Below, in pieces: positions 1-64,000 of a DNA stretch of 64,000 bases. Source of the stretch: Siphonodentalium dalli (Eukaryota > Mollusca > Scaphopoda > Gadilida > Siphonodentaliidae); contig CP136064.1 of the NCBI GenBank assembly GCA_032622095.1, forward strand, positions 40,449,912 through 40,513,911. The letters run 5' to 3'. Below the pieces are notes generated by a model. It searched no databases. It was given only the letters and a program-made list of their open reading frames with translations, and was not told where the DNA came from. The translations under genes were made by a program, and so were the position numbers. How positions within the stretch are numbered: position 1 is the first letter of the stretch; each line of letters opens with the position of its first letter.

Positions 1-553
1 CCCACCAAACAACTAGAAACGAACACTGTTGATTAACGCACTGTCACACTCCCTCAATCATGACCATCCTGTCATCAAAAGAAATTGAAGGAATCTTTCA
101 GTTATTCATGTCAGAGTTGGTTATTTTTACCAGATACTTTATCCGAATATGGAGTTTAATTACAGCATTTTTATTATTTTGTTATGTAAAACAGTAAAAC
201 TATTTCATCTGAAAATGCATTGATAATAGGTTGATATAATATAAATGCATCACCACGAAAATTAAGGCATTATCTCCCCTGGCATTAATATTATAAGTTT
301 CTGGTACGAAATATATTTACAGGCTAACCGGATCACCGATTTGTTCACGTTCAGAGATTTTGCAAAATAAAACCGCTTTAGATAATAAAAAAAGCAACGA
401 CATACGCTAAACAGAACTTCATATCTTTACTCATTTTTAGTGTAAATTGTATTTGTCATCATGATCAAAGATCAAAATTACAAATGCTGCATTAGTTAAT
501 CTATGTGATGGATTAAATGCATTATAAAATAAATTTGTCTATGCAAAACTTAC
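1..553. other. Flank downstream of RPS26 exon 3 (intron 3 begins); no exon recognised
   Basis: Going leftward on the minus strand, a strong 5' splice site (GTAAGT, complement of 548-553) follows RPS26 exon 3, so this stretch begins as the next intron. About ten more codons and a stop would be needed to reach the usual eS26 length of about 115 residues. I looked for a phase-0 acceptor followed by a short Pro/Lys-rich tail and found none that is convincing, so the last exon probably lies before base 1. Nothing else is recognisable; the sequence is AT-rich. Confidence 0.5.
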
Positions 554-687
554 CCTCATTGGCCTGAATCGGATTGGGGGGGTTCTGTCACGTCTGGCCT
601 CCCTAGACCTGTTCCTCACTACTTTGCTGTGAATGGCGCAGGACACACAATATAGTAGTTTAGCATACAGCTTAGGTAAAGCATATA
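554..687 (-). CDS. RPS26: RPS26 (ribosomal protein eS26), exon 3 of the gene
   Basis: This exon encodes the C-terminal half of small-subunit ribosomal protein eS26, which sits near the mRNA exit channel of the 40S subunit. The minus-strand reading includes [15 protein letters not shown] and then [17 protein letters not shown] and [11 protein letters not shown], matching the family almost residue for residue; YCVSC carries the second zinc-binding Cys pair. It is bounded by an acceptor (pyrimidine-rich tract ending TTTCAG, complement of 688-693) and a donor GTAAGT (complement of 548-553). Its 134 bases join exon 2 in frame (GATG|TA gives Asp-Val) and end in phase 0. Exons 2 and 3 together give 104 codons. 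There is no stop or frameshift, so this looks like the functional intron-bearing gene and not a retrocopy. The final ~10 codons are not found in the window. Confidence 0.93.
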
Positions 688-2595
688 CTGAAATATGAGA
701 GCAATGCCATACATTAAGATCTCAATAAGAGTTATATTTTATTATAATTTCAAATGATCAGTGACAGTGTTGGCAGATCTTAGTGGCAGTAGAAACGCAG
801 TGACGTTGGCAATATCTGTATCGGATAAAGGGTTAAGGGGGAAGTAAAGTGACCAATTTTGAATGGGGATTTCCATGGAAATCTGCAGTTCAAAATTTAC
901 GAGTTGCAAGACACTTCTTTGAGTGTGACCTGATGTATTTTGGTCTATTTATTTTTTAAATATTCTATATTGATTTTCCAAAAATAAGTAAAGTGCCGAT
1001 TACAGAAAAGTGTTTACAATTTTACAATAAATATTATGACAGTATATGACCATTCAAGGATATACCTGCTCTGGTTCCCGGACAACTGCTTCATAATGGA
1101 AATCTCCAGAGATTTTAATGTATTAAATGGATTGCTTGACATCCTCCTTAACTTCTTACTCTGATGATTTTTCAGAGAATCAAACCCTCCCAAACACCCC
1201 TCCCCTTCATCAGAACCTGTGGCATCTAGCCAAGGTACAAATTCTGCAAACTAAAGTGCTGGGTATAATATATTGCTTAGTAAATACCTGATCCTTATAA
1301 TTATATGGACATGGCTCATTCCACTCCCACAATTATATATACATAATTTGGTAAGAGGCATTTCAAAACATACATATGCAGAAGATTTCAAAACAAATTT
1401 GTCAATATAAAGCTGAAAATACGAGATTTGTTTATTAAATTTGTATAGTTTTGTTCAAGCGCCAGTTCAATATTTTGGGTCAGTCACGAGTGGTCATGTA
1501 AAAATTTCAACTGTAGACTATGGGAAGAAAATCTAGAGCTGCCATCGCTCTGAAAGGTTAATGGCAACACATATTTTTGATTTTAGATTAAAACACAAGT
1601 CTCATGTTTAATACTTGTATTTCAGAGACCAGCTCAAGACTGCATAATTTAGGTGCCTTTGTGAGCCAATACTACAGTATTGCAATAAGTATTATCGGCT
1701 CACAAAACCACATAAATCATGTTATCTTGAGCTGGACCCCCATCCAAAGTGAAACAAGAGCATCGCTAGGGCGTGGCAAAATACGCCCTTTAGCCATTTC
1801 GAATTGTACTATCGCAAAATAAGATAATACTTTGAGCTTACATTTAAAGAAAATCTGATATACCCCTAATTTCAATGCCAAAATGTGGTCAAATTCTAAG
1901 TCGAAAAATGGCCATAACTCATGTAAAAATAATTAGACAGAACCTATATTCAAACTTGGCATGTAGTTTTAGCTGGGAAATACACATACCAGCTTTGGTT
2001 CAGCTCAAATAATAAAAACTAGAGTTATCGGTCGGAAACCAAAATGTTATGAAATTGGTCAAATTCTAAGTTGAAAAAGGGCCGTAACTCGTGTAAAAAT
2101 CATTGGACGGAACCCATATTCGAACTTGGCCTGTATCTTTAGCTGAGAAATACACATACCAACTTTGGTTCAGATCAAATAATCCAAACTGGAGTTATCG
2201 ATCGGAAACCAAAATGTTAACGGACGGACGGACAGGACATACAGACTGATAACATAATACGACCTTTTTTCAAAAAGGGCGTATAAAAACATTGTGATGG
2301 AACAGGTACTATAAACTAAGAAATATATTAATACCCATGTTATTTTTTTCAAGGTTATAAAGTTCCCAGTCAGATCTTCAAAAAGATCGGTTTCGAACTG
2401 GTTGAATATCATCTCTAGAAGCATGGCCAGAGTCGAGACTAGAGATTCAGAGGCATCTTGGTATACAATAAAAAACCCCTCTGATGTTATAAGAACAAGT
2501 GTATTTTACCTGCCTACTAGTAGCGGGCCATACAACACATACAGATATAAACATATATACCATGACAGATTATGATGACAGAACCATATACATAC
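688..2595 (-). other. RPS26 intron between exons 2 and 3 (1,908 bp)
   Basis: The intron runs from GTATGT (complement of 2590-2595) to TTTCAG (complement of 688-693), both canonical. It is AT-rich and carries a ~500-bp modular repeat at 1781-2284. Ribosomal-protein introns often host snoRNAs, but I could not find a convincing C/D or H/ACA gene here. Confidence 0.85.
1781..2284. repeat. Modular interspersed repeat in the RPS26 intron, two ~160-bp modules
   Basis: Two related modules lie in tandem (about 1886-2045 and 2054-2215). Each starts with a 'ggcc(a/g)taactc(a/g)tgtaaaaat' phrase, continues 'ttggc.tgta.ttttagctg' and ends 'gagttatcg(g/a)tcggaaacc'. They are followed by the tail 'cggacggacggacagg'. 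The whole is bounded by a 9-bp inverted repeat, ATACGCCCT at 1781-1789 and AGGGCGTAT at 2276-2284. Modular, 'cggacggacgg'-tailed repeats of this type are common in marine invertebrate genomes. No coding capacity is visible; its superfamily is not assigned. Confidence 0.6.
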
Positions 2596-2773
2596 CATCA
2601 TAAACACTAGCATCAGAAATATCTCTCACAGCAGCTGCTTCAACTATGTTTCTGATCACAAATTTCTTTATAGCCTTATCTTTTGGGACACATCTGGCAC
2701 AATTTGTGCAGCGCACAAATTTGGTGTGCCCCCTCCCCTTCTTACTGCGCCCGTTATTTCGACGCTTCACAGT
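2596..2773 (-). CDS. RPS26: RPS26 (ribosomal protein eS26), exon 2 of the gene
   Basis: This 178-base exon encodes codons 2-60 plus one base of eS26, the ribosomal protein needed for 40S function near the mRNA exit site. The minus-strand reading begins [16 protein letters not shown] and contains [17 protein letters not shown] (first CxxC zinc pair) and [18 protein letters not shown], all diagnostic of the family. The acceptor is TTTTTTGCAG (complement of 2774-2783) and the donor is GTATGT (complement of 2590-2595). The open frame continues upstream into intron, but the exon starts at 2773: in animal RPS26 genes the first intron falls directly after the ATG, and the phase-0 acceptor here fits that. 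I could not identify the tiny ATG-bearing exon 1, which should lie at higher coordinates. Confidence 0.95.
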
Positions 2774-3524
2774 CTGCAAAAAATTGGTAAAAATCAAATT
2801 AAAAACTATTATACATGTGAAATGAATACTAATTGGACAACACATTGTGATGTGATCAGGACATAACTAATGGAAAAATACAAAGAGATGAAGTGTATTG
2901 GCAGTAAATTCAGACATCCATGTTTCCTCAAAACAAGGCTACAGATATCTATTTTCTTTCCTATTCGGGTCCGACTAGGGTACTCTTTCTTTAACCTTGG
3001 CCGCACAACTCACGGCTGTGTACCAATACTATGGGTAGATTTCTGTAATTTTATTGGCAGATTTCCGCAAATAAAACAATATACTATCGCAAGTAGCAAT
3101 GTAGTGGGAAAAACCTTTCATTTGCTTTCCATGTACTAGACGCTCGCCCATTATCAACAGACTACTGAATGTAGGTAGTAAAACTTAGAGAAACGTTTGC
3201 GGGAAGAAAGATAGCTCTACTATTGTGTCTCTTAAGCGCACGTGTTTCGATAATGGTGTGAAATGGAATAGAACAGCCACCGATGGCAAACTATCACAAT
3301 TGCGAACCCGCCTCATTTTAGTCATTAATCTATAACTTAATTGGAAGCAGCAAATGTGTGCATAAATTATAGTCATAGTGATGTTCCGGTAATTGGAATC
3401 TGCCGATAATAGCCCATCGGATATTAATCGTACCTCACAGTTGAACATCGGCTTTTACCGATTGTCAATACAAACAAACACGTTCTAGTATCCAAGCGCT
3501 AAATGCATGCTTTAATAAACGTAC
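2774..3524. other. Presumed RPS26 intron 1 / upstream region; nothing recognised
   Basis: This stretch lies upstream of RPS26 exon 2 on the minus strand and should include intron 1. I scanned for a minus-strand ATG followed at once by a good 5' splice site and for a polypyrimidine (TOP) transcription start, and found no convincing candidate. The promoter therefore stays unplaced. No repeat boundaries are visible. Confidence 0.4.
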
Positions 3525-3531
3525 ACAATAC

Positions 3532-4385
3532 CAGGGTTTCCGCTATACCGGCAGGGGGTCCCCTTAACGGCCCCGTTCCCCTCGCCAAGTTTTCCCCTCC
3601 TGCCATACCCCAGGACATACTGCATGTCTATAAAGGTATAAAGATGTTTAAAACTTCTGAATTTTGTTGGAATAGTACTAAGGAATTTTAAAAGGTGAAT
3701 TTATATTATATCTTGCGAGTGTACACTCTAAACGTGTTGTTAAATTGAAACATGAAGTGATCGGAACTGACATCGCTAGAAGCTATGCCTTTGAGGCTGG
3801 TTAGTTACGTTGCGGCTAGTACCCGGTTATGTGATGCAAAAGAGCAGTATTTTAATCGTACCCGCTGGTACCCCCGTCATGTTTTATACCGCAAAATATA
3901 CTGTTCACTTTGTAATAGAGCGAGAGATAAATGTGGGAGAAGCTGCACCGGGCATCAAGGCATCTTACCACTGCCCACAAAGAATACTCGTCGGCCAGAT
4001 ATGTAATCGGCCTTAATATATTCCGATTACGTTATGCATCCGAAATATCTGCTGGGTCTTCCACAGTAAGTCTTTTAACATTAACGAGCATGTTTAACTC
4101 GGGATCCAAATTACTGGCGTTCTGTACATGTACTTCGTAAATTAATTTATATCTAATAAATTTACTAGTTTTAAAGTTACAGGTACATGTATAAGGTTTG
4201 ATAGCTTGGCACTTGGGCAGAAATGGAACAAAACAATCTGCCATTTCTACTCTCGCACGATTCTATTGGCCGATATAACAAAAGTAGTTCAACCAGTGCT
4301 AAAATTAAAACGGGCTACTTTTACCTGGATTTTTCCCCTTGGACGGCTACCGGCCCCATTCCCCTACCCCCTAGCGGAAACCCTG
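3532..4385. mobile_element. hAT-like non-autonomous DNA transposon, 854 bp
   Basis: Perfect 14-bp terminal inverted repeats, CAGGGTTTCCGCTA at the left end and its complement at 4372-4385, enclose a non-coding interior. Both ends are followed inward by related G/C-rich 'ccggcccc..ttcccct' tracts. The element is flanked by a 7-bp direct repeat ACAATAC (3525-3531 and 4386-4392). CAGGG termini are typical of hAT elements, although hAT normally makes an 8-bp duplication. No transposase reading frame is visible, so it would depend on an enzyme supplied in trans. Confidence 0.8.
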
Positions 4386-4762
4386 ACAATACAAACGTAG
4401 TATTGAGTGTAAAACGCAGTTGTAACAGCCCAAAACGAAGCTATTGGCATCGTCCAAACAGTCTGATATGATTATATATAAGCATGGCAATACACCTGCC
4501 CGACATATCCCGTGTACTCAGACTTTCATTTTTGAGGCACGCGATCGCTCTTGCGCACCATCACGCGGCTAAAATTGAAAACCAGCGAGCGATCGATTGC
4601 GCACCTAGGCCACATACAGAGAGCGTACAAGTATAAAGAAACAGCTTGAATGTTGTAGCAAAATATCAAATGAATTCTCCGAAACCAACATTCATTGTCG
4701 GCAAACATCAAAAGGCGAGTCCCTCGTGCCACGATGATTGGCAGTTTAAGTTATTTGAGGTC

Positions 4763-4883
4763 ACACGGTGCAGCCTTCATAATTGGCTACGGCAATCTGC
4801 ATTGCCGAAGCAAACTGGGCCACGGCCTTGCCGTAGCGGATTGCCGAAGCCAAACAATCTGAATTAAGAGGGCTGCACGGTGT
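4763..4883. repeat. Small hairpin element (MITE-like), ~121 bp
   Basis: The ends are inverted copies (ACACGGTGCAGCC and GGCTGCACGGTGT, which differ by one base in their inverse match). The interior repeats 'ctacggcaatc' and 'attgccgaagc' motifs in both orientations, so the whole can fold back on itself. There are no open frames. I could not define a target-site duplication. Confidence 0.5.
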
Positions 4884-5313
4884 AACGTGTCGAATGCACT
4901 ATCTATCTGAGACTGAATGATTCGAAGCTAAAAATACATTTGAACGATTTCTATGTATGGCTTATGACGTCGCATAAATTCCTGGAAAATCAAAGTGAGA
5001 CCACGTGGCCGGGAGATGTTGACATTTATTTTGTCAGCATGGAATCGGAATATTAAATTGATTCCTTATTAATAATTATGAATTACAATTAATATAGGAG
5101 CATGTACAATATAAAAACATAGTGTGTAACATTCACTTGTGCACATGGATAGTGGATTAAGCAGTGTTAAACCATCAAAGAGATTCACTGGACATCGATC
5201 GTGAGTAAATTAATTCAATTTACGCGGCATTTATAAATGCATTTCCGCTGTTTATTTTATCTTAAAACTGAACACCTGGCCAAAACCCAGCGAGCGCAGT
5301 CTGGGTGAACGTC

Positions 5314-5338
5314 GACTCTATATTTGAAATATAGAGTC
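5314..5338. repeat. Short perfect palindrome
   Basis: A 12-bp inverted repeat (GACTCTATATTT and its complement) surrounds a single central base. It may be a structural accident or the end of an older repeat; no function is assigned. Confidence 0.5.
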
Positions 5339-5466
5339 TGGAGCTTATGTGGCCAAAACCATTTCTATTCAGCGAAGAGCTTCCCCAAAATGACGTCACG
5401 GATTAAAAAAAATACATTGATGATTGACAGGTGTCCCCACGTGTTATTTGTTGTGCTTCGCAATAG

Positions 5467-5718
5467 CAATGGCCTGTGTCGCGACATAAACTTACAGCAG
5501 ATAATATTTGTCGTGTGTGCGACTATTCTTTTTCGGGAGATGAACTCGCTGCATCAACCGGAAAGCTGCATCCGAGAGCAAAAAATAAGGTCGTCATCAA
5601 AAATTATGCTTTAGAACTATTTAAAAGCATAAAATTAAGTCATTTCGTCGGTGTTAACTTTCAGATGACTTTTTTACGACAAATAATTTCATTTGCAAAC
5701 CATGGTACAAAAAAGTAA
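5467..5718 (+). CDS. Possible exon with a CxxC motif (unrecognised)
   Basis: An open frame without ATG reads HKLTADNICRVCDYSFSG early on, followed by a basic stretch and then KNYALELFKSIKLS. The Cys pair, the polar/basic composition and a possible acceptor just upstream (AACTTACAG ending at 5497) resemble the first exon-encoded segment of an invertebrate zinc-binding protein. A possible donor (GTGTTA) lies near 5649. I cannot name a family, no neighbouring exon was found, and a chance open frame of this size is plausible. Confidence 0.2.
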   Translation, partial: QWPVSRHKLTADNICRVCDYSFSGDELAASTGKLHPRAKNKVVIKNYALELFKSIKLSHFVGVNFQMTFLRQIISFANHGTKK

Positions 5719-6776
5719 ATCAAATACACGGACATGAGTGAGTTCTATTTATATTTATGGGAGGCCAAGTTGGTACCATGCGCAGGCCTATCTATCAGGT
5801 CTAGCACATCCTTCAAATTAATCCGAATATATAATTTCGAAGCCATTGTTGTCTCTGTTGTATTTGCAAGCATCGCTTTCGATCGGAGAAATTCCGCTCT
5901 GTTACTATATTTAGAGGTGACATTATGGGAGTCTCCGCCCACCAACACTTGTTTATTAACCCATACGGTTTCATTGGACGGAAAATAATTTACGCAATCA
6001 ATCAGATTACGGAATCCCGAGGACTTGGAAATGAGATAGCGATGTTATCCGTCAGACCTTATATTCAATGTTGTAATGAATATTTAGGTATGAGTTTACT
6101 CAGACTGGACTCTGCGCGCCTACATTTTCTAAAAATGAAAGTCTGGTGTACTATGGAGTTACTGGTTCAATCGCGTGGACACAAAATAAATTCAAAGAAA
6201 GCTTTAAACAGCCGACCTCATTACAATGTAAGGTAGTTTCCTGTTGAGCACGTGCCATCACATGCTATGTCGATAATTTGAAGCACGCACTGAATGAATT
6301 AGTACAGTCGCGATCAGAATTGTCTTCGATAATGACCAACGCAAGGAAGGGCATAATTAGCTTTTCCGTCTGTATAGGGGACAATATGGGGAAGTAGTCA
6401 CAAATTGCACTGTTTTTTCTACAAGATACGGCATACGCAATGAAATGTGCTTAGATCCATGTTGGACTCTTGAGGCCGTCTAGCGAAACCAAAATTGAGT
6501 AGGTGGAAATATAAAAGCTTCCCAGTTATTAAAAGACAAAAGGTGTGACCAATGGGAATTTGGGAAATCTCAGACAAATACGACAGCAATTGTTTTTATC
6601 CATCAATCTAAATTTAGTTAATAATCATAGTCATTCCATACATTGTCGCAACTAACAAGTATTCAATCAAATCTTTTATACCGTGTGCAAGTGTTCCGCA
6701 ATCGGTGATAACGTTAAGAGTACTCTGAGCCGGCACCTTTTATTTGATCTCTTTGTCAAAAGAACTACCCCCTGGT

Positions 6777-7708
6777 TAGTCCCAGTCTTCTTGTACTAAA
6801 ACCAGCTAAGATATTGGGATGGCGATTTGCTGTTTTTAGTCCCAGCCCGCTTGCATACCAATCCTATCACACGAGTTACGCCCACGATCTGTGGCGGGAA
6901 TCTGTGGTGTATTTTACTCGATTTACCTAATGAATCAATACATGATGCTATATACATCGGAAAGAGAGACATATTATGGTCATAATGGTGTATAATAATC
7001 TAACTTACTTGTTAAATTACGCATAGAATATTCCGGTTGATTGTCACCAACATCGCTGTTTTTTCTGTTTGTTTACTTAACTGAAAGCCGAACTCAGGTT
7101 CCGAAGAGATTCGGCATTGTCCGGTGTTTGTTTTGGCCGAGACGAATTTCGATACAAACAAAATGGCGGCCCCCATGATATTCTAATGGTCATTGTGTTT
7201 ACACTGTTTTAAACTGTGAGATGGTTATAATTCCCGTAATTTATTTAATGTATTACATTTATATCTTCAATATGTATTTAATCTATGTAATAATTTATTT
7301 ATTGTCACGTATAATTACGATTACAATGGAGAATTCATCGTGCGTGGTTGATTGAAAATCTACGGAATATTTTCACCGGAAAATGCCGAACGCAGTTCGC
7401 AAGGTCAACTGAGTTCGCATACTTTAAAAAATATGTAAACACTGCGGCAAAAGTTTCTTTTCACATTAAATTACCGCTTTCAATTCACAACCGATGTGGG
7501 TTTCAGATCAAATAGCATGTCTTCTGCGGAAACTATCCGTTTATTGTAGCAATTGTGTTATTTTATTTCATATAATTGTGGTTTTATTTGAGCGGGTCAC
7601 TAACGATTAACTCGTGTCAAAGGAGACCATGGGCCTGGAACTCGGACTAAAGACCGGCACCTCCATCCCAATATCTTAGCCGGTTTTAGTACGAGAAGAC
7701 TTGGACTA
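6777..7708. mobile_element. TIR element 'TAGTCC' family, copy 1 (932 bp), 9-bp TSD
   Basis: The termini are long imperfect inverted repeats starting TAGTCC(C/A)AGTCTTCT and extending about 45 bases through 'gtactaaaacc' and 'gctaagatattgggatgg'. The target-site duplication CCCCCTGGT is perfect (6768-6776 and 7709-7717). The interior has no transposase frame. A 9-bp duplication together with long TIRs is the pattern of Mutator-like (MuDR) elements, or less often Merlin; that assignment is inference. A second copy lies at 61069-62437 and shares most of the interior; copy 1 lacks roughly 420 bp present there, after the shared 'caaaatggcg'. Confidence 0.88.
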
Positions 7709-7717
7709 CCCCCTGGT

Positions 7718-9776
7718 ATACATCAAAGGCAGTGCACAACTGATGTCGGGGGAAGTACTTTCGCGAGCATGTTTATATATATTATATATATATTTTTATG
7801 TATTTGGCTTTGAAACTATACCGGGATATGGAGTGCAATTGGTGTATATAGATCCATTATGGGAATAAATGCACAATATATATAAACATCGGAATCGGAA
7901 GAATGTGCCTCCACTCCAGTTATCGGTCCGATGGGCTTTTGCATTATCGGATCACTAATAAATTATACAATTGAAATACATTTGCAGACGAAACACATGA
8001 AGTCAATCAAATAAAAGTAATTCCCTTTCACAAGGCATCCCAAGTTGACCCAACTCAACAGTTCTCTGGCGCAAAGTTACCAAGCAGTGATGTTGTACAT
8101 GTATTTGCATGCATGTTTTTCTTGAATTACCAAATTTGTTTACTTTCGTAAAAAAAAGGAGCTGTTTTTCCGGCCACGCTCAGCATATTTGTATGGTAAT
8201 GATCCTATTTTCCTGCCAGAACAAAGATTTCTGACCTGCAAATTATATGGCTAATGAATTGAGCACCCAAAATTACCAAATCAAGTATATGCCCCAAATT
8301 CACTCGACCAGCAAAATTCACTCGACCAGCACGCCCAAATTAGGGATGGATTACTCCTTAGAGGCGGAAATCGAAAAAAGAACCAGCGGACGAAAAAGCC
8401 TGAAATCCGCACCTGCCCATTTCATATCAAAACAATGTAGTCATATTTGCACACGGATCATAAATTGCAATCGATTTGGTTAGAATTTTAGAAACCGAAA
8501 TACACCCATCATCATCATGCCTCGAAAACTGGATATTTGGATACCACTGACATGTGCTCGGCACGTGGTCATATTCAATAGAAATTCGGCATTCTTGTTA
8601 ACAGATATACAACAACTGGACTGAAGTTTGATTAACAATCATATTGGGTCTTGAATTAAGCCTAAAATTATAATTATTGACATTTAAGTTCAGTTTATTT
8701 TAGTTTAAAAGCAAAACACGCACCATCCTCGTGGAGCTGCGAAGTGAAAAAGAAAGAGCAAGAATACATTTACGGACTATTTTAGTGTTCTGATATTTCG
8801 CCTGTTCATAATATCGACCAAAGTTTTTCGGGCAAATCGCCAGACAAGCTCGCCCAGCGTCGGCGCAACTTCGTGGATTCTGGCAGAGATTAGATGGTTC
8901 GCCAACATTTGGTGCCTCCTTCTTCGAGAATATTTTTTGTACGCATAAAATGAGTAATGCAATTTTGTTCCTACACTGAAATTTACCCATGTATGTCCTC
9001 CATTAACCTTATATGGACTCTTATCTACATGAATATATCATCTAGAACACATTTAGTTCTAAGTACATAGGGGGTCTATTATATATGGTCCGATGAGAAA
9101 CATTTAAATATGTTGCCTGAGACCAAATTTAAATAAAAAATAGTATGGGTAACAGATATAGAATTATATTTTGTGATGTTACGTATGAATGGGTAGGTAG
9201 AGGATTTACGTTCCCAATATTATCAACAAACTGTTTTCACACGAGGAATGATAAACTAGCCATTAAAATTAATTGAAAATATTTATGTAAAATTAAAAGT
9301 AATGCAAAACATAAAACTCCTGCATGACTTGACAGATAACCATCCGACATAACTAAAAAAAATTAAATATAAAAATATACGGAAACATAATGTTGCACCT
9401 TTATGGAATAACAACTGAAAAGGTTGAGATTGCATGCCAATTATATGTGAACCAGGCTCGATATATCGTGGTCCGCATTCATGGGAAGATTGTCGGGCAG
9501 ATTGAAAATTCAAATATGAGCCAGTATAAGTAAATATTTTATTAAATAAGTGATATTTGGCGGCGACAGACGGGGGCGAAGTGATACAAGTACACTATAT
9601 AGTTTTTCTAACGTGTTCTTTTATATTTATAAGTGACGATATTATAATTTTTTTTAAATTAATAATATCTAAGGCATGGCCTGACTCAGTTATATATCTT
9701 CGTCATGGAACCTCGTCGGCATAATATGGCTTTAGCCCTTTTAAACGATTAGCCCCGTGTGAGCGACAGACGGAAA
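7718..9776. other. Intergenic stretch, nothing assigned
   Basis: The sequence is AT-rich and contains a short 'attcactcgaccagca' doublet near 8300. Small open frames around 8700-8990 have no recognisable motif. I see no element boundaries, exons or RNA genes. Confidence 0.35.
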
Positions 9777-10110
9777 AATCGAATGTTAAAATTGCTCAAA
9801 AATGAGCATCGAAGTATCGAATACTCAGGTCAGTGCTATATATACGACCCAATAAATCCATTCACGTTAAAACATTATATGTACAATAAAAATCGAATGT
9901 TAAAATTGCTCAAAAATGAGCATCGAAGTATCGAATACTCTAATTTTGATAGGAGTGCTATATATACGACCCACTTAATCCATTCACGTTACAAAAAAAC
10001 TTATGTACAAGTAAAATCGAATGTTGAACGAATGCTGAATGTTGAATGTTGTGCCAACTACACACGAATGTTGAACGAATGTTGAATGTTGAATGTTGTG
10101 CTAACTTCAC
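9777..10110 (+). repeat. Direct tandem duplication plus short minisatellite
   Basis: A ~114-bp unit at 9777-9890 is repeated as a ~124-bp unit at 9891-10014. Both open with 'aatcgaatgttaaaattgctc' and run through 'cgaagtatcgaatactc' to 'ccattcacgtta'. A third start at 10015 degenerates into two ~50-bp copies of a 'gaatgttgaacgaatg(c/t)tgaatgttgaatgttgtg' motif. The open frame across it is a by-product of the repetition. Confidence 0.8.
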
Positions 10111-10560
10111 GGACCCCATACTGACGGCTGTGCACCCCCAATCAGTCACCACATTGCTACACAATACACACACAATACCATTTCACACACAATGAGTGGA
10201 CATGTAAATTGTAATTCACCTGGTTTTAACACTTGATTTTACAACGACAACATCAGATAACAGGCTCAAAATTATGTTGGGGTTAGATTTGGTCATTAGG
10301 CAGGTTTATACATAGTTTGTTTCACAGAATAAAGAACCTGTATTAATATGATTGAAGCAGATTGGGATATAATTGTTTCAAACCATTTAGTTTTATCAAT
10401 AGTCAATAATAATAGTGTAGACTAAATGTTATGGTAGTATATATGGCACATATTTTTTGTGATTTGTAAAATGGAACAGAATTGGAAACAAGAGTTCTGT
10501 ATCTGTAGTTGTTACGTCCTAGTGACCAAAGCTGGCTTTTACAGGACGGTGTGAGGAGCG

Positions 10561-12510
10561 CTATTTTTGTTCTCCCAGAGCCGCCTTGAATGTTTCTAGG
10601 TCGGCGGCATTGACTGTGCTGTTGTCCAGTTTGTTCCAGTCAAGTACAGTCCTCGGAAAGAAGGAATATCCGTATTGGTCTGTGTTTGTATGAATTGGTT
10701 CGTAGGCACTTTTGTTATTTGTGGTTAGTTTCTCCACGATGTTGTCACTAACAAAGTCCTTGAATTTTGTGGGTTTCTTTTTCCTCTTTGGGCGGTAGTT
10801 TCTTATGTAGTGTTCGGAGTTGATACCTGGGGCAGATCCCTTAACCACTTTGTAAAATAGTGTCAGTCTCTGTTCCTTTCTTCTTGCTTCTAGGGATGGT
10901 AGTTGAATTTCACTGAGCATTGATGTTACACAGCCTTTCTCTCTCGTTCGGTAGTCCTGTTTTATAAATCTTGCTGCTTTGCGTTGCACCTTTTCCAGTT
11001 TTGTCTTGTCCTTTTCATAGTGTGGATCCCAGATTGTTGCTGCATACTCTAGCTGAGGGCGGACTAATGCTATGTATGCCGTTTTTCTAAGATCCATTTG
11101 GCAGTACCTGAGATTTCGCCGAAGGAAGCCCAGGGTGAAGTTTGCCTTCTTCGTGGTTGACTCGATGTGGTGCTGCCACTGCATGTCATTGGAGAATTGG
11201 ACGCCAAGTTACGGGTTGTTTGTGACTTCTTGGAGTATCTGCCCTGCTAGTTGGAAAAATCTTTGTGTCTTCTGCTTTAGGCTCATAATGTAGCACTTAG
11301 TTGGATTAAAGCGCATCCCCCATTTGGTGGCCCATGATTCCAGTTTGCGTAGATCTTGTTGCAATATTTCGTGGTCTTTGTATGTGTTTGTTTGGCGGTA
11401 CAGGAGGCAGTCATCTGCGAATAGACGGACTTGTGATGTTACTGTGTCCGGTAGGTCATTTATGTGACAGAGAAAGGGCAGCGGTCCCAATACTGTGGTA
11501 CTCCTGATAGCACGCCAACTTCTTCTGAGTAGTATCCCTCGAGTGCAACTCTCATCTTTCTTTCTCTAGCCATCTGTTGATCGGGCCTGTGATACCGTAG
11601 TGATTTAGTTTGGTCAATAGGCTGCCATGTGGCATAGTGTCGAAAGCTTTGGGGAAATCAAGGATGGCCACGTCGATCTGCTTCGTGTTGTCAAATGATT
11701 GTAAGATGTCGTGTGTTGTCACTGCTAGTTGTGTTTCGCAGGAATATCCCATTCGAAAGCCATGGTTTAGCTTTGTTAGTATGTTGTGCTTCTCCAGATG
11801 TTCATGGATATGGCGGCATATGAGGTGTTCTAGCAGCTTGCACGGTACTGATGTTAAGGACACAGGACGATAGTTTTCCGCTTGAGGTCGGTCTCCTTTT
11901 TTTGTAGACTGAGGCTATGTTGGCGCTGCGCCAGTCCCTTGGCAATGTGCCTGTGTCTAATGAGAGTTGGAATATGAGCCCGAAGGCAGGTGCCAGTTGT
12001 TTTGCGTACTTCTTCAGAATAGAGTTTGGGATACCGTCTGGGCCCGAAGCTTTGGATGAGTTTAATCTCTTCAGCAGAGATTCAACGCCATTCACCGTCA
12101 CTGTCAGTTTGCCGGTGTTTTCGCATTTGGGTTGAAGGTCAGGTAGTGGTGGTTGGGTCTTGGTGAATATTGACTGGAACTGCTTTACCAGGATTTCTGC
12201 TTTGCCTTTTGTGTCGTCAATCAGCTTGCAATCAGCTTGCCTAGTGATTCAATGGTGACACTCCGATGTTATCTTGTTTTCTGCTCTTGATGTATCTCCA
12301 GAATGGTTTCGTCGTCTTTTGTTCTGAACCTTCTTTAATCTTAGCGTTGATGTAATCCCACTCAGCCTTCCTCATTTCCCTTTTACATTCTTTCTGCATG
12401 GCTCGATAGTTTGTCCAGTTGTTGTTCATCTTTGCCTGTGTATATAGGCCCTGTTTCTTTCGTAGCAATTTCTTGATCTTATAGTTTACCCATATCCTCC
12501 ACGGTTCCAC
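10561..12510 (-). pseudogene. LINE reverse transcriptase and C-terminal region, frameshifted
   Basis: After a basic linker (MNNNWTNYRAMQKECKREMRK), the RT begins with LNSSKASGPDGIPNSIL (GPDGIP near 12028-12046). The fingers/palm continue in a second frame with KLLEHLICRHIHEHLEKH and LDFPKAFDTMPHG (11639-11659), where Pro replaces the usual Ser. A third frame carries CHINDLPD and the catalytic RLFADDCLLYR (FADD at 11410-11421). The thumb/C-terminal part, LEYAATIWDPHYEKDKTKLE and onward, is open to the stop at 10561. Frame changes occur at the seven-A run near 11895-11901 and between 11490 and 11570, so no active enzyme could be made. Confidence 0.93.
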
Positions 12511-12599
12511 TATTTAGTGTACGTAGGCCTTCTCCCAGTATTTGCAGATCCAGTCCAAGTTGTGTCCAGTCTGCTTTTTTATATAGATAGCACTTCCTC

Positions 12600-13826
12600 G
12601 GTTTGAATGTTGTTATCTAGGCTTCATGACGATGTCAGTAATCACTATGTAGTGGTCAGAGATGCCTGGTATGCTGGTTGATGATTTTACCAGTGATGCA
12701 TTGTTGGTTAAGACCAGGTCTAGCAAGTTCTTTTCCCGCGTTGGTTGTTCGTGCATTTGCTTTAGCCCTTTTTCTGACATGATTTCTAGTAGGTGAGTTT
12801 GTATATCTTTGTCTTGGGCTCCTCTGTTTACTACTGAGCTGTTCCACTATATATCCGGGCAATTAAAGTCCCCACAAATGATCATGTGTTTTTGCTTTCC
12901 GGATGTCGCTAGGTTGATGGACTTCTCCAGCTCTGCGATGTGGTGGTTCTCTCTGTGTGGCATATAGTAAGGCTGAAGGGGTCACTCTCACCAAAAAAGT
13001 GCTGAAGGGTACACAGGATTTTCAAAATGTGCTGAAGGATACACAGGTACACATGATTTCTGTTAGAGAATAATTGTTTATGTTCCAATGAATATTAAAA
13101 TGTACTGAAAACAAACTGTTAATGGGCGCCAGACTTTCATAAACACAATTTAAGTAATGGTGTTCGTGCCGATCACAAACCCTGTGTACCCTTCAGCACA
13201 TTTTCAAACCCTGTGTACCCTTCATCACTTTTTTGGTGAGAGTGACCCCTTCAGCTATAGTAAGCCCCTATCAGTATGTCCTTGCTGGATGTTGATCTGA
13301 CCTTGACCCAGTTTATTTCGCTATCTGTCACCAGTTGTGGTTGCTCCGTTGATATTAAGCTCTTGTGGACAAGGATGAAGACGCCCCCTCCAGTGGATTC
13401 TCTGTCATTTCGGTAGCACGCATAGTTCTCTGGGAAAATTTCGCTTGACTTGATGTGCTCAGGTGTTGGGTTTTTCCCAGGTTTGACTCCCTGTAGCCAT
13501 GGTTCAGTGCCTATTACAATACCTGGCTTGGTGTATTCCAGTGATGCAGCTAGTTCGGCATGTTTGTCTCTTATGCTGCTGCAGTTAACTGTCATTATCC
13601 TCATATTTCTCTTGGGTGGTAATTTGTACGGTCCAGTGCGAGATGATGTTGATCCGGTGGTGTCCCGTGTGCTATTCGATCTATTTCGTGGTACTGGTGT
13701 ACTTTCCTCCATTGGGTTGAAGACAGACTCTGATGAAACTGAGTCGATGGTTGAGTCCAGGTTGAGGTATTCATATATGTTGGGGTCAGCTTCATATGAG
13801 TGGAAGGTGAAGCTATCCAGATTCAT
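12600..13826 (-). pseudogene. LINE endonuclease (EEP/APE-type), interrupted by a MITE
   Basis: Reading from 13826 downward, RIMTVNCSSIRDK is followed by GTEPWL (13494-13511; the Glu is the metal-binding residue) and GGGVFILVHKSL. The frame stops where the MITE begins, at AYYS. On the far side of the MITE it resumes as MPHRENHH and reaches GDFNCPD (GDFN at 12862-12873), an in-frame stop, LLDLVLTN and GISDHY (SDH at 12652-12660, the catalytic His). These are the ordered motifs of the exonuclease-endonuclease-phosphatase fold that nicks target DNA in APE-type LINEs. Confidence 0.9.
12972..13255. mobile_element. MITE inserted in the LINE endonuclease (284 bp, 9-bp TSD)
   Basis: Terminal inverted repeats of more than 40 bp start GCTGAAGGGGTCACTCTCACC and end with the complement. 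The target-site duplication TATAGTAAG is perfect (12963-12971 and 13256-13264). Excising the element plus one duplication restores the LINE reading frame through Ala-Tyr-Tyr-Met, which proves it landed in a pre-existing LINE. Subterminal repeats of 'gtgctgaagggtacacagg' occur in both arms. It has no coding capacity. The 9-bp duplication suggests mobilisation by a Mutator-like transposase. Confidence 0.95.
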
Positions 13827-13832
13827 GCTTTC

Positions 13833-14229
13833 GCATTTGCTGCAAATCCAAGAGACGCTCTTTCTGTGCAGGTTGCTGTATTCTCATGCTAACATCTCAA
13901 GGCATGATTGATGGTACCAGATGCTGCATTCGTCACAACAGACTCCTTGTTGGTTCCATGTTACTAGACATTGGCAGTATGGGACATGGGAACTTCTCTT
14001 CGAGCCCTGGTCCGGGGTTTGACTCTATGTCGCCTGCAAGCATCAACGTCAGGAGGAAGATGGTTTTAGATGGGTTCGTGTTATCTGGCCATGTGATCGG
14101 ACCTCTTCGTGCTGTTGATAGTCGAGGGTTTGTTAGATTATGTGCCAGCTGCTGGTGATACCACGTCTTCTGGTTGTCTGAGTTGAGGTACGTAGTTATG
14201 GATGTTAAGATGAATAGTTGTAATATCAA
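13833..14229 (-). pseudogene. LINE N-terminal segment: 2A ribosome-skipping peptide plus PHD-like zinc finger
   Basis: The leader contains LTLMLAGDIESNPGPG. GDIESNPGP (14008-14034) fits the 2A consensus D-x-E-x-N-P-G-P, at which ribosomes fail to form the final Gly-Pro bond and continue, releasing two proteins from one frame. Downstream, after a one-base frame change near 13960-13985, the sequence reads CP-x-CQC, then CDECSIWYHQSC (13926-13937 covers CDEC), a stop, and WICSKC (13833-13850). This Cys/His spacing is that of a PHD finger, a domain known from CR1-like LINEs. In an intact element the 2A would separate a short leader from the PHD-endonuclease-RT polyprotein. The 5' start at 14229 is only the first Met in frame. 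Confidence 0.85.
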
Positions 14230-15659
14230 TTCGTTGTGAATTTTTTAAATGATACATGCAGGGGAGGGGGTATAGGAAAAATTGGGTTAACAAGGAATAC
14301 ATTTGGGATCGCACTCCTGATTTTTTGTTTAGTAAAACAGCTTCTGAACGTGTCAAATATGGGATAAGGGGGTGTCCCAAATCTTGCCGAGGAAAAAACT
14401 TGAATATTTTTTTGCAATGGGGGGGGGGTGTGTGGGTACATTGAGGCCCTGCATGTAGGCCTATCATTTTTTTTAAATTCACACCGAAAACGGCATTCTG
14501 GACTCTGACCTCTGGGGCCAAGCTGAAACGGTGACGGAATCTGACGAGATTTGCCGAATGCGAAAACGGGGCATATAATTACCGGGAATGTGGCGTGACA
14601 TAACCAGGACAGGACGTCACTCAACGTCATTTGATCGGCCAATCGGTAACGCACTCAGATTATGTCCGCCATTGCTAAAGGTAGTTCAACTCCGATTCTT
14701 CTAATCAAAACAGTGCTTTCTCATCGCAATAAAAAGAGGAAAATCTGGCGTCTATTGCAGCTGAATTAATTGTACACCAACTGTCATGAATTATCAGAAT
14801 CTCACGTTTCAAAGGGTGTCCGTTGTGGAGTAAGAAATGTGAGTTTTTATGCCATTTGAGACCATTTTTGTAGTCAAAACAACACGAAATTCTGTATTCT
14901 ATTTTTGTCATGGTCACCTGGATTAAGTTATGTTATAACGACTTTCAAAATGAAATTAATTTAATACATCTCACCTGGTTGCATTTGGTAATTTGAATAT
15001 TATGTATGTATGGGATACCGATCCAAACTTGTTTTATAGAAGAAATATTTCAATGACAGCTGTCAGATGTCAAGAATTTCCATTCCACTACCAGGTGTGA
15101 TCAGGTGTACTACAGTAATAATTTAGAAATGAATAGTTAAATCAATTCACCAATTGGGCAGTTTACATGTCCTACTCCTAGATTATATTGTAGTTATTAT
15201 ACTATTCATAGTTTTAATTGTTTCATGTCCCCTTTATGTAATATATATCATTTGTTCATAACATATTTTTCATATAGTCTTTTGATCATTAGATAATATA
15301 ATCACATTCATAATGCATAATGTTGATAAATGACATTGAGACTGAGTCGAGTGGGCATTAATTATAATTTATACACATACTGGTCAGCTGTGTTGAAATA
15401 TAATATCATTAGCCTTATGTATTAATATATTATAGCAATAGCATTATTTTTGTATGATAATTTATTACTGCTATCATAAAGAAGTGTTAACAACTGAATA
15501 TGTAAACATGGTTTGCCAATGTAGGTACTGGTGAGTGGTGTAGTACTGTGCATGCACATGCGGGAAATATCCCAATATAAGATATTTCATACCAGTATGC
15601 CTAACCTGTAAATTATTTATAAATTAAAATTAAATGCTTCAAATTTTGTATCATTTCAG
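14230..15659. other. Low-complexity and AT-rich stretch upstream of the LINE
   Basis: The first ~250 bp may hold the LINE 5' leader but show no motif. From 14260 to 14470 there are G- and T-rich tracts resembling those at 29406-29940. The rest is AT-rich without recognisable elements. Confidence 0.35.
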
Positions 15660-15782
15660 GAAGTGGACAGATATGTCAATGGCAACACCTTCATAACATT
15701 GGTGGGTCAGAAAGTTACGTGTGCAACATGCGTGAGGCGAAAAAAAAAACAGAGAGACAGAATGAGATGCAGAATGCAATGA
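15660..15782 (+). CDS. Possible terminal exon, 40 codons (unrecognised)
   Basis: A good acceptor (TTTTGTATCATTTCAG ending at 15659) opens a frame reading EVDRYVNGNTFITLVGQKVT and then CATCVRRKKKQRDRMRCRMQ-stop. The CxxC pair followed by a basic run suggests a nucleic-acid-binding tail, and an AATAAA lies about 140 bp further on. I could not identify an upstream exon or a family. The alternative is a fragment of a transposase C-terminus or a chance frame. Confidence 0.28.
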   Translation, partial: EVDRYVNGNTFITLVGQKVTCATCVRRKKKQRDRMRCRMQ

Positions 15783-18623
15783 TGTGTTCAAGATAAAGAA
15801 GGAATTTAACTATACTTGTGTGAAATCCTGGATAAAAATCTAGCTGATGTTTCATTGACTGTCAAGGAAAGAGCCACAAATGATTGTAATATTTATAAGT
15901 TCATCATTAAATTAATAATAAATTACAAACATTGTTCATCTCTCTATCATATGCCACATGGTACTTATCCACACTAAGGCAACACCCATGTCCATATGCA
16001 CATTATGAGTCCCGGGGACTGTCCCCTCCAGTCTGAAAAAAGTATCCTCTAGCTCCCAATAGCATTTCAAGCTCCCATTCAGCTTCAGTAACTGTAATTC
16101 TCTAATGGACTATAAGTATGTTATCATACTAGTATATAAAAAAAATCCAAATTGTACGATAATCATTAACTATTTTATTACTGTATGGATTATATTGCAC
16201 AGTTTCAAAATAGCCTATACAACTAGCTATTCTTCGTTGATATGTATTTTAATATCATAGTGGACAGAGATACCATTTACATTCATGTTTAGGTTAATTC
16301 ATATAATAAGACCACAAACACGCCTGTTTGTTGAACTTATTAGATGAATTAAACCCCCTACTGTGACCCCATACATGGAATCTCAAGCTGGGACCACCCC
16401 GTAATGTGAAGTAGACTATTGAGGGACATGTATCAACAAAGAAATATATTCCCTGCCTTGTTTGTTCAATGTTATAAAGTCCCCTGTCGTAATGGTCAGA
16501 ACATCTAAAAGTTTCCAGGTTTTGTACTGGTGGAATATGATCTCTGTACAGTGGTTAGCCAACTACAGATCAACTACACGTATGTATCCGTGGAATGATA
16601 ATCATAATGAGTAATAATTAGTAGGTGGACATATATTATGTATGCATATACACGGAGTAGTGAACCCCTTATAGTGTCCTTTAAGGTATAATTATATAAC
16701 TAAAACCAGTACGAAATCGTGGGAAATAAAACGCTTGTCGTAAAAACGAATATTGGGCAGTTTTTCATTATGCCGTAAACAACATCGAATTGCGGGCACT
16801 TTCTATTTCAGGAAAACCTTTCTTGAACAAAATTGCATTCGTAGGCATTCAGTTGATGTCACCTAAAATGCATAATGTTACAAAGTTAGTATAAAGTACT
16901 TTTATTGCGAATATCTCTCTCCAACCTACGCGAACTCGATGTAAATATAACGTAAAATTATCTCCCCCTAGTTTTCTGAACTACCTTAACGCTTGAGGGC
17001 CAAAGCAATGGCGACGTCCTATAGCGTTACAGATTGATAACCATGAGTGCGACGTCTATCCTATTTTTAGTCTATGGTACGATTGAGTCAGGGTACGAGA
17101 CTACCAGGACGGACCTGACTTCAAGCATACTAGGAACAAGACGGCTGTCAACCAAGACTAGACGTGACACCTCGAACCACATTCAAGTGCTGGGTTTGGC
17201 AACTTGCAGAGACAAGGCACGATTGCAATCGGCAAACATCGGTGATTTCCGTACGCAAATAATATTATTTTCCCAAGAACGACAATCCGAGAAGTTGCGA
17301 TTGGGCACGATTGGTCCGAAATGGGATTTGATTTCGATGGGGCGAATGTCCAACTGTCCGACTTTTCGTTCGAAGGACTATTTTTGTAGAACTCGGCTCA
17401 TCAGAATTAATGTTTATCGCATATTTATCATAACAATCGATTCAGCAAAAAACTCAATTATTTATCTAACATAAAATAGAAATGAGATTTTTCTCGATGA
17501 CCAATCTTAGTTGTTTACTTTTTTTCAAATGACTGTAAATATTCTCTTATTATCATCTGGTTATAAATACCGTAAGACATGTGTTGTGAGTTGTCGCAGT
17601 TCTTCGAACCAAGTGATTATTTAATATTAGCCCTTTGGCAAAAAATATAGCCTAAAAGTTATTGCGATCGCGATTTATCAAGACATAATGTACGCCTAAT
17701 AGATGGGTTGAGATGTACCGTAATACCAAGTCAAACTTATAACTGGGATAAAACAACTTTCTTATAGAATGAGACATTATCCATTTAGTTCTTCCAGCGC
17801 CACGTAGCTATATGTAAATTTGAGCCCAAAGTAACGTCTTTCGTGTAGGCTTACTTTATATTTATAGTTTCATGATTGTCGTACATGTATATATATACTA
17901 CCTGTTCATTTTTTTTTCTCGGAATAACAAACAATGTCCGCCGTTTAATCCACGCCATATAAACCACATAATCTTCAGTAAATTGAAGGCGTCAGAGTAA
18001 TATGTCGACGTACAAACCCTAACGATCAGTAACTTATATTCCCCCATTAACTCTGGAGGTGCTATCGCGAGTTAGTTTCCATAACAGCTGGTTAACATAC
18101 CTCAGCGTCATGAATTTCGCGAAAACCGGCCGTGCCATCCATACATCAACAAAATTAACTTCGAACTGATAACGCGCGAACATTACACTTTAATTTCAAG
18201 TGGATCTAACAAAATTCAAATATGATTAAAATGATTTATTTGGTAGATCATTAGTAGGCCAAATATATTTACAATAAAGTGATTTTGTTTGGAAAATTGT
18301 TCATTCGAACGTCAATTTTTGTTGTACATTCCGCGGTTGAATAAATTCGGTCGTAATGCATTTGACGAGTTTGACGTATATAGATTGGAAATGTTTTTGG
18401 GAAGATGATAATTCTTATATCTAATTATATATGGTACCTTCGTATCTTGGCTTCATAGAACACAATTATAACTTTATGTTGCGTAGCTCGTACATGATGG
18501 TAAATGCATGCCCTGTGTTCATTCACTAAAATCATCAGTTGTTTTCTTGGTTCACGCATTAGCGATCTTACAGAAACCAGGAAATCTACATTTTTTCATG
18601 CTAAAATAATTGTATATACTAGC
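15783..18623. other. Intergenic stretch, nothing assigned
   Basis: The sequence is AT-rich. A 146-codon frame at 17034-17474 is the longest here but has no recognisable motif or splice context. I see no repeats with clear ends. Confidence 0.35.
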
Positions 18624-18850
18624 CAGGTTTAAATCTACGTCGTATACCCCGAGTTTATATCTGAATACGTCACTATGTCGTAATACCCCGGGTTTAGATC
18701 TGAATACATATCACTACGTCGTATACCCCGGGTTTAGATCTGAATACGTCATTACGTTGTATATCCCGGGGTTAGATCTGAATACGTCACTACGTCGTAT
18801 ACCCCGGGTTTAGATCTGAATACGTCACTACGTCGTATATATACCCCGGG
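18624..18850 (+). repeat. Minisatellite, ~39-bp unit, 5-6 copies
   Basis: The unit core is 'ccccgggtttagatctgaatacgtc' broken by 'actacgtcgtata'. Units differ by small indels. CCCGGG and AGATCT palindromes recur in most units. Confidence 0.85.
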
Positions 18851-20155
18851 CTTCATGAATCGGGAAACTCCTCATTGCATTTGAGTACTGGGGTCTTCAC
18901 AATAATTGTTTGATAACCTTGCAGATATTCTAGTGTTCTTTTGTATAATGTGTACTAGCGGCGCACACTGCGGGCTATACGATGACGTGTTTCTAATGTG
19001 TTTGCATGTTTGCATGCTGTCCACTAAACACAACTGAGAACACTTTCATAATTATATACGGACTGAGTTATAAAGAATTAAGTAAACTATATATAGTTAT
19101 CATATGTATATACCATCAAATATATAGTCTATTCTTGAAGCTCTATGTGCGATGTAGTCGGATCTAAGCTTGGCTAGTATTATATTAATTACTTATGATC
19201 GCTTTCAAAGGCCCACTTAAAGGGACGAGAGGCCTTCGTTGTAGGTTATAATTTAGAAATAATTATGATAATTTCCTCAAGAATATACTAACAGCATACG
19301 GTAGCATAATGATGATATGAATGTGATATTAATCACAAAACACGCTTTGTACGTGTCCGAGAACATACAGGTCGAGTGTTTAGTTTCTCGCAAAAAGCGC
19401 AGTGGATTGTTGTTCATAAGCAGAGTCACGATATTGCGTCATTTCCTTATTTAGATTCTCGCGCATTATACGTCGGTGGTAAAACCCCTAATGTTGTGCG
19501 TCTACAACCTACAATACTATTCATAGTAAATTCCTTATTCGGTATATATTACTATATATAGGTTTTAAAAGAGAAAATACTAACTGGACTGAAAAAAATT
19601 CATCTCTTTGCAAGAATAATTATATTATGTACACGTTTTCTGTCTGATGATTTCCAGATCATGAAGTAACGTAGATTAGCTGGATTTTGAACTGACAGCG
19701 GGTAGAATGGGTCGATTTGAATGCGATTGTTGATGATTTTATCTTCGCCTTCCACAGTGCATGCAGCGAACATTTGCATTGGACGATCAGGTAGTTCCAA
19801 GTGTTTGTCTAAACAAACGGTTCTGTAACGTTTTTGATGTTTGTTCACAGAACAAAGCGTACAGGCGTGACAATAACATGCAATGTACGCGATATATATG
19901 ATTGTTATAAGAACAATTGACCATATGTCTGTTATATTATATTCTTTCTGTTTTTGGCTGTTTTAGTGGATGTGACTATTCTAATAGCTATATCTACCTT
20001 TTATTTTCGAACCCCCAGATAATTTTATATAAAATATATGCCATTTGAAAGATGAAGCTCCAAAACATTGCATTGTCAACTTAATTGGTGTAATAATCTG
20101 AGAACATGTTGTTTCTGTTGAGATAACGACTTGTATTCTGTGCTAAAGTTTCATT
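18851..20155. other. Intergenic stretch, nothing assigned
   Basis: This is AT-rich sequence with a small minus-strand open frame at 19600-19848 that I cannot assign. No element ends are visible. Confidence 0.35.
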
Positions 20156-20222
20156 ATTTTCAATTGAAGGGGAATAACTCTATATCTTAAGATATAGGGT
20201 TGTCCCCCTTCCATTGAAAATA
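20156..20222. repeat. Hairpin with perfect 18-bp core palindrome
   Basis: CTATATCTT/AAGATATAG lies at the centre of a longer imperfect inverted repeat whose arms begin 'attttcaattgaagggg' and end with the near complement 'cccccttccattgaaaat'. It may be a snap-back MITE remnant. Confidence 0.7.
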
Positions 20223-21615
20223 CATTTTAGTTTGAATTATGTTGCATTCTGGGGGCCATAACGGGGGAAATCATTCTATGATTTCAGCTGGTTTTTATTT
20301 TTCAATGGGCATCTTCTGAGACACAGACGTTTCAAATGGTGATGAATTATAGTATTTTAATCATATTATATGGCATATATTATTAAAACCGTATATCAAG
20401 GCACCATACAAAAAAATAATCGGTGACTCGAAAATTAAATGGGCCTTTAAAAATTTATATTCTCACATCGAAAATGCAGAAGTCTTTTTAGCCACTATAA
20501 TTCTAATTGTTTCAAAGATATCACCAGAGCTGTAGTATTTTGTATTGTGTCTGCGAGAGGACATACACGATTCGTGCATATAATCATGCAATCAGAAGGT
20601 ATCGGAATTGAAAGCCTCCATTAATTTTCTAAAATGTGAGATATCACTGCCAGCTTTGTGCACATGACAGTCGATATATATTCAAAGTAACAAACACTTA
20701 TCCCAGATAATGTAGCTATATTATATATATAGGGTCTGTAGATATATACAGTCATAACTGCATAGCTAGAGGCACAGTCAGATCTATATATTTATTAAAA
20801 CTTGCCCATTTATAACAATATTCCTAAATATATTAGTAATATATAGTAGGAATATTACTATTTCGGCTGTCTGGAATCTGTATTTTAATTCAGTTTGTGT
20901 ATAATTGCAGGATTAGATACGTTTCGCACAATGAACGACGACAAATAATTATTACGAATAGGGTACTATAGGTCATCACAAGAATTTGTGTTCTTTCTAT
21001 ATTCGCGCGTTGTCGATTTTCCCTACCCGTTGTTATACGATTACGGTTTTGGATTTTCAACAAAACTAACAAATACATCTCATAGTAATAAGTTCGCGAT
21101 CGTTTCTAGACTTCTCGATATGGGAGACGACCCTGAGATTATGTCCTCATATTGTGATCGTCGTGTGCCCTTAATTTTATCTATTAGTGGCAATCAAATA
21201 ATTCGTCGTTGTGAAACACGAGAATCTTGCAAAACACATATATAATATATAGCGATAACCGCTAACCAGATAACAGCATAATTAAGTATAAAATAATCAC
21301 GACACGAAGTCCCGTAATCCTTATACTGTGAGTGACAAGCACGATTGTCTCACAAACGGACTCGTAATCGTTATTTCTGCGAAACGGTTTTTGGATCGTC
21401 CGAAAAATTAAGACTACAAAATTAATAACTATTCGTCTTCATTATGCGAAAGGTATCTATTATTGTCATATGTGAAACTGCTTTTCAGTATTACTATTGT
21501 CGAAAACAATACCATACCAATGATTGCGGTAGTTTATTATTATATCATATGAAAATATCCCATAAGAACCCAATTTAAGAAGGGGTCAATATTGTGTCGG
21601 GGATTAGATACGCCC
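20223..21615. other. Intergenic stretch, nothing assigned
   Basis: AT-rich, with TATATA microsatellite patches near 20720-20850. No features are supported. Confidence 0.35.
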
Positions 21616-24557
21616 CTGAGTCGTTATCTCGTGAGAATCCGGATTCAGAATCTGGATTCAGATTACAGATTAGACCCCGTACGACTTGGTTCGGTAAACG
21701 AACAGGCCAGAAATTGCCAGAATCAGTAAACGAACAGACGTAATCTCAAAATCGTGGTAATCCAGATTCGGATTCCGATTCCGATTACGGACTCAAATGT
21801 TCGTAATGTAAACAAACCGAGATTTCGCCACATCGGAGTTTAAAAACACAATAAAACATAAGAATCCCGTCTCTTGTGTACAAATAATTGCAGAATATAA
21901 ACGATCTATATCAAAGAATTTTAAATGCGGAGACAAATTTGTTTTATCGAATGTAAACTGGGAGAATATTACTGAAATTAGCCAAATAATAACGCTATTG
22001 TTAGAAACGCTGGGGGAGCACTTCGGTTGATGGCGAAGCAAATCATTGTCGATTTTATTGTCACTTTCATATGTCCATTTCATAATTCCATCCATAAAAT
22101 ACCGCCCGAACGCATGTCGATTTCGAATTCGGCGGATACGTCACAATTGACAGAATTCATGTGAACCTGCATGGATATGTCTTCTGCTGTGTTCGTTATT
22201 ATAATGTTTCTTCTTATTCAAGAAATAGTAGGATTATATGATATCGATGGATTATCAGATACATGTATGTACTATCTAGTCTTATAGCAATTTCATGTTT
22301 AAAATGTTTTGTTTCGTTAAATGCAGTCGTTTTGCACAATAGTCTCTGTTTAGACAACAAACACAGACATTTTTTGGCCAACGTGCTGTACAATAGTTGG
22401 AAAATAAAGCTTTGCTCATGAAGCTAATGTTGTGGTCTTGTGATCGCAGGTGAACTGCATCTCCCAATCGCACAAACAAAAATGTAAAGCTTATTCTTGG
22501 ATCTCAGGACTATATAGTGGAAATGTCAGTCAATTTATTGATTAAGTACCCCACACGTACAAGTTCTAGGGACGTGGCTAGAGGTTTCCTCAAATCTCCG
22601 GCCAACTACACCCCCCCCCCCCCCCCCATTGAACCAAACATCAATCTCACAGGTTCGCAGAATTCCATTTGCACCCCTTGTAAATAGCCAACCTGACACA
22701 CACTAAGATTGGAAAATTACCAACTTTCACTGGTTGAAAAAATCAAACAATGAGAACAATTCCCAACCTATATAAACCGTGTCAAATTAATGTCCAACTA
22801 ATGTTGTGTCATGCATGAAATTTCCAACTGCTGAAATGTACCAAAGTTTAGATTAAACATATATATTTCAAATATTTGTCAAATTTAGATAACACATGAT
22901 ATATAACACATACATTTGTTTAGGGTGTGTCGACCCCCTCCCCCCCCGAACTTTGGTACAATTTTTCTTAGCTGTACAGTCATTCATACGTGAGGCAAAT
23001 CGGGATTATTTTGACTAACTGTTCCAAATAAGGATACGTACAAGCTAGCAAACGCAACAAACAAACCCGATTTTAGATAAATACAAACTTATGACTAACT
23101 CGGGGGAGGGGTGACCGGTGATCTGTATATATGTTCAACTTGTTTTTGTAGTCACGTTGCTTTGCCATTACTAATTATTTATTTTTTCAGTGTAATAACA
23201 TATGGGAGAGGGGGGTACCATAAAGTGAGTCAGCACTTGTCCTCCAACCACATTGTCTGTATAAACAGATGTATGTGTTATATATCATGTGTTATCTATA
23301 TTTGACAAATATTTTAAAATAAATGTGTCTAAACTAAACTTTGGTACATTTCCAGCAGTTGGAAATGTCATGCATGACACAACATTAGTTGGACATTAAT
23401 TTGACACCATATATAGGTTGGAATTGTTCTCATTGTTTGATTTTTTTCAACCAGTAAAAGTTGGTTATTTTGCAATCTTATGGTGTGTCAAGTTGGATAT
23501 TTCCAAGGGGGTGAAAATGGAATTCTGCGAACCTGTGAGATTGATGTTTGGTTCAAGGGGGGGTGCAGTTGGTCTGAAATTTGAGGAAACCTCTAGCCAC
23601 GTCCCTAGAACTTGTACATATGGGTACTTAATCAATAAATTGACTCACATTTGCACTATATAGTCCTGAGATCCTAGAATAAGCTTTACATTTGTGTTTT
23701 TGCGATTGGGAGATGAGTTCACGTGCGATCACACGACCAAAACATTAGCTTCACGGGCAAAGCTTTATTTTCCAACTATTGTACAGCACGTTGGCCAAAA
23801 ATGCCTATGTTTCTGCACTATACAGAGACAATTATGCAAAACGACTGCATTTAACGAAACAACACACGTTAAATATGAAATTGCTATAAGACTAGATAGT
23901 ACATACGTATATATGATAATCCATCGATATAATATAATCCTACTATTTCTTGAATAAGAAGGAACATATAATAACGAATTACAAAGCAGAAGACATATCC
24001 ATGCAGGTTCACGTTATTTCGGTCAATGGGTGACGTATCCGCCGAATTTGAAATCGACATGCGTTCGGGCAGTATTTTATGGATGGAATTATGAAATGAA
24101 CATGATATGATGAAAGTGACAATGAAATTGACAATGCTTTGCTTCAAGATCTCCATCAACCGAAGTGCTCCCCCAGCGTTACTATCAATAACATTATTTG
24201 GCTAATTTCAGTAATATTTTTCCCGTTTACACTCGATAACACAAATTTGTCTCCACATTTAAAATTCTTTGATATAGATCGTTTATATTCTGCAATAATT
24301 TGTACACAAGGGACGGATTCTTATGTTTTATTGTTTTTTTAAACTCCGAGGTGGCGAAATCTCGATTTGTTTACATTATGAACGTTTGAGTCCTTAATCG
24401 GAATCAGAATCTGAATCTGGATTACGACGAAAATAACGATTGATTACGATTACGGTCTGTTCGTTTACTGATTCTGGTCTGTTCGATTATCGAACCACGT
24501 CGTACGGGGACTAATCCATAATCTGAATCCAGATTCTTTAACGAAATAACGACTCTG
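21616..24557. mobile_element. 2.9-kb palindromic TIR element ('GAGTCGTTATCTCG' family), copy A
   Basis: The left arm (about 21616-22922) and right arm (about 23262-24557) are reverse complements over ~1.3 kb, with a loop of about 340 bp at 22923-23261. The outer ends read C(T/A)GAGTCGTTAT and the complement. Subterminal 'gattcggattccgattacgg' repeats occur in each arm. The same sequence occurs once, not palindromically, at 55095-57108, so copy A appears to be an inverted duplication of the left half. Short open frames inside the arms are shared at DNA level with the relative and cannot be called genes. No target-site duplication is evident. A transcript across it would form a long hairpin. 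Confidence 0.85.
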
Positions 24558-25141
24558 CGGGTCGCCACAAATAGCCACAAACAGGGACATGACAAACTGC
24601 GGGACGGGATGCTGGACAGCATGACAAACTGTGGGACAGAATTTGTAATTGCGTGGGTCGGCCCCAATCTTGAAGGATATATATAGCACGTAGAGTGCTC
24701 TATTTGTGTCTAACGAAAGCTCGATATTCGCACCAACCAAATATATTAACCAGCCATGGGACAGCTGTATAGAATTAAGTCCTCGATCGTGCTATTTTAG
24801 AAATTAAATGCCCACCCATGTGCACAAAATTTGTGATTTTCAAAAAAATTACGCCTCCGGACAAAATTGAAGTTCCGGCGACAGAGGGTTAATAATTGTC
24901 TCGCCTGATCTGAAAACGGATCGGTAGGGCGTTGAAGCACAATAGCTCAACAAAATAACACAGGCTATGTATATCAGTGCTTTCCTTACTCCATGCCCTG
25001 AACGATATTCGAAAAATGTAAATTTTCTCCTTATATATAGGTTACAAACAACTAATTATTTTCCATATATATATGCGACAGTAACTATATATAAGGATCA
25101 ATCCACACCGGGCGCGAGCGCGCGATTTTTACGGCCGTTTT
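24558..25141. other. Intergenic stretch with a small repeat fragment
   Basis: Around 25040-25090, 'ggttacaaacaactaattattttccat' followed by 'gcgacagtaac' matches the repeat found at 28500-28530 (inverted) and 30637-30680. It is therefore a short stray fragment of the duplicated region's repeat. Otherwise nothing is seen. Confidence 0.4.
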
Positions 25142-25893
25142 CAGTCGTCCGTAAGGGTTCAAAGCTCGCGATTTTTATATTCACACGGAAAGCGACTGGA
25201 TCGCTTCGTCGTGCGCGATGGTTTGCATGGGTTGATACTCGTTCAAGTGCATCATTTGCAGGCACGTCATAAATACAATGTATATGGGCATTTTAATCAG
25301 AATTTGCTAAACATATGCATGTAAGAGTTTTTCAAACTCATTTAATTGTCAAATATAATATATGTGAAGTGGAATGGTCCACGGGTTTCCTAAATTCTCA
25401 TATATAGCAATTGCGTTTAATTGAATTTCCTTCTATAATTCCAGTTTGTGAGTTTTTTTTTATCGGGGGGGGGGGGGGGGGTGTGGGCAAAGTGACATCA
25501 CAAGCTTGGAATGGATTGGGACCAAAGTTAACAATCCTGTTATTACGTCGAGCTCTTGCCAGGCATTTTCCCTTCTCATTTTATCCTTGTATACTCTTTC
25601 GAATGAGTGTCACACACGAGAAACGCACGACGTTTGCACTTGAGTTATCAGCATGTCGCTCAAGTCCTCCACCACCTTTGTTATCGCGATGACGAATGAA
25701 TGTGTCGCCTTCAAATAGGAGTTATACGCACGTATGAACATCCTATTTGACAGCTAGCGACCCAATTATCCCGCTGGTTTGCCACAAAGCGAAAAATCGA
25801 CGAAGCATAACATCGTCGCGCCGTGGCCAGCGAAACGGTCGTTTGCGGGTGTGAATATATAAATCGCGCCGCTTCAAACCGCTATGGACGACT
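25142..25893. mobile_element. Possible TIR element, diverged
   Basis: The ends share an inverted match over about 55 bases: '(c/t)agtcgtcc' then 'cgcgattt..tatattcacac' on the left, and the complement on the right near 25840-25893. Identity is moderate and no target-site duplication was found. An 18-G run lies in the interior. Confidence 0.4.
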
Positions 25894-26477
25894 AAATGTC
25901 AGAACAATTTCACAAGTTAAGCAGACCACAGACATGGAGCCGAAAAGATAATACAAATGCATGGAGAGGAATTCGTATTTTGATTAGTGGGAAATGTTCA
26001 GATAGTAAGTTGAACAAAATGACCGTTTTTGAATTTATTATCTGCATGAACATTTCCTTTGGTTTCGAACTACTCATCAATGAGTATTTAGAAAAGAAAT
26101 GGTACCCTTGATTTCCTCCAACAACATTCCACTTTTTTCGGAAGGTTTCGTAATCTCCCAGAGATAAATATTAAATTATTAATGCCCCCCCCCCCCCCAG
26201 GTATATCATTTTGGTGGATAGTGTAACTATATACAATAACTATACAAATAAGTAAACATATGCTGACAATTAATTAATGTCTATATAGCCATAAATTCTA
26301 AACTCAGAATTTTTTGTTTTTAGTAATGGAAGGTGACTCAGATATATCTTTTGGCACCATGTTTGCTGTTCACTAAGACATATGACATGATGCCAAATAT
26401 AATGATATGCCTATTCAACATTCGTATAAGATTGTATTATCTCTTGTGTTGTAAAGAATATTGCCCGGAATTCCTGG
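25894..26477. other. Intergenic stretch before the gap
   Basis: AT-rich, with a C14 run near 26186-26199. No gene or element ends are visible. Confidence 0.35.
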
Positions 26478-26577
26478 NNNNNNNNNNNNNNNNNNNNNNN
26501 NNNNNNNNNNNNNNNNNNNNNNNNNNNNNNNNNNNNNNNNNNNNNNNNNNNNNNNNNNNNNNNNNNNNNNNNNNNNN
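26478..26577. other. Assembly gap, exactly 100 N
   Basis: One hundred Ns mark a scaffold join of unspecified true length. The first base after it is the first base of duplication copy 1, so the copy's left boundary cannot be seen. Confidence 0.99.
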
Positions 26578-26989
26578 GTTAGCAATATCAAACAAACAAT
26601 TTCGATTCACCAAACACCATATAGCTATGCGTCTGACTTTGAACTTTTCGTAACTTGTTTCATGTCCCAGACGAGTCTGACCTAAATCCAGATAATATTT
26701 AGACTTCGTTAATATCAACGGAATCTAATAATTTCTGAGTTTAGTCAGACTGATCCAAAGAGAGATGAAGAGAATGCTCATGGGACACAGACAGAACCGC
26801 TCACAGTGCGAGCCTATCTCTAACATGGGTGTCTCTTACAGAAAACACCTCTGTCAAAATACCAATTCAATGTTCGTCTGTTATTATATTAATCTCATAA
26901 TATCACAGAGTTACTGCGCGAAACATGAATACCATGACACAATCTGACAATTATTTGGGAAACTCACTATTTATGGACCGGTTGGCGAC

Positions 26990-27128
26990 CAAACTCCAGG
27001 CAGAGTTATCTCCCATCGCTCCGCTGAGATACCACTGCCATAATGACATTAACTGGTAAGGAATTCTTACGTGTTTTTAGTTCTTATGTTTTAGCAGCGA
27101 TAGCGTAGAGGGCGCTGTATGGAGTTTG
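26990..27128 (+). mobile_element. 'CAAACTCC' MITE, 139-bp form, 9-bp TSD
   Basis: The ends CAAACTCCAGG and ATGGAGTTTG are flanked by GTTGGCGAC (26981-26989) and GTTGACGAC (27129-27137), a 9-bp duplication with one mismatch. Compared with the 81-bp copies at 33748 and 33988 it carries about 58 extra bases in the middle. No coding capacity. Confidence 0.88.
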
Positions 27129-27146
27129 GTTGACGACAAGCCTGAT

Positions 27147-27590
27147 TATAGTGTGCCTATCATTTGTAGAATGAGGTCCCCAGAGGGTGGATTTAGTGAC
27201 GATATCACGCATAGCGGGCTAGCTAGCATCGCTAAATTCACCCTCTGATGACCTCATTCTGCATAGGCCTCATCTTGTCTGGAAAATTTCGTTATTATCA
27301 AATTTCTATAGAAACTTCTTCACATAGATTATATTTCTTTTTTAGTTTAGTTTCTCTATATCGCCAAATTGGCAGACGACACCTTGCATAATCGAGGTTC
27401 CCAATGGGTGTACATCACAATATTCACCATTTGGGAACTTCAGTCTGAGTCTATGTCTCTCATAGCAGATGAGGCCACGCAGAATGAGGTCCACAGAGGG
27501 TGAATTTGGTTATGCTAGCCCGCTATGCGTTGTAGCGTCACTAAATTCACCCTCTGTGGACCGTATTCTGCAAATGACATGCACACTAAA
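27147..27590. repeat. Compound inverted-repeat element with 'GCAGAATGAGGTCC' hairpins
   Basis: Two hairpins (27166-27262 and 27479-27571) each have arms reading 'gcagaatgaggtc..cagagggtgaattt' and the complement. The pair is itself arranged as an outer inverted repeat: 'agtgtgc..tgtcattt' at the left and its complement near 27575-27588. A third small hairpin, 'gttcccaatgg..ccatttgggaac', lies in the middle. The paralogue is at 34078-34520. Confidence 0.75.
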
Positions 27591-29065
27591 ACTCAGGCGG
27601 TGTCGTTCTCGTGCATTTGGTTGAAATTACCTGCACACATTCAAGCTGAAGTAACGTCATCAACCGATTGATGGCAATGGGTGTGTACTAAAAAAGGATC
27701 TACTCATTTTCAGGATCGAAATGTCCTGCTGACTCCTGCAAGTTCTATTTGTCACAGGGGACAAATATTTCCCACCTGCTAACATGTATGCCTTTAAGGG
27801 GTGCGTATAGCTGGTGTGTCCAGTGTCTTCCCGTGCCGTTACCGAAAACGGCAGAATTTACCGAACAACCGCAGGCAAAAACGCGCGGCACCGCCAGATT
27901 AGGACACCGATGTAATCCTGGGGCAACGTTTTCTGCGATGTCGCCCGCATCTCACGCCTTGTTGGCGAATCGCGCGGCATGCCGCACCGCAAACGCCGTG
28001 TGTAAGGGCCTTAATTACTGGCGGTGTGCTTTCTATTTAGTATATGGCCAAACATATATGTGGCTGGATCTAATGGTTACAAGCAATTAATTATATAGTT
28101 ACAATTCTTGAATTTGTGTAGGGAAACTCGAGTCAGCATAGCAAAACATTATGGCTGCTGATTGGTTGATTATCATTGAGGGAAATTTCCCCTATCTATA
28201 TAGCGCGGGAGCAGAAACTAATAACCTCGTAAATATGGCGATCATTTTCTGTTTAGGTGGCCACGAAAAGTCTGGTGGGTTTCCAAAGTTACGGAAGTGG
28301 TCTGGGTATCCGTATGCTGCTGGTTTTGTGTAGTAAATTGGATAGTTGTGGAAATGCATGATTATCGCTTGAAAAAAATACCGAAACGGGCCCGTTTGTT
28401 GTCACAGACTTGTGTATCGGATGACGTTCTATAAGGGAAAATTGACCCATTGAAGTTCAAATAGGCTTAACACATGGCCGGCGGGACTTATAGTAAACAC
28501 TGTCTCCCGTGGAAAATAATCAGTTGTTTGTAACATATAGTGCAGTGACGTAACTGAATGGCGTCGTGGTGTCTTACGGGACTTACCCCTAACTTCTGCC
28601 AACATTTCATGCATGGCACAACAGAATATATATTTGGAAATTTGAGACCGAAATATGTTGATATTGTTTCGGTAGTTTGATATCCCAATCAGTATATATA
28701 TTTAGTGTTAATGTTTTGTTTATAGACCAATTCAGTTCGAAAATTGTCCTATATTCGGAGCTAAACGGCAAAAATTTCCTATCAAAGCGAGCGTTAAGCG
28801 TTAAGGTAGCAAAAACATTCCGGGCCATGGGGAGGGGTGCCAATGGTTCAAGGGAAGAAGGTGGAAATTTTATGTTGGATACCCCCTTCAATGGAGACCC
28901 TCTAGCCACGCCCCGTCTATATGATTATGTGCAAAATTTAACAAGAGGTGTGACTGTCCCAAATGAGACTAATAATACCCCCGCAGTACACATGAGCTAC
29001 ACAAATGTAGCCTTATTAAAAGGACATGGCTCTTTCGATCCTCAAATTATGTATACGTAATTTGG

Positions 29066-30110
29066 TAACCTGAAATCGTAGATTGAAATTAAAATACGTC
29101 CGACATCTCGTAATTGCAGGAGCACAGGTTGTCGTGCTTGGTGATAAATATATCTTTGCCAAGTTTCACAGAAATTGACCAGGAAACGAAGGAGTAAAAG
29201 CTTGCACTAAATTACAGAATTTTAAGTACGTTGTTAAACATTCCTAAGTCGAAAATGATAATAAACTATAGTAAAAAAAAACTCGTATGAATCTCATAAT
29301 TGCAGGTACACAGCTAGGTTCGGATGATGGTCAATAAGTGTGTCAAGTTTCAAAAACATTGGCAAATAAATGAAGTAATACAAGCTCTGACAAAATTACA
29401 GGGTTGGACAGGGGGGGGGGGGGTCGGAAAAAAATTTCAGGCAAGTATGGCATTTTTTCCATTTCGATCATTTTTTTGTACCCACCCACCCCCACCGCCA
29501 AATTTTTTTTCCGTTTTCGGCAGTTTTTTCCGACCATTTTTTTACACCCACCCCCCCCCCCCTTTTAACACTAAAACCGAGATTTGCGGGGGGAAATTCA
29601 CTGTAAACAGCTGTATATGAATTTCTGTGCATACTATTTATCATGGATGTTAACATGGACATGTAAATAGGAATGAGTCATTTTGAGGTCATTCGGCCAA
29701 AAAAACATGGCTGCCAGCGGCCATCTTGGATTTCAAAATAGAACACTATAACTGCCTGCAGTCAGTTTACCAGTTAGAATTACATTATTTCTCTCATTCA
29801 AACTGATTCAAAGTGGTTTTGAAGCCCAACTCATTGCCAAAACACTAAAAAAAACAAGCAGGAATGTTTTGTTTTAGTTGCGGAAAAAATTGCTTGTTGG
29901 TAGCTTGGACCACCCACCCACCCCGGCATACGTGCCGGAAGAACTCCACTATAAAACGTCGGATGAACCTCATAGTTGCATGTGCACACGTTCCCGTGCA
30001 TGGTACTAAATATATGTGCCAATTTTAACACTACAAGCTCGGACAACGTTTCGTCCACGCATGGACGGACGGACAAGCTGATTCCAGTATGCCGCAATAA
30101 TTTCGTTACG
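29066..30110 (+). repeat. Modular interspersed repeat, three related modules plus 'cggacggacgg' tail
   Basis: Modules at about 29066-29222, 29270-29405 and 29945-30110 share one plan: '(g)aatctcataattgcagg(t/a)(g)cacag', a phrase near 'gtcaa(t)aa..gtgccaagttt' and 'gaag.aata.aagctcgga'. They end with 'catggacggacggacaag'. This is the same general architecture as 1781-2284. A low-complexity insertion splits modules 2 and 3 in this copy. Confidence 0.65.
29406..29940. repeat. Low-complexity G/C/T-rich insertion present only in duplication copy 1
   Basis: Runs of G, C and T ('cccacccaccccca', 'ttttttttccg') replace about 28 bp of sequence found at the matching point of copy 2 (near 36476-36503). 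Flanking sequence lines up precisely on both sides. Similar tracts occur at 14260-14470. Confidence 0.7.
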
Positions 30111-30499
30111 GGGTATAATAATGCAACTGTTCCATTCCAATCGCAACAAGGTCAATTCGATAAGAAGTGATAATTGTTCAGGCAGATACGAAGCAGTGAA
30201 CATATCATACCGAGACAATGCCTCATAAATTTTTGATAGATTTATAGTGTGGTCTATGTGAGACTATTTGTAAACGATCTATATATATATATATCATTAC
30301 TTCCACAATACTCGAGATAATTAGGATCAAGTGACTGAATGTACGATCGATCGAAAGAAATCCTATATATAATGTGTCATTTCGTTTATAGATAATTTGT
30401 TAAGATGCGAAGCAGTGAACACACCACACTGAACAGTGCCTCATCAATTATAATTTGTAATTTATAATTGGGTCCATGTGAGCTTATTTTTAAACTGTT

Positions 30500-30636
30500 A
30501 GTCGGGGAGCCAATAAGGTCCACGTGAACCCCCCCCCCCCCCCCCGATGATTACAAATAACCATATTTGTATTGTTCCCTATGGTATCCAGATAAAGAAT
30601 CCGGATTTCACCGAAAAATAAAGGTGGCCCTACTAG
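30500..30636 (+). repeat. Solo terminal fragment of the foldback element
   Basis: This matches the first ~137 bp of the foldback element's arm at 42439 and 47386 (start AGTCGGGGAGCCAATAAGG, end 'ggtggccctacta'). Only this end is present here; the rest of the element is absent. Confidence 0.8.
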
Positions 30637-30960
30637 GTTACATACAACTAATTATTTTCCATAGGCGACAGTGTTAACTAAAAGTCCCACCGGCCATGGG
30701 TTTGACCTATTTGAACTTCAAGTGGCCAATTTTCCCTTAGAACGCCATCCTCTGCACCAGTATGTGACAACAAACGCGCCCTTTTCGGTATTTTTTTCAA
30801 ACGATAATCTTGCATTTCCACAACTACCTCATTTACTGCACAAAAATCAGCAGCATAAAAATACCCAGACCCCTTCCGTAACTTCTGGACACCACCAGAC
30901 TCTTCCTGGACATCTAAACATACACGATCGCCATATTTTGCACGGGCGCCGCACGGGCTC
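30637..30960 (-). repeat. Inverted copy of an internal piece of the duplicated block
   Basis: The sequence is the reverse complement, with moderate divergence, of about 28240-28525 and its paralogue near 35330-35605. Shared phrases include 'acaactaattattttcca' and 'gaacttcaa..ggccaattttccctta'. It lies immediately after the solo foldback end, suggesting a local rearrangement junction. Confidence 0.75.
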
Positions 30961-31340
30961 GCCAATACGACAACGTCCACCGCCTGGTCAAACTACACAC
31001 ACGTACCAAGTTTCGTCCCAATCGGTCGAGAATCGTAGATTTGTATAAATGACAAACAGACAAACAGACAGAGGTCTTCAAAAATATATATGAGATATAG
31101 TCTGGTAGATTTAGGACTTCTCGTTGTGTATAACTTCCCCAAGGACGAAGATTGATTCTCTAATTCATCGTTCACAGACGTCCGTCTGACATGGACATGG
31201 CTCCCATTAGCATCATGCTGGTGGTTATAATCGGAGTGTATCGTTAGAGATCTCATAGAGCGGTAGCATGTGAGTTCTTAGACGACGATAGTGACTCGAT
31301 TGGCTAGAAAATGTTCATTCTGATACAATAATAATGTGCC
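30961..31340. other. Short stretch, nothing assigned
   Basis: The phrase 'ccaagtttcgtcccaatcggtcgag' followed by 'gacaaacagacaaacagaca' resembles the tail of the modular repeats. Otherwise no feature is seen. Confidence 0.35.
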
Positions 31341-31472
31341 AGAGCTGAGGGCATTCTGTTACAGAGCTGAGGGCATTCTGTTACAGAGCTGAGGGCATTC
31401 TGTTACAGAGCTGAGGGCATTCTGTTACAGAGCTGAGGGCATTCTGTTACAGAGCTGAGGGCATTCTGTTAC
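31341..31472 (+). repeat. Perfect 22-bp tandem repeat, six copies
   Basis: Six identical copies of a 22-base unit beginning AGAGCTGAGGGCATTCTG follow one another without spacers. Perfect identity implies very recent expansion. Confidence 0.97.
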
Positions 31473-31717
31473 ACTAGCATAAGCAATAATGTAGGTTCTT
31501 CGCAACCAAGAACCACGGTGTTCTTCGCTGGAATGACGTGGAACATACATCGGGACCGCAGTCACCGTATATAGAACGAAATAAAGAACCAATTGCAAAT
31601 TATACGTGGAACCAGATGCTTTGAAGCAGTTGGTTCAGATATTGGTCAAGAAATGTATGTTCTATAATTTGATGGTCGGACCAAATGAACCAAATATTGA
31701 TTTGGTTCTGCAGTTAA

Positions 31718-32148
31718 CCATTTGAGTGCCAGGGGCCGATCTCATCGGCCCTAATTTACGGTGTGTAAAATCGGCCCTAAAAAAAAATTTGGGTTGAATT
31801 GTCTTCGGTTATGCTTAAGCATGCTATAGCGAATTTAAAAACAAACTGGATAACACCTTAGGGGCATGTTATAACTCAAGACTATCACCAAGTATTCATA
31901 GTAATAATTTTGATGCCCATAAAAAACATAAGATTCCCTTGCACTAAACCTACTATATATACCTGTTTAAAGAATATAAGAAAAAATTATTAATATTGTA
32001 AAAAATAATAACAAAAGATGAAAAATTGTTAGGCCAATGCATTCTCTTATATATGCGAGGCGACCTATGGTCGACTCGAATATATAAGAGAATGCATTGG
32101 TACAGGGTATATGGGTTGATACAAAAATCGGACCTGGCACTCAAAGGG
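31718..32148. mobile_element. TTAA-flanked, piggyBac-like MITE (431 bp)
   Basis: The ends are CC(A/C)TTTGAGTGCCAGG and the complement, directly flanked by TTAA at 31714-31717 and 32149-32152. This is the target and TIR style of piggyBac-type elements. The interior holds an A-rich tract and a 67-bp near-perfect palindrome (32034-32100) that recurs twice in the element at 57511-57902. No transposase is present. Confidence 0.85.
32034..32100. repeat. 67-bp near-perfect palindrome (family of three)
   Basis: Arms of about 28 bp begin CCAATGCATTCTCTTATATA and end with the complement, around a centre containing 'gcgacc..ggtcg'. Related palindromes lie at 57537-57605 and 57685-57753. Confidence 0.9.
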
Positions 32149-32152
32149 TTAA

Positions 32153-33361
32153 TACAATTATTATACAAACTGTCTCACTAGCTGAACCTACTGAGCTATT
32201 TGGTTCTTAGCCAGAATCAGTTGTAAGGTTCCAAATTTGGTTTTACATGTATCTCAGAACCGAATGTTTTTGTTTTTCACGAAGAACCTAAACATTCGGA
32301 GAGATTCTAAGAACCAGATGAGTATCAAATGGGTTCTTTAGAATGAACCTAATATAGGTTATTTACGAACAAGTTGAACAACCAAATTGGGTCTCCTTTG
32401 ACAAGAACGAAATCCGTTCGTCACGAAAAACCGAAATCGGTTCTTCACATAAAATCGAAATCGGTTCTTTACAATAATCCGACTACCAAACTGGTGCGTA
32501 AAACCCGTTAATCACGAGTTAATTAATCCGAGTTAACGGGATTATAACCAGTTTCGCTATCTCTGGGGGCTTATGTTGGCCTAATGTGCTATGCGCCTTA
32601 TAAACTGAGCCACCCAGCATCTGACCATGATATATAACTATATGTGCATTATTTGATCTTATCGGGACTGATGCTAATAATTTGTCATATACTATAGTTA
32701 CTGCAACCATCTTATAGATATGACCTATACATACTGGGTAATTACACACTCATTGCTAGATTCATGGACACCATCGCGTGTTTTTGCCCACCAGAGCTGT
32801 CTCTATAACGTCGCACGTATACGCGTAACTTAACCTGGCTATAATATTATAGTACTCTACAAATGGCCAACGCGCCTTAACGACTTGGTGGCATACATGC
32901 ACAGTTGGAAATTTATTTTTGGTTCAGATTTTTAAATCAAATTCGAACCATGGTCCCTGATCCCTTCCCCTTGGCCAATAAAAAAATGCTGATCAATTTA
33001 TGAAAAACAAATCGGGATATGAATTTACCTGAAGTTAAAGCACTATAGATGCATGTTATATATGATTTTGCCATTTTCAGTTCCTTATCTCAATTTGTTT
33101 CTCCCATTGGATGATGTTCCTCTCCTTGGTCTGTGGCCAGTCAAAGACTACTGGTCAATTGAGAAATAACCTACCATCCATGCAGGCCTGTGTGGTACCA
33201 ATTGGGAAAAATCAGATCCCAAATGTACAACTGGAATTAGGCAAAGTTGTGAGTTTTGTCGGGAATTGGTGAATTGGTAACCTGTTTGTCTTCGATTTTC
33301 GTTATGAAAATGAATCTGATATCTCATCATCAGTCATGAATGTAAAGTCTATGCTATATTT
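32153..33361. other. Stretch rich in GGTTCTT/AAGAACC motifs, then unannotated
   Basis: From about 31495 to 32480, flanking the TTAA element on both sides, 'ggttctt' and 'aagaacc' recur densely. Near 32400-32480 three ~27-bp degenerate units of 'gaaatcggttctt(c/t)aca' are visible. The remainder to 33361 shows nothing recognisable. Confidence 0.45.
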
Positions 33362-33747
33362 GTTAGCAATATCAAACAAACAATTTCGATTCACCAAACA
33401 CCATATAGCTATGCGTCTGACTTTGAACTTTGCGGAACTTGTTTCATGTCCCAGACGAGTCTGACTAAATCCAGATAATATTTAGACTTCGTTAATATCA
33501 ACGGAATATAATATTGTCTGAGTTTAGTCAGACTGATCCAAAGAGAGATGAAGAGAATGCGCATGGGACACAGACAGAACCGCCCACAGTGCGAACCCAT
33601 CTCTACCATGTGTGTCTCTTACAGAAAACACCTCTGTCAAAATACCAATTCAATGTTCGTCTGTTATTAAATTAATCTAATAATATCACCATAGACTAAA
33701 AATTATTGATTCTTCATCTATGATATCACCGAGTTGATGCGCGAAAC

Positions 33748-33828
33748 CAAACTCCAGGCAGAGTTATCTCCCATCGCTCCGCTGAGATATATCGCAGCGA
33801 TAGCGTAGATGGCGCTGTATGGAGTTTG
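33748..33828 (+). mobile_element. 'CAAACTCC' MITE, 81 bp, perfect 9-bp TSD, empty site in copy 1
   Basis: The ends CAAACTCCA and TGGAGTTTG are flanked by the perfect duplication GCGCGAAAC (33739-33747 and 33829-33837). In duplication copy 1 the corresponding place (near 26916) has a single GCGCGAAAC followed by ATGA and no element, so this is a bona fide insertion after duplication. At 81 bp it is unusually small. It has an inner palindrome around 'cgctgagatatatcgcagcg'. Confidence 0.95.
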
Positions 33829-33903
33829 GCGCGAAACATGACATACCCTGACACAATCTGATAATTATTTGGGAAACTCACTATTTATGGACCGGTTGGC
33901 GAC

Positions 33904-33982
33904 CAAACTCCAGGCAGAGTTATCTCCCATGGATCCGCTGAGATATATCGCAGTGCTAACGTAGACGGCGCTGCATGGAGTG
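33904..33982 (+). mobile_element. 'CAAACTCC' MITE, right end deleted
   Basis: This is the paralogue of the 26990 copy: the same left duplication GTTGGCGAC (33895-33903) and left end are present. The right end stops at 'catggag', and the right TSD plus flank have been lost in a small deletion next to the following MITE. Confidence 0.8.
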
Positions 33983-33987
33983 TGCCT

Positions 33988-34068
33988 CAAACTCCATGCA
34001 GCGCCCTCTACGCTATCGCTGCGATATATCTCAGCGGAGCGATGGGAGATAACTCTGCCTGGAGTTTG
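33988..34068 (-). mobile_element. 'CAAACTCC' MITE, 81 bp, inverted, perfect 9-bp TSD, empty site in copy 1
   Basis: The element lies in the opposite orientation to its neighbours, flanked by AGTGTGCCT on both sides (33979-33987 and 34069-34077). Copy 1 has a single AGTGTGCCT at about 27149-27157, so this insertion also postdates the duplication. Confidence 0.94.
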
Positions 34069-34077
34069 AGTGTGCCT

Positions 34078-34520
34078 ATCATTTGCAGAATGAGGTCCAC
34101 AGACGGGCCTAGTGGGTGAATTTAGTGACGCTATCACGCATAGCGGGCTAGCATCGCTAAATTCACCCTCTGATGACCTCATTCTGCTTAGGCCTCATCT
34201 TCTCTGGAAAATTTCGTTATAATCAAATTTCTATTATAGAAACTTCTTCACATATATAGATTCTATTTCTTTTTTAGTTTAGTTTCTCTATATCGCCAAA
34301 TTGGCAGATGACACATTGCATAATTGAGGTTCCCAATGGGTGTACATCACAATATTCACCATTTGGGAACTTCAGTCTGAGTCTATGTCTCTCATAGCAG
34401 ATGAGGCCACGCAGAATGAGGTCCACAGAGAGTGAATTTGGTGATGCTAGCCCGCTATGCGTTGTAGCGTCACTAAATTCACCCTCTGTGGACCGTATTC
34501 TGCAAATGACATGCACACTA
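34078..34520. repeat. Compound hairpin element, paralogue of 27147-27590
   Basis: It contains the 'gcagaatgaggtcc' hairpins at 34085-34187 and 34411-34503 and the middle 'gttcccaatgg' hairpin, in the same order as copy 1. Confidence 0.75.
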
Positions 34521-36920
34521 AAACTCAGGCGGTATCGCTCTCGTGCATTTGGTTGAAATTAACTGTACACATTCAAGCTGAAGTAACGTCATCAACCGAT
34601 AGATGGCAATGGGTGTGTAATAAAAAAGGATCTACTCATTTTCAGGATCGAAATGTCCTGCAAGTTCTATTTATCACAGGGGACAATTATCTCCCACATG
34701 CTAACATGTATGCCTTTAAGGGGTGGTAACATCAGATAATTTTATTCCATGTCAGTTATTTTCTTATCTTTATCGCTAGCATCGTTAACCAATATTTTCT
34801 TATTGTTATTACTAAAACCAGTATAACTGTATTCTGCATTTTGATATAAAAACAATTCAGTGTATCTAGCTGGTGTGTCCAGTGTGTTCCAGTGCCGTCA
34901 CTGCAAACGGCAGAATTTACAGAACAACCGCAGGCAAAAACGCGCGGCACCCGCGATACGCACGGCACCGCCAGATTAGGACACCAATGTAATACTGGGG
35001 CAACGTTTTCTGCGATGTCGCCCGCATCTCACGCCGTGTTGGCGAATCGCGCGGCATGCCGCACCGCAAACGCCGTGTGTAAGGGCCTTAATTACTGGCG
35101 GTGTGCTTTCTATTTAGTATATGGCCAAACATATATGTGGCTGGATCTAATGGTTACAAGCAATTAATTATATAGTTACGCTTCTTGAATTTGTGTAGGG
35201 AAACTCGAGTCAGCATAGCAAAACATTATGGCTGCTGATTGGTTGATTATCATTGAGGGAAATTTCCCCTATATAGCGCGGGAGCAGAAACTAATAACCT
35301 CGTAAATATGGCGATCATTTTCTGTTTAGGTGGCCACGAAAAGTCTGGTGGGTTTCTAAAGTTACGGAAGTGGTCTGGGTATATGTATGCTGCTGGTTTT
35401 GTGCAGTAAATTGGATAGTTGTGGAAATGCATGATTATCGCTTGAAAAAAATACCGAAACGGGCGCGTTTGTTGTCACAGACTTGTGTATCGGATGACGT
35501 TCTAAGGGAAAATTGACCCATTGAAGTTCAAATAGGCTTAACACATGGCCGACGGGACTTATAGTAAACACTGTCTCCTGTTGAAAATAATTAGTTGTTT
35601 GTAACCTATAGTGCAGTGACGTAACTGAATGGCGTCGTGGTGTCTTACCCCTAACTTCTGCCAACATTTCATGCATGGCACAACAGAATATATAGTTGGA
35701 AATTTGAGACCGAAATATGTTGATATTGTTTCAGTAGATTGATATCCCAATCAGTATATATATTTAGTGTTAATGTTTTGTTTATAGACCAATTCAGTTC
35801 GAAAATTGTCCTATATATTCGGAGTTAAACGGCAAAAATTTCCTATCAAAGCGAGCGTTAAGCGTTAAGGTAGCAAAAACATTCCGGACCATGGGGAGGG
35901 GTGCCAATGGTTCAAGAGAAGGAGGTGGAAATTTGATGTTGGATACCCCCTCCAATGGAGACCCTTTAGCCACGCCCCGTCTATATGATTATGTGCAAAA
36001 TTTAACAAGAGGTGTGACTGTCCCAGATGAGACTAATAATACCCCCGCAGTACACATGGGCTACACAAATGTAGCCTTATTATATTAAAAGGACATGGCT
36101 CTTTCATTCCTCAAATTATGTATACGTAATTTGGTAACCTGAAATCGTATATTGAAATTAAAATACGTGCAACATCTCGTAATCGCAGGAGCACAGGTTG
36201 TCGTGCTTGGTGATAAATATATCTTTGCCAAGTTTCACAGAAATTGACCAGGAAACGAAGGAGTAAAAGCTTGCACTAAATTACAGAATTTTAAGTACGT
36301 TGTTAAACATTCCTAAGTCGAAAATGATAATAAACTATAGTAAAAAAAACTCGTATGAATCTCATAATTGCAGGTACACAGCTAGGCTCGGATGATGGTC
36401 AATAAGTGTGTCAAGTTTCAAAAACATTGGCAAATAAATGAAGTAATACAAGCTCGGACAAAATTACAGGGTTGGAAAACAAAATTAAGCTGAAAAGGGG
36501 AATAACTCCACTATAAAACGTCGGATGAACCTCATAGCCGCAGGTGCACACGTTCCCGTGCATGGTACTAAATATATGTGCCAAGTTTAACACTACAAGC
36601 TCGGACAACGTTTCGTCCACGCATAGACGGACGGACAAGCTGATTCCAGTATGCCGCAATAATTTCGTTACGGGGTATAATAATGCAACTGTTCCATTCC
36701 AATCGCAACAAGGTCAATTCGATAAGAAGTGATAATTGTTCAGGCAGATACGAAGCAGTGAACATATCATACCGAGACAATGCCTCATAAATTTTTGATA
36801 GATTTATAGTGTGGTCTATATGAGACTATTTGTAAACGATCTATATATATATATCATTACTTCCACAATACTCGAGATAATTAGGATCAAGTGACTGAAT
36901 GTACGATCGATCGAAAGACA

Positions 36921-39155
36921 TCTATTATATATTTTGGAAGATCTGTTTGTTTGTGTGTTTGTAATCGATGGACTCAAAAACGACTGAGCCAATTTCGATG
37001 AAACTTGGTATGTGGGGGTATTTTCGGGTCAGGACCAACATAGGCCTATTAATTTGTCCGTGCGAGGTCAACTTTTCACGTGCCGAGGTCAAATCTGTTT
37101 TTACGCCGTTTTGCGCTAATATATTTCAGTTCGGTGCTTACAAATCGATTCGAAACAGCGCGAATAATAACATGCCAGTCATAATAATGACACTATGAGA
37201 ATCTTTCGTGTTTCCTCTTTCCAACGATATATAATATGTATGTATCCGTTTTAGTTATCTGCCTCAATTATTAAGAAGAAGTGGTACGATCTTCTATCAC
37301 GGTAAAAACAATGCGTAACTTCTATGACGTCGTTAGAGGTCATAAAGTTAGATCACGTTAACTCTTAACCCGCCGATGCATTTGACTGTTTCAGACGTCT
37401 TGGCGATATCTCGGGCACCGATGGTAATTTATCTTTACGTTGAAACTTGATAATTAATGAGCGTGTGTATATGAGGCGCGTTTATATACTTGAGTGGAAA
37501 TCAAATCGGGTTAAAAGGTCAAATCGGGTAAAACCGGATGGATTTCGACGGGTACGTTTGTTCGGGCAGTGTTTTGGACGGGTCAAATCGTGACCCCACT
37601 TGACCTTGGCCTTCAAAATAGACAATTCAAGGTCAAACCCCGGACGAAGTCGGGTCACCTTCTAGTCTATTATATATTTTGGAAGATCTGTTTGTTTGTG
37701 TGTTTGTAATCGATGGACTCAAAAACGACTGAGCCAATTTCGATGAAACTTGGTATGTGGGGGTATTTTCGGGTCAGGACCAACATAGGCCTATTAATTT
37801 GTCCGTGCGAGGTCAACTTTTCACGTGCCGAGGTCAAATCTGTTTTTACGCCGTTTTGCGCTAATATATTTCAGTTCGGTGCTTACAAATCGATTCGAAA
37901 CAGCGCGAATAATAACATGCCAGTCATAATAATGACACTATGAGAATCTTTCGTGTTTCCTCTTTCCAACGATATATAATATGTATGTATCCGTTTTAGT
38001 TATCTGCCTCAATTATTAAGAAGAAGTGGTACGATCTTCTATCACGGTAAAAACAATGCGTAACTTCTATGACGTCGTTAGAGGTCATAAAGTTAGATCA
38101 CGTTAACTCTTAACCCGCCGATGCATTTGACTGTTTCAGACGTCTTGGCGATATCTCGGGCACCGATGGTAATTTATCTTTACGTTGAAACTTGATAATT
38201 AATGAGCGTGTGTATATGAGGCGCGTTTATATACTTGAGTGGAAATCAAATCGGGTTAAAAGGTCAAATCGGGTAAAACCGGATGGATTTCGACGGGTAC
38301 TTTTGTTCGGGCAGTGTTTTGGACGGGTCAATTCGTGACCCCACTTGACCTTGGCCTTCAAAATAGACAATTCAAGGTCAAACCCCGGACGAAGTCGGGT
38401 CACCTTCTAGTCTATTATATATTTTGGAAGATCTGTTTGTTTGTGTGTTTGTAATCGATGGACTCAAAAACGACTGAGCCAATTTCGATGAAACTTGGTA
38501 TGTGGGGGTATTTTCGGGTCAGGACCAACATAGGCCTATTAATTTGTCCGTGCGAGGTCAACTTTTCACGTGCCGAGGTCAAATCTGTTTTTACGCCGTT
38601 TTGCGCTAATATATTTCAGTTCGGTGCTTACAAATCGATTCGAAACAGCGCGAATAATAACATGCCAGTCATAATAATGACACTATGAGAATCTTTCGTG
38701 TTTCCTCTTTCCAACGATATATAATATGTATGTATCCGTTTTAGTTATCTGCCTCAATTATTAAGAAGAAGTGGTACGATCTTCTATCACGGTAAAAACA
38801 ATGCGTAACTTCTATGACGTCGTTAGAGGTCATAAAGTTAGATCACGTTAACTCTTAACCCGCCGATGCATTTGACTGTTTCAGACGTCTTGGCGATATC
38901 TCGGGCACCGATGGTAATTTATCTTTACGTTGAAACTTGATAATTAATGAGCGTGTGTATATGAGGCGCGTTTATATACTTGAGTGGAAATCAAATCGGG
39001 TTAAAAGGTCAAATCGGGTAAAACCGGATGGATTTCGACGGGTACTTTTGTTCGGGCAGTGTTTTGGACGGGTCAAATCGTGACCCCACTTGACCTTGGC
39101 CTTCAAAATAGACAATTCAAGGTCTAACCCCGGACGAAGTCGGGTCACCTTCTAG
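36921..39155 (+). mobile_element. Helitron-like units 1-3 (745 bp each)
   Basis: Units 36921-37665, 37666-38410 and 38411-39155 have identical length and differ at only a few bases (for example near 37555, 38331 and 39124). They are the youngest subgroup, probably amplified together. Confidence 0.95.
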
Positions 39156-40615
39156 TCTATTATATATTTTGAAAGATCTGTGTATGTGTTTGTTTGTGTG
39201 TTTGAAATCGATGGACTCCAAAACGACTAAGCCAATTTCGATGAAATTTGGTATTTGGATGTGTTTTCGGCCGGAGACGAACATAGGCATATTTATTTGT
39301 CCGTGCGAGGTCAACTTTTCACGTGCGGAGGTCAAATCTATTTTTACGCCGTTTTTGCGCTAATATATTTCAGTTCGGTGCTCACAAATCGATTCGATAT
39401 AGCGCGAATAATAAATTGCCAGTCATATAATTTGCACGGTTAGAATCTGTGTGGCTTCATCTTTCCAACGATATATAATATGTATGTATCCGTTTTAGTT
39501 ATCTGCCTCAATTATTAGGTACAAGTGGTACGGGGATCTTTTATCAGGATAAAATCACTGCGTAAATTCTATGACGTCGTCAGAGGTCATAAAGTTAGAT
39601 TACGTTAACTCTCACCCTGCCGATGCATTTGACTGTGTCGCGTTAACTCATCACCGGCCGAGGTATCCGCAAATGACATTGTGCTATATATCTCGGAAAC
39701 GGGTGTAACTATCGACTTGAAATTTGGTATGTGAATGTATCTTGCCCCGGATACGAATTTTATCGGGTCGCCGAGCACGCGCGACACCAGCTTCGCGCAT
39801 GCGCAGACCAGATCTAGGAAACGGGTGCAGCAATCGACTTGAAATTTGGTTTTTGAATAGCCCGGACGAAGTCGGGTCACCTTCTAGTCTATTATATATT
39901 TTGAAAGATCTGTGTGTTTGTTTGTGTGTTTGAAATCGATGGACTCCAAAACGACTAAGCCAATTTCGATGAAATTTGGTATTTGGATGTGTTTTCGGCC
40001 GGAGACGAACATAGGCATATTTATTTGTCCGTGCGAGGTCAACTTTTCACGTGCGGAGGTCAAATCTATTTTTACGCCGTTTTTGCGCTAATATATTTCA
40101 GTTCGGTGCTCACAAATCGATTCGATATAGCGCGAATAATAAATTGCCAGTCATATAATTTGCACGGTTAGAATCTGTGTGGCTTCATCTTTCCAACGAT
40201 ATATAATATGTATGTATCCGTTTTAGTTATCTGCCTCAATTATTAGGTACAAGTGGTACGGGGATCTTTTATCAGGATAAAATCACTGCGTAACTTCTAT
40301 GACGTCGTCAGAGGTCATAAAGTTAGATTACGTTAACTCTCACCCTGCCGATGCATTTGACTGTGTCGCGTTAACTCATCACCGGCCGAGGTATCCGCAA
40401 ATGACATTGGGCTATATATCTCGGAAACGGGTGTAGCTATCGACTTGAAATTTGGTATGTGAATGTATCTTGCCCCGGATACGAATTTTATCGGGTCGCC
40501 GAGCACGTGCGACACCAGCTTCGCGCATGCGCAGACCAGATTTAGGAAACGGGTGGAGCAATCGACTTGAAATTTGGTCTTTTAATAGCCCGGACGAAGT
40601 CGGGTCACCTTCTAG
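39156..40615 (+). mobile_element. Helitron-like units 4-5 (732 and 728 bp)
   Basis: Units 39156-39887 and 39888-40615 belong to a second subtype with a different 3' third ('gagcacg(c/t)gcgacaccagcttcgc'). They share the 5' end, 3' hairpin and CTAG with the first subtype. Confidence 0.93.
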
Positions 40616-42311
40616 TCTATTATATATTTTGAAAGATCTGTGTGTGTGTTTGTGTGTTTGAAATCGATGGACTCGAAAACGACTAAGCCAATTTCGATCA
40701 AATTTGGTATTTGGATGTGTTTTCGGCCGGAGACGAACATAGGCATATTTATTTGTCCGTGCGAGGTCAACTTTTCACGTGCGGAGGTCAAATCTATTTT
40801 TACGCCGTTTTTGCGCTAATATATTTCAGTTCGGTGCTCACAAATCGATTCGATATAGCGCGAATAATAAATTGCCAGTCATATAATTTGCACGGTTAGA
40901 ATCTGTGTGGCTTCATCTTTCCAACGATATATAATATGTATGTATCCGTTTTAGTTATCTGCCTCAATTATTAGGTACAAGTGGTACGATGCTTTTATCA
41001 GGATAAAATCAATGCGTAAATTCTATGACGTCGTCAGAGGTCATAAAGTTAGATTACGTTAACTCTCACCCTGCCGATGCATTTGACTGTGTCGCGTTAA
41101 CTCATCACCGGCCGAGGTATCCGCAAATGACATTGGGCTATATATCTCGGAAACGGGTGTAGCTATCGACTTGAAATTTGGTATGTGAATGTATCTTGCC
41201 CCGGATACGAATTTTATCGGGTCGCCGAGCACGTGCGACGCCAGCTTCGCGCATGCGCAGACGAGATCTCGGAAACGGGTTGAGATATTGACTTTAAATT
41301 TGGTATGTGAATGTATCTTGCCCCGGATACGAATTTTATCGGGTCGCCGAGCACGTGCGACACCAGCTTCGCGCATGCGCAGACCAGATCTAGGAAACGG
41401 GTGGAGCAATCGACTTGAAATTTGGTTATTTAATAGCCCGGACGAAGTCGGGTCACCTTCTAGTCTATTATATATTTTGAAAGATCTGTGTGTGTGTTTG
41501 TGTGTTTGAAATCGATGGACTCGAAAACGACTAAGCCAATTTCGATGAAATTTGGTATTTGGATGTGTTTTCGGCCGGAGACGAACAGAGGCATATTTAT
41601 TTGTCCGTGCGAGGTCAACTTTTCACGTGCGGAGGTCAAATCTATTTTTACGCCGTTTTTGCGCTAATATATTTCAGTTCGGTGCTCACAAATCGATTCG
41701 ATATAGCGCGAATAATAAATTGCCAGTCATATAATTTGCACGGTTAGAATCTGTGTGGCTTCATCTTTCCAACGATATATAATATGTATGTATCCGTTTT
41801 AGTTATCTGCCTCAATTATTAGGTTCAAGTGGTACGATGCTTTTATCAGGATAAAATCAATGCGTAATTTCTATGACGTCGTCAGAGGTCATAAAGTTAG
41901 ATTACGTTAACTCTCACCCTGTCGATGCATTTGACTGTGTCGCGTTAACTCGTCACCGGCCGAGGTATCCGCAAATGACATTGGGCTATATATCTCGGAA
42001 CCGGGTGTAGCTATCGACTTGAAATTTGGTATGTGAATGTATCTTGCCCCGGATACGAATTTTATCGGGTCGCCGAGCACGTGCGACGCCAGCTTCGCGC
42101 ATGCGCAGACGAGATCTCGGAAACGGGTTGAGATATTGACTTTAAATTTGGTATGTGAATGTATCTTGCCCCGGATACGAATTTTATCGGGTCGCCGAGC
42201 ACGTGCGACACCAGCTTCGCAAATGCGCAGACCAGATCTAGGAAACGGGTGGAGCAATCGACTTGAAATTTGGTTTTTTAATAGCCCGGACGAAGTCGGG
42301 TCACCTTCTAG
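40616..42311 (+). mobile_element. Helitron-like units 6-7 (848 bp each)
   Basis: Units 40616-41463 and 41464-42311 are subtype 2 with an internal duplication of about 120 bp in the 3' third ('ctcggaaacgggt' through 'gcatgcgcagac'), which makes them longer. Their shared length shows one was copied from the other or both from one template. Confidence 0.93.
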
Positions 42312-42438
42312 TCCTATATATAATGTGTCATTTCGTTTATAGATAATTTGTTAAGATGCGAAGCAGTGAACTCACCACAATGAACAGTGCCTCATCAATT
42401 CTAATTTGTAATTTATAATTGGGTCCATGTGAGCTTAT
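42312..42438 (+). repeat. Large direct duplication, copy 2 (right part, after the array)
   Basis: Resumes the match to 30361-30482 ('tcctatatataatgtgtcat' onward) directly after the Helitron array and ends at the foldback element. Confidence 0.92.
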
Positions 42439-45400
42439 AGTCGTGGAGCCAATAAGGTCCACGTGCACCCCCCGCCCCCGATGATTACAAATAACCTTAT
42501 TTTTATTGTTCCCTATGGTATCCAGATAAAGAATCCGGATTTCACCGAAAAATAAAGGTGGCCCTACTATGTGCTAGAGCCATTTGAACCCAAGATGGCC
42601 GCCATTTCCTCTAATTCCGACCAGCTGTATTTAATCGTTGTAATAGATCGGTTGTTAGCAAAAGACACAGACAAAATGTATGCCATTTTGTTGGTATGAT
42701 GTCCTTCGTCAAAGTGACGGCAAATCATTTCGAAAAAAGTACAAAATGGCCGCCAAAAAATGACGTCATATGCACGAAAATATGAAATTTAATTATTATT
42801 TCACCATATCTTTCATTTTTCTTCACATTAATCATTAGTCAATGGCAATGTTTTTGAGATAGTCAATAAGCGTGATATTATAGCGTCATTTTAAGACATT
42901 TTCCATTGACGAGGGTTGCGTAATAGATACAGAAAGAGGATTTGAAAAAGAGGGGTGAAATATTCGATTTTTTTTGCAAGACGATTTTAATAGTCATTTT
43001 AACGACAAACCACACAGGCTCTTTATAGAATGTCAACAACTATGTGCTTTAATTTATTGGACGGATGTTTTACTTCAATGGGAATGAAATTGGTGTAGAA
43101 AATTTCCAAAATGGCCGCCGAAAATATGAAAAATGGTAAATATTGCCCCAGGGTGTCCTGCAATGGCTTACAAGTTGTGGTTGATATATAAAATGGGCTA
43201 ATCTGTATTATATATATTGAATACTAACATGTCTAATGCACCATGGATCATTGTTTCTATTGTCACCACTGAAATCACCAGAAATATTGGATTTTTCTCT
43301 CACAAACTTGACATAAATATCGGCAAAAATTCACTTTTCAGGGTTGGACAATTGTTTTAAGTAAAATGCAACTATCATTGGTATCAAATGTATTTATTGT
43401 TTTGGTCTATCTTAAATGTGTCACACTACGGTGTTTATAGACCAAATTACATATATCCGAACATTATTCTCTGCGTTATCCGACAAGGTATTAAATTGTG
43501 ACTCACTTGGTTATTATACGTGTTAGTTAATTAACTGACAACTACGTTCTATTATGTTTGTCCCAGTTCCGTATGGGGCATGACAAATTCATTTTAAAGT
43601 TGCAGTATGGAATTTTGCGGAGAACATCTTTTGTGATTCTTGCCATATTATTGAAAGGAAATGGGCAGGACTTTGAAACGGAACTGAGATGAACCATAAT
43701 ATGTGGCTATTCTGGTCAATTATGATAAAACATATCAACTGGATACAGGGTGGATGCCAAGATGGTAGCCAGGGAGTTACTATATGATCATAGATGAGGT
43801 GAATAGGTATACATAGTTATTGTATGGTCAATGGTGAGATGAGTACATGTATGTATAGAATGAGTGACTGTGTGATCATAAATGTAATGAATAGCTATAC
43901 AGGTAGTGACTAAATGGTCATGTGTCAGGTGTATAAGTATACCCGGTGTTCCTGCTTGGTGACTCGTGGCGGTATGGTCATGTGTAGGTTATACGGGTAT
44001 ACATATGTGTTGCTATATGGTCATGGGCGAGGGGTATGTGTATATAGCGTGCGCTATATGGCCATGGATGATGTGCATATGCATACATGAAGTGAATATA
44101 CTGACATGGCTGGGGAGTATTATTATATCTTGAGTGGCTATTCTTCTATGGTGTGACAAATATAGGGATACATGGAGTGGCATGGCCAAGGGTGAGGTGA
44201 ATATATATACAATGATTGACCATGATCATGTATGAATGTTTTGAATAGGTACACATGGGGTGACTATATGGCCATAGGTCAGATGAAGGACTATACCAGG
44301 TGCCATGGGTGAGGGTGTATGACGCGAGTGGCTATATGACAATTGGTGAGGTGGATATGTATACCCGGGGTGAATCTATGGTCATTGTTGTGGTGTTTAT
44401 GTATATATTGAATGTCTATTTGACCACAGGAGCTTGGAATTTGGTCAACACCCCTCTTTGGTCCCGGGTGGTGGTTCCGCCAATAAAGAGGGGTTTTGAC
44501 CAAATTCCAAGCTCCTGTGATTTGACCATGTGTGTGTGGATAATAGGTATACATGGGATGACCGTATGACCAATGGTGAGGTGAATGGGTATACAAGGAG
44601 TGACTCTATGGTTATGGGTCATGTTTAGGATTATACCCGGTGTGCCTGCATTATGACTCATGGCTGTATGGCCATCCATGGTCATGGGTCAGGTGTACGT
44701 TTATACAGTTGGTCACTATATTGTTATGTCTGTGGTTTTTATGTATATATGGAATGACTGTGTGGTAATGGGTCGCTATCGCTTTTCACGTTTAAAGTTC
44801 CCCCATGTACACAAACACTATCAAGGTGTAGAACTCTTTGACATGACCTCTCTATTGATTAACATATCCTTGAGTTATTGTGGAAATCGATAGCCACCCA
44901 AATTACACATGTACAACCCACCCATGACCTCATATGTACATAAACACCACAAAAATGACAATATAGTCACCCACTCTATACACGTACACCTGACCATACA
45001 GCCATATTTGGTTATACCGATACATGCCACAAATGACGATACAGCCATGAGTCACCATGCATGAACACCAGGTATACTCCTACACCTGACCATATAGTCA
45101 CTCTATGTATACATATTCACCACATTCACGATCATACAGTCACTCATTGTATACCTATTCACTTCTCCATGGACCATACAGCCACTACATGTATATCTAT
45201 TCGCCATACCCATGACCATAGAGTCAATCCAGATATACATATACACCCCACCAATGGTGAGCCCTTCCAAATATACCAATACCCGCACACACGACCACTC
45301 ATAAGTTTCATACTTGCATATACACCTCACACATGACAATTCAGCAACTCACTTTATACCCATACACGCCATGATCATTCATCTACACCCTATACACCAC

Positions 45401-47386
45401 CGATGATATTACATCTACAACATATATAAATATACGACCCACCCGTTACCAAAAGGGCACTCCCTATATAGCCACACGCTCGTCAATGACCATCCAGCTT
45501 ATTCCAGGTATGCATATAACTTCAATCTTGACCGTACAGGCATACCATGTGCACCTATGCACATTACCCATAACCATAAATCCACTCCCTATTTATCTAC
45601 GCACTCCATCCATGATCATACAGACAGCACAAATATACATATACACCCACATGTCACAATACAGCCACACACGGTACACACCACGACATTACAGTCACTC
45701 CATATATACATAAACAACACACGGATGACCATGGAGCTACTCTCGTTATAGCTACACACCACATCAATGCCCATACGGTCACATCGGCCACACACAACAA
45801 TACACCGTACAGTCACTACATTATATCGATTCACCTCACACATGCCCATACAGCCACTCCTTATATTCCTATGCATCTCACCATGGACACCCCACTCATA
45901 ACCATATAGTCACTCCTTGTATACCTATTTATATCATTCAGGGCCATACAGTAACTCACTGTATACATATTCACATCACCTATGATCATACAGTAACTCC
46001 CTGGCTGCCATCTTGGCATCCATCTTTTATCCAGTTGATCACTTTTTATCATAATGGGACAGAATAGCCACATATTATGGTTCATCTCAGCTCCGTCTCA
46101 AAGTTCTGCCCATTTCCTTTCAATAATATGGCAAGAATCCCAAAAGAGGTTCTCCGCAAAATTCCATACTGCAACTTTAAAATAAATTTGTCATGCCACA
46201 TGCGGAACTGGGACAAACAGAATAGAACGTAGTTGTCAGTTAATTAACTAACACGTATAATAACCAAGTGAGTCACAGTTTTCTACCTTGTCGGATAACG
46301 CAGATAATAATGTTTGGGATATATGTAAAAAATTAACTATTTACAAATTTGGTTGCCATTTTGGAAGCCATCTTGAGCAATTTGGTCTATAAACACCGTA
46401 GTGTGACACATTTAAGATAGACCAAATCAATAAATACCTTTGATACCAATGATAGTTGCATTTTACTTAAAATAATTGTCCAACCCTGAAAAGTGAATTT
46501 TTGCCGATATTTATGTCAAGTTTGTGAGAGAAAAATCCAATATTTCTGGTGATGTCAGTGGTGACAATAGTAACAATGATTCATGGTGCATCAGACATGT
46601 TAGTATTCAATGTATATAATACAGATTAGCCAATTTTATATATCAACCACAACTTGTAAGCCATTGCAGGACACCCTGGGGCAATATTTACCATTTTTCA
46701 TATTTTCGGCGGCCATTTTGGAAATTTTCTACACCAATTTCATTCCCATTGAAGTAAAACATCCGTCCAATAAAATAAAGCACATAGTTGTTGACATTCT
46801 ATAAAGAGCCTGTGCGGTTTGTCGATAAAATGACTATCAAAATCGTCTTGCAAAAAAATTCGAAAATTTCACCCCTCTTTTTCAAATCCTCTTTCTGTAT
46901 CTATTACGGAACCCTCGTCAATGGTAAATGTCTTAAAATGACGCTATAATATCACGCTTGATGACTGTCTCAAAAACATTGCCATTGACTAATGATTAAT
47001 GTGAAGAAAAATGGAAGATATGGTGAAATAATAATTAAATTTCATATTTTCGTGCATATGACGTCATTTTTCGGCGGCCATTTTGAATTTTTTTCGAAAT
47101 TATTTGCCGTCACTTTGAAGAAGGACATCATACCAACAGAATGGCATACATTTTGTCTGTGTCTTTTGCTAACAACCGATCTATTACAACGATTAAATAC
47201 AACTGGTCGGAATTAGAGGAAATGGCGGCCATCTTGGATTCAAATGGCTCTAGCACCTAGTAGGGCCACCTTTATTTTTCAGTGAAATCCGGATTCTTTA
47301 TCTGGATATCATAGGGAACAATAAAAATAAGGTTATTTGTAATCATCGGGGGGGGGGTGCACGTGGACCTTATTGGCTCCCCGACT
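42439..47386. mobile_element. Foldback-like element, ~4.95 kb, with inverted minisatellite core
   Basis: The outer arms of about 1.35 kb (42439-43790 and about 46000-47386) are reverse complements, starting AGTCG(T/G)GGAGCCAATAAGG. Inside them, a degenerate minisatellite of about 45-50-bp units ('ggtcatgggtgaggtg.ata.gtatac') fills about 43790-44770, and its inverted counterpart fills about 44890-46000. A spacer of about 115 bp (44772-44890) is the only non-inverted part. No transposase or target-site duplication was found. The right flank continues 'gtgactgaatgtacgatcgatc', a phrase also found at 30331 and 36891. Long arms built from tandem repeats are the hallmark of foldback elements. Confidence 0.9.
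44425..44519. mobile_element. 95-bp MITE inside the foldback minisatellite
   Basis: Near-perfect inverted arms of about 34 bp (CACAGGAGCTTGGAATTTGG and the complement) surround a ~25-bp loop. The duplication ATTTGAC flanks it (44418-44424 and 44520-44526), and the host minisatellite unit continues across it. Confidence 0.92.
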
Positions 47387-47585
47387 GTGACTGAATGTAC
47401 GATCGATCTGAGTTTAGAGACATCCTATTGGCCACAAGGACATTACGATAAGAAATGTAATTTGTTCAGGTACTTGCATATACGAGCAATGACCACATCA
47501 TATGCCTCGAACATATATACCAAGAAAACTAAGATGCATGCATCAGGTCGGCCGTGAACTATCTACCATAGAATTGTTGTAGCTA
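47387..47585 (+). repeat. Diverged fragment of the duplicated block
   Basis: 'gactgaatgtacgatcgatc' and a later 'gataagaaatgtaatttgttcagg' phrase resemble 30331-30360 and 30160-30185, in rearranged order. The similarity fades after about 47520. Confidence 0.45.
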
Positions 47586-48463
47586 TCGATTATACATTTT
47601 GAAACACCTGTATGTATGTATGTATGTGTGTATGCATGAATGCATGTGTGTATGTGTTATAGACTCTAACACTGCTCGAATTTGGTATTTAACGTGTCAA
47701 CTTGACCTCGCTCATAGGCATGTTTCTGGACCTTGACCGATCCGACTAAAAATTTGTGTGTAGGACTACTTCGATCCCGGGAGCAATATGAACGGGTCCA
47801 AGTTCATGTGGGACCATGTTCTCGAACGTGCTGATATAGGCATGTTTCTGGACCAATTGAACAATAGTTTGGCCAGACGCTGTATATACTGGGTACTGTC
47901 CAGATGGAGGCGATCACAAAAAAATCCCTAACTAGCCCGAACGAAGTCGAGTACATCAGCTAGTCTAATATATATTTTGGACATTTGTCTGTCTGTTTGT
48001 CTGTTAGCTATGGCCGGGAAAACTGCCTGACAGATTTGACGAAATTTTATACCAAGGGGAAATTATTTCCAGGGAGTATTTTGGACGGGTCAAATCTTGA
48101 TCCCGACCTGACTTTGACATTCAAAAAGATCAATTCAAGGTCAAATATGGTAAAACGGAAGTATTTCAACGAAATGTGATACCTACTGTTACTTTTGTCA
48201 CAGGAGTGTTTCGGGTGGGTCAAATCATGACCCTGACCTGATCTTGACATTCAAAATTGTCAATTCAAGGTCAAATCGAGTAAAGCCGGGCGGATTTCGA
48301 CGGGTACTTTTGTCGTGACTTTTGTCCGGGGAGTGTTTTGGACGGGTCAAATCGTGACCCCGACATGACCTTCACCTTTAAAATAGTCAATTCAAGGTTA
48401 AATCGCGCAATTCTCCGAAAATCAGAGGGGAACATCCCGGACGAAGTCGGGTCCACCAGCTAC
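47586..48463 (+). mobile_element. Two tandem Helitron-like elements (378 and 500 bp)
   Basis: Unit a (47586-47963) ends CCCGAACGAAGTCGAG then ACATCAGCTAG. Unit b starts directly with TCTAATATATATTTTGG and ends CCCGGACGAAGTCGGG, CCACCAGCTAC at 48463. They share the 3' hairpin and the 'gacgggtcaaatc.tgacccc.ac.tgacctt' segment with the array at 36921. The terminal CTAC instead of CTAG in unit b is either a mutation or a variant end. Confidence 0.85.
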
Positions 48464-49970
48464 TATTATATATTTCTAGATTTAGTTACAAACTAAATAC
48501 CTGTATATTGTACAAAGAAATGTTTGACAAATATATCTGTATCAATATTACCATGCGGGTCATTAAAATAGATACGACTTTTTATATTTCAAATGATGAC
48601 AGGAATGCGGAAAGTTGAAGTACCAACGTAATACTGGCTATCCGCATGAAGAGATATACATGTATATAAAAACCAAAATAGAAGATGACTGCTGGCGACA
48701 ATGTTTTCCAAAAAAATTCAAAGCATTCGATAGCTCCCATCTAGTTGTCAGTCCGAACATCAATATGAAGTTTGGTGACTATCAGATGAGGGATATGTCC
48801 CGTACAGTTGCTAAACAATTCAGTCATGCAAAAGAGGATCAAAGAGTAAGATACCAAATTGCTGCCTGTGGTAATGTTTTTTAACGAAATTCGGGAAAAT
48901 TAGATTACTCTCACGCTGGTTATCCAGAAGATCATTGTGGAATCTGGTGACGATCGGACAAGGGGTGTCGTCTGTAGGATCAACCAAATTATTTAGCCAT
49001 AAAAATAGTAAAATTGAATATCACCGCTGGCAGTGATGTCTTCACAAGGACAGTTTGAGAACAAAATATGGCTCACATCTAGCGGTGACCCAAAATATCC
49101 ACATGAGAAAAAGTTCTCCAATAAAAGCTGGCTGCATGGTGCGCCAATTGATTCAAATTCGAAATTTAGCAGGGTGTACTGCTTGTGGCCATGTTTTCCC
49201 CGCAAATTTGATAGACTGATGGACAAAACCACTGAATCCGTTGAATCAATATACATGTTTACATTGATTAATTTATATGCATTGTTATACAGTACTGGTA
49301 TATAAAGGTACTGAAAATAACTATATTACTAGTATACATAAAATAAACCATATATCATGGCTATGGGTTCATGACAGCTGAGAACTTAGTGTGAATTAAA
49401 GAGTGGTAGTTTCTCAAGCATATCTAACCCTCCACGTTAGCAACATGCCATTAAATGCCATAAGTATAATCTAGCTTGAGGACAGAAGTGATCCATAAAA
49501 CCCCCCTTAATTCAACCAGGTCCTCGCGCGATGTATGGTCGATCACATGATGATCTAGGGGGATTAAATATTGTTGTATCAAAACAGCACTGCGTGTAAA
49601 TATAAAATAAAATAGTGCTACATCTTATTACAGATTATTGCCATATATAATCAGTGATTATACAGACAGTCTGACAAAATAAAGTTTCAGTGACACTCTA
49701 TCCGAAGAGGGGAATAATTTCATCTGTTACAGTCAATGGAGCAATTATGAATCTGGAAATGTAAAATTTCTAAGTAATACTAGATATCGACATAACGCGA
49801 TAACATATAACGTAAATGCAATGTGGCCGCTGGCGACCATTTTTTCCTATGAAATTAAAAAAATATTTGATAGCTCTCATCTGATAGATCAATATCAAGA
49901 TAAATATGAAGTTTGGTGATGATCGGATGAGTGAAGTGGACTGTGGTCTGTGCTAAACGGTTTGGTAATG
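48464..49970 (+). repeat. Modular repeat, three related pieces
   Basis: Pieces at about 48600-48890, 49000-49220 and 49780-49970 share the phrases 'gctggc(g)acca.(g)tttt', 'gatagctc.catct' and 'aatatgaagtttggtgatgatcggatga'. Repeats of this wording are widespread in molluscs as far as I recall, but no search was possible. Small open frames across them are not credible genes. Confidence 0.55.
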
Positions 49971-50271
49971 CTTAAAAAGATTCTTACCGTAATATTTTTA
50001 TGTTCACTTTATAAACTTCACTGAGTCATCTTTGTCATGTATTGAGTTTCATATCTTTTGTTAACAGTTTATAAATTATGTATATCTCATGTTTGTTATT
50101 TTAATTTATGTGTTTATTATCATTAAATAAAGTTGCATTCCTTAAAAAGATTCTTACCTCAATGTTTTTATGTTCACTTTATAAACTCCACTGAGTCATC
50201 TTTGTCATGTATTGAATTTGATATCTTTTGTTAACAGTTTATAAATTATGTATGTCTCGTGTTCGTTATTA
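49971..50271 (+). repeat. Direct duplication, 180-bp period
   Basis: The sequence from 'cttaaaaagattcttacc' at 49971 is repeated from 50151 with few differences, through 'gtttataaattatgtat'. An AATAAA occurs between the copies. Confidence 0.85.
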
Positions 50272-51767
50272 TATTATATACACTTTATAGTGTGTTTTCA
50301 GAACGAAAAAAAAATGAATAAAATCAACAAATTTGTAAATTTAAAAACAATTCAAACGTTGTTGTATTCCATGTCCCAGCCCGGACATATACACCAAATT
50401 TCAATAATATTCATTGAGAAACAACGGACAAAACCCTATATAACACCCGTATACATATTTTATTCCGAGCCTGACTCATCCTCGGGTACATGTTATAGTA
50501 GGTACCGAATTGACACACGTCGACTGGGGCGAGTTGGCCCTGGGGCGATTAGGCCGATTCCGGAATCTTCTTTAATTTACCGTATGTATCCGTTTACGCG
50601 TAGTTTACTTTAGAAAGTTCCGCAATTAATACCGTAAATAGAGCGACCATATTTGACAGAGAATGCCTCTGTTATTGATTATCAAGTTGCTATACATTAA
50701 AAACGACAAATTCACATGCTCGTTCAAGCGCAGTAGTCTATTTTCCCCATGTTAAAGGACATCCACAAATACTAAATAACGCTAACCTACTGCCGAATGT
50801 TTTACACGACAACTGTTAACATATTTGGGCTGAATTCATCTGACGCGGTATTATTCCTCAAAATAAACAACAAAACCATCGTTACTTGGAAATGTAGTTT
50901 GGGCTAACATTTACATAAATCCTCCACATCATTTATTCGACACACACGTCAGATGAAAAACAGACATGAAATAAACGGCCAAATTGGCCGAAATGATAGT
51001 GATATACCGATAGTGATATACCGATAGTGATATACTGCCATAATACTCGCGATATGATCAAGCGAATGAATTCAATTTCTTCCCCGGTACAGTAGATAAA
51101 GCAAACGGCAAGCCAGAGTTCGGTCCCCTCGCTACGCTGGTCTGACCACCGTGACTCAGACGCTGTCATCACGTTTATATAATGTAATATGAATCGTGCG
51201 TGGCACGCAGTGGAGCAACCACACATGCTGTGCCTCAATTTTTTCTTTTATCGGCGACATAACGCTAACGATAATGTATGTAATATCAGACAGTGGTCTC
51301 GACGGAGACGACATGACAAGACTTGTCGTGGATTGTGCAATCCTGTCTGGATTCTGGCCCATAAATCCAAAATGACATATGTGACGTCAGAAACCTTGTC
51401 ATGACGTCTTCGCTGGTTTTCATTAAGATAACCAACGAGCGAAATTGGTATAAATGAAACTAATAGTCCGAAATCACATGAGAATTCTTCGTAACATGTG
51501 CAGTAACTAATTTAATTTGCATCGCGATGGTCCATTCCCGATTCCGCGTTTTGGTAATCTCCACACATTTGCTACTGGAAGTCACGTGACAATTTATCCA
51601 AAATCCATACCCGCGATCTGAAAAATCACTGATGCATATAGAAAGAAAATATATATATGACGTCATTCACCTGCGCCTGAGGTATAGGCTATAAACAACC
51701 ACGCGCGCATGCGGCACGCTGGTGGTTGCTATTAAATCTAACAGTTTTATTAAGACTTGAAAATGAA
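50272..51767. other. Intergenic stretch, nothing assigned
   Basis: It includes a short 'gatagtgatatacc' triplication near 50995-51030. A 121-codon frame at 50248-50613 has no recognisable motif. No element ends are seen. Confidence 0.35.
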
Positions 51768-52363
51768 AATTATAATTCAGTATGACTTTTAACCGACAAC
51801 AGTCTTAAATAAATAATGTAAGACTCCCTTACGTTATGTATGCGCGGTGGTAGTGTTCATGTAAGACTCCCTTACGTTGTGTATGCGCGGTGGTAGTGTT
51901 CATGCAAGACTTCCTTATGTATGCGCGGTGGCAGTGTTCATGTAAGACTCCCTTACGTTATGTATGCGCGGTGGCAGTGTTCATGTAAGACTCCCTTACG
52001 TTATGTATGCGCGGTGGCAGTGTTCATGTAAGACTCCCGTACGTTATGTATGCGCGGTGGCAGTGTTCATGTAAGACTCCCTTACGTTATGTATGCGCGG
52101 TGGCAGTGTTCATGTAAGACTCCCTTAAGTTATGTATGCGCGGTGGCAGTGTTCATGTAAGACTCCCGTACGTTATGTATGCGCGGTGGCAGTGTTCATG
52201 TAAGACTCCCTTAAGTTATGTATGCGCGGTGGCAGTGTTCATGTAAGACTCCCGTACGTTATGTATGCGCGGTGGCAGTGTTCATGTAAGACTCCCGTAC
52301 GTTATGTATGCGCGGTGGCAGTGTTCATGGGACTGAATTCTGCCTTGCATTTTGTAGATGTGA
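51768..52363 (+). mobile_element. Minisatellite-cored element 1 (~43-bp unit, 12 copies)
   Basis: Twelve units of 'gtaagactccc(t/g)ta.gttatgtatgcgcggtgg(t/c)agtgttcat' occupy about 51817-52329. The left flank ('aattcagtatgac' to 'agtcttaaataaa') and right flank ('ggactgaattctgccttgcattttgta') are homologous to those of 53616-54830. Conserved ends around a variable tandem core are typical of Pearl/HINE-type mobile minisatellites known from bivalves and flies; the assignment is inference. Confidence 0.75.
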
Positions 52364-53615
52364 GATCTATCTGACTTAAAGACGCATAATCCGAATTAAA
52401 TATCACAAATGACTATTTATCTGGCTTCAAGGGTGAAAAATATTTGATTCGAGTCGAGGAACCCACCCGTTAAAGCTCAGAGCCTCAGAGTAATCAGATA
52501 TCGGTTTTTGATTTTTGTTATTTCTCGAATTGTGTAAGTATTTGTGGTCCAGAAAAGATTCGACAAACCGATGGTCTCGGACAAAATTGCGGATGAAGAT
52601 GGATAACTCTAAAATCATGTGGTAAAACGGCAAAATTTCGTGATACGCAAGTGATAATACGACCATATTTCGTTGGACAACATGTTGATAAATAACACGT
52701 TTTGGGAATTTTATATAAAAGTCGACAGCGGTTAGCATTGTTTTGTTGTAATTAATCGATTCTGATAACAAAAGCGTATTTTGAAGAAATGTTGTTGATG
52801 CTGTAACTTAATGATATGGGGACCATCTGATCGGATTGAGTACCTTTAAGGGATATATACTAATGTTCCATTCAGATCGAATGGGCAATTGGATATGCAA
52901 TAACAATTTGTTCATGCAAATATACGGAGCAATGGACATAATTAAAACTCGTAGGACATTTGAACTGTTCCCTATTATAGATACATGTGAACATGGAGCT
53001 CCATGGCCAGTGGTTATCGTGTCGGAATTGTCTTCGCTGTCAATTCAATTCAATTATTTATTCACTCAAATCGTCAAATATGACACAATAGAGCTCGGTG
53101 GAATACAGTGCATAATATTTCTGTGCAAATTACAAAAGTGGTGCGCGTTGAAAATTACACATATTATAATAATACAGTTAATTGAGAACAGCCCATTGTG
53201 CAAATGTCTGATTTTAATGTATTACGTATATAGTATGCGTTTTTGAATAAAATCAGGACCCGTCTAATGAAAAGAGATAGGTTTTTCAAGGTTTTATGTC
53301 GTTTACATGCAGTTAAAAAGTTCACTTAATTTGATGGTATTTGGTCGACAATAATAATATTTGTGTATGTATTTGACTCGCAAATCGAGCACATATTTGT
53401 CAGCACATCGAGATGAGTTCGCAGCCCGCAGCTGGTCTATTGTGAGTTTCACACACAAGTTGCCAAGCTGCTACGCTTGTCTGACCGCTGCAATCGTGTA
53501 TATTTTCGTAGTTAAATCTGAAATATTTTATTTAAGTGTTTTATCAGTTACAATTCAATTTTGGTTTGAACTAGTCAATTCCAAATGTATATGGGCTGTT
53601 CGGTTTCTCAGAATA
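52364..53615. other. Intergenic stretch between the two minisatellite elements
   Basis: AT-rich; frames at 52427-52771 (-) and 52836-53246 (+) have no recognisable domain. A 'caattcaattcaattatttattcac' phrase near 53040 looks like a retroelement 3' tail. Confidence 0.35.
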
Positions 53616-54830
53616 ATTCAGAATGAATTATAACCGATAAAAGTCTTAAATAAAAAAATGAGTGAATACCTCCCATTATGTGTACATGAATACCTCCCAT
53701 TCTGTGTACATGAATACCTCCCATTCTGTGTACATGAGTGAATACCTCCCATTCTGTGTACATGAGTGAATACCTCCCAGTCTGTGTACATGAGTGAATA
53801 CCTCCCATTCTGTGTACATGAGTGAATACCTCCAATTCTGTGTACATGAATACCTCCCATTCTGTGTACATGAGTGAATACCTCCCATCCTGTGTACATG
53901 AGTGAATACCTCCCATTCTGTGTACATGAGTGAATACCTCCCATTATGTGTACATGAATACCTCCCATTCTGTGTACATGAGTGAATACCTCCCATTCTG
54001 TGTACATGATTGAATACCTCCCATTCTGTGTACACGGGTGAATACCTCCCATTCTGTGTACATGAATACCTCCCAATCTGTGTACATGAGTGAATACCTC
54101 CCATTATGTGTACATGAGTGAATACCTCCCATTCTGTGTACATGAGTGAATACCTACCATTCTGTGTACATGAGTGAATACCTCCCATTCTGTGTACATG
54201 AGTGAATACCTCCCATTATGTGTACAGGAGTGAATACCTCCCATTATGTGTACATGCGTGAATACCTCCCATTCTGTGTACATGCGTGAATACCTCCCAT
54301 TCTGTGTACATGAGTGAATACCTCCCATTCTGTGTACATGAGTGAATACCTCCCATTATGTGTACATGAGTGAATACCTCCCATTCTGTGTACATGAATA
54401 CCTCCCATTCTGTGTACATGCGTGAATACCTCCCATTCTGTGTACATGAGTGAATACCTCCCATTCTGTGTACATGAATACCTCCCATTATGTGTACATG
54501 AGTGAATACCTCCCGTTCTGTGTACATGAGTGAATACCTCCCATTCTGTGTACATGAGTGAATACCTCCCATGCTGTGTACATGAGTGAATACCTCCCAT
54601 GCTGTGTACATGAGTGAATACCTCCCATGCTGTGTACATGAGTGAATACCTCACATTCTGTGTACATGATGGTGGTGTTCATGAATACCTCCCATTCTGT
54701 GTACATGATGGCGGTGTTCATGAATACCTCCCATTCTGTGTACATGATGGCGGTGTTCATGAATACCTCCCATTCTGTGTACATGATGGTGGTGTTCAGT
54801 CCAACCATGAGACTGAACTCCGCATTGTAG
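53616..54830 (-). mobile_element. Minisatellite-cored element 2 (28/24-bp and 39-bp units)
   Basis: About 40 units of 28 bp ('gagtgaatacctcccattctgtgtacat', some 24 bp without 'gagt') run from 53660 to 54660, followed by four 39-bp units that add 'gatgg(t/c)ggtgttcat'. The 39-bp unit aligns with the 43-bp unit of element 1, and the flanks ('aattcagaatgaat' to 'agtcttaaataaa'; 'gagactgaactccgcattgtagt') are homologous too. Because 28 is not a multiple of three and the unit lacks stops, all three minus-strand frames stay open; the resulting repeat peptides are not convincing proteins. Confidence 0.85.
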
Positions 54831-55094
54831 TTTGAACAGTGGCTTGGCCGAATTGAGTGACGTGCAAACTTGTGCTATTTTCACCAAAATAAAACATTAT
54901 TCCCGTATAATTAGCGTTCCTGTTCCGAATCCACATCCACGATTCCCGTTATAGACTATAGTACTAGTGCTGCTATTGGTCAATTACGATATTTCATCAG
55001 CCAATCGCAGCACTCGTAATTATTAACATAAACAGGTTTTCGCGGCATTAGTTACCACTTTTGATAATTCGCATTTAATCCACCCGCCCACACC

Positions 55095-57108
55095 CAGAGT
55101 CGTTATCTCGTGGGAATCCCGATTCAGAATCTGGATTCAGATTACAGATTAGACCCCGTGCGACTTGGTTCGGTAAACGAACAGACCAGAAATTGGCAGA
55201 ATCAGTAAACGAACAGACCGTAATCTCAATCTCGTGTTAATCCAGATTCGGATTCGGATTCCGATTACGGACTCAAATGTTCGTAACGTAAACAAACCGA
55301 GATTTCGCCACCTCGGAGTTTAAAAAGACAATAAAACATAAGAATCCGTTTCTTGTGTACAAATTATTGCAGAATATGAACGATCTATATCAAAGAATTT
55401 TAAATGCGGAGACAAATTTGTTTTATCGAATGTAAACTGGGAGAATATTACTGAAATTAGCCAAATAATAACGCTATTGATAGTAACGCTGGGGGAGCAC
55501 TTCGGTTGATGGCGAAGCAAATCATTGTCGATTTTATTGTCACTTTCATATGTCCATTTCATAATTCCATCCATATAATACCGCCCGAACGCATGTCGAT
55601 TTGGAATTCGGCGGATACGTCACCATTGACCGAATTCATGTGAACCTGCACCGATATGTCTTCTGTTGTGTTCGTTATTATAAAGTTTCTTCTTATTAAA
55701 GAAATAGTAGGATTATATGATATCGATGGACTATCAGATACACGTATGTACTATCTAGTCTTATAGCAATTTCATGTTTAAAATGTTTTGTTTCGTTAAA
55801 TGCAGTCGTTTTGCACAATAGTCTCTGTATAGACAACAAACAGACATGTTTTGGCCAACGTACTGTACAATAGTTGGAAAATAAAGCTTTGCTCATGAAG
55901 CTAATGTTGTGGTCTTGTGATCGCAGGTGAACTGCATCTCCCAATCACACAAACAAAATGTAAAGCTTATTCTAGGATCTCAGGACTATATAGTGGAAAT
56001 GTCAGTCAATTTATTGATTAAGTACCCACACGTACAAGTTCTAGGGACGTGGCTAGAGGTTTCCTCAAATTTCCGGTCAACTGCATCCCCCCCCCCCACA
56101 TTGAACCAAACATCAATCTCACAGGTTCGCAGAATTCCATTTGCACCCCTTGGAAATAGCCAACCTGACACACACTAAGATTGGAAAATTCCAACCTATA
56201 TATGGTGTCAAATTAATGTCCAACTAATGTTGTGTCATGCATGAAATTTCCAACTGCTGGAAATGTATCAAAGTTTAGTTTAAACATATTTATTTCAAAT
56301 ATTTGTCAAATTTAGATAACACATAATATATAACACATACATTTGTTTATACATACAATGGGATTGGAGGACAAGTGCTGACTCACTGAATGGTACCCCC
56401 TCTCCCATATGTTATTACACTGAAAAAAAAAAAAATTAGTAATGGCAAAGCAACACGACTACCAAAACAAGTTGAACATATATACAGATCACCGGTCACC
56501 CCCTCTTCCGAGTTAGTCATAAGTTTGTATATGTATTTATTTAAAATCGGGTTTGTTTGTTGCGTTTGCTGGCTTGTACGTATCATTATTTGGAACAGTT
56601 AGTCAAAAGAATCCTGATTTTTCCTCACGTATGAATGACTGCACAGCTAAGCAAATTGTACCAAAGTTCGGGGGGGGGGTCGAGACACCCAACCAACCCC
56701 TGTCGTAACGTCCCTGTGCAAGTGACAAGTTTCGTGTGCTCTTCACAACATCTTCGGAATTTGATTCAGGAGGCCTAGAGCTGTTAGAATTAAATGCTTG
56801 CCCTCATCAATAAACACACTTTAACTTGAAAAAAAGATGCGATTAAGTCGGATTGGCAGCAAATTATGTGCCGTGTATATACGCATAGAAGAAAAGCATG
56901 ACTTTCACAACAAATGTGAACTTTATAAATATAAGATACAAATGATACTTGTGTCAAATACATGAGCCATGTTTGACGCTGGGAGAACAGTAAACATAGT
57001 TTCGGAGACCACGTGGATTTCAAAATCTGACCTAGAATCGGGAATTAGCCCCGCCCACGTAATCGGCTTTGGATTCCGAATCCGGATTCCCGCGAGATAA
57101 CGACTCTG
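55095..57108. mobile_element. TIR element ('GAGTCGTTATCTCG' family), copy B, 2.0 kb
   Basis: The ends read CAGAGTCGTTATCTCG and the complement (57093-57108), with about 25 bp of good TIR and more imperfect match beyond. The first ~1.3 kb equals one arm of the palindrome at 21616-24557, and the next ~300 bp equals its loop. Beyond 56690 the sequence is unique to this copy. No transposase frame or clear target-site duplication is visible. Confidence 0.85.
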
Positions 57109-57506
57109 CAGGCAAATGCTTATTTCATTTGCATATCTTTCATTTGAACAGTTACAGTCCGAGTTAACCAATATAAGCCATGCATTGTTTGTGTGCTGTC
57201 TAGTCGTCGGCATCAGATTTATGTTTGCATGTAGGCCTATGTTTATTAGTTTTGTCACTTAATTGTATTGTTTGTCCATTATGATTGTGTTTAGTATTCA
57301 CTGTTCTGCATGATATTTATTTGCATGTTTAAGAGTTGGTACGCGAGGAACGTGGTAGTGAGAGGAAATGAGATTGAGGTAGTTGAAGATATTGCGTAAT
57401 TCATCCATATAATAATATTATTGTCGGATCATATACGCTGTTAAAATGTGGCGCCAAGTTATGAGACCATGCACCGCACTGTGATTGCTTCGCACCATCT
57501 CACGTG
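57109..57506. other. Intergenic stretch, nothing assigned
   Basis: AT-rich sequence between two elements; no features supported. Confidence 0.35.
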
Positions 57507-57536
57507 TTAACCCTTTACCCAACAGAAGGGCCCTGT

Positions 57537-57605
57537 GCCAATGCATTCTCTTATATATGCGAGTCGACCATATGTCGCCTCGCATATATAAGAGAATGCA
57601 TTGGC
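57537..57605. repeat. 69-bp near-perfect palindrome, family member 2
   Basis: Its arms begin GCCAATGCATTCTCTTATAT. The centre 'gagtcgacc..gtcgcctc' is the reverse of that at 57685. Confidence 0.9.
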
Positions 57606-57684
57606 TTAACACATTAAAAATTATAAAATTGTTAAAGAATGTAAGAAAAAATGGTAAAAAGTGTTAAAAAAAAGATTTTTTTAG

Positions 57685-57753
57685 GCCAATGCATTCTCTT
57701 ATATATGCGAGGCGACCTATGGTCGACTCGCATATATAAGAGAATGCATTGGC
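57685..57753. repeat. 69-bp near-perfect palindrome, family member 3
   Basis: Same arms as 57537-57605; the centre has the same orientation as 32034-32100. Confidence 0.9.
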
Positions 57754-57906
57754 ACAGGGCATAACTGTAACTATCAAAATGTGGTCAAGGAGCCGGTTCC
57801 AATGATATCCATATTTGTATGGTTTTATTGAGACAGACCGAAGATAATTTAGGCTGTTGAAGCTTTATTTGGCCGGTTTTGGCCGGTTTGTTGGGTAAAG
57901 GGTTAA

Positions 57907-58564
57907 GAGAGTACTCGTTCGGGTGTTGATCTTGTCATTAAGTTAGCTTTGATACGCAAATGGGGTTTACTTCCACGTTGGATGATGGGAGTGATAATGG
58001 TGTCATGTGCCATATGCGTGCATGGTCGAGGTAATAATTGATGCAATTAAAGTGCATTAGAAATAATTCACTGTATACTCTACCATATAAATGGATTGAT
58101 TACCACTAACAATCAAATCATAATGAGCCACTGCCTCATATATTCTGATTGATTTATTTATATTGGGTCAGCATATTTTTTAAAACTGATTATGCCAATA
58201 CTGCATGTCACACTATATACTACAGGATATATATGATCAATTGATTTATATATAGGATATAGGAAAATTATGGCATCACAGCCAACAGTTTTGCCTCAAT
58301 ACATCACGCAAATAACGCATGTTAACTTATATTACAACCAATAAATGCCGTGTTAAGATTTAGGGATCCGTGTGAGGTTATACGAAATGTGAGATCAATA
58401 TCTGCTATCCGCGGGAGACGTAACATAAATCTAATAACATTTCCATAAACATATTATGATGAATCGATATGGAATTTAACAGCTGGGTAGTTGAGAACAA
58501 CGCGATGATATCCCAATTCAACACCAACCATGTTCTCGTTGTTAACTGGCGTCTTGCCATCTAC
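57907..58564. other. Intergenic stretch, nothing assigned
   Basis: AT-rich; no element ends or exons seen. Confidence 0.35.
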
Positions 58565-59153
58565 TCAAAGGGTACTCCGAGTTTCCTTCCACTGCAATGC
58601 TGCAGCACTATATGAGGGTATCACCCCCTCCCCCCGAATCCTGAATACCAGTTAATGTTTGGGGGGGGGGGGGTGAATCCTGAATACATGTTAAGAAATA
58701 ATATGCGATAAATGACATACAAATTGACTGTTTTAATATCAGACAGATACAAGCAGAAGTTACATAGACACATTATGATCCATTATACCTGACATGATAT
58801 TGGAGAAGAGTATTATGGGCGTTATGAGGCCGTTATGATACGATTAATGATACTTTATGATGGCATGGTGGTCGAATATGCCCAATAAGCTATTCTACCC
58901 ACTCATTCACACAGATAACTAGCCCAAAATATTATTTTGCGCCATCAAAACCTGCGTCCAAGATGTTTTGCTTGAAGTTCCTTGAACCCGAATACCAGTT
59001 AATTCCGGGGTATATATGAATCCCGCGTATACGGCTTCAAAACACCCTGAATCCCGCGTACCGAAAGGGGGGGTGGGGTGATACCCTCCTATATACCAAC
59101 CTATATATCGCAAGTGAGTTTCAGTTAACGGAAATTTGGAGTACTCTGAAGGG
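58565..59153. repeat. Diverged inverted-repeat element, ~590 bp
   Basis: 'gggtactccgagtttcc' near 58573 and 'gagggtatcaccccctccccc' near 58615 recur inverted as 'ggaaatttggagtact' and 'ggggtggggtgataccctc' on the right side. Internal 'gaatcctgaatac' and 'gaataccagttaat' phrases repeat. The ends are imprecise and no TSD was found. Confidence 0.5.
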
Positions 59154-59753
59154 ATGATTGATTTTTGGATACTGCTGTATTGGGTGGGCCACGTGGACAT
59201 CGATGATCGATGATCAGGGACGCCGAAGTATATGGGGTATTTGGGGGTAGTGCCCCCTAATTACCGCCGACCATATGCAGAAGGGGTAAAACTCGGGTGG
59301 GGGGGGGGGGGCGAAAGTTTCCTTCGACAGATTCAGAGCTAATTCAGCTTGATCAAGTTATTCCGTTTTCCAAACTGCATATATAATACCACTCATTTTT
59401 ACAATACACAAACCATTATGCTTTCGATTGTGCCATGTGTCAGGGCCAGTAATTAACATAGACGCGCGGTGCTAATGTAATTTCTAAATCGTCGCTTCGG
59501 ACGTTATGTAACTCATGCAGTGGCTGTTCTAGATATTAGTAGTAGGTGTTATTGTACTTGCGAATGAAAGGGGCTATGTGAACTTTACGAACATCTATAC
59601 ACGGTTGAGGTGTTCAAAATCGTTACACAGTACTGTTAACTTTATAAATATGAGTTTTTATCGACTATATAGTGATTGCGTTTATGGGTATGCATTGTGA
59701 GTTTCCACACTCCTGTATCAGTTTATCCCATCAGACAAATGCTTATATATGTT
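59154..59753. other. Intergenic stretch, nothing assigned
   Basis: Contains a G12 run near 59299; nothing else is recognisable. Confidence 0.35.
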
Positions 59754-59757
59754 TTAA

Positions 59758-60709
59758 GGGGGAGACGCACGTTTTGCATAAATCACAGTAAATCCAGCCA
59801 GAAATGGCAAGTGATTTTCAACAAAGAATTTCTCTGGATCTATCTGGTGAAAAATCGTCATGGTGAATAATTTTCATTATATATAGAATCAGAGCAATTA
59901 TAAAGAGACAATAACAATAATGGATTTTAATACATTTGAGAGGTTGAAAATATTTGTTTCGTTTCTGTCCCTTTAGGTACCGAGAACTGCCAGAAAAATT
60001 TATAATTTCAAACAACATGTCAACCATCAAATAGCTTATTGTCTTGACTCCATGAGAGGAGGCTCCATTTGTATCATAATGTTGAGTTAGCTTTTTAATT
60101 GCATATTATAGCATCATACCCCATGTATTATAATGAAGAATAAAGCAGTCACAAATATGCCAGCCCAATGAAAACAAATGTTCAAAGGTGGTGCGGTCCA
60201 CTCAAGCAGGGAGCAATCAACAGAAATTAGGCCACAGTGTTAAGAGATATGGTGGTCAGATTTAACTTGGTTATGAACCCATGACCCAGAACTCAACTGA
60301 GCCCAATTTTTCAATGACCAACAAGCATGGCATGAAAATTCTCAATAATAAAAAAAATATTTATGGTAGTTGTCTTTCTGAATGAAAATAATCATTTAAT
60401 TTCATGAATCAAGACAAATTAAGTCTCCTCTCATGATCTTCAGATATGATATCATGTATATATGAAATGCACTTTCGAAAAAAATTTGTTTTACAGTAGT
60501 TCTCGGTACCTGAACACAGTGAAATTTTAAAGATTTGTCATGCCATAGAAGTAAAGTAAATGAGATTATAATAACCAAATGTCCAATGGTTCTTATGTAT
60601 GGTACCACAATAATCTCTTGTACAAAATTTCACAAAGATATTCCTGATAGATTTAGAGAAAATACATTTTGAAATACCAGGAAATTTTGGCAAAACGTGC
60701 GTCTGACCC
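59758..60709. mobile_element. TTAA-flanked TIR element (952 bp) with a nested inverted repeat
   Basis: The ends GGG(G/T)(G/C)AGACGCACGTTTTGC and the complement lie directly inside TTAA (59754-59757 and 60710-60713). A second inverted pair, 'aggtaccgagaact', lies inside at about 59975-59990 and 60500-60513, suggesting a nested element or compound hairpin. Non-coding; the superfamily is piggyBac- or Kolobok-like by target only. Confidence 0.82.
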
Positions 60710-60713
60710 TTAA

Positions 60714-61059
60714 AGAAATTTAAAGACAAAACCGCTTTTGCATGTGTTAGAGACTTGATGGTGACGTAGTTTCCCGGCGATGTGCATATCGACTCCAAAG
60801 CGCATGCACGCATACATGAGAAACGCTCAGATAACTTGAACATTGTGATTTTCTCAGCCAATGGTGAACTTTTTGGCATACCAAACTATACAGCTATAAC
60901 ATTTGTGTATCAGTCCAATTATTCATCCCCTCTATATGGTCTATGTAGACTGTTTCTCAAAATTCTGATAATCTTTAATCCATCTCACCCAAACCGCGTT
61001 CACAACCACAACTGAAGCCACATCAGTCGATATATGTATACCTTAGACCAAGTCTTCTC
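60714..61059. other. Short stretch, nothing assigned
   Basis: No features supported. The phrase 'accaagtcttctcg' at 61048-61060, just before the next element, resembles that element's own terminus. Confidence 0.35.
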
Positions 61060-61068
61060 GGTCCACAA

Positions 61069-62437
61069 TAGTCCAAGTCTTCTCGTACTAAAACTAGCTA
61101 AGATTTTGGGATGGAGAGATGCTAGTATTTAGTCCGAGATCCTCCCGTATGGTCTCTTATGACACGACTTACGCCCAGGATCTGTGGCGGGAATCTGTGG
61201 TGTATTTTACTCGATTTACCTAGCAAATCAATACGTGATGCTATATACATCGGAAAGAGTGACATCTTATGGTCATAATGGTGTATAATAATCTAACTTT
61301 AATGTTAAATTACACATAGAATATTCCGGTTGATTGCCACAAACATCGCTTTTTTTCTCTGTTTGTTTACGTTTTAACTGAAAGCCGAAGTGGTCCGAAT
61401 AACTTCGGCATAATCCGGAGTTTGTTCTGGGTATTCTAGTTTCCGTTTCTATATATAGCGCGGGGTTTTCCGAACAAAATGGCGAAAACCGATCGCCCCA
61501 AGTCCAGTTTCCTATGTGCTTTGAGAACAATTCCCGCACTAAAAACTTAATGACATAATGGAGGATCAGAACGGTAGTTTTGTTGACAATTTTCGCAAGC
61601 AACTTGTCAAAATTGGAGTAAATTAGAACTCTTGTGTCTGACTTGCCATGCGTGTGATTTTCATCCATGTGCATTTTGACTTTTGTGTTGATAAAATAAT
61701 CGGAGAACCGAATCACACAGTTTCGAAATATAGTTCTTCCGTTTTAGTGGGACTTTTCAAACTTGAGGTTCAAAATTTATACAAATTTTGTTTGATTTTT
61801 TGTGTGCTTAACAAGAGCAGTATATTGGTCTGGTCGCTAAGTATATATCTTAATTTCGCGGAAGTCCACCAAATGTGGGTGAAATGTAGCACCATATTAT
61901 TTATTCTAATGCTCGTTGTGTTTACACTGTTTTAAACTTTGAGAGGGTTGTAATTCCCGTAATTTATTTAATGTATTACATTTATATCTTCAATGTTTAA
62001 TTAATCTATTTATTTTTTATTTATTGACACACATAATTATGATTACAAAGGAGAATTCATCGTAATTTGCATTGTTTGTCGAAAATCTACGGAATATTTT
62101 CAACGGAAAATGCCGAACACAGTTCGCGAGGTCAACTGAGTTCGCATACTTTTAAAAATTTGTAAACATTGCGGTAAATGTCTCTTTTCGCATTAAATTA
62201 CCGCTTTCAATTCACAACTGATGTGGGTTTCAGATCAAATAGCATGTCTTCTGCGGAAAATATCCGTTTATTGTCGCAATTGTGATATTTTATTTCATAT
62301 AATTGTGGTTTTATTTGAGCGGGTCATTAACGCTTAACTCGTGTCATAAGAAGGCTATGCGCACGATCTCGGACTAAATACTAGCATCTCTCCATCCCAA
62401 AATCTTAGCTAGTTTTAGTACGAGAAGACTTGGACTA
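61069..62437. mobile_element. TIR element 'TAGTCC' family, copy 2 (1,369 bp), 9-bp TSD
   Basis: The terminal inverted repeats begin TAGTCCAAGTCTTCTCGTAC and extend through 'gctaagattttgggatggagagatgct' for about 65 bp. The duplication GGTCCACAA is perfect (61060-61068 and 62438-62446). It shares subterminal and flanking internal sequence with 6777-7708 but has about 420 additional bp (roughly 61485-61900). Frames within that extra segment (61273-61716 minus, 61648-61935 plus) have no recognisable domain. Confidence 0.92.
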
Positions 62438-62446
62438 GGTCCACAA

Positions 62447-62994
62447 CAGCTTGAGATACCGGTTGGGATGCTGCTGTTTTGGACCGAGTTCCGCCCCGTT
62501 GCTCTTCTGTAACGGACTTTCATTCAAAACACGTACTATATATATGTACACGTGGAGCCTGGGCATTCATGTGCAGCCATGCATGATGGCCCATGAATGT
62601 GATTACCACCTGACATGTCCGCGATTAATCTGTCTTCAAAATGATATACCATTTACCGCGATAGAAAATGGTATAGTGACGATACGATCGTTTAATGTAT
62701 TGTTTTATACATGCATTTTATGATAGCGCGACAAATCGAAATTCTCGGGAAAACAAGGCTTTGTTTATACTTATAAATCTCGCTTGCTTTTATATTTAAC
62801 GGACATCTGACATATGCATGTTTGATATCACCATGCGTGGGAATGGCTGTTCATATACGCTAAGCTCCCGTGCATTTGACCTAATCCGAATACATACAAG
62901 TACAAGAAAACCATAATCAGAAATGGTAACGCCCTCCAGATCATATTATTAGCCATAAATATAAATTATAATATAAAATATAGTGATTACATGA
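62447..62994. other. Short stretch, nothing assigned
   Basis: No element ends or exons seen. Confidence 0.35.
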
Positions 62995-63596
62995 GTGACA
63001 TCTTATGGTCATAATGGTGTATAATAATCTAACTTTAATGTTAAATTACACATAGAATATTCCGGTTGATTGCCACAAACATCGCTTTTTTTGATTGCCA
63101 CAAAATTGACTTTTGTGTTGATAAAATAATCGGAGTTGAACCTCAAGTTTGAAAAGTCCCACTAAAACGGAAGAACTATATTTCGAGTTGAACCTCAAGT
63201 TTGAAAAGTCCCACTAAAACGGAAGAACTATATTTCGAAACTGTGTGATTCGGTTCTCCGATTATTTTATCAACACAAAATATATTGACTTTTATTACGG
63301 GAATTACAACCCTCTCAAAGTTTAAAACAGTGTAAACACAACGAGCATTAGAATAAATAATATGGTGCTACATTTCACCCACATTTGGTGGACTTCCGCG
63401 AAATTAAGATATATACTTAGCGAACAGAGCAATATACTGCTCTTGTTAAGCACACAAACAACGGAAACAATAAATAATATGGTGCTACATTTCACCCACA
63501 TTTGGTGGACTTCCGCGAAATTAAGATATATACTTAGCGAACAGAGCAATATACTGCTCTTGTTAAGCACACAAACAACGGAAACCTCAGCATAAT
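62995..63596. repeat. Scrambled derivative of the 'TAGTCC' copy 2 interior
   Basis: 62995-63093 repeats 61259-61358 in direct orientation, and about 63106-63135 repeats 61676-61705 in direct orientation. Then 63136-63186 and 63186-63290 are two overlapping inverted copies of 61688-61775. 63300-63465 is inverted 61800-61965, and a ~116-bp part of that is tandemly repeated to 63585. TIRs are absent. Confidence 0.85.
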
Positions 63597-64000
63597 TCCG
63601 TTAAAACAACTAATCCTTCAAATTATTACAAAAATCTACGGCTTATTACTGCAGGTTCTCGTTCACCACACCAGAAAGTTTCTAAATGCGGATCAAAAAT
63701 CGGAGGCATTGTGTTCCCGCCATAAAATCTTCAAGAGTGCATGGCCCAGCCATTCTTCACACCTAAACCCCGAAAGCAATTAACGCGGTCATAATAGTTA
63801 CATACTGCAACTATAAGACATCCAGCGAATACACACCCCACGAAAACCCGAACTGTGTTGTCCTGCGAGATATCTCATCGCTATAGCTCAATTTGACACG
63901 GCCAAATTAACCTTCCTACAATTTCCTAAAACAATAAAGCTTCTCAAATCATCCGCATAGTCAATAGAACTTTCACGAACTTGGACATCGACACTTTCTA
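63597..64000. other. Right end of window, nothing assigned
   Basis: No repeats, exons or RNA genes recognised. Confidence 0.35.

Follow-up and report, generated by a model that had tools for sequence, protein, structure and literature searches.

A seven-unit Helitron array beside its empty paralogous target in Siphonodentalium dalli, and a 5' terminus that may double as a landing site

Introduction

Exact head-to-tail joints between Helitrons could arise from a concatemer, from insertion between A and T before an existing 5' end, or from insertion between G and T after an existing 3' end, a choice left open for maize in 2008 in the available text (PMC2267711). For the maize r1 region, the same authors weighed A/T insertion at a 5' end against G/T insertion at a 3' end (a slash marks the junction point throughout). 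In the portion of a fungal study at hand, three tandem Helitrons of Metarhizium acridum are read either as two insertions into a Helitron 5' end or as rolling-circle replication, and in one pair of FoHeli4 copies only 2 bp separate the upstream element from the next (PMC5148889).

The array described here lies in a window of 64,000 nucleotides of the scaphopod Siphonodentalium dalli (contig CP136064.1, positions 40,449,912 to 40,513,911). This genome supplies thousands of such joints, paralogous before/after pairs, and a combination of families with readable insertion order.

The array and its empty paralogous site

Seven non-autonomous canonical Helitrons stand head to tail in the window (Table 1; lengths from the assembly sequence). 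Comparison with the empty site places the array exactly between a host A and T, without a TSD and without a lost base. TC...CTAG ends are present in all seven units and the internal joints read CTAG/TCTATTATATATTTT in six of six, while the outer junctions are GACA/TC (5') and CTAG/TCCTATATATAATG (3'). The 3' hairpin, CCCGGACGAAGTCGGG, lies 11 nt before the end and in type A folds into a 5-bp stem (−6.4 kcal/mol, RNA parameters).

The units fall into types A, B, and C, with pairwise identities of 99.7% among U1-U3, 98.9% between U4 and U5, and 98.8% between U6 and U7. Type C is similar to type B and carries an internal duplication of ~122 bp. U1-U3 are 71.6–73.6% identical to U4-U7 over the whole alignment and 86.6–87.5% over the first 472 bp, the part common to type A and types B and C diverging by ~13%.

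Table 1. Coordinates of the array, its units, and the duplicated target within the window
Feature	Position	Strand	Remarks
Duplication copy 1 (empty)	26578..30638	+	matches copy 2 in pieces
Uninterrupted (empty) target, paralogous copy	30353..30375	+	junction point 30360/30361
Duplication copy 2 (occupied)	33362..42572	+	
Seven-unit head-to-tail Helitron array	36921..42311	+	unit boundaries and alignment
U1, type A, 745 bp	36921..37665	+	external 5' end after host A; 1 private substitution
U2, type A, 745 bp	37666..38410	+	1 private substitution
U3, type A, 745 bp	38411..39155	+	1 private substitution
U4, type B, 732 bp	39156..39887	+	4 private substitutions, 0 uniquely shared with U5
U5, type B, 728 bp	39888..40615	+	3 private substitutions
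U6, type C, 848 bp	40616..41463	+	3 private substitutions
U7, type C, 848 bp	41464..42311	+	external 3' end before host T; 7 private substitutions, 0 uniquely shared with U6
3' terminus, hairpin and CTAG	42285..42311	+	identical final 27 bases in 7/7 units
Host half of target: T, TATATATA from +4	42312..42326	+	

The empty site reads GAAA/TCCTATATATAATG and differs from the occupied copy by a single substitution at position −2 relative to the junction. The left flanks of the two copies differ at 8 of 422 aligned bases and the right flanks at 9 of 261 (~2.5% overall), with 2 and 17 gap columns, respectively. The empty site is a paralogue within a diverged tandem duplication, which carries no implication of allele status. 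A 100-N gap at 26478-26577 adjoins the first base of copy 1, and the left edge of that copy is hence an assembly edge. Of 194 candidates for a further copy that could act as an outgroup, 40 were scored, and none of these spans the junction.

The preliminary description of this DNA had claimed seven canonical units between A and T without a TSD, exact joining of each CTAG to the next TC, and an empty target preserved nearby. Unit boundaries, the all-by-all alignment of units and junctions that it proposed, and the empty-site comparison bear these claims out, the empty target being a paralogous uninterrupted site.

Host target, joints, and enzyme partner across the genome

Among the 100 external 5' ends listed, the preceding base is A in 92 and G in three, one of the latter being itself a variant array joint. 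With 6 of 100 flanks set aside as joints, 62 unique host flanks were retained, and all 62 begin with T on the 3' side. The motif TATA[AT] occurs at +3 to +12 in 53 of 58 unique host flanks (7 of 65 were dropped as TA runs), compared with 691 of 13,333 A/T sites in the window (5.2%); composition shuffles of the 58 flanks (2,000 shuffles) gave a mean of 12.4 with the motif and a maximum of 24. The host target is TA/T followed by a TATA-like motif.

A 39-base joint pattern with up to 3 mismatches matched 6,464 times in the 2.23-Gb genome, and its reversed control not once. This is far above chance, yet it also means that such joints are common here; the proposed search for further CTAG/TC joints was fruitful, and the rarity originally claimed is not borne out. 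Families F2 and F3 also take part in joints of this type. Insertions without a joint are frequent too. On C1, both outer ends were located for 39 insertions, of which 27 have no exact joint (27 of 66 external 5' ends were unpaired; exact joints only were counted, with joint-like rows omitted), and two of these jointless insertions, 1.6 and 7.3 kb long, may contain decayed joints. An ordinary satellite without target specificity was rejected given the A/T and TATA target, these jointless insertions, and the presence of unlike neighbours.

The Rep/Hel partner that had been postulated is present in the genome. At L003, a frame of 1,697 aa contains both domains (Helitron_like_N, 2.1e-57; PIF1, 4.3e-66), and its element shares 148–152 bp of 5' end (81–90%) and 29–48 bp of 3' end with types A, B, and C. 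Rep/helicase-bearing elements with the same termini are also located within such stacks. The window units are presumably mobilised by these same-genome elements, judging by the shared ends. TC/CTRR ends, a 3' hairpin, A/T insertion without a TSD, and a partner sharing these ends identify the units as canonical Helitrons. The insertion into T-rich sequence described for the Helentron/DINE-1 type in the available part of PMC4067079 differs from the A/T and TATA target found here.

The 5' end as a landing site

A target matrix was built from the 62 host flanks, and the window family was named F1. The F1 boundary scores 7.76 against a host median of 7.54, and 0.8% of A/T sites in the window score as high. 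By this measure the F1 5' end resembles a typical host target, and its first bases, TCTATTATATATTTT, carry the host-target layout. The position four bases inside the terminus (+4) scores 5.38 in F1 and 9.66 in F3, and the F3 boundary scores −0.49.

F1 is inserted within F3 at +4 at 285 exact sites which, with 4,786 intact F3 5' ends, means that 285 of 5,071 (5.6%) have been hit at one base. Six of these sites on C1 were tested. An F1 5' end was matched to four of them, always following TCTA, and the F1 lengths all differ (857, 736, 880, 925). These insertions show the order, with the newcomer lying four bases inside the older 5' terminus and upstream of the older body.

Insertion of F1 within F1 at +4 was found at 1 exact site, despite F1 +4 also carrying a TATA motif, and the gap between matrix scores of 7.76 and 5.38 is too small to account for this. 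Furthermore, 217 F1/F3 boundary joints exist although the F3 boundary scores poorly, therefore another route must produce them. The preceding base is G at joints within arrays and A at host insertions, a difference that counts against insertion in front of existing 5' ends.

Ancestry of the units and competing origins

The 6,464-to-1 bias of the F1/F1 boundary over F1 +4 is consistent with rolling-circle concatemers, in which failed termination at the 3' hairpin or repeated circle copying would produce multimers (AAA, and perhaps also BB and CC) that integrated in a single event or a small number of them. Helraiser circles with exact head-to-tail joints are described in the available text of PMC4778049, and U1-U3 are equal in length and have one derived site in common that is present in none of seven other A copies. 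The 12 loci not selected by similarity to window units point in the same direction, with near-identical neighbours in 5 of 31 adjacent F1/F1 pairs versus 3 of 300 random F1 pairs from different loci. In the same set, however, 14 of 31 neighbouring pairs are <95% identical and 4 differ mainly in length (237 and 19 of the 300 random pairs, respectively). Neighbouring units thus resemble each other more than randomly paired units do, which counts against stacking by separate insertions. The resemblance is strongest in the set made up of the window and the loci chosen for similarity to A or C, where 8 of 18 pairs are near-identical and 3 unlike. Both counts use one copy per duplicated pair and come from loci chosen for several joints or shared flanks, a non-random sample of the genome.

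Against concatemers, neither U4 and U5 nor U6 and U7 have any private site in common, and U6 is nearer to copies elsewhere (L034, 4 mismatches; L035, 6; L032, 8) than to U7 (10). The joints shared with F2 and F3 also count against them. As A and types B and C are ~13% apart in their common part, they cannot share a single concatemer, and such an origin of the whole array from one unit is excluded. Multimers remain an unlikely source of the array. As to the preliminary question of one event versus repeated insertion, delivery of all seven units together as a mixed block assembled beforehand is disfavoured.

Such a block, preassembled and moved via read-through of internal 3' ends, would fit the recurrence of B adjoining C at several loci (hand reading) and the duplication of a block of C plus an autonomous element, whose compared end parts are 99.6% identical. 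Nevertheless, by the same hand reading both B and C orders occur, A and C are also found standing alone at other loci, and A followed by B was absent from the covered stretches of the fetched A loci (L024-L031, L048-L050, L052; 40 of 3,611 candidates scored). Transfer as a block is accordingly rated as improbable.

The preliminary description had also raised growth at the 3' CTAG/T joint, which would require G/T to be accepted as a target, an option that Du et al. 2008 also left standing in maize in the text available (PMC2267711). The paralogous pair L012 and L013 lends this some support: L013 contains one additional unit of 798 bp, placed precisely between the 3' end of an F2 element and the 5' end of an F1 element, and the units on either side are 96–98% identical between the two copies. 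The alignment is most simply read as a gain at CTAG/T inside the array, between two older units. The 3'-joint and 5'-front readings differ at the outer edges only, because every inner joint also lies directly before a resident 5' end. At those edges G precedes just the three external 5' ends noted above, and wherever order is readable the newcomer lies upstream of the existing body. Despite the apparent gain, 3'-joint growth is rated as very unlikely. Growth at the outer 5' edge only was also rejected, as L012/L013 and L014/L015 differ at inner joints too.

Duplication inside arrays occurs as well. At L021, units 1 and 3 are identical around a different middle unit, L016 contains non-adjacent sister units, and 3.1-kb blocks in L051 and L052 repeat at ≥99.9%. 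The duplication at L051 includes DNA with no recognised Helitron end at its start, and that at L052 involves two F3 elements into which an A is nested. Giant Helitron units, suggested by the 3.1-kb joint spacing, were rejected, the spacing being due to these tandem duplications. Ordinary satellite behaviour, namely unequal exchange among units following one insertion, would explain such repeats but alone cannot yield units with their closest sampled relatives elsewhere, nor inter-family joints, and is highly improbable as the origin of the array.

A test of growth order based on terminal branches in a FastTree of 81 F1 units gave no trend. Across 21 arrays, the 5'-most unit had the shorter branch in 8 (for a 5'-youngest order) and the longer in 11 (against), with 2 ties (p = 0.65; Spearman −0.05, p = 0.71). 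The test is weak because L024-L039 were picked for A or C likeness and segmental copies shorten branches.

Proposed mechanism

For array growth, repeated precise insertion before an existing 5' end is favoured, with a probability of roughly 0.6. F1 inserts at A/T sites that have a TATA-like motif a few bases further on. Each insertion would leave such a site at the 5' end of the new element, into which later elements could insert precisely. The occupied site probably remains attractive because its own first bases match the target layout. Successive insertions would then stack head to tail, giving CTAG/TC joints.

In the window, type C was probably first, followed by B and finally the A trio, which may be a single founder multiplied in place. 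The array would have formed after the duplication that left the empty copy. That the window joints formed like the F1-in-F3 insertions would be an extrapolation from another family's terminus, and we infer both the arrival order of the units and the enzyme-supplying element. More broadly, it is tentatively proposed, at slightly less than even odds, that a Helitron 5' terminus also serves as an insertion target for members of the same family and of related ones. The target would never be consumed and mixed-family arrays would grow one way, with newcomers upstream, the window array and its empty paralogue being a dated example. If true, a self-matching landing site would offer a simple path from dispersed transposon to satellite-like arrays.

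Comparison with known systems

Neither a TATA-type target nor target likeness of the 5' end was found in the Helitron literature, within a scope of available running text that leaves aside figures (e.g. the logos of PMC13286980) and most subscription papers. As far as the accessible text goes, the canonical Helitrons of bat, silkworm, and maize (PMC4067079, PMC2267711, PMC5876387) have the same 5' TC, 3' hairpin and CTRR, A/T insertion without a TSD, and CTAG/TC joints. S. dalli differs in that its joints run into the thousands, single arrays combine several families with Rep-bearing elements, and the target is of a TATA type to which the 5' end bears a resemblance. Helraiser/Helibat1 has the same AT target, favours AT-rich surroundings, most strongly on the 3' side, and has an AT-rich stretch close to its 5' cleavage site; the available text does not contain the word TATA and reports that new insertions were not clustered around donor sites (PMC4778049).

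The fungal Helitrons are single cases with non-canonical ends, and the text at hand does not describe their 5' ends as resembling a target (PMC5148889). Plant centromeric Helitron arrays (Xiong et al. 2016, as cited in the accessible part of PMC12628747) also consist of tandem copies. The copies are described there as truncated, and many of the arrays have a single 3' end but more than one 5' end, whereas every unit of the window array has both ends. In the maize r1 region, two different head-to-tail Helitrons meet at a G/T joint as they do here. In the available account that is one locus of unresolved order (PMC2267711), while S. dalli offers many loci and F1-in-F3 insertions that show the order.

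Structure of the array and ancestry of its units

The window array is well explained as a real, exact stack of canonical Helitrons. Its seven complete non-autonomous units (U1-U7) stand head to tail with zero bases between neighbours, all begin with TCTATTATATATTTT and are identical over their 3'-terminal 27 bases. The unit types, here labelled A, B and C, are clustered in runs along the array in that order. The flanks of the array meet exactly at the uninterrupted paralogous target in duplication copy 1, the empty site, with substitutions at 17 of 683 aligned flank bases.

Features of the window and of comparison loci
Feature	Position	Description
U1-U7	36921-42311	Helitron array
U1-U3		Type A, 745 bp each
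U4, U5		Type B
U6, U7		Type C, B-like plus internal duplication of ~122 bp
Empty site	30360/30361	Duplication copy 1
Gap	26478-26577	100 N, directly abutting position 26578, where duplication copy 1 begins
Further Helitron-like joint	47963-47964	CATCAGCTAG joined to TCTAATATATATTTTGG, further family
127-bp tandem repeat	48068-48405	Behind the preceding joint, resembles part of U1
F2-like Helitron 5' end	31095 (- strand)	After host A
Inverted repeat	21647-24537	Arms ~1.3 kb (88%), related to 55093-56690
28-bp minisatellite	53658-54669	~37 copies
43-bp minisatellite	51816-52329
L052	C7:146833800-146841500	3,096-bp higher-order repeat, 99.9% identity, made of a pair of F3 elements of which one is interrupted by an A unit
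L005, L009	C2:141.79 Mb	Rep-bearing F2 element of ~8.6 kb within head-to-tail stack; 1,650-aa frame with STPR repeats, Rep and Pif1 domains
L033	Locus position 157	F1 unit whose start follows GATGAAA and lies 103 bases behind that of another F1; by hand reading apparently nested in F1, at A/T without a near TATA motif

Type A diverges from B/C by ~13% over the common first 472 bp, whereas the two copies of the insertion site differ by 2.5%, so in-place divergence from a single arrival does not account for all of U1-U7. With gap columns left out, U1-U3 have one shared derived site relative to seven A copies elsewhere, while no shared site was found for U4 and U5 against five B copies, or for U6 and U7 against nine C copies. 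U4 has one site in common with another locus, L036. Private substitutions from U1 to U7 number 1, 1, 1, 4, 3, 3 and 7, with the fewest at the 5' end and the most in U7. From these alignments, five lineages are the best reading of the array: the A trio, U4, U5, U6 and U7. The trio may have arisen by local triplication or as a trimer. The gradient would fit C arriving first and A last; a test of 21 arrays found no general trend in unit age along arrays.

Genome-wide joints and Rep partners

The assembly searched comprises 2.23 Gb in 9 contigs, with the window at C4:40449912-40513911. A 39-base query for the joint, the exact junction of two units, gave 3,029 + 3,435 matches at ≤3 mismatches, and its reversed control gave 0. 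Searches with one flank position restricted gave 7,022 external 3' ends (17 bases exact) and 5,455 external 5' ends of F1, the family of U1-U7. At least 151 matches to PF14214 (Helitron_like_N) were found, with 150 scored of 457 candidates, several having open frames >1,500 aa.

An F1 3' end lies behind the Rep frame in two of the eight Rep loci fetched (L002, L003). At C1:114.62 Mb, a stack runs B-like, C, Rep element (8,809 bp), C, Rep element (9,150 bp), and its joints are exact at the ends read. The first Rep element, read at its ends only, has a Rep match and an open frame of 986 aa from the genome PF14214 search; the second carries a 1,697-aa frame with Helitron_like_N and PIF1 domains. 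A, B and C have in common with these elements a 5' stretch of 148-152 bp (81-90%) and a 3' stretch of 29-48 bp. The same stacks hold two further families, here called F2 (TCTCATATATATTTTG...CATCGGCTAG; Rep-bearing copy in L005/L009) and F3 (TCTATACTATATATTTTG...AACCTGCTAG).

Target preference and insertion order

Flanks and sites were taken from the first places listed, starting on contig C1. Among the first 100 listed, the base before external 5' ends is A in 92, T in 4, G in 3 and C in 1, and position -2 is T in 66/84 unique 5' flanks from those listed. The 100 typed 3' flanks listed comprise 94 host flanks and 6 joints (3 F1, 3 F3). All 62 unique host 3' flanks kept begin with T, and TATA[AT] occurs at +3 to +12 in 53/58 flanks, compared with 5.2% of window A/T sites. 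By a target matrix built from host flanks only, the F1 boundary, directly before the 5' end, ranks as an average target, while the F3 terminus scores high four bases inside (+4) and low at the boundary.

Exact F1-into-F3 sites at +4 number 285 genome-wide by a search pattern covering the 3' side only; intact F3 ends number 4,786. The first 100 form 61 clusters at 1-Mb spacing, and the 285 are therefore sites rather than all independent events. TCTA was seen on the 5' side in four paired sites and in L052. Where both sides were read the order is fixed: F1 inserted into an F3 already in place, upstream of the body of that F3. F1/F1 boundary joints would arise in the same manner. A single F1-into-F1 insertion was found at the corresponding +4 position, and the resulting boundary bias of 6,464 to 1 exceeds what the matrix difference can account for; a transposase recognising its own end, or rolling-circle multimers, may contribute. 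The 217 F1/F3 boundary joints, at a low-scoring position, fall outside the matrix explanation, F3 inserting behind F1 being one possibility.

Likeness of neighbours and duplication within arrays

In 12 loci not picked for likeness to window units, 37 joints comprise 31 F1/F1, 5 F2/F1 and 1 F3/F2. Of the 31 F1/F1 pairs, 14 fall below 95% identity, another 4 are distinguished chiefly by length, and 5 are near-identical; among 300 random pairs from different loci the corresponding numbers are 237, 19 and 3. In 13 loci selected for their resemblance to A or C, plus the window, near-identical pairs make up 8/18 and unlike pairs 3/18.

Segmental copies also vary in unit content, each difference being either a gain or a loss where pairs have no outgroup. 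L012 and L013 differ by one inner unit. L014 has two orthologous units in common with L015 plus L040 at 99.4%, with differences among the others both inside and at the 5' edge. Four of the five loci L042-L046 have the last unit in common at 98-99.7%, and upstream units differ except one common to L044 and L045. Identical units 1 and 3 flank a different unit in L021, sister units are non-adjacent in L016, and 3.1-kb blocks are repeated at ≥99.9% in L051 and L052. At C1:114.62 Mb there are two copies of the C-plus-Rep block, with 99.6% identity between C copies and between the compared Rep-element ends. Duplication inside arrays is therefore also at work.

Comparison with published Helitron arrays

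Our main reading is repeated precise insertion before existing 5' ends, aided by a target-like 5' terminus (probability about 0.6). That the Helitron 5' terminus doubles as a landing site, with mixed-family arrays growing one way and the newcomer upstream, is put forward tentatively, at slightly under even odds. Confidence in both is lowered because the matrix does not predict F1/F3 boundary joints, and tempered because fewer than half of the unselected neighbour pairs are unlike in sequence.

The portions of the literature searched yielded no TATA-type target matched by an element's own 5' end. For two adjacent maize Helitrons, a passage of Du et al. 2008 (PMC2267711) weighs insertion at A/T before the 5' end against insertion at G/T after the 3' end and leaves the order open. 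For a fungal triplet, an excerpt of PMC5148889 names insertion into a 5' end among the possible readings, and tandem Helitrons of bat, silkworm and plants come up in extracts of PMC4067079 and PMC5876387. Sections of PMC4778049 report circles and a preference for AT-rich sequence that is most marked on the 3' flank, and a passage of PMC3288121 cites a preference of maize HelA for inserting near or inside other Helitrons. Beside these reports, the window array is unusual in its scale and in the likeness of its 5' end to the target.
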